Below are positions 1-64,000 of a stretch of 64,000 nt of DNA, one piece after another. Numbering within the stretch: the first letter of the stretch is position 1; each line of letters starts with the position of its first letter. The notes below the pieces were generated by a model. It ran no database searches and had not been told where the DNA came from. It was given only the letters and a program-made list of their open reading frames with translations. The DNA lies in contig JAMKCF010000001.1 in assembly GCA_023634235.1 (NCBI GenBank), forward strand, positions 12,472,258 to 12,536,257. Direction: 5' to 3'. Origin of the DNA: Pisaster brevispinus (lineage: Eukaryota; Echinodermata; Asteroidea; Forcipulatida; Asteriidae). A program made the position numbers and the translations under genes.

Positions 1-19
1 TAGTTTTGTTATTCACTCA

Positions 20-265
20 TCAATGACAATGTCAGGCACATGTTGCCCCCAACACACTTTATCCCTGCAGTACCAAACAGATGTTGCCCCAATATCAGAC
101 AGACACTTTATCCCCACAGTACCAGACAGATGTAGCCCCCAATGTCAGACAGACACACTTTATCCCCACAGTACCAGACAGATGTAGCCCCCAATGTCAG
201 ACAGACACACTTTATCCCCACAGTACCAGACAGATGTAGCCCCCAATGTCAATGTATGGTTGAAC
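20..265. repeat. 52-bp tandem repeat (about 4.5 copies)
   Basis: The unit containing GTACCAGACAGATGTAGCCC recurs at 119, 171 and 223, exactly 52 bp apart. Diverged copies lie upstream near 70 and 20. The last three copies are almost identical. It lies just beyond the broken 3' end of the Helitron helicase. Short plus-strand ORFs across it are by-products of the repeat. From 265 to 502 I see nothing else. Confidence 0.9.
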
Positions 266-502
266 CTACGAGAAATGTTGTGCCCACACAGTATATACTC
301 TACCTATCTCACAATGTACAGACAAAAATATGCTACCAGAGACTGCTGCGCCCAAAACACACGACTAATCCCAATCTCAATCTCCAATTTCACAGTTGGA
401 GCTCATCAATTATCTAATAAAGATCAAGACTCTTCATTCTTAGAATTAAACAACAGAAAGCAGATGAAATCACTCCAAATACTTGTTATATATAATGATT
501 GT

Positions 503-1114
503 TTATTTATTATTTGTGCGTAGAAGGGTACAAGACTTTCCAATATGTTCTTCCTGCATCTCAATAGCAACAGTATTTATATCTTGTAGTGATGATGACA
601 GTCTTCTTAGTTTGGAACCAAATGTCTGATTATCAAATGTTACATTGATATACTTAGCACCAGATTGATCAGGTAACATCTCTATACCACTCACTGTTCC
701 AAACACTCCGTTTACAAGTCCATCTGATACATCTATATTTTTACTCAACATAACTCGAGCACCAACACCAAGCCATAATGATCTACATAAAGGACACTTA
801 TGAGTTGATTTCAAAGGTTGTTGTCTTTGTTTCAAATTACCATTTCCATCTCTTTCATAGTCCTTAGCTTCAATGTATACAGAATCTGGACACTTTTCAT
901 GCATTCTTTGCAGATTATATTTATCTACTTGCTTGTTTGTGGGATAAATATGTAAAGCATCATCATAATCCTCTCCTGTCTCACAACTTTTGAGTAAATT
1001 TACATCTTCATTTGCCAAAGTATCCTTCTTTGTTTTGATTCGCAATTTATTTAAGATTTCTGTAAACCTCACATCATCTTTTTGTCTCATAATTTCACTT
1101 AACTCAACTTTCAA
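503..1114 (-). pseudogene. PIF1-like helicase, C-terminal half (Helitron), truncated
   Basis: This frame continues the helicase. It has the LSEIMRQKDD segment seen after the DEAD-like motif in PIF1/Helitron helicases, a YPTN-type segment (HIYPTNKQVDKYN) and the GARVMLSKNIDVSDGLVNG block typical of superfamily 1B. It ends at about 503, where a PIF1 protein would go on to the Q-F-P-L and final helicase motifs (V and VI), so the 3' end is lost. Comparison with the preceding frame suggests several tens of residues are also missing between the GDFYQLP motif and ELSEIMRQ. AT-rich sequence with AATAAA-like signals follows near 480. A helicase without motifs V and VI should not be active. Confidence 0.85.
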
Positions 1115-1608
1115 GGTAATTGATAAAAATCACCAACTGCTATAACACTTACATTACCAAAAGCATGTTGAGTTCGTGTTTGTTTTATTTGCCTTAATCT
1201 GCCATGTATATAACACAACATTTTTTGGTCAACCATTGAGATTTCATCAATAATTAGTATTTGCAAATTGTCTAATTTATTACGTAATGTATTTAATTTT
1301 TCTTCACCAAGAGGTTTATATGGCAGTGACATATCAGTACTAATGCTGAGAGCAGAATGTAATGTCAGTCCGTTGATATTAAATGCAGCAACACCAGTTG
1401 GAGCAGTTAAAATTACAGATACATCATCAGGATTATGACTCATTCTACCAAGTAAACGTACTGCTTCATTATAAATACATTTTATCAAGTGTGATTTTCC
1501 TGTACCAGCTCCACCAGTAATGAACATGAAATGGTTCAGGTTTCTTGCCATTGACTTTATCGAGACACCATTGTCTAATCTTATAGAATACTTGACTCTG
1601 CTTGACAT
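1111..1608 (-). pseudogene. PIF1-like helicase, N-terminal half (Helitron)
   Basis: This frame holds Walker A (GGAGTGKS, about 1,500-1,525), the TAPTGVAA motif Ia, and Walker B with its neighbour (LIIDEISMV), then GDFYQLP. These are the core motifs of PIF1/RecD-type helicases, which unwind DNA during Helitron rolling-circle transposition. The real domain joins the Rep frame through a one-base shift near 1,525; residues before that in this frame are out-of-frame sequence. The frame stops directly after GDFYQLP, where a deletion and frameshift lead to the next piece. Confidence 0.9.
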
Positions 1609-4102
1609 TCATTAACCTCATCAAGTTTTGAGCTTCATGTCTTGGGATTTTGGCTTTATGATATTCAATGCAATAACTTCTGTCTTCTTTCTTATCTGAT
1701 TGCAAGTCTGGGATAGCACTCTCATCTTCATTCTCATTCTCAACTTGATTCATTTCATCTCTACATTCATGTCTTTCTGCTTCAGTCTCTGGACAGATCA
1801 TTGCCCATGCATCTTCTTGAGGACCAAACTTTGCTAAATACTCTTCAGCTTCATCCATTGCTTCAAGATTTACATCAAACATCTGGCGATTAGTGCTCAC
1901 AACATACTTGACAGTAACTATGTTATTGTTACACTCATCTAATTTCACACTTCCATTGTTATAAAATTGTTCAAATGTTTCAAATCCTGGAGGTTTTAAA
2001 TGTGCATCCACACGATGAGGTAAGAATAGTTGTAAAATACTATGATAGAATTGCTCTGGACATTTCATCACACTAAATCTTGGATACTTAATCACTGCAC
2101 TATTTGTTCTTGTACGTTTTTGTATATATCCCAACCCATTCTGTAGTTGATGGACATGTTTGTATGTTTTACCACTATAAACTTTCAAAGCTTCTGTACT
2201 CGACAGGACTCTATATTCTGAACAAAATGTACCTAAACACATATCAAATTCATTTGAGTTGGGTCTTGCTTGATATCTGTCTAATTTACTGACCATCCAT
2301 ACATTTTCATCATCACCCTCTGATTTATTCTGGATCAATCTGAGTGGCAAACTCATTCTGACAGGATTCTCTCCTAATGGAATAAATTCTACTTTTCTTG
2401 ATCCTTCTTTCAACCTCAAATTACACACTCTGAAACATGCCTCTTGTGCTGAAACCTCTCTATTTTGTAAATACACTTGTCCAATTTGCTTCATACTTTG
2501 CTTAGCATCAACATTTCCTTTCAATGCTTCACTTTGTGCTTGACCAAGTAATAATCCCATCTCACGCTCAGCTTTTGACATATATGACGCAACGTATGCA
2601 ACAGCTCCATAAACATCATTGATAAACTGAATATCAAGATTAGCATTCCATACTCGTGATAAGGCTGGATTATACTGGTTAACCCATGCATCGTTAGGAT
2701 TACGCTTCAAGACTATACCAACTTTCTTACTCATTTCGTTATTTGCTTTCTCAAAATCTGCTTGAGTTATTCCAAGGGCTTTGAACATTTCATGCACAGA
2801 CTTAAATTTCAGGTTGTCATCAAGTAAAGCATCACGTACTGATTTCAACAAATCAGCTGCAGTGTCATCTGTATCAGTATTTCCTTCACAAGCTGACATG
2901 TCAATACCACAATCATTTTCATTTCCTTGTATATCATTATCAACAGATTTATGTCCAGTCACAAACGTTCTCTCAGATGGAGGTCTCGGAAAGTTGAATC
3001 TGCATTCTGTTCCTTTCTTTTTACAACTCTTTGAGTGTCTTCTGCTGTGCATTTGAACATTTAAAATTATCTCATTCAATTCTTCATCTACTTCTTTTGT
3101 TGGTAAATCACAAGATACATACTTATCAATAAATTTGACAACTTTTTCATCCGCATCTTCATTTAGTTTAGGAGCATCTTCAATCCAGAACAAACAATGT
3201 GTATGAGGGGAACCTCTCATCTGAAACTCAACTCTGTAAAAATAGTCTTTGACCTTTCCAATAGGATTAGCTTCTGACAAAATCACCTCTTTCAGAAACA
3301 CATGGAATCTTCTATCAAACATTCTAGCCACAGTGACAGAATTACTCTTCAATATCAAACATTTATCATTCCAATCTAACTCATCTATTGTTCTTGGATC
3401 TCCTTGTTGTTTCAGAATTGTATTTATGACTTCAGGCCATCTCATATCGGCAGCAGAAAATGAACAAAACCAAGTTGGTACACCAAGTTGTCTTATCATA
3501 GCCAACACATCATTTTTAGTTGAAGCCCAGTAAGGAGGAGTGCCACGAATTGGTTTCAAAACTTTGTAACCCTTATCAGATTTCAACATATTTCCAAATT
3601 TTTCCTTGTCATTCAGCATTGATGCAGTCAAATTATGTCCATCCCGTGTTCTGCCAGAACCTTTTCTCAGTGCAATAGACACACATGACAACACTTGTTG
3701 AATTTCTGATAAATATTGAGCATAAAATATATAATCAGTACTTTGTGAAAATCTGTTGTCTACATTCATTAGTCTGTTATGCAAATACCTACAAAGAGTC
3801 AATCTAATATCACGTTTATCACTAAATATTGGACTGCCTTCAGGAAATAATGTAGGAAAGCATTTGGCTTCATTTCCTTCTTCCATTAAGACTCTTACAG
3901 GATTATTGCCTTCACAAGGAGCTACACAAAATACATCATCAAAATACTGATCTAGAATCTCTTGACCAATATCTGCTGGTTGCATGCAAGTATCAAGCTT
4001 TACACCACAACCTTTCCTCATCAGTAACCTCTTCACAAATCTCATTAGTACTACATTCACCTTCACAATCTTTGTCACCATCGCTGTTATATTCATTTGC
4101 AT
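1469..4102 (-). pseudogene. Helitron Rep (rolling-circle initiator) domain
   Basis: A long open frame matches the Helitron_like_N/Rep region. Visible landmarks are a segment with FPTLFPEGSP and RLTLCRYLHNR near the start, the GSPHTHCLFW segment with the metal-binding HUH motif (about residue 300, near 3,205), the CRFNFPRPPSERT motif and YVASYMSKAE (about residue 505, near 2,585), where the nicking tyrosines and conserved lysine lie. Rep nicks and joins the element ends. The domain itself is unbroken. The first 30 or so residues of this frame are out-of-frame sequence overlapping the previous piece; the in-frame junction is near 4,010. The last residues run out of frame into the helicase. Confidence 0.9.
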
Positions 4103-6086
4103 TTTCAGGTACAGGATTAATCCATTCTTCTTTTATTTCAATATCATTGTACCATTTATTGTTCTCCTTTAAATAATGTAATGCTTCCACAACATATTCT
4201 TTATTCACAAATTTATACTCATAATATCCTTTATATGACAATTTGCGTTTCAATTTGATACGTATTAATTCATGCTCATTGGTTCTTGGCAATGATTGTA
4301 CTGATTTATCAACATTAGCTGGCACACAAATACAAGGTCCAATTACTCCATTCTGACCACCCTTTGGAAGATTCACTATTTTCATGAATGCAATATTACG
4401 AGCTATCAAATGTTGCTCTAATGTATTGAGTTTCTTCAATTCTAGTGGTATATCTATTAAAGCCAAATTGTTCAGACTTGCTTCTGCTGGTATTCTGTTT
4501 TTACTCAACTTCCTATGACAGGTGTAACAAATCCATAGACATGATCTTGATCCAGACAAAGTACATTCTCCTGTACTACAGTCATCAGTGCATTTATGGA
4601 TATATTTCTCTGATATGTATTCTGCATACTTATAATGATCTTTCTTACACTGTAAAACTTGGTTTTTATACAACAGTTTCAGACAAACAGCACAAACACA
4701 ATCTGGTCCTGAATTTAATTTGTTCTTGAAATTTGTGATTACATTAACTACAAATTTGTGCCTTTTTTTGTTATCAGCTTTTCTTTTCACACTCGTTTTT
4801 ATAACTTTCTCTTTGTATAATGGACTTCCATGGTACCTGTGTTTAATGGTACTAATAACTTTCTCTCTGTATAGTTGATTTCCATGATATTTGCTTTTGA
4901 TTCCATTAATCACTTTCTGTCTGTGTAGTTGATTTCCATGATATTTTCTTTTAAGGCCATCAATCACTTTCTGTCTGTGTAGTTGATTTCCATGATATTT
5001 TCTTTTAACGCCATCAATCACTTTCTGTCTGTGTAGTTGATTTCCATGATATTTTCTTTTAAGGCCATCAATAACTTTTTGTCTGTGTAGTTGATTTCCA
5101 TGATATTTTCTTTTAAGGCCATCAATCACTTTTTGTCTGTGTAGTTGATTTCCATAATATTTTCTTTTAAGGCCATCAATCACTTTTTGTCTGTGTAGTT
5201 GATTTCCATGATATTTTCTTTTAATGCCATCAATCACTTTCTGTATATATAGTATATTTCCATGATATTTTCTTTTGACTTCATCAATTACTTTCTCTCT
5301 GTATAATTGCTTACAATGGTACTTTTGTTTAACACAATGTATTAGTTCTTTTTTATATTCAAAATTTGTATGGTATTTATGCTTCATAGCATTGTTTAAA
5401 TTCATTGCATATTTTACGTTTGTACGATATCGCATTTTATTACCTTTAATTAAATTTCTTTTATAGTCAACATCTGAATGATACTTTAATTTCATTTCCT
5501 TTATTTTCTTCATTCTGTATTCTGCATTACAAGTGTAGTTCTTTTTTATGTTATCTCTTGTTTTATTTTTGTTTATCTTATATTCCCTTTTAATTGCATT
5601 TTTCTTCTTTTGTCTATAATCCGACTCTCCATAATATTTAGTTTTCACTGCAATAATTTGCTTTTGCTTATGCAATTCATTTCCATGATATTTCATCTTG
5701 TTATACTTGTTATTACTTTCAAGTTCATCTATAGAAACTTTACTATTTGAATGCTGTTCAACATTTTGGGAAACAATATTATGTTTGCACTGATCTTCAC
5801 TTCGTTTCTGCCTTTTCCTTTCTTTATCCATTTTTCTCCTCAATTCTACACTAGTTCTGTGCCTACGCTTCTTTCCTTTTGATACTTTACTTTGTTTACT
5901 ACAATTTCTATCATCCTGTTTGTTTTCATTCAAATTAACACAATATTCAGTAGTCTTACAATTGATTACATTTTCAATCAAATCATTGTCTTCATTACTG
6001 GTATGACAAACATTACATCCAGCTAAATCAATTGATTCTCCTTCAACAAGAAATCCTTCCATTGGTAATGAGCACACCGACAACAC
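3993..6086 (-). pseudogene. Helitron protein middle part: 18-residue repeats and DUF6570-like region
   Basis: The N-terminal third is lysine-rich and hydrophilic. It is followed by many copies of an 18-residue unit of the form KRKYHGNQLHRQKVIDGL. After the repeats comes a Cys/His-rich stretch (CAVCLK, CSTGECTL, CLWICYTCHRKL), which could bind zinc, and a block with LEQHLIARNIAFMKI and LPKGGQNGVIGP that I recognise as the region usually directly before Rep in animal Helitrons (DUF6570). The end shifts frame into Rep near 4,010. The first codons are in frame with the catalytic-histidine end of the OTU domain, so the annotated start is not a true start. Confidence 0.8.
4800..5690 (-). repeat. 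54-bp coding tandem repeat in the Helitron gene
   Basis: TTGATTTCC recurs every 54 bp (for example at 4,929 and 4,983). The copies between about 4,860 and 5,260 are nearly identical, and progressively degenerate copies extend to about 5,690. All stay in frame and encode basic 18-residue units rich in Lys, Arg, Tyr and His. The central homogeneity points to recent expansion or gene conversion. Confidence 0.9.
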
Positions 6087-6089
6087 AAC

Positions 6090-6565
6090 ATCATAATGTA
6101 TTTCATGAGTGTGTTTCAGATTAATTCCTTCATTTGAAGTTACACAACCTATACTCTCAATGTGTCCAGAAAATATATACCACCTGTTTGCATGACCAAA
6201 TAATATATGTCAGTTTCAAGCATATGTGCAGCAGCCATGATCTCTACTTCTGTAGCCCACACACCTGAACAGAACATGCTTTGCCTTCTAATATAACTTT
6301 CAATATCATTAAAACCTTCTCGTAAATAAGTCTTGTAAAAATGTCCATGCATCATCAAATAGTTAACAGTTGCTAATCTCAATCTCAAATGGCTGCGTTC
6401 AGTTCCTGAAATGGCAAATGACAAAGCTCTGAAGAAACAGTTTCCATCACCTTGAATATTTCTTAAACGATCAGGATGTCCCATTCTTTCACATTCTTGA
6501 AACACAACAGACTGAATAAACTCTGGTAATTCCAACTGACTTGCATAATGCCTTCTTAGCTTCAC
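6090..6565 (-). pseudogene. OTU-family cysteine protease domain (Helitron)
   Basis: The GDGNCFFRALS motif (about 6,420-6,455) holds the OTU catalytic Asp and Cys, and the rest of the fold is recognisable (ATEVEIMAAAHML, IYYLV). The first frame stops near 6,149. The catalytic histidine motif HYD follows in another frame at 6,090-6,098, in phase with the next polyprotein piece, so one frameshift splits the domain between Cys and His. OTU proteins usually cleave ubiquitin chains, and OTU domains are known in Helitrons. The first few residues are out of frame relative to the C76-like piece upstream. Confidence 0.85.
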
Positions 6566-8060
6566 AACTTAGAGGAACAAATTTAAAACCAGCTGCTTCA
6601 GATACTGCAATCATTTCAACATCACTACTGTCTTCACATTTATCATCACTAAAATCACCGTCAACATGTGTCATGCTGCATGCATCTTTAAAGTCACTGG
6701 TGTTTTCACATGGTGGTTTACTATCTTTAATATCATCGCTATTTTTGTCTGGCAGTTCACTTGCCACATATACATCTGCAAGTGTATCACATGTACACAA
6801 ATCACTTGACTGAACCAACTTTACTTCCTCATCAACAAATTTACCTTCACAAATACATTCAGATGTATCATCATTTAGGCACAAAGTCACTCCTGTAATT
6901 TCAAATTGTTCATTATTATACAAATTCATAGATTGTTGCAATTCTGTACAATACCTGTTAACATCTTGCCATGTTGGTGTAAATTTCAACAAGCTCTTTC
7001 CATCTTGTACTTGCCACCCATTCTCATTTCTGGAATGTGAATCAAAGGTAAAATATAAACCATCTTGAGCAATAACACCAAATGTATTCCCATTAAAACA
7101 TATGAAACAAGCATTATATCTCTGCAATGTTTGCTCAAGCGCTTCGTTTAACTGCATCATATTGAATTCAGATAAATTCTCATCATCTTCAAACGTACCA
7201 GTGAAAGACTCATGATAAATCATTGTGCAGCATTTGTTGAATACAACCAGTTCATTTGGCAGTTCATTAATTAACAGATAATTATTGTTCATTGTTGAAC
7301 TATTGGATAAGTAACCGTACAATTCATCCCCAGTATTCAAAATTAAATCCATATCATAACTTGTCCAGTCTCTCAAATCTTTAACATGACTGTACATCAT
7401 TGCACATAAGCCATTTGGAACACACTGTTTCCCAGTATTCAAACCAAATTTTAAGTGACCCTGATGAAAATGTCCTTGTACATAACATTTGACAGGTGTC
7501 AATTTTGAATATTTATTTATCTTCTTGTCATTCAACTGCAATGATCTCTTCTTTATTTCACAAGTTTGATGTACATGTAGATGTTCTTCTTCAGCACTAT
7601 TATCATGTTTCTTGTCTTTTATCAAATCATTACCTGATGTTATTGGAGATGTCTTATTTCCTTTCTCATCAATGCAGGGCAAAGATTTGTCACTTTCCCA
7701 TTTATTACAATTCTTTGACGACACTTTACTCTGCAATTGCTTGTTAGTTGCTTTTCTATCAGTGTTTGAACTACCACTTGCACTTGAATTATCAGCAGGA
7801 GATGAATTTGATTTCCTTTTCCTCAAGAAATAACCACCAGTCTGTTTTCTCAATGCCTGCTTTACACGGCTCACTTTCACATACCTATTTTGCCATCGAT
7901 ATTTCACCATCTGTTGTAAATTTTTCCTTGGAAGAGAATTCATCAACATGCTCATCATCAATACAGTTGTCCAATCCTGTATACAGCGAGTCAAAAATAT
8001 TCCAATCTTTAGAAATACCAAACTTGTGTAACAAAGTGTCACAGTAATTAGCATGTCCAC
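6489..8060 (-). pseudogene. C76-like papain-fold cysteine protease domain (Helitron)
   Basis: The frame carries a segment resembling the tegument-type deubiquitinase fold (peptidase family C76): GKQCVPNGL with a likely catalytic Cys near residue 212, WTSYDMDLILNTGDELY, and FDSHSRNENG near residue 340, where Asp and His would complete the triad. The region before it is polar and low complexity; the region after it is acidic. The family assignment rests on these motifs alone. The first 50 or so residues are out of frame with the upstream PHD piece (real junction near 7,900), and the last residues run past the frame break into OTU near 6,555. Having both C76-like and OTU domains suggests the element encoded two ubiquitin-directed proteases. 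Confidence 0.65.
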
Positions 8061-8274
8061 ATTTACAACAAATCCAACTAAATGTCTTACTATTCAAATG
8101 TCCCTTCAACTTCAACAAATGTGTGCAACTAATGTGAAATGAGACACTACATTTATCACATTGTATTTGCCTTGTGCCATATCCATCAATTTTATCACAA
8201 AGCCAACATACATTGCCACTATCATCTTCATGCATGTCCTTGTCTTTTTCTTGTGGTATTTTTGCTATCATCAC
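7885..8274 (-). pseudogene. PHD zinc finger (Helitron N-terminal region)
   Basis: A C4HC3 pattern is visible: CWLCDK, CDKCSVSFHISC and the final WICCKC pair, with the tryptophan before the last Cys pair that is typical of PHD fingers. PHD fingers read histone tails, which in a transposon could guide integration or chromatin contact (inference). The domain is intact. Frameshifts join it to the basic linker upstream (near 8,250) and the protease domain downstream (near 7,900). Confidence 0.85.
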
Positions 8275-8660
8275 ATTTTGGTAGTTTGTGGCAACTCTGA
8301 TTGATTCTGCTCATTTCATTTGCACTCTGATTACATTTGGAACTGATAATTTTGCTTATAGTCCTTGTATGGCCAAATGTAGTTTGTTTAAGTCGTTCAT
8401 GTACTTGTCTATCTTTCTTTGTCATACGCTGCTCTACTGATTTACCATTGCAATAATTATACATCATGTTTTCTGGCTTTTGTGGTCAATCTTGTGCGCT
8501 TTGGTACAGTGTATCCACTTGCTTGATTCTTTCTGTGTTGTTTTTTGCCATTCTTACAAGAACATGTTTCAATAATTTTTCTCTTTAATGAACGAGAACA
8601 CTTCTGCTTTATTGATACTACAAATGACACTTTCATCTTTTTCATGTCTGTTATACACAT
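8228..8660 (-). pseudogene. Basic linker of the Helitron N-terminus (two frames)
   Basis: Two overlapping short frames (8,457-8,660 and 8,228-8,467) encode Lys/Arg-rich sequence with NLS-like clusters (KRTRLTTKARK, NTTRKRQ). Their composition continues the lysine-rich N-terminus and they lie directly before the PHD finger, so I treat them as a broken part of the same gene. They contain no recognisable domain. Confidence 0.5.
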
Positions 8661-8769
8661 GCTTGTTACCCGTCTGCTTCAGACAACTTTGGTGATCTCC
8701 ATGTCTGTCCTTTTCATGGCAATTTCCATTACTTTGATTTTTATGCTTCTGAAGGTCAGTGCCATGAAT

Positions 8770-9744
8770 CTAACATGCATACTTCTGGTTACTTTTGTCA
8801 TAGATTTTGTGCTTTTTGCAACTAGTCTCTTGCCTTTTATGGTCAACTTTGTATGTATTCTTACTGCTTTTGTTACAGTTCATACATCTTCCACATTTCT
8901 TAGGGCATATGCATTTGTCCAGCACTTCACATTTGTGCTTGTTTGGACATTTCTCATAGTATTGACTCAGGCTGTAGTAATTCTCACAACTCTTGTGCTC
9001 TTCAAAAGATTTCTGATTCTTCCAATTTGCATAACTCAGATTGTTACAACTTGCAAAACTTTGTTTCTTACAACTTTCAATCTTACATCTTTGATTCGTA
9101 CATCTTTGTTTCTTATATCTTTGTTTCATACATCTTTGTTTCATACATCTTTGTTTCTTATATCTTTGTTTCATACATCTTTGTTTCATACATCTTTGTT
9201 TCATACACCTTTGATATATATGATGGCTGTCACTGATAGCAAGCACATCTGCAAGTTTCTCAGTAACGTCCTCAAGTGTAAACACTCGAGTCGTTTCTTT
9301 CATACACTGTTTTATATCATGGCTGTCACTGATAGCCTGCATATCTGCAAGTTTCTCAGTGACGTCCTCAAGTGTAAACACTTGAGTCGTTTCTTTCATA
9401 CACTGTTTTATATCATGGCTGTCACTGATAGCAAGCACATCTGCAAGTTTCTCAGTGACGTCCTCAAGCATAGACACTTGAGTCATTTGTGAAAAGGAAG
9501 AATAGATCACAGAAGAACAGACACAAGTGGAAAAACAAGTGGTAAAGTCAGAAAGAAACACACATCTGTCAAAGCACATCCTTTCAGTCCTCCTCAAACA
9601 TCGCAGAGCCTCCTCCTTCTCCCTCCAAGCAGCTTGATATTTCGGCATCTTCTTCTGAAAAATAAAAAAACCCAAACACAAACATGTTAATGATTTGACT
9701 GTATGTACAAAAAAATGTATGACGAAACAATTATCACAACTCAA
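8770..9744 (-). pseudogene. N-terminal, repeat-rich part of the Helitron protein
   Basis: A likely initiator methionine at about 9,648 (MPKYQAAWREKEEALRCL) follows a good splice acceptor, a T-rich tract ending in CAG at about 9,657, so an upstream non-coding exon is possible. After a short helical start come three copies of a 32-residue unit (FTLEDVTEKLADVLAISDSH), then a run of five-residue KQRCM/KQRYK units, then a Cys/Lys-rich stretch (CPNKHKCEVLDKC, CPKKCGRCMNC). The frame stops at 8,770. I recognise no known domain. A longer plus-strand reading of this stretch is hydrophobic repeat translation and is not a gene. Confidence 0.6.
9080..9490 (-). repeat. 15-bp and 96-bp coding minisatellites
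   Basis: About nine copies of a 15-bp unit (CATACATCTTTGTTT on the plus strand) occupy 9,085-9,215. Three copies of a 96-bp unit containing ATGGCTGTCACTGATAGC lie at about 9,222, 9,318 and 9,414. Both periods are multiples of three, so frame is kept in the minus-strand protein. Confidence 0.85.
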
Positions 9745-11450
9745 TCACTATGGACACAGCATTTTTAAATTGAAATTTGTTGCATTTCCATTGTATTTGG
9801 TATTGTTCTTACAGATCATTTGATATGCAATTTTGTAATGCTTTTTTATGTTTGCCAGCAAATAAAATGAAATGAAGCATATCCAATTACAGAGCAACTT
9901 GCTGCATGCATTTTCCCTGCACATCATGATGTCACTGCCAAACATGAACCAACAGAACAAAAAAGATTATACTTAGAAGCAGGCAATTTGTTATAATTTC
10001 AACTGATTTGTCCAAACTGTGCTAAAAACCACTATGGACTCACAGCTACATTTGTTCAGTTTCAGTTTGAAAGCTTACTACTTTAAAAATGAATGTATGC
10101 CTACTAATCATGCAATGAACATTTACTAACTGATATGAAATGCTTTCACCACAAAAAATCTGTGTAAATTGTTACATGTATGAAACACTGAAAAACAAAG
10201 AACTGTTTTACAAACCAATTTACATGCAATATTCAATTCTTGTTGGCAGACATTAATTTTAAATTTTAAATTAAAACCAATGCACTCATCACAACACAAC
10301 TCATATACCTTCAACCAGCAGTTTTTCTCATGACTGGTGTACATGAATGATCTAACAGTACTCCGCACTTCAGTGGCAAAGAACTTCATTAATCAATTAC
10401 ATCACTTTTAAGTAAACTACAATAAGGATTCAAATATAAACACTCTTCGTTTGAAACACGCATCAAAAGAAAAGGACAGCTTAACCAGTATTCAATCATC
10501 ACAAGTTGCACAAACATTGTGAGTTCTGCATTGACTGTCTGTTTGCCTTCCAATTACTTATGTTACGGGCATAGCACTGCAAAATTAATCATTTTCCAAA
10601 ATGTAATTTGTAAACATGAAACGTTGACTTCTTAATAATAATTGTAGTTAAAAATTCCTACCGGAATAGCTTCAGCTTAAAATGAAGACTTCAAAGTTCA
10701 AGCATGTGTCAACAGGTCAAGCATCTCAAGACAACATCTACACAAATATGTAAAATCCCCCCACTTGGTGGAAGATAATTATTACTATTGAGTATTGAGC
10801 AAGTTTTCTAGAAAATTATTGTTGCCTAGCTACCAACGCAACTGTAAATAAATAAAAACTTCAGTCTGTTAATGTTATACTTATTGTTAATGCGATGCGT
10901 GAACATTTAAATGTTTGTTGACGTTGAGTTTTAGTACGTTAAATCAGTCAATAAAGGCTACACGCTTCAAAATATATAACAAATTCTAATTTCGTCTTTC
11001 TATTTAAATGATTTTCAACCACATTCACCTAAAATAAAATACACGACTTTTGAGGTACTAATATGAATAACACAAATACAATCAACAAACTAAAAACATG
11101 AAAAACGTTTACTACTCTCAACACAGCTTCTGAAAAACATTGCGTAACCTTCGTTTGGCAAATCAACTCTGACGATTTTTGACTGGTCACGAGGACAGAT
11201 AGTTCCCCTCCATCTAAAAACAAACAATACTTAATTAAAAGTCTAGGTATACGACAATCCAGCCTCGTTTCCATTGTTGTACGATCTCGCCGCACCAATT
11301 CTTTCCCAGAATACCTTGTTCTATCGCGATCATAGGAGTCACTTTTGTATGAAACCCAAGCAGCGTTGACTTTGCACGCTGCCTTCCAGGGGTGAGGAGA
11401 GGTATAAAAACGCCCCGCTTCCCATGATAACGAGGCTAACACGACTTCAA
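9745..11450. other. Non-coding region upstream of the Helitron gene
   Basis: AT-rich sequence with only short, unconvincing ORFs. It should contain the Helitron promoter and 5' end, but I could not identify a terminus. A plus-strand TATA-like box (TATAAAAACG) lies at about 11,403, directly before the MITE at 11,460. No open frame that I recognise follows it. Confidence 0.5.
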
Positions 11451-11459
11451 CATTTCCAA

Positions 11460-11667
11460 TTCGCTCGGCCCCAGCGGCCTATCCAGGACCGCTGGGATGG
11501 GCTAATCAGCTTGCACAGATTCTTGTTCAGGAAGTACGTCATGCGTGCAGTGCTTGCAGTGTGAGTGTGATGCATGATGGGACTGAGCATTAACCAATGA
11601 GCGTGCTTGATACGTTTGCCCATCCCAGCGCCTTTGGTTTAAAGGCAAGGCGCTGGGGACGAGCGAA
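11460..11667 (+). mobile_element. Mutator-like MITE, copy 1 (9-bp TSD)
   Basis: The element is 208 bp with ends TTCGCTCG...CGAGCGAA. It is flanked by a perfect 9-bp direct repeat CATTTCCAA (11,451-11,459 and 11,668-11,676). Each end folds further: the left arm contains a CCAGCG...CGCTGG hairpin and the right arm has the matching arrangement. It has no coding capacity. A 9-bp duplication is typical of Mutator-like elements. The same element, inverted, lies at 31,358-31,566. Confidence 0.9.
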
Positions 11668-11676
11668 CATTTCCAA

Positions 11677-13304
11677 GTGACATACTGCCCTCTACAGTCC
11701 AAATATCTTGTCGAATATTTCAGTGAATGGCACCTGATAGGGAGTGATACATGATGGTCATGATAGTTTAACTTTGAGTAATTCTAAAGCTTTCTTCGAG
11801 TTCTGCGCTGCAGGCAAGATAAAAAGGAAATCGAAAAAAGTTGCTCTGTATGAAATGATTTGCGCTTTCAAACCGCAAAGTTGTGAAAACTATGTCTGCA
11901 CCTCGTTACAGGCCAGTGCAAACAGTATCATCTGACCTTATGACAAGTTCTCTCTGTTTGATATAATATTTCACGCCTAGCTACACGCTTTCAAAATTAA
12001 AGTTATTCCTCTCCTGACAAATTATTATTATTTTTTTTTTTTTTTGCTGAAACATTTTTAAAACACAAAAACAACCCAGCCTCTTGAAAGCCAATCAAAT
12101 CTATTATCAGACAACTAAACTTCTAGATTCTTTCTAATTATTTATCAACTCAGCCGTTTGAAACTTTCACTATCTAATTATAATTCACAAAATAATACTT
12201 TAATGTATACCGTATGGAAACACAATGAATGGAAACAAACAACAATGGCATCAAGGTTCAATGTCAGTTGCTTACAGTGAAGATTCTGCGCTCACGGGCA
12301 TACAACAAATGTTGAAATCCAATCTATAGCCATTAACGAATAACTGAACTTCAGATTCCGCCCCCAATGTTTTTGGCATGATCAGTCTTTTTAAAATATT
12401 TTTTACCCCAGCGACTTATCGTCGGTTTACACGAAACATCCATCCACATCCAAACCAAACAAAACCAACGTTAGCAGCCTAAATGTATCGAGTCTCCTCA
12501 AAGTTTTAACCACAGAACCCAGGTTGTGATAACTTATTACATTACACGATCAGAACAGTTTCATGACCGTACCCCCCCCCCCCTTTTCAGCAGAAAATAT
12601 CAAAAAATTAAAAAATTCCCCGGCAAAAAATTAGTTGAGCACCATTCTCATCGGTTATCATGAGTCCATTTCCTGGCGACTTATCTCCTCAATATACTGG
12701 CCATATACCCATGAATAAACTAATTGATAGCAATCCTACAGTCTTCCAGATGGTCTAGAGATTGTATTTCACCCTTCCAGGGATGGATCCATGAATATTG
12801 GGGCGGGTAGGGTCAGGTTTTCTTTGTGCCGATAATGGCCCCTTTTATGTGTTTTTTTTCCTCGCTAGTCTCCACCAATGTCCAATTTTTTATTTATACT
12901 TTTGAAAACTCCCTCCCTGGGAAAAAAGGAACCTCTTTTTCCCTTTTGTATATCTAGATACACTATGCTTGACTGAAAAGAGTGTATCAAACAATATTAT
13001 TACTACCGGCACACTCCTTTCACTACACGTGAAGTACATGTGTATAACAGCTGTTTTCAGACAGGCTTCAAAGCACCACCCCTGATCCGCCCCTCATTGA
13101 TCATCCCCCCCTCACACACACACCCAACCTTACGGATCCGGTTTGTGGGGTACTGCTATTGTTGTTCTATTATTCCCTTTTCTAAAGAATTCCCTTGTGG
13201 GGCCCAATTGTTCCTATTGAAATCACCTTGTGGGGTCCATTGTTCCATTGTTAAAAATACCCCGCAAGTTGGCATGTGTAAGGGCACACACACACACACA
13301 CACC
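11677..13304. other. Non-coding AT-rich region
   Basis: No gene is recognisable. There are homopolymer runs (T at about 12,030-12,045, C at about 12,572-12,582) and CA-rich microsatellite at 13,113-13,125 and 13,287-13,304, leading into the minisatellite. Confidence 0.5.
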
Positions 13305-14045
13305 CAAGTGTGTAAACACCTCCAATCGGGGACCTCCTATTGTCCCTCTTTTGTTTGGACTTTAACTTTTTGGCAACAGCTCCCATTGGTTTTGTACACA
13401 ATTTCCAACTGGGGACCTTTACCCAACCGGGGACCCTATTGTCCTCTTTTGTTATAGGTCCCCGGTTTGAATGTGAAAACAAACTCACACACACACACCC
13501 ACGTGTGTAAACACCTCCAATCGGGGACCTCCTATTGTCCCTCTTTTGTTTGGACTCTAACTTTTTGGCAGCAGCTCCCATTGGTTTTGTACACAATTTC
13601 CAACTGGGGACCTTTACCCAACCGGGGACCCTATTGTCCTCTTTTGTTATAGGTCCCCGGTTTGAATGTGAAAACAAACTCAGGTACAAGTAGTCTTGTT
13701 TTGCAGTCGTTGTGTGGACATTCCTATGTTCTGTACACTTAAGGAAAATCCTATTCCTCAACACTGCAAATAACGTTGTGTGGACGTGTGTAAGTCCACA
13801 TAGTGCTTCAGATCCCTACATTATGTGGACCTCTTTTGTTCTCAAGTCCACACTGCGTATGTAGCGCTTGCCCACACACAAGTGTGTAAACACCTCCAAT
13901 CGGGGGACCTCCTATTGTCCCTCTTTTGTTTGGACTAACTTTTTGGCAACAGCTCCCATTGGTTTTGTACACAATTTCTAACTGGGGACCTTTACCCAAC
14001 CGGGGACCCTATTGTCCTCTTTTGTTATAGGTCCCCGGTTTGAAT
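13305..14045. repeat. About 195-bp tandem minisatellite (three copies)
   Basis: A unit beginning GTGTGTAAACACCTCCAATC and ending with TAGGTCCCCGGTTTGAATG occurs at about 13,305-13,481, 13,500-13,677 and 13,880-14,045. The first two are adjacent with a CACACA spacer. The third follows about 200 bp of other sequence that includes short motifs of the same kind. Open frames through it, on either strand, are by-products. Confidence 0.9.
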
Positions 14046-14715
14046 GTGAAAAACTCACGGACACACACAGACCAGGGTAGTCTACAACTCACTCATAAAG
14101 ACAACAACTCATTCATCAAGACTCTTAGTCTTAGACCAGTCAACCAAGTCTGTAATGTCTGCAGACAAAAGACTGAACGGGGAGTTCAATTACCCCAAAA
14201 CAAAGGCTTGTTTGTGTATGAGTCAATGGGAAATCCCTTAAAACCAGTCAACCAGTGGCAATTCTAAACATTGTAGCAGGAAAACAACCTTGTCCTTACC
14301 ACTCAAACTTTAGATTATGGTTCTCAAGCATATTTTCTAAGAAGTCAAGGAAAATGGATTTACAACTAAATTCATACGCAGAGTAATTAAGAAAAATGCG
14401 TAAATAGCCAGTTGCTTCCTGGTACCGATACGCACTGCAGGGTTGTAAAATGTTGACAGGTAACCTGTTCGTGCTTAGCATAGTTTTTTTTTCTGTACTT
14501 AGCAATCTTTTCTGAGCATAACAAGTTGTTTTACTTTTAAAATTAATATTAGGCCCATCCTCCAATTTTGACAGTACTTGAGCCCTTTTCACACTGCATC
14601 TCTTACCCCGTGGAATACAGCCCCGCGGAGGCCCGGTTTTTTGTTTACTCTACGGTTACCCCGGCGCACTTTTACACTATTCCCGCCTAGGTCCCTATTC
14701 CACAGGTCTATAAAT
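14046..14715. other. Non-coding spacer
   Basis: Short ORFs only. A GC-rich stretch lies at about 14,615-14,690. No domain, repeat or RNA gene is recognised. Confidence 0.4.
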
Positions 14716-16550
14716 GTGCAGCAACAACAGTTCTGAACACAATGTGACGATGCTACTGAAATTATTTTATTTTTAACTAAAATGTTTGTTTTTTTATAAC
14801 TAATACAAAACATACACTTCAAATTTTCTGTGCACAAAAGGTCAAGCTCTCTACAATACGTACACTCAAGCCATTATTAAATTAAAATATAATGCTGGCT
14901 CAATACACAAAGTGTTTATTATTTATACAAATATTCTTCATACAATTATGTTTAAATATAAAATATCTCTGATGATGTTACAACTTGTGTTTTATCTAGC
15001 TTTAAATGATTACTATAAATGTGACAACAAATTCGCAAAAACGTGTTTTTAAGGGTTTTTCAGGAATAAACAAACCCAGAAACACCACAAGATAGCAGTT
15101 TTAAAACTTGTTTCTGATTGGTTAACCAAGAAACTCCAACGATACTGCATTTGCAAACCGTGTGCAAATATACTTGTGCAGCAACAACAATTCTGAACAC
15201 ATTGTAAAGATACTCTAAAATGTGTTTTATTTTTAGCAACTAAATTGTAGTTTTCTACAAATAAAAAACATAAACTTCACATTTTTTGTGCACAAAAGGT
15301 CAAACTCTCTATAATACGTCCAATCAAACCATTATTATACAATGTTATAATGCTGGCTGAAAACACAAAGTGATTGATCTTATTTATACCAATAATATTT
15401 ATACAATTATGTTCAAATATAAAATTAGAATTTCATAATAGCTCTATCTCTGATGAAATGACAACTTATGTTTTATTTAGCTTTTAATGATCAGGTTAAA
15501 TGTGACAACAAATTCGCAAAAACGTGATTTTAAGGGTTTTTCCAGAAATAAACAAACCCCAAAACACCACAAGATAGCAGTTTTTAAACTTGTTTCTGAT
15601 TGGTTAACCAAGAAACTCCATCCATACTGCACTTGCAAACCGTGTGCAAATATACTTGTGCAGCAACAACAATTCTGAACACATTGTAAAGATACTCTAA
15701 AATGTGTTTTATTTTTAGCAACTAAATTGTGGTTTTCTACAAATAAAAAACATAAACTTCACATTTTTTGTGCACAAAAGGTCAAACTCTCTATAATACG
15801 TCCAATCAAACCATTATTATACAATATTATAATGCTGGCTGAAAACACAGTGATTGATCTTATTTATACCAATAATATTTATACAATTATGTTCAAATAT
15901 AAAATTAGAATTTCATAATAGCTCTATCTCTGATGAAATGACAACTTATGTTTTATCTAGCTTTTAATGATCAGGTTAAATGTGACAACAAATTCGCAAA
16001 AACGTGATTTTAAGGGTTTTTCCAGAAATAAACAAACCCCAAAACACCACAAGATAGCAGTTTTAAAACTTGTTTCTGATTGGTTAACCAAGAAACTCCA
16101 TCCATACTGCACTTGCAAACCGTGTGCAAATATACTTGTGCAGCAACAACAATTCTGAACACATTGTAAAGATACTCTAAAATGTGTTTTATTTTTAGCA
16201 ACTAAATTGTGGTTTTCTACAAATAAAAAACATAAACTTCACATTTTCTGTGCACAAAAGGTCAAACTCTCTACAATACGTCCAATCAAACCATTATTAA
16301 ACAATATTATAATGCTGGCTTAAAACACAAAGTGTTTGATCTTATTCATACCAATAATATTTATACAATTATAAAATTTGAATTTCATATCAGCTCTTTC
16401 TCTGATGATGTGACAACTTCTGTTTTATCTAGCTTTGAATGATCAGTATAAATGTGACAAAAAATCGCAAAAACATGTTTTTAAGGTTTTTTTCAGAAAT
16501 AAACAAACTCAGAATTACCACAAGATAGCAGTTTTAGAACTTGTTTCTGA
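14716..16550 (+). repeat. 480-bp tandem repeat array (about 4 copies)
   Basis: Landmark TGTGACAACAAATTCGC occurs at about 15,018, 15,499 and 15,979, with a diverged copy near 16,453. This gives a period of 474-481 bp, and the middle copies are nearly identical. The array starts inside a unit at 14,716 (GCAGCAACAACA). Each full unit contains GATTGGTTAACCAAGAAACT, a CCAAT box within a palindrome. The array runs directly into the CCAAT cluster of the ORF at 16,995. Confidence 0.9.
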
Positions 16551-16880
16551 TTGGATTATACTAGAAACTCGCTCCTTATTGGCCCTATTGGCTTAGATAG
16601 AAACCTTGCACTCATTGGCTTAGTGAAAGTGCAATACTAATTACCATATCCACCATCATTGGATAAACAAAAACTGTCTACTCATTGGCTAATTTAGTTA
16701 TTCCTGATTGGTTAAATTCCCCAAAACACAATCTCAATCATCATTGGCTGAATTAGAAACCATGCACTCATTGGCTAACGTGAATGCTTCCAATTGACTA
16801 AAGCTAAAAGTCCTCAAATTCTGCAACATGATTCGCTTAAATTACTTTGCTCAAAAACCTCAGCGAAACTATATAATGTA
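16551..16880 (+). promoter_or_regulatory. CCAAT-box array with TATA box upstream of the 16,995 ORF
   Basis: Nine ATTGG pentamers (CCAAT on the other strand) occur between 16,551 and 16,775, many within CATTGGCTAA. A TATATAATG box follows at about 16,870, about 125 bp before the ATG at 16,995. CCAAT boxes bind NF-Y, and spaced clusters near a TATA box are a classical promoter arrangement. That this is an active promoter is inference. Confidence 0.6.
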
Positions 16881-16994
16881 GAAAAGGTAGACAACAATCA
16901 GTGTCACCAATTCTGCATTACAACTCAGTGCATGTTATACTCCTCTACAAATTCAATATAGTCTTCAGCCAGTGTCTCCAATCGACAGACCAAT

Positions 16995-17441
16995 ATGGAC
17001 ACCATCGAGGAATTTAAGCGATCAACAGGCAGACAAAAGTCATACCAAAGAGGCATAAGAGCTCAAATCATTAAGATCAAGCAAAACAACAACGCCCATG
17101 AACTAAGCCTAGCTGATCATACTGCTGCTATCAAATGTGTTGCATACGACAACATCTGTGAATCTTTCCATCAAGGCCAGGTGATCATGATGCGCCAATA
17201 TGAAAAGGGTGCAACTGGAATCCTGATGATCAATAAGCACACAAGTGTTCGTCTCTGTCCTTCACTTAAACAAAAAGTAAGTGATGACATAATGAGTGCT
17301 GCACTACAACTAGTAGATCCACCAGTGCCACCAACTGTTTCCATCTCATCAATCCAGGCTGATACTGAAAGTTCCCCTGTAACTGTTCAAGGAATAATCA
17401 TACATGTTAGTACTTCTAAACCACAAAATATATTGACTTAA
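16995..17441 (+). CDS. Small OB-fold-like protein (possible RPA-type ssDNA-binding)
   Basis: A 148-residue intronless ORF starts MDTIEEFKRSTGRQKSY. The segment IRAQIIKIKQN...HELSLADHTAAIKCVAYDN...FHQGQVIMMRQYE has the alternating beta pattern of an OB fold, as in RPA70 DNA-binding domains, with the usual pattern of a strand, D-x-T, and a G-x-V/I before the next strand. The C-terminal part (PVTVQGIIIHV) looks like the first strand of a second OB fold whose remainder resembles the exon amplified at 32.6-35 kb. A possible donor (CAT|GTTAGT, about 17,406) would remove the last residues, so the ORF could be exon 1 of a longer gene. An AATAAA overlaps the stop codon (17,440-17,445). RPA-like genes ride on some Helitrons, so transposon cargo is possible. 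Function is inferred from fold pattern only. Confidence 0.45.
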   Translation: MDTIEEFKRSTGRQKSYQRGIRAQIIKIKQNNNAHELSLADHTAAIKCVAYDNICESFHQGQVIMMRQYEKGATGILMINKHTSVRLCPSLKQKVSDDIMSAALQLVDPPVPPTVSISSIQADTESSPVTVQGIIIHVSTSKPQNILT

Positions 17442-17770
17442 TAAATCTCAACTTAAATGTTGGCTCATGATTACATTTTTTTATGATTGATAAGAATTTC
17501 CGGCACAAACATCAACCAAAGAAAACAAACAACTTACAGTGTACAGGGGTACATGTTAACTTTCAAATAATTTAACAAAAAGGCAAGGCACCTTGAGTGC
17601 CAACTAGTATATTCACCTTAAAATGTAGCATTGTTCTCAAAACTATGTTGATTGCTTTACATCAGCAAGACTAGGTAAACTCTAAATTTGTTGTTCATTA
17701 ATCTACCTGCAGTTAACAAACGATATTATTATTTAACATGAAAATACACAGACATTATGGGCAGTTCCAC

Positions 17771-20191
17771 GGTGTTGGACATACATTTCAGACACTTTAA
17801 CTGAGTGTATTATTACAATGCTATATAGATAAAAGGAATTTTTATTCTGGATAGAGGTATAAGGTAGTCACTAAAGTTATTGAATTTAGAAATTATCCAT
17901 CCACTTTTAATCATGTTAATGTAGAAGCCACTCGTCCAAAACACCATGGTGTCGGACGTACTCAGAAAAACGCCTTTTTTGTAAAGCATTATTTGTATTT
18001 CACACTCTGTGATGTGTTGGAACTTTAATGCAATTTTTTCTTATTAGTCAGTTAATGGATTCATTAGACCTCTGTAAATACACTTAATGATGACACTTTT
18101 GATTTTTAAATTTCAAATTTAAGCAACAGCCTTTACTATATCAGTGTTGGACATACATTTCACAGTGTCGGACATACCTGTCCGAAATTACATTAAAAAG
18201 TAGGTAACAATCAGTTCAAAATTGTACTTTTAGGGGGTTGGGGGCCAAGCATTCATAAAAGTCCAAGAATACTGTACTTAATAAATTGGAAATGATCAAA
18301 CACAAACTATATACTTGTTACTACATGTAGGGCCTACATGAAGCAATTGAAGAAACTATAAAATTAACTCAAGAACCTTGCATGAAAAAAGCCATAAACT
18401 TTTACAATACACATGTACTTGTATTTAAAAGTGAATTGACCCCTAATTCCAGCAACAGTTAGAGGCTCAAGCTTTTGAAGAACATCTTTTCTGGCACAAA
18501 ATATGTGATCTTCACATTTGGCTATTTCCAGTGACTTCCAGAATCGTGCATGACAAAAACATTCATCATTCACCTTAACATCCACACTAAGTGTGTAACC
18601 AAAATATCTTACTGCCACCCAGCTACCAATATGCAACTCCATTTTTGTCCCTAAAGTTTATGTGACAAGTTCTGTCTGACTGAGTCAGAGAGTCATTTAA
18701 GTCGGCATCTTCCCTTTCCTCTTGAACTCTCACCTCTGAATACTGTGTTGAATCTGATGTAGGCCTATCACTTACACTGACTTATTAGAAGAAGAGCTTT
18801 CTGTTAGTTTTCACACTGAGTAGTTTATGAGTATTGCGTACTGGGACAGTTTTGTTAGCAGTGTTTCCCAGCATTGTTTTATGCTGTTCAAATACTGTTT
18901 TTGGTATGAAGTGCATGCAAACATTTGGGTTTCTGTTTACAGCTACTTGGAAGAATGACATTGGTGTCACAGCCTGAGCCTTCCCACTTTGCACATAACC
19001 CCAAATAAAGTGTTTGACAAATCTGTCCACAATACCCTTTCCATGGGAAGTTGTAAAGAAGTGTTGCACACACCGGAGCTCTATTTCAAATTGATCTTCC
19101 CACATGCCAGTTGGGGAAAGAATTCTCTGTAACTAATGAGAATTTAATTTAATGCAAACGACTGAGACAAAGCAAAAAACTGTTTGGCTGGTTTCCAAGT
19201 AGAGTTGGGCTTAGCCCACCTTCTTTGAACTATAACAGCCTAACAATATGTGTAGGAACATCTGTCCAGTCCTATCATAGTCACCATTAGCTCACCCTTT
19301 ATACATGTCTTAAACGCTAAGTTTTCAAAGTATGAGCAAGTCATACCACTTTGATTGCAAATATTGCCCTGTTAAGAACATTGCATATTGCTCCTACACC
19401 TCATGTACATGTCAATAAAAACATGTACATGTAATGTACTTCATCTTATTCCTAACATTTGTGGAATTAGTTCGTCCAGATATGTTGTTTTGAAAAGGAC
19501 AAATAAAAACTCTCGTAAAATATGTATTCAAATAAGTGGCAACTGGGTGCTGTCTGGGCACCAGTCTTTAAGCGAAATCACAACTGCACAAATCATAATT
19601 TATGCACGAGGTGACTATTTTACACAAGGTGAAAGTGCATATGCAGGGCATGCATGCTGCATTCATGCGCACACAACAAGAAAGTAGGCAACGTCAGCAC
19701 TATGCATACTTGTGATTTTTCTATCATCCAAGCAGCAAGATATTCACAATATAAAGATGGCATTGCCCAGTCACCACGTATTTGAATGCAATTTTTACTA
19801 GGGTACATATATGTCACAATGTAATATATGAAAGAATTAATCACTTGGTAAGCCCCATCATGCATCATACAGTGTAGTAATTCCTCAAATGTAAGGAATA
19901 AGGTGAAAAAATAGGCCTACGTGATAAGAGGACAATATTTGCAGTCAAAGTGGTATGACTTGCTTGTACTTTGAAAATTTAGCATTTTAGACGCATATTC
20001 ACATAGTATAGAAAGTTGTGTGTACTGGTTGGACTATAGATGCAAATTAGAAGTGTGGCTGTCTCTTTGATTGTTATTTAAATTCAATGAAGTGATGGCC
20101 AATACTTTTCATGTACATTTTGTAGGTGTTGGACATTCAGGTGTTGGACATTCAGGTGTCAGACGTACGCAAAAAATGTACGTCCGACACC
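17771..20191. repeat. Subterminal repeats of the 17.76-20.65 kb transposon
   Basis: Copies of a 14-bp motif near consensus GGTGTYGGACRTAC start at 17,771, 17,948, 18,143, 18,164, 20,125, 20,140 and 20,155, with one inverted copy at 20,176-20,191. The last two form a hairpin-like pair around AAAAAA. Clusters at both ends resemble transposase-binding sites of terminal-repeat-rich elements (inference). Confidence 0.85.
18364..19105 (-). pseudogene. C-terminal remnant of a transposon protein with SHGKG motif
   Basis: Two minus-strand frames (18,785-19,105 and 18,364-18,642) are separated by about 140 bp of polar linker. The first contains FFTTSHGKGIVDRFVKHF, which resembles the (A/T)TSHGKGxxDxxGxxxK motif I recall in uncharacterised transposon-borne proteins of invertebrates. 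The second has GSWVAVRYFGY...KSLE...DVLQKLEPLTVAGIRGQFTF, resembling the small beta-rich C-terminal domain of the same proteins. Everything upstream is missing and the lines are interrupted, so this is a fragment. It lies inside the 17,759-20,654 transposon and is probably what is left of its transposase or accessory gene. Confidence 0.45.
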
Positions 20192-20744
20192 AAGTTTTTG
20201 TGAATTCTATGTATGGATAGAGGGTATCAATTGTGCTTTGCAAAGTAAATTTGACAAAATTCTGCCCAAAGCTGAAATAGGGAGATTACAAAATCCATAA
20301 TTTTGATGTCACACATACATGTACATTGAAAAAGTAAGTTGCCTAGTGAATATCATTAAATTTTGTATAGTAACTATAGCACACTTCATACAGTTACAAA
20401 ACCAAAACAAACTATTTATTCAGGATAAAAACTTTAGTAAATTTTCCAAAACATTGTTTTTGACACAATTTCCTTTATTTTTAAAGTATTTTTTCAGTTA
20501 AAAATAACAGTTGAACTGCTGAATATTTTTACTTTTGAATATAATTACATTTCAATAAAATTCATAAAATAAGCTTTAAAATAATGTATCATTTGTCACA
20601 TTTATGCCATTTTGAAATTTTGGCATTGAGGTTTACATTTCCGTGGAACTGCCCTTATTATAAATTATTAATTAATCAAAATGGGATAATTATGTTGATC
20701 AGATTTTTTGAAAAGCAATCAATAAGATATACATGCTTAAACTT

Positions 20745-21371
20745 TAAAGTGTTTAAAAAATTTAATTTATCCATCCCTGATTTATTAACAGTTTATAAGG
20801 GTTACATACACCCACTGACAGAATACGCAGCACCAGTATGGAATGCACGGTTAAATAATGCCCATGTTAACAAATTAGAGAGTATTCAAAAGCGTGTTCT
20901 TAAAATTATCTTGGGCTCTGGTTACTTAAGTTACGATCATGCCCTTAATAAATGCAATTTGGTCTCTCTCCATGACCGCAGACAAGATCTCTGCTTCAAC
21001 TTTGCTACAAAACCTGCAAATTTGATATGTTTTGATGTGTTCCATCAGTGGTTACCTCAGCCAAGAAGTTGTAAAGTGCAATATCAACTAAGAAACAGTA
21101 ATAATCTTTCTGAAATTCAGTGCAAAACAAACAGATACAAACATAATCCGATACCTTACTTCGTCAGTATTTTGAACCAAAAATAGTCTGCTTTTTACAT
21201 TTTAAATTAATGTTACTTTATTTTATGTGATTGTGTTCTGTCTAACTCTAAGTCTATAATTTTTTAAATTAAATCTCTATACAGCTTGGTGTTTTTAAAT
21301 TGTAAACATTGCAGTAATTTAGCCTCCGGGCTACAAATGCGTTGTTTTTAATAAACCAGAAATAATAATAA
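20745..21371 (+). mobile_element. 5'-truncated LINE (non-LTR retrotransposon) 3' end
   Basis: The ORF up to the stop at about 21,186 carries the C-terminus of a LINE reverse transcriptase: LLTVYKGYIHPLTEYAAPVW, then KLESIQKRVLKIILG and a DRRQDLCFNFA segment, as in CR1/L2-type and related clades. An AT-rich 3' UTR follows and ends in an ATA/AAT repeat (AATAATAATAA, about 21,360). Only the last 150 or so residues survive, the usual result of incomplete reverse transcription. Residues before about 20,745 belong to flanking DNA. Confidence 0.8.
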
Positions 21372-21969
21372 CTAGACATATTGCATTTGTGCACAAATGC
21401 CGAGCTGTTTCGCCATAACTTTTTCAAAAAATCATAAAAAATCATGTGATGACGTCATCATGACGTCATTTCAGAATTTACAAGAACTTGCCAATATCCA
21501 ACAACCTACCAAGTTTCAACATGATCGCACTAACACTAAGGGAGATATACAACTTTAAAAAAGCACCTTTAATGCCGCGTCACGTGACCCCCGATGACGT
21601 CATCGATCTGAAATTTTACACATATGATAGCTGCCTGACGATCAACATGTGTGTAAACTTTGAATTGATTACACAAAACTTCACCACACACATCTTCAAA
21701 AAGTCCATTTTGATCAATTTTCAACCTGCCGCTAGAGGGCGCTCTTGTGTATTGTGACGTCATTGGTATTTTTTTTAAATTACCCACCCTTGCCAGACAC
21801 TAACATCGTTGAAAGCAACTTCATAATTATTTACACTTTTGAATAACGAGGCACTTCCTGTTTCGACCGGAAGTAGAGGTCATGTGAGGTCACGCACACT
21901 GAATAAAATGAAGACCTAATTTATCCCTATACAATCCCACAAACAGAAACCTACGGTCTCTTGTGTGGC
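21372..21969 (-). mobile_element. Helentron-like non-autonomous element, partial (3' part)
   Basis: The sequence begins on the plus strand with CTAG (21,372-21,375), followed by the 18-bp palindrome GCATTTGTGCACAAATGC. Read on the minus strand this is a hairpin a few bases before a CTAG 3' end, the Helitron signature, with T following. The body contains CGATGACGTCATC-type palindromes and a TTTCGACCGGAAG block, and matches 29,000-29,600 closely. It is interrupted at about 21,969, where gypsy-1 integrase sequence begins. Confidence 0.65.
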
Positions 21970-22926
21970 TGATTTCGAGAATTGATCACCGAGTAAAATG
22001 TATTTGTTACCGAGATCACTGATCGGCAATGGGCCTAGTATATCAGTTACCAATCTGTCCATCGGTGCACCTACTCGATAGTCTTTTAGAGGGGCTCTGG
22101 GGATTCTATGTGGTTGCTTACGGGCACCACATTTCGCACATTTCCTAACCCAATCTCGGACTGATTCCTTCAGTTGATACCAGTAGAATTTTCGTTTCGT
22201 TTTGTTAACAGTTTTCTTAACACCGAGATGTGCAGATGTCACTGCATCATGCGTGGCACGCAAGATGGTGTCATGCAGTTCTTTTGGAGCTACTAACTGT
22301 AAATAGGACTGAGTTTTGTCTGTTGTTATCCATCGTTTGTACAGGATACCGTCACGGAGTTCTAGTTGTTGCCATAGCAACCATAGTTTTCTCGTTGCTG
22401 GGCTCTTACCAGCAGCTACGTCTCGCTCTGGTCTCTTCAGAGAGTTATCTAACCAACTCATTATTACACCAATGTCTGGGTCAGTTCTCTGCATTTTGGC
22501 GATTTCTTTAGAGGAGTAACCGTTAACCCAAGGTGTGTCTTGTTGCTGACCAGCGTTAGAACCGGCACTATTGGGCATGGATACCACATGCACGTGGAAC
22601 AAGTCACAGTCTGAGTTAGGGGGTACAGGAGGGGGGCGAAATTGTTCTGTGAGTTGCGGCTCGGCACTAGAACCGGCTGAGGCACCCTTGGCAGGGGTGC
22701 AGTGCATGTCACAGTTAATGTCACTACTCTGTCTCACTCTGTTCATTGATTTTGACACCGGGTGTGTCAAGTACGGATTCCGGCACCTCTGTTCGAATTT
22801 CTTTCCCTGGCGAGACGTTGGACAAAACAGCTTGTCCGGGAGTTTCTCCAATCGTGTCAGCAAAACGGCTAGCGGGAGTCGATACCCACCAGTCGCTGGT
22901 GACTGTGCTGCACGAGCGCCAAACAC
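21916..22926 (-). pseudogene. Integrase of gypsy-1, truncated
   Basis: This frame holds the HHCC zinc-binding region (HDAVTSAHLGVKKT... CAKCGARK) and the first part of the catalytic core (VTDILGPLPISD, then GDQFSK) with the first catalytic Asp. It breaks at about 21,970. The remaining residues are translated flanking repeat, so the second Asp and the Glu are absent and the enzyme cannot work. The start of the frame (22,724-22,926) overlaps the RT frame, and a frameshift lies near 22,730. Confidence 0.9.
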
Positions 22927-24649
22927 AGTCGCCTAAATTGTGAACACCGTCCAATAGGAGTGTTACCACTGCCGCCATCAGTACGAGGACTGTCGTCAAG
23001 GGGAAATGATGAACTTGGTTTAGGTCATCAGCGGGAACCTCAGGGCCTGGGATGTAACATGTCAATACATCTGGGGAATCTTCACAGCGTGAAGAATTGA
23101 CGTCATCGGGAGGAGATTCTACCTGAACTGGGGCAGAATTAACTCGTCTGGTCGATAGGGGGATCACGTTGTCGATTTTGTTGAAATCGGACCAAAGTTC
23201 ACTTTTGGCGACACATTTCTCGCAACCACCACATGGTAGTTCGGTGAGGATTGTTCGTCCGTCGTAGCATGCGCACTCGTCCGGGTCACACGGTACCCTA
23301 GAGAGGGCATCTGCATTACCATGTTTCTTCCCCGGTCGATGTTCTATCTTAAAATCGAACTGCGCCATGATCTCTAGCCATCGAGCCATTTGGTCTACTG
23401 GGTCTCTGAAAGTCATTATCCACCTCAAGGCGCTATGATCAGTTCGGATGAGAAACTGCCTGCCTAGTAGGTAATGTCGAAAGTATTGCACAAACGTGAT
23501 TATTGCTAACAATTCACGTCTTGTGCAATATCGCCTTTGTGTCTTGTTCATGGATCGGCTTGCATATGCTATTGGTCGTTCCTCGTCTCTATGAGTTTGC
23601 TCACACCATTGAACTTGGGATAGGGTACAGCCGATCCCACTGTCCGAAGCATCAGTGTCGAGTATAAATAGTCCGTCGTTATTAGGGTACGACATTACTT
23701 CTTTCCCTGTGAGCGCAGCTTTCAATGCATCGAACGCGTTTTGACATTCTAGAGTCCACTCAAACATCTGTCCGGCCTCTAACAGACGGTTTAAGGGGCT
23801 GGCTATCGTTGAAAACTTTTCAATGAATCGACGATAGTAAGAACACAGGCCAAGGAATGAGCGCACATCGGTTGTGTTCTTAGGTGTTGGCCATTGTTGT
23901 ACTGCTGAAACCTTGCTGGGGTCTGGTTTGACACCATCAGGGGTGATGAGGTGACCCAGAAAGAGAACTTCCTCACGGAAAAGCTCACACTTGCTTGGCT
24001 TGAGTTTCAGTCCGGCATCTCCAAGCCGTTGCAAAACATCATTAAGTCGCAGTATGTGTTCTTGGAATGTGGAGGACAAAATTATGACGTCATCTAAATA
24101 GATCAGCAGAGTTTTCCATTGCAACCCCTTGAGAACAAGTTCCATGCAACGCTCGAACGTGCTGGGCGCGTTGCAAAGTCCGAAGGGCATGGTGACATAT
24201 TCATATAAGCCACTGCGGGTCACAAATGCTGTCTTAGGACGGTCTTCCTCTTTCATTTCAATCTGCCAGTAACCTGACTGCAGGTCAAGTGTGCTGAAGA
24301 TTTTTGCTCCATTGAGGCAATCTAAACAGTCATCAACTCGGGGTAACGGGTACGCGTCACGGCGCGTCACATTGTTCAATTTGCGGTAGTCAATACAGGG
24401 GCGTGTTGTGCCATCCTTCTTTCGCACAAATACCATTGGTGATGCCCAAGGAGATGTTGATTCTTTAATCACACCTGCCCTTAGTTGACTCTCGATAATT
24501 TTCTCCTCTTCACCCTGAAATGCTTTTGGGGGTCGTCTGGGTGGTTGACGTATGGGGCGAGCGTCACCGGTATCAATAGCATGTTTTACTATCGATGCGC
24601 GTCCCAAGTCCTCAGCAGACTTGGCAAAAGTGTTCTCGTACTTGCTCAA
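22724..24649 (-). pseudogene. Reverse transcriptase-RNase H of gypsy-1
   Basis: RT motifs are intact: IDYRKLN, FSTLDLQSGYWQI, MPFGLCNAPSTFE and the YLDD active site (LLIYLDDVII), followed by SFLGLCSYYRRFI. RNase H motifs are also intact (LDTDASDSGIGC, ELLAIITFVQYFRHY, RTDHSALRWI, GNADALSR). The protein should be continuous with protease upstream and integrase downstream but is separated from both by frameshifts. A hydrophobic stretch near the C-terminus lies in the poorly conserved spacer and is not evidence for an envelope protein. Confidence 0.9.
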
Positions 24650-24671
24650 AAGTTCAGCCAGTGAGTTCTGC

Positions 24672-25541
24672 TCAAGAGGGGAAGGAAAGGTTTACACAAC
24701 TTCTTTCATAAAGTTGCTTGAGGTTATCAGACCATTGTTCCTTGGCATCTCCAGGGACTGGAGGGTCAGGGGTCATCGGGGGGTTTGCAAAGGAAGGTGG
24801 GCACGTGTGCAAACTGCATACATTCATTGTTCGACAAAGATGCTCAGTTTCACCGTTCTCATGCTCCTCTATAAGTTCAACTGCGTCAATCTCGTGCAGG
24901 TATGCAAGGTTTGTACCTGCTCTGAGTTCGATGTTTTCAGGGGACGTGTTCATGAGTCTGACGGGTATACCAATATCTGTTCGATAGGGGTCAATGAGTG
25001 AACAGCCGACTATAAGGTTCTCATTAAAGTTTTCATTCATCGCAGGTTCTACCACTGCGAATGAATTCAAAGTGAGTTTGTTAATATCGGCCATGCCTTC
25101 TGCGATCCATTCACTATACGCGGGGACGGTGGTGTGTTCTTTCAGCGCAATTTTCATAACACGGGGGTGTTCCCCTTTAATTGTCCACTGATGCCAAGTG
25201 CCAGCGATTCTTATACCCCGCCGTGCCTCTAGTACACAATCAAAGAAATAGAGAAAGTCATAACCAATTATCCCTTCGTCATGGATGGGGGCTACAAACG
25301 CGTCCCATTGGAATTGTTGCTCACCAATATTGATATCGATGGTGACAACCCCTTCAACTTCTATGGGTTCATTGTTCACTGTTTGCAACTTCACAGGTTG
25401 ACTGGGGAACTTGAGTTCCGGACGCTTTTCAGCGGGGATCAAGCCAAAAAGTGCTGATGAAATGATAGTTACTGCTGCACCAGTATCAACTAAAAGTTCG
25501 GCATTCACATTGTAAGTTTGTACTTTCAAAAATGCAGACAT
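24672..25541 (-). pseudogene. Aspartic protease region of gypsy-1 pol
   Basis: LLVDTGAAVTII is the retropepsin active-site motif, and GIIGYDFLYFFD is the usual ILGxDFL-like motif towards the end of the domain. The rest is the linker to RT, ending at QLYERS, where the frame breaks about 20 bp before the RT frame. The gag stop lies about 85 bp upstream in another phase, so expression would have needed readthrough, frameshifting or a separate start. Confidence 0.85.
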
Positions 25542-25627
25542 CCCCTTAAATGGCTGTCTACCCAGGCGAATAATTGTGTGTTTATTGGCTGGAGGGACCG
25601 GTGCCAGGCCGGACGGTACGGCCCTCT

Positions 25628-26866
25628 CTAGTTTAACGCTGGTTTGGGGTCAACGACAATGGTTTCCTTCTTTGCAGACTGGGGGCAACTGTTAGCAAAG
25701 TGGCCTCGTTCGCCACAATTATAACAGGTTCTCTCTTTCTGATTTCTACCACCCGACCGATTATCCTTGATAAGGCGGACTATACCGGTCAGTCTGTGGT
25801 CAAGTTTGTCTGTAAATTGTTTCATCTCTTTCTGTGTGACAAACTCATTGTTAGTCACCTTTGGTTCGGGGGCTGGGGCAGACTCAGGGTTGGTCGAGGT
25901 CTGAACGGCATGGATACGGAGGGAGTTCTTGCCAGGGCTTACATTTTCACGCAAGCTCATAAAGTTCTCTACCGCAGTTCTTGCTTCTTCCAGGGTCTTG
26001 GGGTCTGTCATGCCGATCGCAACAACTGTTTGCTGATCGGGGAGTCCCTTTAAGAAGTGCCGCAGTGCAGTGCTCTCTCTCGTGGCTGCATCTGCCGTGG
26101 GGTAACTTCGCACAACGAGACGGCGTATGTCGGCGACATACTCCGTCAGACTTTCTTTTGGGGCTGAATATTTCTTGCTTTCGAGAAGCGCAATCCAAGT
26201 GTTTTGTGTCTTTCGTTCAGCGAAACGGCTTTCTAAAGCCTGGACTAGTTTGTCAAAGTCCTCTATGGTGGAGGGGTCGAGTTGTTGAAATACGAATTCA
26301 GCAGCTTTGCCTTTTAAACTGCTGACCAGTCGAAACTTCTTCTCAGAGTCCGACCATTCACACGCCTTGGCCAGGCCCATGAACGGACGGATGAAACCCT
26401 CCCATGCCCGACTCCCGTCAAACTCGCTCTGTCGAGGTAGAGGTACTGTAAACAAGCTCTTTGACTTTGGCACGGGGGGTAATGTGTCTGTTGTTTCTGC
26501 CGGCGCACTTTTAGCGGGTGAGCTACATGATTGGGGGGCGGGGTCGACCAGAGAGTCATCTACCAGGGCCAATGATGGTGAAGCTGTTTGAGATGGGGGT
26601 GTCCCGGGCAGAGAGGGCGCGCTTGACTTGCTCAGTGCTGCTACCTTCTGCTCAGCCTCCAAAGCACGTTCCTCTGCCCGCTTGAGATCTAGTCTGAGGG
26701 TCTCCAGCTGTCTTATCTTGTCACTAGTAATGCCCAGCGACACAGACGCAAATGACGGCTCAAAGTCATCGGCTTCTGCTGAGGCATTAAGCCGACGGGA
26801 TTTTCGAAACTTTTTCGGCATGTTGTCTTTAGGTATACTAACTGAAAGGCACAGACTATTGTTCAT
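25628..26866 (-). CDS. Gag of gypsy-1
   Basis: The protein has about 400 residues. The probable start is the methionine at MPKKFRKSRR, about 15 codons into the open frame. It contains a coiled-coil-like segment (LETLRLDLKRAEERALEAEQKVAAL), a Pro/Ser-rich linker, the retrotransposon gag capsid-like region (WEGFIRPFMGLAKACEW ... LKGKAAEFVFQQL ... RFAERKTQNTW) and one C-terminal CCHC zinc knuckle (CYNCGERGHFANSC). Gag forms the particle that packages element RNA. The frame is intact, unlike pol. Confidence 0.88.
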   Translation of the reverse strand: MNNSLCLSVSIPKDNMPKKFRKSRRLNASAEADDFEPSFASVSLGITSDKIRQLETLRLDLKRAEERALEAEQKVAALSKSSAPSLPGTPPSQTASPSLALVDDSLVDPAPQSCSSPAKSAPAETTDTLPPVPKSKSLFTVPLPRQSEFDGSRAWEGFIRPFMGLAKACEWSDSEKKFRLVSSLKGKAAEFVFQQLDPSTIEDFDKLVQALESRFAERKTQNTWIALLESKKYSAPKESLTEYVADIRRLVVRSYPTADAATRESTALRHFLKGLPDQQTVVAIGMTDPKTLEEARTAVENFMSLRENVSPGKNSLRIHAVQTSTNPESAPAPEPKVTNNEFVTQKEMKQFTDKLDHRLTGIVRLIKDNRSGGRNQKERTCYNCGERGHFANSCPQSAKKETIVVDPKPALN

Positions 26867-27010
26867 TGATTTGTGCCGTGGAGGCGTTGGAACTTATATC
26901 AGACTGGCTAACATTGGCATCATCGTACCGGGCATGTAGATACACATGAATGTATAACTTAACTATCAGTGCTCATAAAAAATCATATCGACAGAGTGTT
27001 AAAGTCTATA

Positions 27011-27029
27011 TCCCACCGCTGTACCACCA
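27011..27029 (-). promoter_or_regulatory. Primer binding site of gypsy-1 (tRNA-Leu-like)
   Basis: One base inside the LTR, the plus strand reads TCCCACCGCTGTACCACCA. This resembles the 3' end of an animal tRNA-Leu including CCA (CCCACCGCTGCCACCA) with two extra bases. On the element strand this is the complement expected of a minus-strand primer site. Confidence 0.6.
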
Positions 27030-27030
27030 G

Positions 27031-28445
27031 TGTTGCATTCCCCGTCTGAACGGGTAGGTGGGGGTTGTCACTTCACACGGGGAATAACAATAAAATAATG
27101 TTCGGTTAAGGGGGACTCTTTCTTTGGTTGGACAATCACATATGGTACTGGTTTATTTTCATTCTCACTTATAGTTATTACAGACAAGTCAGATATGCAT
27201 GTACATTGGTTGGGGTGGTTTGCTCATGAAGGGTTTCCACCACTATGACTATAACATTACTACACTGAGCCGGAAGGGGCCTGTTGTCTTACGTGGTAGC
27301 TACTACTAGCAACATGGCTTATCTCGTACGCTAACTCAGTATACGGGCATGGGAACGGCAGGTGGGCAGTCCACTATGCAGGGCGAGGCACAGCTATACC
27401 GAGGGGTTCATTGATACGTCCATGGTAGGCAAGGGGTTGCCACACCACGTTTCACGAGTAAGCCTGGTGGGGCCAGAGCTCACAGCGGTCGGGTATCAAA
27501 TGGCCAACGAGACTGCACCATTGATTGAACGAGGGACGGTTATACAACGGCCTATGACTGCACCATTGTATATAGCGTACGAGACGGGACCATGTGCTTC
27601 AACGAGAGACGGAACCCACCGGTAATGCTACCAAGCATAAAGGGGTATGCTTTTCTGCATAGCATATGAGTGTATCGGATCGGAGAGACAACAGGAACAA
27701 CCTTCGGGTCAGGCAGCTCCCCCTCAACTGGCCTCAAACATGAGTTTATATAGACGTTAAATAAATAAAACATTAGCTAGGATTGGGGTCTTAGCCAATG
27801 GGAACTTTGGCTTCCACGCCCTATGGCAGGGACGTGTGCAAAAGCAGGTTACCCAACAAGACCTTGTTCCATATAAGGACTGAGTATCGGACCACGAAGA
27901 AGAGTGACTGCTTAGGAATAAAGGGGCGTGTTCAGGGGTTAAGCTCTCACTTGGGACGCTAAGCTATGGGGCTCGAAGCAGTGGGTTGTTCATGGGATCC
28001 CAGCACATGGAACACGGCTAGCGGCAAGGCGGCCAGTCACCGGTGGTCAGTGGCCGTGCTTCACCCACGAACTGTGTTCAGTGTGCAGGGTGGACTCTGA
28101 GAAATGTAACAGTGAAATAGTTAGAGTCAGCGGACAGCTCTTAGCCCACGGGGAAGCTGGGCGTGGCCCACACGCTAGGCTTTCGCTGGTGTTGAATTAT
28201 GCAAGGTTTTCGCTGCATATGCAAGAGGGTGGTAGCGCTGGACCCTCGGACAATCAAGGGTCCGTCAGTGGAATATGTACCACGTGAACGGAAGGCGGGA
28301 AGGGACTTTGTGGGGGTATACAGGATATCGCAAATCTAGCAATATAGATAGGTCGATCACCGATCACAGTGGATTGATAAATTGACTATAGGAGCCCCAA
28401 AAGAGGGCGCTAGAACTAGAAATATCTAGGGCAAGAATCACAACA
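27031..28445 (-). repeat. 5' LTR of gypsy-1 (1,415 bp)
   Basis: On the plus strand it begins TGTTGCATTCCCC directly after the PBS and ends AATCACAACA, giving 5-bp inverted ends TGTTG...CAACA. There is no second copy in the window to compare. Short ORFs inside it are not credible. The outer flank (28,446 on) is Helentron-like sequence. Confidence 0.75.
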
Positions 28446-28987
28446 ATATGTATTTATTTTGAAGTGATTACACAAAACTTCTCCACACACATCTTCAAAA
28501 AGTCCATTTTGAACAGTTTTCAACCTGCCGCTAGAGGGTGCTCGTGTGTATCGTGACGTCATCGGTACTTTTTTTAAATGCACACCCTTGCCAGACACTA
28601 ACATCGTTGAAAGCATTTTCATAACATTTAGCACTTTTGAATTACGAGGCACTTCCGGTTTCGACCGGAAGTAGAGGTCATGTGAGGTCACGCACACTGA
28701 ATAAAATGAAAACCTAATTAATCCCTATACAATCCCGCAAACAGAAACCTACGGTCTATTGTGGCTGATTTGTTACGGATTTTCAAATATTTAAGTTAGA
28801 AACCTTTAAGATGACGTCACGTGACAGGTGATGACATCATCATGACCTCATTGTTTTTAGATCATTATTGCACCAATGCCTTTCATCACTGAAAGTTTCA
28901 TTGCAATTGCTCTTTAGGAACTATGCAAAAAGCCGCTTTGACCGAACGTGCGTTATGGCAATAGCCTTTTTGACTGAAACAGACAAA
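28446..28987 (-). mobile_element. Helentron-like element, partial (5' part)
   Basis: From about 28,457 (TTTTGAAGTGATTACACAAAA) the sequence matches 29,290-29,815 closely, including TTTCGACCGGAAG and the end block ACTGAAACAGACAAATAAAA. The first 280 or so bases of the element are absent because gypsy-1 sits there. It ends directly against the next copy, giving a head-to-tail pair. Confidence 0.65.
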
Positions 28988-28999
28988 TAAAAAAAAAAA

Positions 29000-30036
29000 C
29001 TAGACATATTGCATTTGTGCACAAATGCCGAGCTGTTTCGCCATAACTTTTTCAAAAAATCATAAAAAATCATGTGATGACGTCATCATGACGTCATTTC
29101 AGAATTTACAAGAACTTGCCAATATCCAACAACCTACCAAGTTTCAACATGATCGCACTAACACTTAGAGAGATATATACAACATTAAAAAAGGCACTTT
29201 TAATGCCGCGTCATGTGACCCCTGATGATGTCATCGATCTGAAATTTCACACATATGATGGCTGCCTGACGATCAACATGTGTGTAAATTTTGAAGTGAT
29301 TACACAAAATTTCACCACACACAACTTCAAAAAGTCCATTTTGATCAATTTACAACCTGCCGCTAGAGGGCGCTCTTGTGTATTGTGACGTCATCGGTAA
29401 TTTTTTTTAATTACCCACCCTAGCCAGACAATAACATCGTTGAAAGCAACTTCATAACTATTTACACTTTTGAATAACGAGGCACTTCCTGTTTCGACCG
29501 GAAGTAGAGGTCATGTGAGGTCAAGCACACTGAATAAAATGAAGACCTAATATATCCCTATACAATCCCGCAAACAGAAACCTACGGTCTCTTGTGGCTG
29601 ATTTGTTACGGATTTTCAAATATTTAAAATAGAAACCTTTAAGATGACGTCACGTGACAGGTGATGACGTCATCATGACATCATTGTTTTGAGATCATTA
29701 TTGCACCAATGCCTTTCATCACTGAAAGTTTCATTGCAATTGCTCTTTAGGAACTATGCAAAAAGCGGCTTTGACCGAACGTGCGTTATGTCAATAGCCT
29801 TTTTTACTGAAACAGACAAATAAAAAAATATAAAAAATAAATAATAAAAAAAACTTTAACGAAAACAAGAGCTGTTTCGCTGCGCTTTGCTGCAAAACAG
29901 CTAATAATAAAAAAAACTTTAAACGAAAACAAGAGCTGTTTCGCTGCGCTGCGAAACAGCTAATAATGAAAAAAACTTGAACGAAAACAAGAACTGTTTC
30001 GCTGCGCTTTGCTGCGAAACAGCTAATAATAATATT
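29000..30036 (-). mobile_element. Helentron-like non-autonomous element, complete copy
   Basis: The minus-strand 3' end is CTAG at 29,000-29,003, preceded by the hairpin GCATTTGTGCACAAATGC (29,011-29,028) and the motif GCGAAACAGCT just inside. The 5' side has three tandem palindromic units, each carrying AGCTGTTTCGC (29,870-29,902, 29,934-29,961, 29,992-30,024; the third starts AACTGTTTCGC), and ends AGCTAATAATAAT. The body has TGACGTCA-type and CCGGAAG palindromes and no coding capacity. The hairpin plus CTAG fits Helitrons; inverted motifs at both ends fit the Helentron subgroup. Confidence 0.65.
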
Positions 30037-30073
30037 CCCAATAAGCAATTAGAATAGTATAGACAAGACAGTA

Positions 30074-31087
30074 CTACAGTCATTTGACCAGTTCGGGATC
30101 ACTTTTTGAATTCACATTGTTTTTGGTTGCAATCTCTTTGACATTTTAAACAAAAAAGTTTACCTAAACATGTTATAAAACTCACCAAGTATCCACTGAC
30201 AAAAAAAGATTAGTACTTTTGAAGAGGCTTTGAGAAAAGTATTGTCACCTGTTTGACCAGTTCAGGATCAGTTGATTCTATTCTGAATCAGTAGCTTGCC
30301 CTCTGTTGCAAACCAATACTCCCATTCATAAAACTGTCTCTCAAGGACACAAACTTCACAAGTGTGTTGGCATGGACATGGACTTCAAGTGTATTCAAGA
30401 GCAGCGCAAAAATCCAGCAACAAAAACACAAAACAACAGCAAAGGCAAATGAAAAGGTGAAGCACGCCTAAAAGCAACATTGACCCAAATATCTATTCTT
30501 ACAGTCGCAATTTCCTCCTCCAAGTTTCATTTTCTCACAAAAAAACAATATTCCTACAAGAATTTGTTGAAGATATTAAAAGCAACAAATAAACTTTCGA
30601 CTGCAGCAGTAAGATTTTACCTCACTGAGTGCGGCACCATTTGATGCAATGAGAGATGCTGAGTAGTGAGTGATCCCGAACTGGTCAAGGGTACGATGCC
30701 CCCAAAAAGACGATTTCGGTAATTTCGTCTTCCAAAAAAACAAGACGACTGCTCAGTATTTACCTGAAATATTTTTAACACATTCTAAGCGTTTAACGTA
30801 AATTTTATTCACCCTGGCATTCAAATTGTAAAGGTGAGAAGTTTTAACAGCGTTTTTCAACCAACATTTTTTTTTTAAATAATGATCAAAATCGCAGACA
30901 AACTTCAAGAAAATGGCCATAATTTATTTGTTGATGAAGTTTGGAACCTTATTTTGGGTTTGTTGGTTTATTGCATGTTATTCTTCACATGTATCAACAG
31001 AAATTGGTAATGTGAGAAGTGGGGTTGTTGCAAAGTTGAAGTGATCCCAAACTGGTCAATGATCCCGAACTGGTCAAATGACTGTAG
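30074..31087. mobile_element. Tc1/mariner-like non-autonomous element (1,014 bp)
   Basis: Perfect 28-bp terminal inverted repeats start CTACAGTCATTTGACCAGTT. TA lies directly outside both ends (30,072-30,073 and 31,088-31,089), as in Tc1/mariner/pogo insertions. The TIR core GATCCCGAACTGGTCA recurs internally near 30,249 (diverged), 30,674 and 31,043. No transposase ORF is present. A short CAGTACTA microsatellite follows the right end. Confidence 0.8.
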
Positions 31088-31357
31088 TACTACAGTACTA
31101 CAGTACAGTACTGACAATTTGAATACGTGGGGTGATGCAATGAGTACTGTTCAACATAGAATCGTCTACATGTGCATTTCACAAATATTTAACAATCACT
31201 GGCCATCCAGTTTAGTGAGGAATAGGCTAATCATTATTTTTAAAAAGACACAAAAAATTACCCGTTTATGATGACTTATTCCGCCGCCACACCGATGATT
31301 TTCCTCCTGCCTTCGCAATCTTGGCTCATGCTTTTAGTTTACACATGTACATGTGGC

Positions 31358-31566
31358 TTCGCTCGTCCCCCCAGCGCCTTGCCTTAAAACCAAAGGCGCT
31401 GGGATGGGCAAACGTATAAGCACGCTCATTAGTTAATGCTCAGTCCCATCATGCATCACACTCACACTGCAAGCACTGCATGCATGACGTACTTCCTGAA
31501 CAAGAATCTGTGCATACTGATTAGCCCATCCCAGCGGTCCTGGATAGGCCGCTGGGGCCGAGCGAA
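31358..31566 (-). mobile_element. Mutator-like MITE, copy 2 (9-bp TSD)
   Basis: This is the reverse complement of the 11,460 element over its full 209 bp with few differences. Its ends are TTCGCTCG...CGAGCGAA and it has its own perfect 9-bp duplication ACATGTGGC (31,349-31,357 and 31,567-31,575). Different target sites show two independent insertions. Confidence 0.92.
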
Positions 31567-31849
31567 ACATGTGGCATGCATGGTGACTATGGTGTTTACG
31601 CAGTACCAGGGAACAAAATTACATAGCGCCCTCTATGTTTATTTATACAAATATACAGTATGCTGTCTTGGAACCTAGACTAGCCGGGGGGGGGGGGGGG
31701 GTGGGCGGGGCGGTCTGCAATTTCAGTCATCCTTACTCACTATCTAACCAATTTAAAACTAAATTCCCCTTCATTAAACCATTTCTCTATGATTAAACCA
31801 AGTGCCTTTTAAAATTTTGACGAATGAAAAGCGAGTGTTGCTGTGTAGT

Positions 31850-32010
31850 GTTATTATTGTTATTATTATTTATTCAGCCATTTCAACAATACACAGATAC
31901 ATGACAATACAAAAATACTTCCAGATGGGCTAGGAGAAACAAAAGCAAGATAATTACTGTGGTCCGTAGACCTGCCTCCCCACATCTGGTTGTAAAACAA
32001 GTAAGAAAAC
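31850..32010 (-). mobile_element. Probable LINE 3' end fragment
   Basis: On the minus strand the sequence ends TTGAAATGGCTGAATAAATA followed by ATA repeats, a common 3' tail of CR1-like LINEs, preceded by T-rich UTR. No RT coding is left. From 32,010 to about 32,500 the DNA is AT-rich with AAAT/TAAATA microsatellite and no gene. A G-run lies at about 31,684-31,703. Confidence 0.35.
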
Positions 32011-32670
32011 AAGTAATAAAATATATATATATAACAATTTATGTACAAAAGATAGGAAAGTTAACTATAAATAAAAACATGTCCATGTACATCAAAGGTT
32101 GCAATTAAAACAAATAACAATATAAAGCATGGAATATATGAGAGTAAAACCAGTTTTGGAGTGTAAATTGAGAAAGTTTGCAAGTATGTAAAAAACCATA
32201 TAACAAACAAAAAACAGAAAAATTACTAAACACTTAAATAATGTAAAAGAATATCCAAGTAGAATGCAAATTAAATTTAAGTGACCAAATTTATAAAGAT
32301 AAATATATAAATACATAAAAATAATTTAATAAATAAATGAGTAAATAAATAAATAAATGAATAAATAAATATATATATACATATAAATAAATAAACTCTT
32401 GAAATATAGATGACAAAATAAATGAATAAACTAAAGAAGTTATAAGTAAATTGTGGAATTGCACATAGTTGTTATGAAACTGAAAAAGGATAAAACAAGA
32501 GACCAATTAAGAAATATGAGCTGTAGCTACACTATCTTCATGCTTATAAGCACACAAACTTAAACAACCACTTCCAAATCTTTACCTGTACTTACAAAGC
32601 ACTTAAAACCAAACAAAATTTAGCTCTTGTTTCAACACTAGACTTAAATATATCCCAACAAACTACTCTG

Positions 32671-32922
32671 TTGATGTGCCAATTCGATGACTCCATCTCA
32701 ACACTACACATGCCAAAAGAACTTGCTGAAGAGTTATGGAAATCAACAAGTTCTTCAGAAATAATCGAGGCACTGGAAGCACAACAAGAGTATACATTTG
32801 TTGTACAGTCTCGAAACATAATTCGCCTTAGTGGCAGTGAGCATCATGAACCCAGTACCTCCAAACCAAAGCCTTCCACTCCCACTTCCAAGTCTTCAAC
32901 TAAGAGATGCTCCAAATCCTAG
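32671..32922 (+). pseudogene. OB-fold-like exon, partial first array copy
   Basis: Starts within the unit (MCQFDDSISTLHMPKELAEELW) and ends SKSSTKRCSKS, as the full copies do. Upstream sequence is unrelated, so the copy is truncated on its left side. Confidence 0.5.
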
Positions 32923-33113
32923 ACTTACAGTTAACTACCATTTCCTCATTCTACTTTAACCCTGTTTCTGTTTCTGTGTTAAGTAAACAAACTCCCTTAC
33001 ATTTGCAAGTGTAAAAAGTTTACTTTGATTTACACTCCTTTGTTTTCCAATCACAACAAATGTGCTTTCATGTGGTTCATAAATTACTAGGTGAGGCCTT
33101 GCACAAAAGCTAG

Positions 33114-33575
33114 ATGAAGCCAGACAAGATCAGTGACATGCAAGTGGAAATACTAACAGTGAAAGCACTATGCACTAATACAAGTGCAATCTTATTGTCA
33201 TGCCAATTTGATGACACTATCTGTACACTGTTTATGCCAAAGGCACTTGCTGAACACTTGTGGAAAAAGACAAGTTCAACACAAATAATAACCATCGAAG
33301 GCACTTATGCAGGTTCCATACTGTTGATGTGCCAGTTCGATGGCTCCATCTCAACACTACACATGCCAAAAGAACTTGCTGAAGAGTTATGGAAATCAAC
33401 AAGTTCTTCAGAAATAATCGAGGCACTGGAAGCACAACAAGAGTATACATTTGTTGTACAGTCTCGAAACATAATTCGCCTTAGTGGCAGTGAGCATCAT
33501 GAACCCAGTACCTCCAAACCAAAGCCTTCCACTCCCACTTCCAAGTCTTCAACTAAGAGATGCTCCAAATCCTAG
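33114..33575 (+). CDS. OB-fold-like repeat-family exon, copy 2
   Basis: A 153-residue ORF contains two similar segments (CQFDDTICTLFMPKALAEHLW and CQFDGSISTLHMPKELAEELW), so the unit contains an internal duplication. YTFVVQSRNIIRLSGS and a Ser/Thr/Pro/Lys tail follow. Beta-rich segments with VQSRNIIRL look like the second half of an OB fold. I think this is the second exon or domain of the gene family represented at 16,995, because a VTVQxIII segment linking the two occurs near 35,210. Whether it is expressed is unknown; it could be a pseudo-exon kept open by recent duplication. Confidence 0.4.
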   Translation: MKPDKISDMQVEILTVKALCTNTSAILLSCQFDDTICTLFMPKALAEHLWKKTSSTQIITIEGTYAGSILLMCQFDGSISTLHMPKELAEELWKSTSSSEIIEALEAQQEYTFVVQSRNIIRLSGSEHHEPSTSKPKPSTPTSKSSTKRCSKS

Positions 33576-33766
33576 ACTTACAGTTAACTACCATTTCCTC
33601 ATTCTACTTTAACCCTGTTTCTGTTTCTGTGTTAAGTAAACAAACTCCCTTACATTTGCAAGTGTAAAAAGTTTACTTTGATTTACACTCCTTTGTTTTC
33701 CAATCACAACAAATGTGCTTTCATGTGGTTCATAAATTACTAGGTGAGGCCTTGCACAAAAGCTAG

Positions 33767-34228
33767 ATGAAGCCAGACAAGATCAGTGACATGCAAGTGG
33801 AAATACTAACAGTGAAAGCACTATGCACTAATACAAGTGCAATCTTATTGTCATGCCAATTTGATGACACTATCTGTACACTGTTTATGCCAAAGGCACT
33901 TGCTGAACACTTGTGGAAAAAGACAAGTTCAACACAAATAATAACCATCGAAGGCACTTATGCAGGTTCCATACTGTTGATGTGCCAGTTCGATGGCTCC
34001 ATCTCAACACTACACATGCCAAAAGAACTTGCTGAAGACTTATGGAAATCAACAAGTTCTTCAGAAATAATCGAGGCACTGGAAGCACAACAAGAGTATA
34101 CATTTGTTGTACAGTCTCGAAACATAATTCGCCTTAGTGGCAGTGAGCATCATGAACCCAGTACCTCCAAACCAAAGCCTTCCACTCCCACTTCCAAGTC
34201 TTCAACTAAGAGATGCTCCAAATCCTAG
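33767..34228 (+). CDS. OB-fold-like repeat-family exon, copy 3
   Basis: Nearly identical to the copy at 33,114; the one residue difference I see is Glu to Asp in ELAEDLW. The flanking non-coding sequence is equally conserved, so the similarity reflects recent tandem duplication rather than protein-level selection. Confidence 0.4.
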   Translation: MKPDKISDMQVEILTVKALCTNTSAILLSCQFDDTICTLFMPKALAEHLWKKTSSTQIITIEGTYAGSILLMCQFDGSISTLHMPKELAEDLWKSTSSSEIIEALEAQQEYTFVVQSRNIIRLSGSEHHEPSTSKPKPSTPTSKSSTKRCSKS

Positions 34229-34419
34229 ACTTACAGTTAACTACCATTTCCTCATTCTACTTTAACCCTGTTTCTGTTTCTGTGATAAGTAAACAAACTC
34301 CCTTACATTTGCAAGTGTAAAAAGTTTACTTTGATTTACACTCCTTTGTTTTCCAATCACAACAAATGTGCTTTCATGTGGTTCATAAATTACTAGGTGA
34401 GGCCTTGCACAAAAGCTAG

Positions 34420-35100
34420 ATGAAGCCAGACAAGATCAGTGACATGCAAGTGGAACTACTAACAGTGAAAGCACTACGCACTAATACAAGTGCAATCTTA
34501 AGAGTAACTATAAATATAAATATAAATAGTAAACTTGCGGGTACAACCATGTGTAAAAAACTCTTTGAGGGAGTGTTGGCTCTGAAAAGAGCCGGTTTGG
34601 TCTCGACGTTTCGAACAGTATACTCTGCTCGTCTTCAGGTTTCTCCTGAAGACGAGCAGAGTATACTGTTCGAAACGTCGAGACCAAACCGGCTCTTTTC
34701 AGAGCCAACACTCCCTCAAAGAGTTTTTTTACACATGGTTGTACCCGCAAGTTTACTATTTATATTTATATTTATAGTTACTCTTATCCTCCACACCATG
34801 CAAAGCTTCAAACACCATTTAAGTGCAATCTTATTGTCATGCCAATTTGATGACACTATCTGTACACTGTTTATGCCAAAGGCACTTGCTGAACACTTGT
34901 GGAAAAATACGCACTTGCTGAACACTTGTGGAAAAATACAAGTTCAACAGAAATAATCTTTGCACTTGAAGAACAAGTGTGTACATTTGTTGTACAGTCT
35001 AGAAACATAATTCACCTCAATGGCAGTGACCAACTTCAACCCAGTATCCTCAAACCAGGGCCTCGCTGACTTCATCCTTGTCTTCCACTAAAAAAGATGA
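34420..35100 (+). pseudogene. OB-fold-like exon, copy 4, interrupted
   Basis: It begins like the other copies (MKPDKISDMQVE) and is broken at 34,500 by a palindromic insertion. It resumes at 34,821 with the same CQFDDTICTLFM segment. It lacks the internal duplication of copies 2 and 3 and probably reflects the ancestral single-domain form. A short direct duplication (GCACTTGCTGAACACTTGTG, about 34,890 and 34,911) adds further damage. Confidence 0.7.
34501..34820. mobile_element. Palindromic retroelement-like insertion with 13-bp TSD
   Basis: Two arms of about 140 bp (34,501-34,639 and 34,645-34,784) are almost perfect reverse complements around a 5-base loop. A 36-bp tail follows. The whole is flanked by the direct repeat AAGTGCAATCTTA (34,488-34,500 and 34,821-34,833), and the uninterrupted sibling copies show the empty site. 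Each arm holds CTGAAGA, a 6-bp stem GAGCAG/CTGTTC and GAAAC, close to a hammerhead-ribozyme core as found in Penelope-like elements. Long variable TSDs fit target-primed retrotransposition. Confidence 0.75.
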
Positions 35101-35120
35101 TCAGTTCCAAGAATGAGTAC

Positions 35121-35900
35121 TGCACAAAAGCTACATGTAGTTGATCAAAAAGCAGTCGGGTCAAACTTCTATCTGTGTTGATCGTAAAACTGGTACCACT
35201 GTGACTGTTCAAAGAATAATCATACAAGTGCAATCTATAATTAGTTATATAACATCAGTCTACTACAAAAACAGTATCTAAACAAACAAAGCTGATGACC
35301 TTAGGTCAGCTAACTTGACCATTTTGGACTCAATTTCATAAAGCTGTTTAATGGTTATCACATTTTCTTGCTGACCGTAGCAGAAAAAGCACACACTTAT
35401 TTCACATGTTAGCAAGAGAAAAAGGCTGCAGGTTAGCATGCCTGTTCAAGTGCTTACGATTAACAATGCTATGGATACATACTACGTAACCACAGAATCC
35501 TACATTAAGCAGCTCAATGAAATTGAGCCCCGGTGCAATTAAGTGTGTTGCATTATAGAGACAACATCAATGACTCTTTTTATCAAGGGCATGTAACTTT
35601 GTTCGATCATTAAAGTAACAAACAAACAAATGAAGTCTTGCAAAGTAATAACTTCCAAAGCTCAAACAAAACCTAACAAAAGCTTAAACTGTTAAAAATA
35701 CAAAACAAAGCTTTTGTGCTCAGCTCAGCCTACCTGTTCAAACTGCAAATATCAAATGTGTTGTGTATTACATCATCTGTAACTCTTTTCATGAAGAACC
35801 ATTAATCTTGTCAGATCAGTGCAAAAAAAAAACACAGGTCAAGTCTTGCCCATTTATAAAAATGCACTTTCATCCATGTTCCTCCCAAAGGGTACCAGTT
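35121..35900 (+). pseudogene. Decayed copies of the 16,995 OB-fold gene
   Basis: Short stretches resemble the 16,995 ORF: ACTGTTCAAAGAATAATCAT (about 35,205), AAGTGTGTTGCATTATAGAG (about 35,540) and AATATCAAATGTGTTGTGTA (about 35,750), each followed by sequence like the CESFHQG-coding segment or its neighbourhood. Frames are destroyed. They indicate that both parts of the gene family once lay side by side here. Confidence 0.5.
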
Positions 35901-38568
35901 TAAAAATAATCACAAATGTATCATTAGTTAATAACATCTAAACTATCATTTAAGTTAAACACTTCAGACTCGAATTTTGTCAATGCCATGACATTTGAAC
36001 TATTTTCTTCTACATGCATACCCAACTCAGTTACTATTTTAGTTTTTAAAAGATCACTTTTTCAAGTACTGAATTATGTAAATAAGATAATTAAGTTTTA
36101 TAAGTAAAATAACCAGTTTGTTTGAAAACAGATAGGAAGACTATTTGTTACATTTTCTTTTCTTGTTTGTAATTTCTTGCCATGGAAAACAGTGTGGATA
36201 ATCATTATTTCATAAATTTAAAAAAATAGACAAAAAACTGTGTCTACAAAACATTTAAATACCATTAATGATATACCTGTACAACCAGGACTTGAAATCT
36301 TCCCAGACAATTCTGAAGGCCATGTCACACGAAGCAATTAAACTGTTCAGGCAACCACTTCCAAGCAATCTGTAATAAAAAAGAACATCAATATTCCTGT
36401 TAGCACTTAGCACATTACTTTCTAAAGGATAACAAGTAACACTTAAATGTCTCTCCAGCTGAATTTTTTTTTACATATAGTGCAACTGATTGTCTCCAAG
36501 TTATCTGAACAAATTGCCTGGTATGACATCTCCTTTTAAGAATATTGATCACACAAACTTCACAAATAATTTTTACTGATTACTCTACTGTATTCACTAA
36601 TTTCAATACTTTTGATTGTATCTAATAATTGTTAATACTTTTTTTCCCGAACAAAATAAACACAAATTGTATTTTACATAATATCTGCATTTGTTTGAAC
36701 TTTTCATTTCCTTTTGTACTGTATATTGTACATTAGTTATATTTTTCCAAACAGGTGCACAACCAAAACAGTTAAATGTTTGACTGACCAACCTTCTCTG
36801 CACTCTAAAAACCATGCAACCATGAAGCATATCCTAACCTATTCTCTTTGTTTTTCTACACTTTCTTAACTAAACACTATTATCCACAACAAAATAAGGG
36901 CCAATGATGATAACAATTGAAACTGGTAAAAAGACTTTCCAAAAAAACTTACAAAATGTACTCAGGGGTCATGATCTTCCAATCCATCTTCTCTATTGGA
37001 GTAATCATAAAACATTGTTTTGGTAGCTTTGACACATACCAATAATTACACTGAAAAATACTTCAGCTGTATATATCTCAGAATGAAAACAAAAAGCACC
37101 AAATTACTGCTATCAATAAAAGCTGTACCTTTGTTAATTACTCAAAACAAAATTGATTAGAATTACTGCAAATCTCTTGATAATAATGTATGCCATTTGG
37201 AAAGTCAACTCCAGCCTTTCTAAGGAATGTAGTTTCAGAAAAAAAGGTTTTCAACAAATTTTCAATAGGGAGAAATGTTCTGAATGTATGTTTCCAAACC
37301 TAGTAATAATAATATAATAAACACATTTCTTGTTTTTTACAAACTTTATCATGACTGTATGATGCATACTTTTATATGGTAAGATGGATTGCAAGTAATA
37401 TATTCTGAAACATTTACATGCCAGGAAAATGTCTGCCAAACTTGTTTCTGTGGCCCTTCCTTACAAATTTACACTAAATATACATCAAAACTACATCAAA
37501 TTATATTTGAAATTGTCTCCAATGTCAAAATTTAAATTTCCTCATTTGAACAACTTCCACCATTTATTAACAACTTCCACCACAAACCATACTTGTCAGA
37601 TTCCCTCCATAATTACACAACATTTATATGATCAACTGTTGGAACCAGACTAATGCTGAATAAATCAGTCTGATCCCCATTAAATTACAACAGTTTATCA
37701 TTATAACTGTTGTGGAGTTGTTGAGGGAATCTGACAAAACATGGTTGTCATGCAAGTTAACAATTAATAAATTATGTGAACAAAAATTTACACTTGCGAT
37801 GACTAAAAAAGCAATCAATTTTCCCAAAAAATCTGTGATGTATTTAATATAAAATCAGCAGTCCGGCTATCTCTAAGTTATTATAAGTATAAATAAAATA
37901 GCATTACTATTTAACCCACCTTGTTCGGCTGTTACGGCTCTCTTTTAACATCGGTCTTCATAATAATTAATAAACACTCACCATTGTTTTGTCTACAACT
38001 AAAGACTGAGTAATAGCCCAACAACAAGAAGGTAAGCTATTATCAAAATACTAAATAGCATTTGATTGATCAGTAAGTTTCATGATCCAGATGTTTACAG
38101 ATTAAAAATTTCAATCAAATGAGGTATAAAACATAAGTTTGCACACCGGTACGCAACACAGTGCTATGCTAACATGTCTAACAATTAACATTCAAAACAT
38201 TACAGTAGTGTAGTGTCATTTTGAAAGACAACAGTTTCATACTTCTCCCTATCAAGTTGGTGTGATGTTTCCGTTGCGACGTTTGCCGACTAAAATTCAT
38301 AGCCAGAATCACCTTAAAAGATTCTGATCAATTTGTCCCAAACTAATATTTAAAAAATAGCAATTTAATAGCGTGCAACAGCAGCAGCAACCAGCTCTCC
38401 AGCACTCAGCAGTAGCACGCTTGAGATGCATCAGTCTTATGCGACGATGACTTTTGCGCTTGCGCACTCCACGTTTGTTGCCTACCAAATGCTATCTAGA
38501 GGGCAGTATACATATTTAAGCCCTTTTGGGAGGATTAAACAGCTGTGAAGTGGACGGTGGTCACTGGT
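35901..38568. other. Non-coding region with one imperfect inverted repeat
   Basis: AT-rich, with no convincing ORF. An imperfect inverted repeat of about 45 bp per arm (TTGTCAGATTCCCTC at about 37,595 and its complement at about 37,720) with a short spacer could be a small MITE or hairpin. No target duplication is clear. Confidence 0.4.
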
Positions 38569-40766
38569 CTATTATTATTAGGTGTTCGGGCATTAAGCCC
38601 GAACAACTCATTGTTATTGTTCGTTTTTTTTTTTTTAGGTGTTCGGGCTTTAAGCCCGAACAACTCAATGTTATTGTTTGTTTTTTTAGGTGTTCGGGCA
38701 TTAAGCCCGAACAACTCATTGTTATTGTTCGGTTTTTTTTTTTTTTTAGTTTATCTTTTTCTTTTCAGTGGGCTTTGTCCGCAAGCAAACGCATAGTTTA
38801 GAACCTTTGATGGACTTTAAACTTTGCATGTAGTTAGAGTATAACTACCAGATGCTGAGTAAGTTGTGACGTCACAATTACGTCATCAGGTGATAAATTA
38901 CAAGCCATTTCAGGTCAAAAAGTGACCATATGCCAAAGCTTGTATGTCTCTGAATATTAAAGATATGGTATTTATATTTAGGCATATGATAGATCAAGAC
39001 ATGGGCAACATTTAAAAAGTTAAAGCCAAAATCATATGACCTTTGCTTCCGGTCGTACCGGAAGGTCAAAACGCTGCCTTTGTGTTTTTTGTGTTTTTTG
39101 TGTAAAAAACATATTTTTGGTCATAACTCGAGATTGATTTTGAATTTAACATTGAAACTCATCAGATAATTGAACCTTATTATCAAGACCACATAGACTT
39201 GATGATGTCATGATGACGTCATCAGGTTTCGAATTACAACAAATCAAAATTAAAGATTTTTAAGAAATCATAACTCCTGAACCACATGGTTGATTTTGAC
39301 AATCTACATATCACCGGACAGGTCGATAAAAGTTCAACATATGCTACACACATAGTGACCCCATTTGACCTTGACTTCCGGTTCAAACCTGAAGTTGAAC
39401 AATTTCACAATTTTTTATCTCTAAAACTACGAAACATTTCAACGAAAGTTTTGCATCACATTATAGATGAGTGATCCTGCTCAAACTTTTGCACAGAGAT
39501 GATAACTTTTTAACCTTTGCATCGGCTCAAAACTGGACGTCAAAGCGCACGTGTCCGCTGACCCACAATGTATGATAACGCACATGTACAGCCGGCCACG
39601 TGTAATGTGCTGTATTGAGTACTGTACAGCTACATATAAGATGACGTGATTTCCATTCAAGTTTGGACATGTCACAGTTCAACGAACTTATAACGCAAGC
39701 TTATGAATGGCGCTATTCCGCTTAACCTGTGTCATGTTTAGCGTCAAATTGCTCCCCTATTCGCCCTTCTGATGGCTTTTGGTGAACAAGGATTTGAAGA
39801 CGAAGTTTCACTGAGGTGGCCACCTGCTTCAGTGATTCGTATGACTTTTATTTTTGTGAGAAAAGGCAAGCAGAAAAAGACAAACATTGGTTATGTTTTG
39901 ATCATACACCGAGAAGCAGGGATTTGGCATCGGCACGTCAAGGGCGTTTAAGACCAGCACTCACGGCAGTGTTTATCGGTGCAACACGGTGAATAAAACG
40001 GGAAGCTTCGTGTGAACATTATCGCTTCTTAAAAACGATTTTTTATATAATGCAGTTATGTTATAAAGTTTATCCTTAACCATCAAGTGGTGACGTAGTT
40101 GACGTTTTTTTTTTAATGCAACCAATAGCTCATACTATGCTCGACTTATGCTCGACATCATCGTCAGTGCATATGTATTGAACAATCAAAGTATCATGCA
40201 CCGATACATAACGCGAAGCCAAATCACAGTATTTGAAAACCTGTTAAAACTTTTAAGAATTGTAACTTAATAATGTCAACATGATTTGCATAGTCGGATT
40301 TAATAATCAATAAAGAATCAATTTCCATTGAAAAAACAATAAACTTTAGTGAATGGCATACATGATAGTTGTACTTGTGAGTAATTTACTTCTTATTTGT
40401 TCTGGGCACACAACAACGTTCCTACACATATACCCTATTATGACTTTCAGCCGCAGGGCTAGGGCATGGCCTTTTGTTAAGCTCCGTCGTGCGCATTTGT
40501 TTTGTTTTCTACTGTTTTTTATGCTCTTTCATAATCATTCCAATAGCGTCGATTTAATGATTAATACTGAAGACTATTATAGTAACCAGAATATTTATTT
40601 CAATATGTAAAATAAATGTAAACATGTAATAAATTTACACTTTTTTGAAAGGTCAACACTCAACACCCTTTTTATCGATTCAAATGTTTTGACATCAACA
40701 CAATTACACTGACTCCGACGATACCCGAACACCTAGTGTTTGTTTCAACAAACACTAAACCTCTAG
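38569..40766 (+). mobile_element. Helentron-like non-autonomous element, copy A
   Basis: The left side starts TATTATTATTAGGTGTTCGG and has three palindromic units with GTTCGGGCATTAAGCCCGAA at about 38,584, 38,640 and 38,691 separated by T-runs, then TTTATCTTTTTCTTTTCAGT. The right end has the inverted motif CCCGAACACCT (40,724-40,734), a hairpin with stem AGTGTTTGTT (40,735-40,756), AAACCT and CTAG (40,763-40,766), followed by T. The body has TGACGTCA-like and TTCCGG...CCGGAA palindromes and no ORF that I recognise. Confidence 0.65.
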
Positions 40767-41804
40767 TTTTTGTTTTTTTTAGTTTATCTTTTTCTTTTCA
40801 GTGGGCTTTGTCCGCAAGCAAACGCATACTTGCGAACCTTTGATCAACTTGAAACTTCATGTGAACTTAGAACGTAACTAGCAGAAGCTGAGGAATTTTT
40901 GACGTCACGATTACGTCATCGGATGTCAAATTACAAGCCATTTAAGGTCAAAAAGTGACCATATGCAAATGCTTGTATGTTTGTGAATATTAAAGCTATG
41001 ATGCTCATAATTGGGCATCTGATAGATCAAGACTGGGGCAACATTTGAAAAGTTAACTCCAAAATCGTATGACCTTAACTTCTAGGTCGTTACCCTAGGT
41101 CGAAGTGTACCTTCGATTTTTTTCTTCAAAAAGTCATGTTTTGGGCTTTTCTACAGCATAACTCAAGATTGAAATCGAATTGACGGTTGAAACTTATCAG
41201 ACAATTGGACCTCAGTATCAAGACGCTACAAACATGATGATGTCATGGTGACGTCATTGGGTATTGAATTACATTAAATCAAAGTTTAATACTTGTAAAA
41301 AATCATAACTCATGAACCACATGTTGGATTTTTACAATCTACACATCATCGGATTGGTCGTTAAAAGTTCAACAATTGCTACACACAACATGACCCCATT
41401 TGACCTTGGCTTCCGGTTCAAACCGGAAGTTGAAAGTTTGAAAAATTCATATCTCAACAACTACGTAATATTTTAACATGAATTTTGCATGAGGTTATAG
41501 ATGAGTTATCCTCCCGAAACTTTTGCACAGAGATTATAGCAATTTAATCTTTGCATTTGGTCAAAACCGGGCGTCAAAGCGCTCGTGTCTGTTGACTTTC
41601 ATTGTATGACAACGCACGATAGTGTAGGCCAACGCAAACATACGCCGACACTGTACACAGCCACGCACGTGTACAATGCTAGTTGCTAGTCTTGGTGCAA
41701 TACGTTCTTAGCGGGTTTTTTCCTGACTGATTGGCCATAGAATCGGCTGTGTCACGCTTCACCATTAGAAGACGCTCTATACACATCATTGAACTCCTGT
41801 TCAT

Positions 41805-42162
41805 TATGGCGTGTCAAACGTTGCAATATTCGATAATGTACAATGTATGTGCGATGTTTCTCATATATATGCGATGATTGTCATACATGTGCGATATTCG
41901 TTTTATGTATGCAATATATGTAATATATATGCAATAATTTGTAATATATGTGCGATAATTTGCAATATATGTGCGATAATTTTTTTATATATGCGATAAT
42001 TTTTTTATATTATTTGATAATTTTTAAATATATATTATATGCGATCATGCGATAATTGTTTAATATATGCGATAATTTTATATATATATTTGATAATTTT
42101 TTTATATATATTATATGCGATCATTTGTATGCGATGTTTTGTGATATACATATGCGATAATA
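41805..42162 (+). repeat. Left terminal inverted repeat of the 14-kb transposon
   Basis: AT-rich, built of degenerate units of about 20-30 bp, each with GCGATA or GCGATG followed by ATTT and TATATA. The first 160 or so bases match the right end almost base for base; similarity ends near 42,162. Iteration of GCGAT may offer multiple transposase sites. Confidence 0.9.
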
Positions 42163-42873
42163 TAAAAAAACTGCCCAAGGAGACGCTTGTGTCTCAGTTC
42201 ACGGGGCTTTCGGTAGGACACATTTCTTTATAAAGTTTGGGTCGCACTAACTGATGACAACTCGTTTAAAATGCACTGAAAAACCACGTTTGAAGTAAAA
42301 CAAACACTTAAATGTGTGTAAAAGAGTCTTACCTGTCTGAATTGCCTCCAATCTGGAGGAAAAATTGTGTTTTTAATTCATAAAAACGATTTTCTTCCCG
42401 TACAAAAATGTACAGGTCGACCCTAGCCCTGGTAGGACGCACTGCACTGACGTCCTGGGTATAAACAGATAAAGCTTCTTTACAATGCGAACCAATACAA
42501 TTTTCTTTATTTTTTACCTGATTTGAGAAATTGAAATTCCGTTCATATATTCATATTTTATAAACGAAATGTATTTCCGTCCAAAAAAGACTTGGATATT
42601 GAAGGCATTGCTTAAGTAATAAGTAATACAATTGTTACATTTGTTTGATTTGATGTTACTGATCAAAAGTGTTTATATATGACATTCATACTTTAGCTGT
42701 TTTTTATGAGTCAAAATGGCCTACTTTATTTTTACTAACATTATTCATGCCTAGTTTCAGACAACGAAATGCAAACAAGTAAACATATACTTTGAAACTA
42801 ATTGTTCAGCATAATATTAGGTAAATCTAAATAAAAGTGCTCCCTCACATTAAAATGTTTTTTTTTTTCCTAG

Positions 42874-45800
42874 GGTTGAAATACTACTTGCCATCTCAGA
42901 ATTGGATGGCTCCATCTGGCATATGGATGGCAGTCCCACTAGTTGGTGAAAGTTTTCTGGAGCCAGAAGATGGATGGCGAGCAGATCGAACTTACGTTGT
43001 GGTGTTTCATGGCAGTGCCTCATCGTCATTATCATCCTCGTCAACCGGACCATCTTCCAGTTCCAGCATGTCCCGAAGCAGTCCACTGACAGGTGAGTAC
43101 TCTGTCTTGGAGGGTATTATCCCCAGCCAGTGGCCCAGCATGTATGGACCATTTTGTAATAAAAATTTTATGTCCCCACACTTTTTTCCCATACTAAAGG
43201 GTCAAACGGCTCATGAGAATAGTACTATAAAATATTAAACATGAAATGTCAGAGAGCTGAATTTGTGAGAGAACAAAAAATGTTCTACATGTACCTGTAC
43301 ATGTATGTGGATCACCTAAAACATTTCAGAAGGAAGTTCACAATTTAAAATTCACTGACTCTTTATCTTGTGGGTGCTGTGATTGAAGAAAACATGGGTC
43401 AATGCTGAGAAATGGTCCCTGTTATATTTTTGTGATCAATGAGTTTCTTCATGACACGATAGCAGTCTGGCATTCTGGTAGCAAGCTTATAAGTGAAAAC
43501 AAGTCTAGACCAGCCAGTGTGTGGTAACCACAGACCAGGAGCTTTTGAGATTGTGTATTCCCCTCATAAAGAGTCAGTGGTCTTGTGAAAACACTGCATT
43601 TACAGTGCTACAGTTTATACCTGAGAAAGGGCTAGCAAACTGCATTAATGTTTATTTTTATAGCAACATTGTTAATTTATTGTGACCAGCCACCTGGACC
43701 ATTTTGGTACTTATCTGGCCCTGGACAGTTTAAATTGTTATTTGGCTAAGGGGCCTCTGCCAAGGCTAGTTGTTTTAAAAATTGTATTAAAAATAATATT
43801 TCATGTTAGCTTGAGAAACCCCAGCACTACTTATTTTCAGGTGGGCCTCTGTAGCCCTGGGGGAAAGCCGCCATAATCATGCACACAGCTGTATGCACAA
43901 CACCAAAGAATTCAGCTTCCTGTAAATACATGTGCATATAGTAGCATTTCATGTACACTGTGCCTGTACATGTTAATTACTTTTGAATATTTATCACACT
44001 TGCAGCTTCTGTCAGGGACATGCTACAAAATCCTCGTCAACTTGGGGATGAGGTGGCTAGTTCTTTTAGGTTTGATCCTCGAAGCCACACAAGCTACACA
44101 TGGGATACCAGAGGTAACACGGGGAGGTCCCTTGCCAGAATGCATGGCAAGAGGTCAGCAAAGAAGCAAGCAGTATCTCGTCGAGCGGTGAAGGTAGTTT
44201 TTTACATACGACGTTGAGCTGCCGTCACCATGCAGCAAGTCGGTGGTGGCTCTCGAAACAATCACGGACATTGGATCCGACGACACAGAGATTGCCATAA
44301 GGAACCGACTGCGAGACATTCTAAAGAACTAACCCCAACCCCCCCCCCCCCCCACCAGAGAGGTCACCTCGAGCCAGCTGGCCTTTCTTAACTACTGCGA
44401 TAAGCAGTTGCAGCAACCAGTTTTTGCAGTCGGGTACGAACTTAATGGTGCTAGACTAAAAACTCACATTGGACAAGGGAAGCCGTATGTCCAGATCAAA
44501 GACTGCAAGCAGGTAAGTTGTGGTTTACCCAGGCAACTTAAAAAAGTTACTACCATGCAAAGATGTTTTTGACCTTCGTGTACATTTGTAAGTTTATCTA
44601 CGTGTACATAAATGAACTACTATGCAAACAAAATCATAAATTCTGATGAACTGCTCTTACTTTCACAATTGGGAATAAACACTATGAAAAATATAAAGCC
44701 ATGTGCACATTGGATATTTTTTGGTTAAACCAACTTGAATTGAGATGCTTCTCAATTTCACCAAATGAAGTCCATTGCAGATACTCGGTAAGCTCCAAAA
44801 GTTTTCAAGTATTGATCACCCCTGTTTATTGCTAGTTTTACGGCCTGCAGTGCAGTGCAGTGGCATAGCCAGGGTTTAAACCATAGGGGTGGGTAGGGGG
44901 TCGGGTGGGCTTGATGTGCCGCTGCTGCAGTGGTAAGTTTTAAAGGCTGACAGGCCGGACGGTTATTGTAACTTATAACTCTCATCGTGACCATCTGACT
45001 CGTATTCATGTACTTTACTGTACTAAGCAAGTGTCCACTGGAGCATGAATAGTACGGGGTAAGTTACAGTGTGTGCTGAAAATTTGCACAGGCTAAAATT
45101 AATCTAAATGCAGATGCACCGTCATGTAGAATTACCACTCAGTAACAGTCTTTCTCAGAAACTTTTGAGTAAAATAATTCCAATGTCAACACAGCTGGTT
45201 GAAGGTGCAGTGACATCGTTTGTCATTTAACCTTATGTCAAATGAAGCAGAGACATGGCATCATGTAATGACACAACTTTCATGTAATGCCGCTGAACGT
45301 ATTCCACATTTCCACTTGTAAGAAGTACAAACTTGCTACCAAAAAGGTCTTCATATTATACACTGTGTGATGATGAGTTTCCTTCATTTCAGCAGTCACA
45401 GTCTGACAGTGACTCCGATGACTTGCCTGTCATAATGCCTGTAAGACGGCGTCAGAGAAATTCATGTGTTACTGTACACACAGATGAACATGTAAGTGTA
45501 ATGCACACTGGATGCATAATATTAATTAATCATAGACCATTTTGATTTGAGTGGTAGTGTTGTTGCACTCATTTAAAGTTCCATGTGGTAGGAGAAAGAG
45601 TTAGTGGACTACTGTGAAGCCAATACCCCCAAAACAGGTCAGTGTTGTTTGGGTGGCACACCTCTGTCTTTAAATACTGAGACAGCTGATAAACTGGGGC
45701 TGTATAAAATCCCTGGGAAGGTGACTCACAATTTATTCCACTGCAAGCTTGAACCATTTGTAAGTGGTTCTGTAAGTTTCTGTTAACCATATTCTGAAAC

Positions 45801-48800
45801 AGCAACTTTCAATTTTGAGAAAAGTGTACTGAGGGGACCATCCCATTACGTGTCAAATTGACACTGTCATTTTACTTTCAGTTTGTTTTATTTTTACGCA
45901 ATGTAAACTTTGTATAGTATAATTAAATTGCTGAGTAATAGGTAAATGGAAACCAAATGTGACTAGTTCTTTTCTTGAAAATCAGAAGGATAGTTGCTGT
46001 GCCTTAAGGAAGGTTAATTGCAAAACGTTTTTCATAATTGTTTCTTGCATTGCCTTACTGGTTTTACCTTCAGTACAGCGACCCTGGGACTTCAACAAGT
46101 GCGGTTAGACCAAGTACGTCCAGTAACACCTGTAAGTTTTTCACATGCGCTGGTAAATTTCGGAGTCAAGTTTATTTTAACTTTGCCAACTGCTATGGCC
46201 CTCATTCAAACAATGTTGTATATTATTTAAAGACCTTGTTTAACCATGTGAGAAAAGTATGACAAAATAGGTAATCTCGGTCAACTTTGGAAAAATGTGT
46301 AACTAGTCTAGGTAAAATAAAATATAAAAAAGTTACATAAAGAGGCTATTTTATAGTAGAAGGGTGTAACATACTTTTTGTACGCAATTATTCTGAATTG
46401 AAAAATATGTTACCAAGCTGAATTTTAAGTGTTTCATCTTGAAAATTACCGAAAAAATTTGACATGGAAAATAGCGGACAACATCATGAACATAACATAT
46501 ATTCTCCAAAATAGTATGGTACTGCAATATTTTGCATGTTCACTTTCTACACCAAACTGTGGTTTCAGTGCCAAATTGAATTTATGTTTTACAAATTCTA
46601 ATGCACATTTTTCAAAATTGCCCGGGAAAAGCTGTAACAATGTAGTCCTTCACAAATGTCAAAGTCCAGATATTTTTATTTACCTATATTTTTGGGCCCT
46701 GTCCCATTTCAGAAAGTCAGTTAAAATGCATATTATCCCTTTCCTCTTCGCTTCTACAGATGACAGTGAAGCTTCCACCACTCTGAATGACAGCGATGTT
46801 GTTGTTTTCAAAAGTGCTGTCCCATCAAATGAACCGGTTCCACAGGTACAAGTGCAAGCAATTATAAATACTTCCTTTGTAAAGATATTGGTGCATTGAT
46901 CACTCTTCTCAATTTCGTACCTGTTGACTTGTAAGATATATTTGTTGTGTTTAAAAGAAAGAACAAGAACCACCATACATCTGGCACAGATAGGGCATTG
47001 CGGGGAGGGACATCCAAAATATTAATCACCTGGAAATACACGTAGATGTTGAATGTGAGTTGGGTCATTTTGGTTTGTAGTTGAGTTGGGGCCCTTCATG
47101 GTCCACTTTTATTGATTTTGAAAGTCATATAAACAAAACATCTAGAGAAAAAGAAGGAATAGAATGGATAACATGCTTTGAAGTAATCCTGTGGTGAAAT
47201 AACCTTTGGGAAACTTTTTGGGTACATATATGCGAAGAACAAATAACCAAATGCTCCCTTCATTGTACATTAAACAAAATACTGAAAAGAATATTCACAG
47301 GATAGAGATGGAGAGGAAGTTTCATGGACAAGTGTGACTGGAGGTAGTTTATTTTGCAATGTTGCTTAGGCCTATGTTCGATGTGAAATGCTTGGTGTAA
47401 TAGCATATCAAGTAAAATCAAATTAGGTATCTGTCATTTTTAGTTTGATACTGGTTGACTGCGATAATTTTGTAGACCTAAGTCAATTTAGTTAATGCTT
47501 CGCAGAGCTTATTAGGCATATTTGCTATTTCCAAACATTGAGGAATTTTTTTTTATTCACACTATAGGGAGCCAGTACACCTCATCAAAAAGCAGCCACA
47601 CCCGTTGCACTCAGCAGGCCAACATGTACCTCCTCAAAGTAAGTTGCTGTATATGTGTGAAAATTCACTAATCTGCACTAATTAGCTAGAATGCCCTTTA
47701 AGCATATCTAGCACTTTATTAAACTAAAAATCATGTCAAGATAACTAAAGCATCCATGTGAAGTACCCACCTAGAGGTACTTACAGTAGCAACAACTTTG
47801 CAAGATTTTGAGAATGCTGATAAGAGGCTGATTTTTGGATGGAAATTTGTTCAATCAGAAAATTGTAAAAGACATTAGTTATCAAAGCTATCCATGCATG
47901 TTACACGATGATAGAATGGAGAAATGCCTTGCCATAGGCAATAACCACAATAGCTTCAATGATTTATGTCTAGTTAAAACAATACAAGGTCATTAGTGTT
48001 TATGAAGGGAAGAAGGAATCATACATTTAACACAATTTTGGCGGCTTACATTAATCTCTATCTGTATCTGTGTACAGGTATACTTCAATAACCTTTATTG
48101 AGCACATGTCAATTATATAAAACATTGCCTGAATCACAAAGAAGCAAGTGGCATTCAAGTCAAACAGTGTCACCAAATTCAGTTGAGTTTACTGGACCAA
48201 CTTTTTTTCTCTTTTGTTTGCAAGTTCTTCATTTTATAGTAGATTTGTATTGTACATGTACATATAAAGACAACACTTATCAAGAATGTTTCTTTTTCTT
48301 CTAGCTATCAAGCCTATGTAGAGTTAGGAGACAGTGGAGATGTGTCTGATTTTGAAGATGAGGAGGCTGACTTGAATCGGGCGATTCTGAAAAGCCTTGA
48401 AGATCAGCAAGCACTTCAAGACCACACATACTCTGATACCCTCAAGGACACGTTGCGTCAAATGCAGCTGTCCTTTTGCAAGGAGGATCAGAGTCGCATC
48501 ATTGTGCATCGCAGGAATGTATTGGCAAGCACCCTCCGTGCAGTCACGCACTCTACCTTATCAGCTCATGGTTGAATTTGGTGGCCCAGCTCGGGAATTT
48601 TTAAGGTAAATTAAGTTTCAATTGCAGATTTTTGGGGAGCATAAATAAGGCAATTTTAACACAACTATAAAAAGTGTCTTTATTGCAGGCAAGTGTTAAG
48701 GAGTTATGCTGTTTAAGTTTACACATCTAGATGGAGTGGGGATATGAAACATTTTCATTGGCTCTAATTCTCATGTCATCCAACATGGGAACTTCTTGGA

Positions 48801-51719
48801 AAAAAATAAATAAATAAATAAATAAAATAAACAAATACAATTTTACAAGCTCAACGTGTGTCAATTTAAGTTTTAGAAGGATAAATTTAAGACTTCCAAA
48901 TAATTTTTTGATGTCAGGGTTTGTGCAGGATTCAAAAGACACTAATGCACATTGCCTTTCTATCCTCTCAGAAAAGAAATTAGTGGAACTGCAGCATCAG
49001 TTACATAGGTAAGCAAGTGGACTTCACCAGTAATTGTATGCAAGAGCATGTTGAGTCTAACCTTGAATTTGACATACGAGGTGGATTATCATTGCATTTG
49101 CTTTTAACACTTATTTCAGATTGCTGATGAAGGACATATCAAATAAGATTCTGGTTGGGCCAGAAGACAACAAGGTCTTCCTGTATGACATTCGCTTCCT
49201 GGAGAATCAATTATACAACACCTGTGGGAAGTTGACATCATGGAGCCTAATGCATGGTGGACCAGGCCTTCATTGCTTAAATGATGCAATGTTGAGGCTC
49301 ATGATGGGTCAGAGAGTCTGTGCTATGAACTTCAAAGACATCCCTGAGGAAGATGCTCGGGCTAGAATAAACCAGGTGAGTATATTGCAGTCATTGAAAT
49401 ACTACTATTTTGGCCAGTTGTGAAATGTTGCGTAATTTCTGACCGTCAATGGGCACAAGTAGATGATCTTCTTTTCGAGGAGGGGGGGGGGGGTTCACAC
49501 AGTCTCCATTTATTTTTCTCATGTTATTTGTTGTACTGAGTCCTTGACGAAAAATGTAAGTTTTAGATAAAGAAGAATTATTTTTTACTGTACAGTTTGA
49601 GTCGCTGATTCATGCTTTCAAATCAGCAAGAGACCTGGTCACTGATATTAAATGGCCCGAGCCCAAACAGCTGTAAACAATTTATTTATTCATCAGCAAC
49701 ATACAATGCATAAGTTTTTTAATTCATATCCCGACTCAAACCTGTAGAATGGCAGATCGGTGTCACCAACTTGAGTTGAGTTTACTGGACCAACTTTTTG
49801 AGAGTACATGTAGTGTGCAATACTGTATTTAACATTTTGAAACAAGCTTATGCTTTGCAGTTAAACACTTATTTTTTTTCTTTTCAGATAATTGAGACTA
49901 AGGATGCCACAGAAAATCAAGACATTATATCAGATTTGGCAAGTTGGCTAATTGACTGTGGCTGCACTCGGTATACAGCTGGAAAGTATGTGGACAAAGA
50001 GAAATGTGTGAATTCACTATGCAAGTTCTTCTTGTACTACCGGTAAGAGTAAATATCACCTTATACAATATATTCATTTCCATTGTCACTATCATTAAAC
50101 AACATGCATATAGCTTTACGGGGGAACACTACCCTCGCCCATATCATTCAGTTGGATGTACATATAGACAACTACAAATTCAGGCAGCAAATTTGTTGGC
50201 AGATGAATTTCATAAAATATAAATTCTGAAAGAAAATTAACTGCCAAGAATGTGTTAGATTGTGATGGTCCGAGGTTTTAATTTTAATATTTGTGTAGAA
50301 TCAGTTTTTGACCAACCTTTTGCATTTCATGCAAACATGGAAAAGAACAATTACACTAATCATTTTATTTATTTATTTACATCTTGGAAGGCAGCTCTGA
50401 TTACTAAAATTAGACACTTTTCACTTCAAAGGATCAAGCCAGCAATCGATGGATTTGTATCTGGGATGGATGATGTAGGTCATGTGTGGAGCACTTTCAT
50501 CTCCTCTGTCCGGGGTGCCAAGGATATGTTGTGCTACACGGATGGCAAGCTAACTGTGGATCACTTCAAAGAGATATACACAGTGGAGAGATCTCCCAAT
50601 GGAAGTAACCAGCACAGTGCTGAACTGGATACACTCTACTGCTGGGAAGTGTATCTGCATGAGTGTGAAGGTCGGTTGAAACTACTTTTAATTATTGAAC
50701 ACATTGGGTATAGTACTCAGCACAATGAGCTCTCTGACCATAGCTAAGATAGTGGACTCTTTCATGGTTGCCTGCATTGCCCTATGATTTCCTGTTCGTT
50801 TTTCCCCTTTCCCCCTTTTTTAGCTATCACCTCGAGTGGCCTGCCTTGGGCCTTGTGGTTGGCGATTTCCCATAAAAAAACAATAAAATAAAAAAATAAA
50901 AAAATATAAAAATTGCAGGTGTGGGCTGTATCAAGAGCAATGCAATTATTATACACAGCGACATAGCTGGAGGGGGAGGGGGCGTGGGGTTCCCCCAACT
51001 GGAAATTGGGCCAACTATTAAGAAAAGAATGTTAGTATTACTAAGGGGAAAAAACAGGTTGATAAAAAAATCGAAAAGTATCAATAATTGACCTTTAAAA
51101 TCTATACTAGCAATGGAGTTCATGGGATATCAATTTCACATAAATCATTAATCTAACTTTAATGCTATGTTCGCACTGGGTGTTATTTTTATCAAACTCA
51201 CATTGACATTGTCTACTTTCCACTCTCCAAAGTCAAGTGCTAAAAATCCATAAATTTAGAAGTCTCATTTGTGACTTAACAAGACTCATATTTAATTTAG
51301 CTAGGACCATTTCAATTTTTCCATTTTTAAATGATATTGAAAAGAGAACCATATTTTTAAGCTGTTTTTTTCCAATTCCATTACCAGGAATACCACTTTA
51401 AATGCTAAAAATAAGTGGATGAATGATCAATACAAAGTGGGATTTTGTCCATGCAGGTTCAGCCGAGATCAACCTAAATCGCCTGTTGGAGTTCATAACG
51501 GGAGCATCCAGGGTCCCACCTCTGGGATTCAACAAGCAGATCACCATAGCTTTCTTCTCGTCATCCAACGAAGAAAGGCAGTGCAATGCCAGAAGATTCC
51601 CGTCTGCATCAATCTGTGGGTTGCAATTAAACCTACCTCGGGGGATCTCAGATCCAGATGAGTTCAAAGTATCGATGGATAGGGCCATTCTTGAGTGTTG
51701 TGGCTTTGGAAGACTTTAA
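42874..51719 (+). pseudogene. HECT E3 ubiquitin ligase gene (G2E3-like), transposon cargo, about 15 exons
   Basis: Exons inferred from AG/GT boundaries and phase: 42,874-43,092; 44,006-44,512 (with a frame problem near 44,200); 45,393-45,491; 45,592-45,759; 46,074-46,131; 46,760-46,845; 47,301-47,343; 47,568-47,639; 48,305-48,605; 49,120-49,375; about 49,596-49,670; 49,888-50,042; 50,432-50,670; 51,457-51,719. The N-terminal part is Ser-rich and low complexity. A ubiquitin-interacting motif (EEADLNRAILKSLED) precedes the HECT domain: RIIVHRRNVLASTLRAV, GGPAREFLR|LLMKDIS, LMHGGPGLHCLND, and a C-lobe LLEFITGASRVPPLGF with the catalytic Cys in SASICGLQLNLPRG, ending at the usual short C-terminus. 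The ligase would pass ubiquitin from E2 to a target via that Cys. One base shifts frame at about 48,550, and several residues expected before GGP are absent, so this copy is probably broken or the assembly has an error. The 5' exons are uncertain. Confidence 0.8.
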
Positions 51720-53786
51720 CCACAGTAAACCTTGGATAAGTCTAGTGAAAATGGACAACCTGATTTTGGTCCGAGTATTTGACCAATTGGGCACCACGAT
51801 AACTGTGTTCTTCAACCTACATGTATATATAAAACAGTTTGCATCCCCCCATGATTGAATGTACAATCTGCCCTCAACTAACCATTTAAAAGATGCTCTG
51901 GACTTCTGAGTGACAAATCTTTGACCCCAGAGCGTCTGAAGCCTCTCTTATTACCTGTCATGCTAAAACAAGACATGTTGTATAGCTGTGAAACTCATCC
52001 TTTTCTACTTTTGGACTGTCTCTTCATAAAGTGTATCAATTTGGGGTGTTTTTTCTGCCCAAATCACCCGATCTCAGGAAGAATACATTTTAAAAAGAGG
52101 CTGATATGCTGAATTTGACATTAGAGCCCCTCTTTAAATCAGTATAGAGTCAGTTGAGTTGTACATAGATGGAGACAGTTAAATTGTTATTAAATGTTCC
52201 AAGAAGTTAATGTCTCCAACCCCGTATTTGGTTACTGAAAAGTACCATGTTCTCAGAAATTATTGCACTTTAATTTTTTTCAAATACTGTTGTTAGGAGG
52301 CGATTTAAACAGTAGGCCTACATCAATTACTTCCAATTTGACCTCACCACAAGTCAAGTGTATGTATTATCTTGCCAGATATCCATGTATCGCTTTATTA
52401 TACACAAAAACAATATGATATGGTTTGTTTTATTAAATGTTATTTATTTGGTTTCCATTATTTCAAAGTAAATTTTCTATTAGACAGACATGTACATGTA
52501 CAAAGTGTCGTACTCAACATGACACTTAAACAAAAAATAATGCCAGGTTTTTACTGCCACCGCTTTCCAAGATTATTTTCTTGGTCATTTTTGCCACAAA
52601 TTGGACAGTATTTGTTTCTTTGCGTTTTTCTTCTTTTTTCTTTTGGGAGGGGGTGATTCAGTGCCTCCGAAAATTAGGCCCAACAAGATTAAGGACAGTC
52701 TGAAAGTTTTCAAATTAACTAATTGAATCATATGGAGGATATCACTTTTTAACACTAAAATGACATTAAAGGGAAACTCAAGAGTAATTTCATCCATTTT
52801 CAAAATAAGCATTTGTTTGTACATGTTCACTGTGTTACCAATCAACCACAATAGCAAACACTTTTTAGGATCCCATTTACATATGTATCTTTCTTGACAT
52901 GGCAGTTTCTGCATATGGGATGTTCATCCTATTTTACACTGAAAAGATCCCTGTACTGATGATGCAGACTTTTTTACATGTGTGTTTTTCTATAAACATG
53001 TAAAACAAAAGTTGTTTTTTTCACAAAAATAGAACAAAGGGCCTTATTATTCAACCCCCCCCCCCCCTAACCCGGTTCTAAATGTACCTTACATGGTCAT
53101 ACAGCTGATGCTGTGATCTTATTTAGGATCCCAGGAATTTGTACTGGGTAAATGACCAAAAATATATATGTAAATTAATTTTTATTGTATGGTACAGAAA
53201 TTGTAGGCAGAAATACATGTACTGTATGTACTTTTTTGAATTTTTTTCTTTTCACTTGGCTTCATGAGAAAAACATTCCAAAATTTACAGCAAGTTATAA
53301 AGTGGCAAGTTATTTGTTATAAATGTATTTGACTTTACCTCAGTGACTACCAAATGAGAAACATTCATTGGGATTGCATTTGAAATTGCTGAATTATAAA
53401 AGCTTATTTCAGTTTGGACCAAACAAAAACTAACTTTTTCTTTGAAATAATAAATTAAATCAAAACTTATGGTACTACCCAACCCAAGCCTAATTTTAAA
53501 ATAAAGTTTTTGCGATGGTGTTAGGTAACATGTACATAGGTTTTCTAAATCCAGACACTTAAACCACTAAAACAATGAACAAATAACACAAACAGATTAT
53601 GACATTTTCACTTGTTTCGGTAGCTGCTACAAATGAATGCACTATAAATAACTGACCATTATCTCGCCTAAGTTTAATCTCGCCCCAGTAATTGTGCTAA
53701 AAAAATTCAACAACAAAAGAAATTTACCAAGACACCATTTCTTTTTGAAGGTTTGAAGTTAGTTTGAAGGTAGTTTTGTACCTCAA
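51720..53786. other. Spacer between HECT and transposase genes
   Basis: AT-rich, non-coding, between two convergent genes. It must hold both polyadenylation sites. It has a C-run at 53,058-53,067 and scattered CATGTACATG. No ORF that I recognise. Confidence 0.5.
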
Positions 53787-55394
53787 TTACTGAGCCACTA
53801 CATTAACATGGGCAGCCATAAATGCATTAACATAATATCGCACAGAATGATAAATATCGACACCATAGTTGTCACTTTCAGCAAGGGGATTGAAGCGAGC
53901 CTGCAATTCCTCAATGTCAACATGCTGCACTCTTGTTTCAGGCACTTCCACAACTATACGGTCATCTGGTAACTCTTCAGTAGGGCATGGGGGTGGTTTC
54001 AGGATCAATTCCGAATGTGTCAATGTCCAAGCCATTGCCATCTTCATGCAGGTTGAGTCGACCAGTAATCCATAGCTGAATAGGTGTACAGTTACGCTCT
54101 GAACGCAGGCTGTGGTTATTGTATGCCACTGTGAACTCTCTCAGGCACTTGTTAATCCGAGGAAGGTAAACGAAATGAAGACAAAACATATCCACCTCAG
54201 ACTCCACATCAAGCATTCCACCTCCCTCTAAGTGGTAGAACAAGCTGTAAAATGTCTGTATTACAGCATAGTACACATCCCGCCACAGACGTTCAATACG
54301 ATCTTCTCTCCTCCATGATAGCCTCAACTGTTACGTTTTCACTTCCTTTATCTGCCCTTACTCGCGATGGTAATCCATAATGTGCAACAGCATCAAGAAA
54401 CAAATTACCTACAGTGTCTGCTCGGTTGTTGTCGGAGCACTGTAGATACACAATGAGCCTGCTGTACCCATCTATGCTACCATGAGTCACTAGGCGCCAT
54501 CTTATTAGGGCATGGTGACCATCGATGTGCCAGAGACTATTTGTGCCTGGCACGCTGTAAACTCGTCTTCGTGCCATTAAACCCCATCGTAGAGCTGAGT
54601 TGACAGGGTCAACACTTTTCAGGGCAATCCTTATCCTGTTCTGCTGAACAACAACACCACGGGACCGTAAATGTCCAACCATCATGGTAAAGCCACAATG
54701 GGGGTGTTCATGATAAACTGAACGTACATGCTCCGTAAGGTCATCATCACTGATGTCACTGTAACGATTAAGTATGTGTCCACTCTGCTGCAATCTTTTC
54801 CAGAGTGTTGTCCGACACACCAAAAACATGCGGGCTATGGCAACAAATTTGAATCCAAGATGAAACAAAAATGAAACCTGATCGAGGTTAATGTTGAATC
54901 TTGGACGACCTGGGCATGCTGGGCCGGGAACGGCAGAAACTTCAACCATGCCAGCATTTCTCAATGTGCATAGTGTTGTGTTCCATGAGTCTCTCATTCC
55001 ACAAGGTCTTGATTTCCTGCATTACTCTCAACAATGATGATATTTTCTCTGAAGTTGCAATTACTGCTGCTAGTGAACGGCCTGGCCCGACGTCAGCATG
55101 GTCATCAGTGTCACTGTCAGTGTCACTAACAACGTTAACGTCAACATCAACAACAGTAACAGTAACACTGCTAGTGCTATCGTTTATCATGTTTATGCTT
55201 ACGTCAGATGATGATTATTCCCGTAGGTTGTCATGGATGGTTACTAAAGCACGCACGTACCGCTCGAGTCTCAGCACAATATCTTCTGCATCAGAAAATT
55301 CGTTTGAAGAGTACTTCACTTCACAAAAATTGATGAAATCACGTAAAGAAATAAAAAACTGTCCAGCCCCAGGGTCTCCTGCTTCCGCAGCCAT
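53787..55394 (-). pseudogene. IS3/rve-like DDE transposase of the 14-kb transposon, broken
   Basis: The likely start is the ATG at 55,394 (MAAEAGDPGAGQFF). The frame has an in-frame stop near 55,214 before MINDSTSS, so either a nonsense mutation or an intron lies there. The next frames hold an HTH-like region ([21 protein letters not shown]), then the integrase core: Asp in [13 protein letters not shown] (about 54,527), Asp in VRADKGSEN (about 54,345), then, after a frameshift near 54,310, [13 protein letters not shown] with the probable catalytic Glu. Only about 20 residues separate the second Asp and the Glu instead of about 35, so part of the catalytic core is deleted. Further pieces (53,977-54,327 and 53,787-54,047) give the C-terminal region (YNNHSLRSERNCTPIQLW). 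The enzyme would cut and join TIR ends; this copy looks dead. Confidence 0.85.
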
Positions 55395-55633
55395 TTTATT
55401 CCCTTGTACATGTATATACGCGAATCAAGTCTCATTCCCTGACCATCAGTTAAACCCGTACGCCCACCTCAGTGAACCATACTATACCATCCATAGTCTG
55501 GCCCGATCTAAAACATCAAGGATACGGGGATCAAGTGGACAGGAAGCCAAACTATATCCCACAATTCCGTTTTCGCACATATATTGAACGAACATCAAAT
55601 ATATATATTGGTGTAACATCGCACATGTATATT

Positions 55634-55980
55634 AAATTATCGCATATGTATATCACAAAACATCGCATACAAATGATCGCATATAATATATATAAAAAAA
55701 TTATCAAATATATATATGAAATTATCGCATATATTAAACAATTATCGCATGATCGCATATAAAATATATTTAAAAATTATCAAATATATATAAAAAAATT
55801 ATCGCATACATAAAAAAATTATCGCATATATATTGCAAATTATCGCACATATATTACAAATTATTGCATATATTGCATACATAAAACGAATATCGCACAT
55901 GTATGACAATCATCGCATATATATGAGAAACATCGCACATACATTGTACATTATCGTATTGCAACGTTTTACACGCCATA
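55634..55980 (-). repeat. Right terminal inverted repeat of the 14-kb transposon
   Basis: Reverse complement of 41,805-42,162 with small indels. It has the same GCGAT-containing units and ends ACACGCCATA. Short ORFs on it mirror those of the left repeat and are not genes. Confidence 0.9.
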
Positions 55981-56003
55981 CTTCATGTACAGACATATAA
56001 TAC

Positions 56004-56298
56004 CTATAGACCTTTCCATTGTTGATAAACAAACAGCGCTGGTTGGCATGGACCGCCGAATGTTAGTAAAACATTCAATCGTGTTAACAGATGTTTTAAC
56101 CAAATTCAACACTTTCGGCAAGCTTCTAATTAAATAAAATACCTCCCATGATCGGTTGCTTTGTTTCCAAAAGAATCAACACTATTTTTGAATATTTGTG
56201 TAACGTTGTTACAAACTGTAGCTATCTGTTTTTGTTTTGTATTTGATGACTTTCCATAGTTTTCTTGAGCTGTGACGTTGCAAAAGAAAGGTCTATAG
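56004..56298. mobile_element. Candidate MITE with 13-bp inverted ends
   Basis: CTATAGACCTTTC (56,004-56,016) and its perfect complement GAAAGGTCTATAG (56,286-56,298) bound 295 bp of non-coding DNA. The target duplication is unclear (perhaps TA inside the repeat), so classification is open. Confidence 0.4.
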
Positions 56299-56504
56299 AC
56301 CGACAGCGCCTATGGAAATCAACGTCTGGATACCGTAATTTTAAAAGCACCCGACCATACCCAAACTATGGGCAAAATCCGCGAAAACGCAAGCAAAAAC
56401 ACAATTTTTTTATCGATTAAAATGTTCTGACATCAACACAATTACACTGACTCCGACAATACCCGAACACCTAGTGTTTGTTTCAACAAACACTAAAGCT
56501 CTAG

Positions 56505-56770
56505 TTTTCACTGCTTTCCTACTGTTTAATTCTCACTGCTTTCATACTATTACAATCTTACTGTTTAAATCGCAATGCTTTTGTTACATTAAAAGCTAAT
56601 CGCTTTCTTACTCTTAAAATCTATTGGCTTTTATACTGTAAAAATATCACTACTCTTACTGTTAAAATCTGACTGCTTTCCTATTAATAAAAACGTCACT
56701 ATATCCTGATTAAAATTTCAGTGTTTGCTAACTGTTGAAATATTACTGTTTTCTGACTTGTGTAATCTTA
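56505..56770. repeat. Degenerate tandem repeat of about 26 bp
   Basis: Variants of CACTGCTTTCCTACTGTTTA recur about every 25-35 bp, beginning directly after the CTAG end of Helentron-like copy B. From 56,770 to 57,120 I see only AT-rich sequence. Confidence 0.6.
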
Positions 56771-57137
56771 TTTTCTATTCCAATCAGTGTCAACAATATT
56801 TTATCTTAAAAAAATGTCCACAAACTTCCTTGGGTTTGTTACAAATAATTCACATTGTTTCATTATGAACTTCCCTTTCCTATAGTGTGGTATTTTTCAA
56901 TTTGTTGTCTGTATAATTTCCACAACCTAACACTATGTTTCTAAACCTAGTGTTCTTAAGGTCATTATCATACATTTGACACTCAAACACTGAACCCACT
57001 TCATTCATTATGAGAAAACATCAATAGTGGTAATGATGTATGCATGATGTTAGTAGTTTGTCTAATACATGTTAATTTACCATTTACTGATCGCATCAGT
57101 ATTAATTCAAAATTCAACTTTTACAGCCTCATAGTAG

Positions 57138-57599
57138 CTATAATAAGTGGGGATTACTCGAGTTTGAACCTCTTACATACACATGATCAATCAATGTTCC
57201 TTTCATAGTTGTAGCATCTACAACACACTGCTTGTAACCATGCTCACTCATCATATTCACAATGCTTGTAGAACATGTAGTCTTAACATTCAGAATGTCT
57301 TCATTAAAGTCTCCCATTATTACACATCTACTTGATACTTTCTGCAGTTCATTCACAAGGGTTTTCATATTATATATAAAATTCTGAAGCACATATGATG
57401 CTGGTCCATAGATGACAACTACTACTGACACATTGGAAATGATCTGGAAAGCAATGTCTTCTATATTTTGGCTGGCAACATAAGTCTACTCATTAACCTC
57501 TTGGTTTTACCATAGACTGCTACACCTCCATGAGACTGATGCTTTAACATTTCAGTTAATTGACTTGAATTATCATAAGAAAGACAACTTGGTTGATGG
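57138..57599 (-). pseudogene. AP-type endonuclease (EEP) fragment
   Basis: The frame 57,138-57,431 has CVIMGDFNEDIL and TLIDHVYVRG, motifs of the endonuclease/exonuclease/phosphatase fold used by LINEs and by Helentron-class elements. The G-T-L-I-D-H-V-Y form is one I associate with the Helentron endonuclease. Upstream, in another frame, lies HGGVAVYGKTKRL. It is cut at 57,600 by the gypsy-2 LTR, so the N-terminal part may lie beyond the window. Confidence 0.6.
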
Positions 57600-58779
57600 T
57601 GTGGCGGATTTCCCGCGAGTCTCATTCAAATTCAGAAGTTAGAGAGAGGTTCACCATCTGTAGCGAAAGTCTCCCAAACCCCGAATCCAAATGCTTCCTC
57701 GGACCTAGGAAATACTTCGAGCAATCTCAGGCCCAGGGATGTGAGCTCGTTTGGAGGAGATTTACCGCCGATTGATAACTGGTTGTCTGGGCACTCTTGG
57801 GCAGGGCAGGATAACTCACTGGGGAGGACACACAAATAAACTGACTCGGGCACAGTTCTGTGTCAATTCTCACTTATTGCCTCCTGGGCAATCCTCTTTA
57901 TTGCCTCTGTGCAATTCTCTTTGTTGCCTCTGGGCAACAATCTCTTGCGGAAATTATATTTCCTTGCTCTACCCTTAAACAAACCTTTAACAAGCCTTTA
58001 ACAAGCCTTTAACAAACCTTGGCTTCCCGAGTGCACCCTTGCGCAGACGATCCAGTACTACCAAGCAGTTTTAGCGACCAAACGCACGCACTAGCACGCC
58101 GATTGTTTACAGTGCCTCTATCTGAGTTTCCCTCCAGTTGGACTACTCGACTAATAATGAACAGCCACACCAAGACAATCTCTATGATCGCCCCTGTGCC
58201 ATCCAAGTTCTCTGGGAACTCAACTATTAGCCGCCACTTCGTCACAACTATCCTACAAGGTAGCTCAAATCACTGCCCACAATCGCAAAGCAACAATTTA
58301 CGCACTGACCGTTTACATTGACACTGTCCACACTGGATCGCTGAACGGAACGCTACACTCAGCAAGTTACACAGTTTACAGGATTCGGAAGTAGGTCGGA
58401 GGCAGCAATGTGCGTCCGGCCGAACAGCAACGGCAAACTACACTCCCCGGTGTTTGATCTGAACTGTTCCAACTCACGTCTGTTCTCTTTGCTTGCAAAA
58501 ATCACTCTGCCAGGCCGGGCGGGCACGCCCGGACAAGCCACGCTGCAGCACTTGGCCTGGACACACCCAGGCATCATCCAACCACCAATGATCGGACAAC
58601 GCCTGCCTGTATCCATGCCAAGAGCACGCTCTCGGCAGCTGCTCGCGCTGGATTGGTCACCGAGACCTGCCACTTACATTGCGCTCTCCTCCACCCTACT
58701 TCCAGACAGAAGGTTCAAGAACCTTACCAAATAATACAGGAAGATTAGACTTGTGTCGGTCCACCCCAATCTCGTCACA
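57600..58779 (-). repeat. 3' LTR of gypsy-2 (about 1,180 bp)
   Basis: On the plus strand it begins TGTGGCGGATTTCC and ends AATCTCGTCACA, giving TGTGACGAG...CCGCCACA on the element strand. It contains short internal repeats (TTGCCTCTGGGCAA-type at 57,880-57,945 and CCTTTAACAAG at 57,982-58,020). The limits are inferred from TG...CA ends and the break in the flanking gene. I found no clear polypurine tract next to it. Confidence 0.6.
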
Positions 58780-59354
58780 TAGGCCCAAGCTTAGCTTGGA
58801 CTGTCCCCAGTCCAAACCTGCTAAAAACCCGAAACGAGATGTGTGACCGGCACAAGTCTACTCTGAAACAACTTTAAGAAACTTACTTTAAGCTCAATAA
58901 CTATTCACAAGTTTTACACGTATTTTTATGGTTTTATACATAAGAAAATACATCTCTTAGAAAAATACATCTCTTCTCACTTTTATACAAAACGGCACTC
59001 TAAACTTTTTCTTAGCTGAACTTAAAATCGGCAAGAAAATTTGTCTTCTTTTTCTTTACAAACTTTGCGAGGCACTTAGCCTACACACTTTTTTTATATA
59101 AATCTTTGGCTCTGTACTGGTTTCCTGATGGACTTTAAACAAACTCCACTTAAGTGTTCCTTTATACATAATCAACTTTGAAATCACTTTTTATACAAAA
59201 TCAAACTGTGGAATCACTTAATCAAATATTTACAGATTGCACCTTATACATTGGAAACTGTGATTTAAGAAAATATACTTTGACTAATAACACTTCTCAG
59301 ACTTTAACTTTACAAAAACCTGTAATACTTTAAGAACACGCGAACGAAACCACT
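58780..59354 (-). other. Non-coding stretch between zinc-finger ORF and LTR of gypsy-2
   Basis: AT-rich with no ORF. Near 58,800 there is a GCTTAGCTTGGACTG-like inverted motif. It should contain the polypurine tract and 3' UTR, not identified. Confidence 0.5.
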
Positions 59355-60089
59355 TTACTCTCCATCAGCCAGCTCTGTCATCTCCTCGTCCGAGAAGTCG
59401 AGTCGTTCATCGAGTTCGGCCGTCTCCAACTTTTCCTTTACGTCCACTTCACGTCCAACGATGCGGTTTTTGTAGATGGTCTCCACAGTTGTCCGTATCC
59501 TCTTCGTCACTAGACGCCGCACCTTACCGGGGGGAGGGGAACACAGGTGCTCGCGTTCTGGAGACAGTGCTCTGGGTTCCAGCGATGGCATGGACGACCT
59601 TGAGGATGCGGGAGAGGGGGGTCGAGGCGCCATCATTGCCATCATCCCTCGGGGCTTCCCACTCGGTATGGCAACATGGGGAGACGGGCATCTCATCAAT
59701 GGGGAAATCGGGCAGGGGGAGAGAGACAGAATGACGGTCTCTTCTGCTGAGGCATCTCGGCGAGGCGCTTCTACAGTGCCATCCTCGTTGGGGCAACCAC
59801 CTGAGGCATCCACTTGAGCCAACAGGACATTCGGCCCCTCTGGTGCCGAGTCCTCCCTCGTTGGCTTTATCTCTTTCGCTTCCTCCCTCTCAGCGGGGTG
59901 AAACTTCACGTAGTGTCTCTCCATCGTCGACCGTGCTGTGGCTCGGTACTGGCACTGCTTACAGCACAGGTACTCTACTGGGCCATGGGTCGCCTTGATG
60001 TGCCTCCACAGCACTTCATTCTGGGCGAACTCCTCGAAACACTCTCTACACTTGTATCCCCTCTTCCTCTTCTGTCTTCTCTCGGCCAT
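59355..60089 (-). CDS. C2H2 zinc-finger protein encoded by gypsy-2 (ORF3)
   Basis: 244 residues starting MAERRQKRKRGYKC. Two C2H2 fingers lie at about residues 14-35 (CRECFEEF...HIKATH) and 43-64 (CKQCQYRA...HYVKFH). A Pro/Ser-rich middle (PRPPSPASSRSSMPSLEPRA), a basic patch (KVRRLVTKRIRTT) and an acidic tail (SDEEMTELADGE) follow. The ORF lies 80 bp after the integrase stop on the same strand, in the position where errantiviruses carry env. It has no signal peptide or membrane segment, so it is not an envelope protein. It is intact. Nucleic-acid binding is likely from the fingers; the role in the element is unknown. Confidence 0.85.
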   Translation of the reverse strand: MAERRQKRKRGYKCRECFEEFAQNEVLWRHIKATHGPVEYLCCKQCQYRATARSTMERHYVKFHPAEREEAKEIKPTREDSAPEGPNVLLAQVDASGGCPNEDGTVEAPRRDASAEETVILSLSPCPISPLMRCPSPHVAIPSGKPRGMMAMMAPRPPSPASSRSSMPSLEPRALSPEREHLCSPPPGKVRRLVTKRIRTTVETIYKNRIVGREVDVKEKLETAELDERLDFSDEEMTELADGE

Positions 60090-60169
60090 CTTTATCTCTT
60101 GTATCTGTGGGTCAACAAAACAAAAACTAACGTTATTGCTGACCCTTCGCTAGAGTTTCTGCATGTACA

Positions 60170-61591
60170 CTAGTCTCGATACCTGGAAGGTACCCGATGG
60201 CTTCTCTTGGGATACCTCCGACACTCTGGTTCGGATACGTAATCCCTATTGCTTATCTTTAGCATCTTCCCTTGAGACGCTTCCTCACCTTCCTCTTTCA
60301 GCGTCCCTCTCTCGGACACCGATTTCTCTCTAAGAGAGTTTCTCCTAACTCCCTCTCCTGGCGTCTCTGCTTCAGACACAACCTCTTCTACTGTGTCACT
60401 CTGACAGTTTTCTTCTTCACCTACTTTGCCCTCTTTAGACATTTCAGTAATCTCGTGCACCACTTCCTCAACCTGAGGGTTTCCTTCCATACTCTCCAGA
60501 GTCCAGGGAACCAACTTTTCTCCCTGGTACGGCTTCAGCCTATCGGAATGTACCACTTTGAGCTTCCCATTCCGCCGCAACTGTATGCGGAATGTCACAT
60601 CCGACAACTTCTTCACTACGAGCCACGGTCCCTCCCATCTCAGCTGGAGCTTGGGGGACATTTGCTTCCTCCTTGCCGAGTTGTGCAACCAGGCGAAATC
60701 GCCCTCTTTGAGACCCTTCTCGGTTGCTCTTCGGTCATAATTCCTCTTCTGTCTCTGGGCGCTCTTCCCGAGACATTCTCTTGCCCTCTGATGGGCAGTC
60801 TGCAGATTACTACGCAGCTCTTCTGCGAAGTCTGTGTTAGTTTCAACCTCGGTCTCAGGACAACCTGTTGTCAAGTCCACCGGTATACTAACTTCTCTTC
60901 CCAACATCATCATGTTGGGCGACTCCCCTGTGGAGTCCTGTGGGGTGCATCTGTATGCAAAGGTTGCATAAGGGAGGAACTTGTCCCAATCCTTCTGCTT
61001 CCCATGCGGACTAATGAGAGCTGCCACCATGTTCACTAGTGTCTTGTTAAACCGCTCTACCATTCCGTCACTCTTCGGATTATAGGCGGTTGTTCTCGTC
61101 TTTGTTACCCCTAGTATCTGGCACATCTCTTTGAACACCTCTGACTCAAAATTGGTGCCTTGGTCAGAGTGCAGCTCTTGTGGCACTCCGTACCGACACA
61201 CAAACTCTTGCACCAACTTGCGTGCTACTGTACTGGCCGTCGCATCTGGCAACGGAAACGCTTCCATCCATTTTGTACAGTAATCCCCTATCACTAGGAT
61301 CCACCGGTTCCCACTCTCTGTCTTGGGCAGTGGCCCAAGCAAATCTATTGCCACTCTTTCCATGGGAACTCCTACTCGGTACTGTTGCAAGGGAGCTATC
61401 CCTTTCTTTGCAGGGGACTTCCTTCTTGCACACAGGTCACAACTCCTTATGAAGGAGCGTACGTCTGCGGACATACCCGGCCAGAAATATCTGTATTTCA
61501 TCTTCGCCAAGGTTTTAGTCATGCCCAAGTGACCGCTAAGCTGTCCACCATGCACTTCTCTGAGTATCTCTTTCCTCATACTCTGAGGCAC
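60170..61591 (-). CDS. Integrase of gypsy-2
   Basis: The zinc-binding HHCC region (HGGQLSGHLGMTKT ... CDLCARRK) is complete, as is the catalytic triad: AIDLLGPLP, LHSDQGTNFES and DGMVERFNKTL with DX35E-like spacing. A GPY/F-type module (LQLRWEGPWLVVKKLSDVTF) and a Ser/Glu-rich tail ending in a basic patch (RRYPKRSHRVPSRYRD) follow. Integrase inserts the cDNA into the genome. It should be fused to RNase H; one base shifts frame near 61,590, and the apparent start MPQSMRKE lies just after this break. Otherwise intact. Confidence 0.92.
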   Translation of the reverse strand: MPQSMRKEILREVHGGQLSGHLGMTKTLAKMKYRYFWPGMSADVRSFIRSCDLCARRKSPAKKGIAPLQQYRVGVPMERVAIDLLGPLPKTESGNRWILVIGDYCTKWMEAFPLPDATASTVARKLVQEFVCRYGVPQELHSDQGTNFESEVFKEMCQILGVTKTRTTAYNPKSDGMVERFNKTLVNMVAALISPHGKQKDWDKFLPYATFAYRCTPQDSTGESPNMMMLGREVSIPVDLTTGCPETEVETNTDFAEELRSNLQTAHQRARECLGKSAQRQKRNYDRRATEKGLKEGDFAWLHNSARRKQMSPKLQLRWEGPWLVVKKLSDVTFRIQLRRNGKLKVVHSDRLKPYQGEKLVPWTLESMEGNPQVEEVVHEITEMSKEGKVGEEENCQSDTVEEVVSEAETPGEGVRRNSLREKSVSERGTLKEEGEEASQGKMLKISNRDYVSEPECRRYPKRSHRVPSRYRD

Positions 61592-63986
61592 TTAGTAGCC
61601 ATCTTACTACTTTGCCATTGTCTGACTCCCATCTCTTATGAACCAACTCATCTCTGACACATAACTGGTCCCAATAAGACCAATATGTCTTATGAGCCGC
61701 CGTCAAGTGGGAAATCTCCCTCCACTCAGGACGGTCCTTGCCCTCCTCTTTGGCCCCTAAGACCCAACTCATGGACTCATCCTCTACCTGGGCTTTTCTG
61801 AAAGCCTCCACGGGGATACTTGGTTGGGCTGCTACGCCCCTAACCAACAACTTTTCCTCCCGTGCATCTTTTCTTTCTAACGTCTCCTCAGACGTTCCGT
61901 TTGTCTCTCCCTGTTCTACCAGTTCTTCCCGGCCACACTGCTTGCAGGGTCGTCTTGACAACCCATCAGCGTTGCCGTGCTTCTTTCCAGCTCTGTGCTG
62001 GATCTCTATATCATACTCGGAAATTACCTCGAGCCAACGTGCCATCTGCCCTTCCGGGTTCTTAAAATTAAGAATCCATCTTAAGGCGCTGTGGTCAGTT
62101 CTGACTGTGACCTTCCTGCCATAGATGTACTGTTTGAAATACTTCAAGTACACTACAACGGCCAACAACTCTCTGCGGGTTACGCAGTAGTTTCTCTCTG
62201 GCCTGCTTAGCTTGCGGCTAGCATAAGCCAGAACTCTCTCTTCACCCTCCTGAACTTGACTCAACACCGCCCCAATGCCATCTCCACTAGCATCCGTATC
62301 GAGGATGAAGTCTCCCTCCGGCTTGGGGTTTGACAAGATCGGAGATGTTTGGAGTCTACTCTTGAGTTCTTCAAATGCACTCTGGCATAACTCACTCCAC
62401 TCAAACTCTCTTGACTTCTCTGTCAGAGCATGCAAAGGGCTAGCTATCTCTGCAAAACCCTGTATGAACTTTCTGTAATAGGATGCAAGGCCAAGAAAGC
62501 TTCTTACATCCTTCACACCCTTAGGGACAGGCCAATCTCTGATGGTCTGTATCTTCTTCGGATCGGTGGCTACGCCTTCTGTCGTCACTATGTGTCCCAA
62601 GTAGGTCACTGACTCCTTAAACAAGTGGCACTTGCTTGGCTTTAACTTAAGCCCTGCTTGCCTGAGTCTACTGAACACCACTCTTAGCCTCTCTATCATC
62701 TCTGGAACTGTCTTACCAAAGACAATTATGTCATCTAGATAAATCAGCAGGATTTCCCACTGTAATCCAGACATGACCTTCTCCATAAGTCTCTCGAAGG
62801 TAGCTGGGGCGTTACAGAGCCCAAATGGCATACATTTCCATCTGTATAGTCCTTTTCTCACAACAAATGTTGACTTCTGACTGGCATCATCATCTAAGTC
62901 AACCTGCCAGTATCCCGACGCCAAATCAAGCGTTGAGAACCACTTCGCACCACTTAACGCATCGAAAGTCTCATCAATGCGAGGCACTGGGTACGCATCT
63001 TTTATGGTGACCGCGTTTAACTTTCTGTAGTCTACACAGAAACGCTTGGTCCCATCTTTCTTGCCTACCAGTACAACATTGGCTGCCCACGGACTATCCG
63101 AAGGTTCTATCACTCCTCTTTTCTCTAGGTCAATGACCTGTCTCTGAATCTCTCTTTGGACACAGTCAGGGTGCCTCCTTGGTCTCTCTTTGACTGGTCT
63201 CGCATCTCCAGTGGTTATGTGATGTTTCACAATATCCGTCCTACCCATATCTTGATCACCACTGGAGAAAACGTCTTGGAACTCTACCAAGCATTCTCTG
63301 ACTGGACCAAGGTACTCGCCTTCTACATTACTTGTACTTCTTCTGTACAAGTCTAGTAATTGCTTAGGCAAACCCTGTGTCGCCTCACTAGACCCACTTG
63401 CCTCCTCTCTGATCGCCTCAGGTTCCACCGTGGAAATTGATCCCACAGTGATCCCCTTACGAGCTACTCTTTCCTCTTTGCCTGGGTTGAACACCCGCAA
63501 CGGAACAATCTTGTTCCCGGACTCTACCAGTGACCTGGCCAAGACTAAGCCTTTCTGGGCTAAGTCTCCACCTCCTTCCATAGGCTCAACTATGGCCGGC
63601 CCAGCAAACTCTTCGTCTCTTCTAGCAATAATGCCTGGCACTACTGCCTCATGCCCGGAAGGAATTATGGTTGTCTCTGCAACCACGATTCTCCCAATAA
63701 ATGGCTCTCCAGCACTACTTGTGCATTTGATCCTCTCGCCATTTATTCTCCACTCTTTGGTCTTGAAATCCAAATTACCCCCTGTGGGCAAAATGAAATC
63801 CATCCCTAAAATTCCGGAGTACTTCATCTCAGTGAAAATCGCTCTCACTGGGTGTGTTGCTCGCCCAACCTGAACATCGACCCATGCGACTCCCAGTACT
63901 GACAGGGGACTTCCATCCACCTGCCTAACTCTTACACTGTCTGTCTCCAAGACAGGTCTCTGTTCTCTAGGGATCTCGTAATACAC
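61536..63986 (-). CDS. Protease C-terminus, reverse transcriptase and RNase H of gypsy-2 (partial)
   Basis: The frame is open to the window edge, so the true start lies outside. The first 80 or so residues are the end of the aspartic protease (GILGMDFI motif); the DTG active site is not in the window. RT motifs are complete: VDYRKLN, FSTLDLASGYWQV, MPFGLCNAPATFE and YLDD in LLIYLDDIIVF, then SFLGLASYYRKFI. RNase H follows (LDTDASGDGIGAV, ELLAVVVYLKYFKQY, RTDHSALRWI, GNADGLSR). The last 20 or so residues are out of frame; the protein continues into integrase after a one-base shift near 61,590. This is the best preserved pol in the window. Confidence 0.92.
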   Translation of the reverse strand: MYYEIPREQRPVLETDSVRVRQVDGSPLSVLGVAWVDVQVGRATHPVRAIFTEMKYSGILGMDFILPTGGNLDFKTKEWRINGERIKCTSSAGEPFIGRIVVAETTIIPSGHEAVVPGIIARRDEEFAGPAIVEPMEGGGDLAQKGLVLARSLVESGNKIVPLRVFNPGKEERVARKGITVGSISTVEPEAIREEASGSSEATQGLPKQLLDLYRRSTSNVEGEYLGPVRECLVEFQDVFSSGDQDMGRTDIVKHHITTGDARPVKERPRRHPDCVQREIQRQVIDLEKRGVIEPSDSPWAANVVLVGKKDGTKRFCVDYRKLNAVTIKDAYPVPRIDETFDALSGAKWFSTLDLASGYWQVDLDDDASQKSTFVVRKGLYRWKCMPFGLCNAPATFERLMEKVMSGLQWEILLIYLDDIIVFGKTVPEMIERLRVVFSRLRQAGLKLKPSKCHLFKESVTYLGHIVTTEGVATDPKKIQTIRDWPVPKGVKDVRSFLGLASYYRKFIQGFAEIASPLHALTEKSREFEWSELCQSAFEELKSRLQTSPILSNPKPEGDFILDTDASGDGIGAVLSQVQEGEERVLAYASRKLSRPERNYCVTRRELLAVVVYLKYFKQYIYGRKVTVRTDHSALRWILNFKNPEGQMARWLEVISEYDIEIQHRAGKKHGNADGLSRRPCKQCGREELVEQGETNGTSEETLERKDAREEKLLVRGVAAQPSIPVEAFRKAQVEDESMSWVLGAKEEGKDRPEWREISHLTAAHKTYWSYWDQLCVRDELVHKRWESDNGKVVRWLLSASEYEERDTQRSAWWTA

Positions 63987-64000
63987 TTTGCTACTGATAA

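Follow-up and report, generated by a model that had tools for sequence, protein, structure and literature searches.

How a spliced ubiquitin ligase gene comes to lie inside a DNA transposon, and whether it belongs there, is the question raised by this locus. The window analyzed here, a stretch of 64,000 nucleotides from Pisaster brevispinus, contains at positions 41805-55980 a decayed IS3EU-like DNA transposon of 14,176 bp, bounded by a left terminal inverted repeat of 361 bp (41805..42165, plus strand, AT-rich with subrepeats of about 20 bp) and a right one of 349 bp (55632..55980, minus strand), which are 94.5% identical over 362 aligned columns and terminate in TATGGCG...CGCCATA. Next to these ends lie the target-site duplications GTTCAT (41799..41804) and CTTCAT (55981..55986), five of whose six bases agree, and duplications of 6 bp are found family-wide. 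An earlier note on this DNA, made from the sequence alone, had described inverted ends of about 350 bp, TAT...ATA termini (in full, TATGG...CCATA) and this same duplication with its single mismatch, all of which hold. It had also placed the element within an interrupted repeat. Fragments of a direct repeat of ~2.03 kb do lie in the flanks, matching at 80% between 38734-39583 and 40767-41617 and at 96% between 40669-40770 and 56407-56508, but on neither side does their similarity reach the insertion point; the interrupted repeat was accordingly ruled out as proof of insertion, and the empty site that we sought was not recoverable from the window. The flanking DNA is repeat-rich in general.

Toward its right end the element carries, on the minus strand, a broken transposase gene (53787..55394), recognized by Pfam match and alignment, whose D, D, and E motifs align. 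Two pieces exceed the curated cut-off of the Pfam family PF24764 (rva_4), with E-values of 7.2e-39 and 1.4e-31, and the match to rve (9e-07, 29.5 bits) falls below its cut-off of 32.6; the earlier note had called the gene a broken rve/IS3-like transposase. The transposase frame is not open, being interrupted by one stop and by frame breaks at about three places, and the window copy does not qualify as an autonomous active transposon. A scan of IMG/VR with a piece of this transposase returned 14 pattern matches, none of which was confirmed.

Convergent to the transposase, a broken multi-exon HECT gene is read from the plus strand. Its C-terminal exons lie at 48306..48606 (a weak match, E 0.006, to P0002, a EukProt gene model), 49120..49375 (P0002, E 1.4e-6), 49889..50041 (aligned in place with P0002, without a separate match), 50420..50671 (P0002, E 1.3e-8), and 51457..51719, the last exon, which holds the catalytic-Cys position, ends in ...CCGFGRL before the stop, and matches both PF00632 (2e-11) and P0002 (4.7e-17). 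Joined, these exons match PF00632 at E 1.5e-14, and the domain scores 54.8 bits against a Pfam cut-off of 23.9; its catalytic Cys falls in the invariant column C372 of a three-row alignment (families A and B, described below, and P0002) and lines up in register with the AREL1 C-lobe. P0002 lends independent homology to four of the five HECT-domain exons (weak in one case) and to none of the N-terminal ones, which were placed by eye on the same strand: one or more candidate N-terminal exons with a poly-C tract at 44006..44513, and small middle candidates with splice-like borders and without homology support across 45394..47639 (first 45394-45491, 45594-45638, and 46073-46131, then 46761-46846, 47302-47346, and 47568-47639). 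Throughout the N-terminal 289 aa no Pfam match was found at E 1, PHD and RING included. The convergent HECT gene of the earlier note stands. Its count of about 15 exons is only partly backed, since of 16 candidate intervals marked by eye about 14 are plausible as exons, with phases unreconciled. The gene is not intact in the window, as its frame breaks near 44200 and again near 48560 in the first HECT-domain exon, and an in-frame TAA lies near 44332.

Such a locus could record a one-off capture, in which a HECT gene entered this one element by chance and without any standing link to it. A genome search with the window HECT found no close copy, and the search with the element's ends (76 candidates, 40 scored) yielded 18 complete siblings of 0.5-3.1 kb, 17 of them with perfect 6-bp duplications, of which none carries either the HECT gene or the transposase core. 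The earlier note had made its reading depend on HECT occurring between these ends in other copies, and among the 40 scored candidates of the family to which the window element belongs, it does not. Because the transposase core is missing as well, however, the short siblings are deletion derivatives and were set aside as proof against a cargo gene; the absence of HECT from them is not decisive, and sister families do carry it. The same convergent pair occurs in seven complete elements of three families, the window's included, and at two further loci (C1:13.83 Mb and C1:14.27 Mb), which leaves a one-off capture very improbable. Of the two options first offered for this locus, a standing association is the better supported, since the pair recurs in sister families within inverted ends and perfect 6-bp duplications. 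The description of the element as IS3EU-like, with a spliced HECT gene for its cargo, also stands.

Besides the window's family, A, we distinguished three diverged families in the same genome, B, C, and E. Family B (termini TACGA, as against TATGG in A and TACGG in E) includes three elements of 13.9-14.9 kb that carry the transposase (PF24764, 5e-27) and have HECT inside, at C16:11941268-11955553, C12:9979118-9993988, and C1:8561705-8575574, with the perfect duplications CTTACT, CTTAAG, and GTGTTA, respectively; duplications were perfect in all four complete copies tested. Family E, whose ends were predicted from one copy (TACGG...) and then used in a pattern search whose reversed control gave 0 matches, comprises three elements of 10.3-11.2 kb, each with a perfect duplication (3/3 tested): C7:19382286-19393495 (GTGTAC), C16:6751505-6762253 (GAAAAC), and C1:12748980-12759230 (AAAACC; site predicted by spacing), the last with HECT known only as a C-lobe fragment. 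Ends, duplications, and gene content alike recur in these diverged families. Identity to the window transposase is 29-53% among the paired transposases, over the stretches that match, and identity to the window HECT is 33-52% in the exons of families B and C, so the pairing does not stem from one recent duplication; the breaks in the HECT exon matches fall at similar places in families A, B, and C, near query residues 177-191 and 321-324. The HECT of family E lies on a single open frame, with its catalytic Cys in an AHTC motif. Because of this single frame, and because the window HECT matches neither the family E HECTs nor that at C1:13.83 Mb, these may be separate acquisitions.

Across the genome, where all counts of HECT and rva_4 are lower bounds, 8 of 40 HECT loci have an rva_4 locus no more than 5.4 kb away, against a mean of 0.12 and a maximum of 3 in 20,000 random placements. 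For the remaining 32, no rva_4 match lies closer than 15 kb; the high-scoring ones we take for ordinary cellular genes, and relatives of the window HECT are also among them (for example C1:10.23, C17, and C167). Independent genes caught between unrelated repeats, by chance neighborhood or an assembly artefact, might be suspected where the flanking DNA is so rich in repeats. At six other sites (on C1, C7, C12, and C16), however, both genes lie between inverted ends flanked by perfect 6-bp duplications, which refutes this explanation unless all six are misassembled, and we assign it a negligible probability. The linkage of HECT and transposase recurs, and we are almost certain that HECT is a recurrent part of this IS3EU-like lineage.

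What the gene does for the transposon is less secure. In family B, genome HECT searches found no HECT in 17 of 20 transposase-bearing copies (15 with both ends, 2.7-6.6 kb apart, and two with one end). In four of these 17 (C18, C10, C5:9.56, and, over a shorter match, C4:21.65) the matched part of the transposase is free of stops, so the element does not require HECT in cis. That most family B copies multiplied without HECT would suit a passive passenger, captured once or a few times, copied along without use to the transposon and free to decay, as would the broken state of both window genes. Against such a history, which we regard as fairly unlikely, stand the catalytic Cys retained in the families looked at, the 637-aa open frame of family E, whose matched HECT stretch is stop-free in two copies, and the convergent order in all eight paired loci. 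Alternatively, the ligase may regulate its own transposase rather than a host factor, through turnover that limits movement or through stabilization; the pairing of both genes on one element agrees with this, and if HECT holds movement back, copies without it should be the more numerous, as they are in family B. Deletion derivatives are, however, often more abundant than full elements in any case, and we judge this alternative unlikely.

We return to an IS3EU-like lineage with HECT as a trans-acting accessory gene, which as a whole is probably the best explanation. We infer the accessory role from sequence, and ligase function is predicted. Full-size elements of 10-15 kb hold, between their inverted ends, an rva_4 DDE transposase by the right end and a HECT gene reading toward it. 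The ligase would be expressed from the element and work in trans, ubiquitylating a host protein that limits transposition, such as a silencing or repair factor, or else tuning the transposase itself, and short HECT-less copies would still be mobilized by full-size relatives. That the ligase plays some part in the transposon's life we give an even chance, and either target taken singly a lower one. As a bolder conjecture, possible but not one we would favor, an animal IS3EU-like branch may have retained HECT from early on as its second gene, with which it disarms or adjusts host proteins, copies stranded by transposition may have seeded part of the G2E3-like HECT repertoire of the host, and pogo-type transposons such as that suggested by P0002 may have acquired the same gene. 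A recurrent spliced E3 ligase on a cut-and-paste transposon would be a direct selfish route to host protein stability. The targets of the ligase, and whether transposition feeds HECT expansions in marine animals, are now testable.

Among known proteins, the window HECT presumably resembles G2E3-like ligases, given the ...GFG-hydrophobic end of its C-terminal domain and its LPxxHTC-like catalytic Cys motif. G2E3 has N-terminal PHD/RING-type fingers; in the N-terminal part of the window gene, with its exons placed by eye, no PHD/RING match was found. The single match of a protein database search with the window HECT was P0002 (27% identity, 80% query coverage), which combines HTH_psq, a DDE_1 pogo-type transposase, a PHD-like region (below the Pfam cut-off), and HECT; a related HECT thus adjoins a transposase there too, although of another superfamily and in a single gene model, which gene prediction may have fused. 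A profile search gave 12 matches, the best being P0123, a metagenomic HECT with 222 member sequences, and scans of IMG/VR and GTDB with P0123 gave 5 and 18 pattern matches, with 0 confirmed. Among the papers listed by literature searches, judged by title, we found no report of a HECT ligase as cargo of an IS3EU or other DNA transposon.

The lineage has the rve-like DDE transposase, TA..TA termini, 6-bp duplication, and terminal inverted repeats of IS3EU elements, a superfamily that includes GingerRoot and is characterized by an rve-type DDE transposase, TA..TA termini, and usually 6-bp duplications (PMC10045372). The present elements differ in residing in an animal, measuring 10-15 kb, and bearing a HECT ligase, and we call them IS3EU-like on the strength of their structure. 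Rust-fungal IS3EU elements have TAYGG..CCRTA ends and terminal inverted repeats of >30 bp (PMC12730594); families A and E share these ends, whereas the TACGA of family B does not conform. The closest parallel may be the fungal IS3EU elements that bear TET/JBP genes, proposed as a counter to methylation, and alpha-kinase genes too (PMC12730594). There, as here, a transposon carries accessory enzyme genes, and the alpha-kinase is oriented opposite to the transposase like our HECT; the fungal elements carry a TET/JBP dioxygenase and an alpha-kinase, whereas those of the sea star carry a predicted ubiquitin ligase.

The element at 41805-55980 of the window, read in an earlier note as an IS3EU-like transposon with a multi-exon HECT ubiquitin ligase as cargo, spans 14,176 bp, and its described structure largely held on measurement. 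The inverted ends, put at about 350 bp, are 361 and 349 bp long with 94.5% identity over 362 aligned columns, the element starts with TATGGCGTGTCAAACGTTGCAATA and finishes with its complement bar one substitution, and the hexamers GTTCAT and CTTCAT flanking it, taken as a 6-bp target duplication, agree at five of six bases. The transposase (minus strand, 55394 to 53787) matches Pfam PF24764 (rva_4; E 7.2e-39 and 1.4e-31), with an rve match below the Pfam cut-off. Its reading frame is indeed broken, with one stop and about three frame shifts or gaps, and its catalytic motifs are recognisable in protein alignment. Its nearest protein, P0003, is 60% identical across 71% of the query; scallop, oyster, mussel, sponge and coral supply the named relatives. 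The HECT gene was likewise recovered, its joined C-terminal pieces scoring 54.8 bits against PF00632 and aligning to the AREL1 C-lobe, and it too is broken. The estimate of about 15 exons stands only approximately: by eye, 16 candidate plus-strand intervals lie within 42873-51719, about 14 of them plausible as exons.

Elsewhere in the window, large open frames on the minus strand at 506-8310 resemble a Helitron, with a helicase-like frame, a long Rep-like frame, an OTU-like motif (DGNCFFRALS) and a PHD-like motif; a 54-bp minisatellite of about 14 units (4693-5448) lies within a long open frame. Minus-strand coding regions at 21919-26893 and 60173-63998 we take to be Gypsy-like retrotransposons from their reverse transcriptase and integrase motifs. 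On the plus strand, 32527-34953 is occupied by direct repeats spaced 653 bp apart; three copies share 300-bp stretches that are 99% alike, and one more copy is diverged. At 34499-34786 there is a hairpin whose arms include stretches of 85 and 62 bp that are perfectly complementary. A 149-bp inverted pair (11460-11608 and 31418-31566; 97% complementary, 19.8 kb apart) possibly marks the ends of another element.

Pairing of HECT and rva_4 genes recurs across the genome (549.7 Mb, 512 contigs). Searches that scored the best candidates only, so that the resulting counts are lower bounds, returned 32 matches with the window HECT, 60 with the window transposase piece and 78 with the Pfam HECT model, merging into 40 HECT and 56 rva_4 loci. 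An rva_4 locus lies within 15 kb of 8 of the 40 HECT loci, across gaps of 2.4-5.3 kb, and all eight pairs are convergent. Over 20,000 random placements at uniform positions, the mean was 0.12 pairs and the highest count 3; same-family copies are non-independent, and we therefore count the pairs by family, as five: A (the window element and its siblings), a pair at C1:13.83 Mb, B, C (C1:14.27 Mb) and E. Pairing was found at 5 of 14 loci detected with the window HECT and at 3 of 26 detected by Pfam HECT alone. No rva_4 was found near the highest-scoring HECT loci (e.g., C4:9.1, C8:6.7 and C19:9.5 Mb), which we take as ordinary cellular genes. These searches also returned a multi-copy HECT group akin to the window HECT with no rva_4 match nearby (C1:10232714-10235160, minus; C1:10264515-10267102, plus; C17:6762276; C167:65422; C15:5934885), whose members could be carried by some other element or have been left stranded. 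In the EukProt gene model P0002, a related HECT domain is joined to a PHD-like finger and to a transposase of the pogo type (HTH_psq, DDE_1); the model may represent a second superfamily of transposons carrying this cargo, or a fusion introduced by gene prediction.

Searching for other copies with the ends, as the earlier note had proposed, yielded complete siblings, none of them seen to be a HECT-bearing or otherwise coding copy. The left end gave 42 matches (best 40 of 76 candidates scored), and the loci around them were checked for both ends and gene content. At least 18 complete family-A siblings were found, tallied as 17 including both copies of the repeated pair in excerpt L018, plus L036; loci with one recognisable end (e.g., L015, L021, L023, L025, L034, L038 and L041) were excluded. 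A perfect 6-bp duplication flanks 17 of the 18, L013 having none. They span about 0.5-3.1 kb, most consisting of the transposase-side end in two inverted copies, and L026 retains sequence to window position 54978, the transposase N-terminus. Neither HECT nor P0003 gave a tblastn match in excerpts L009-L044. The L018 pair (C74:277900-284700), two short elements 4.1 kb apart with identical duplication GCAGCG, is probably a segmental duplication, and the duplication of L036 (C13:10815858), GTTCAT, is the hexamer of the window element's left flank.

In family B, a 2.9-kb stretch of C16 holds an unbroken transposase frame of 320 aa (PF24764, 5e-27). Comparison with other copies placed the element boundary at L045:2454, and the terminus TACGAAAGCCCATTAG stood at all 13 further ends, picked beforehand from the family-B copy search. 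HECT-bearing copies lie at C16:11941268-11955553 (duplication CTTACT), C12:9979118-9993988 (CTTAAG) and C1:8561705-8575574 (GTGTTA); no HECT was seen at C5:9557420-9563980 (GGTACA). At least 20 loci carry transposase sequence (best 40 of 101 candidates scored), three long with HECT and 17 without. Among the latter, 15 have both ends and span 2.7-6.6 kb, two have one end, and the matched transposase segment contains TAG in 13 and is stop-free in four. In the C16 copy the frame stays open in the final HECT exons, which keep LPSAHTC.

In family E, the HECTs at C16:6.75 Mb and C7:19.39 Mb are encoded within an open frame of 637 aa. The end TACGGAGCCCGGGAGGTGACATGCC, predicted on the basis of 1.5 kb from the C16 copy, was found at 15 sites with up to two mismatches, against none in a reversed control: three long inverted pairs, one 725-bp pair and seven single ends. 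The long elements, C7:19382286-19393495, C16:6751505-6762253 and C1:12748980-12759230, have perfect duplications (GTGTAC, GAAAAC and AAAACC, respectively). The last was absent from the initial HECT loci; 571 bp sampled where spacing predicted HECT encode RPVAHTCGPVLDLP, matching the protein P0124 (36% over 50 aa, E 8.7e-6), a fragment of less than the full gene, and the transposase match of this element contains one TAA. Short tandem repeats at the ends are common to families A (AT-rich subrepeats of about 20 bp in the window's inverted ends), B (46 copies of a 31-bp minisatellite unit, L045:1002-2429) and E (a unit of about 31 bp by eye, L061 about 255-790), and array lengths apparently vary among copies.

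Transposases of the paired loci share 29-53% identity with that of the window over matched stretches, and family B and C HECT exons 33-52%. In A, B and C, the matches to HECT exons are interrupted near shared residues (177-191 and 321-324), and such similar breaks suggest descent from a single intron-bearing ancestor. The window-HECT genome search did not match the HECTs of C1:13.83 Mb or family E, and the single-frame family-E gene may reflect separate acquisition or intron loss.

That the pairing recurs, always in one orientation, and that the catalytic cysteine is kept argue for an accessory role of HECT for the transposon, and the many HECT-less copies argue that it is dispensable in cis. 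The main rival for that role is putative regulation by HECT of the element's own transposase; we prefer a putative host-directed ubiquitin ligase. Among the titles listed from the literature searched, which includes few subscription papers, none concerned a HECT-transposon link, so a description may exist elsewhere. IS3EU elements are described as having TA..TA termini and usually 6-bp duplications in PMC10045372, whose main text has no occurrence of HECT or ubiquitin. In rust fungi, IS3EU ends are given as TAYGG..CCRTA with TIRs above 30 bp, and families bearing TET/JBP are reported to carry that gene between a transposase and an oppositely oriented alpha-kinase (PMC12730594). A host-directed HECT would parallel the TET/JBP enzymes of these fungal elements.
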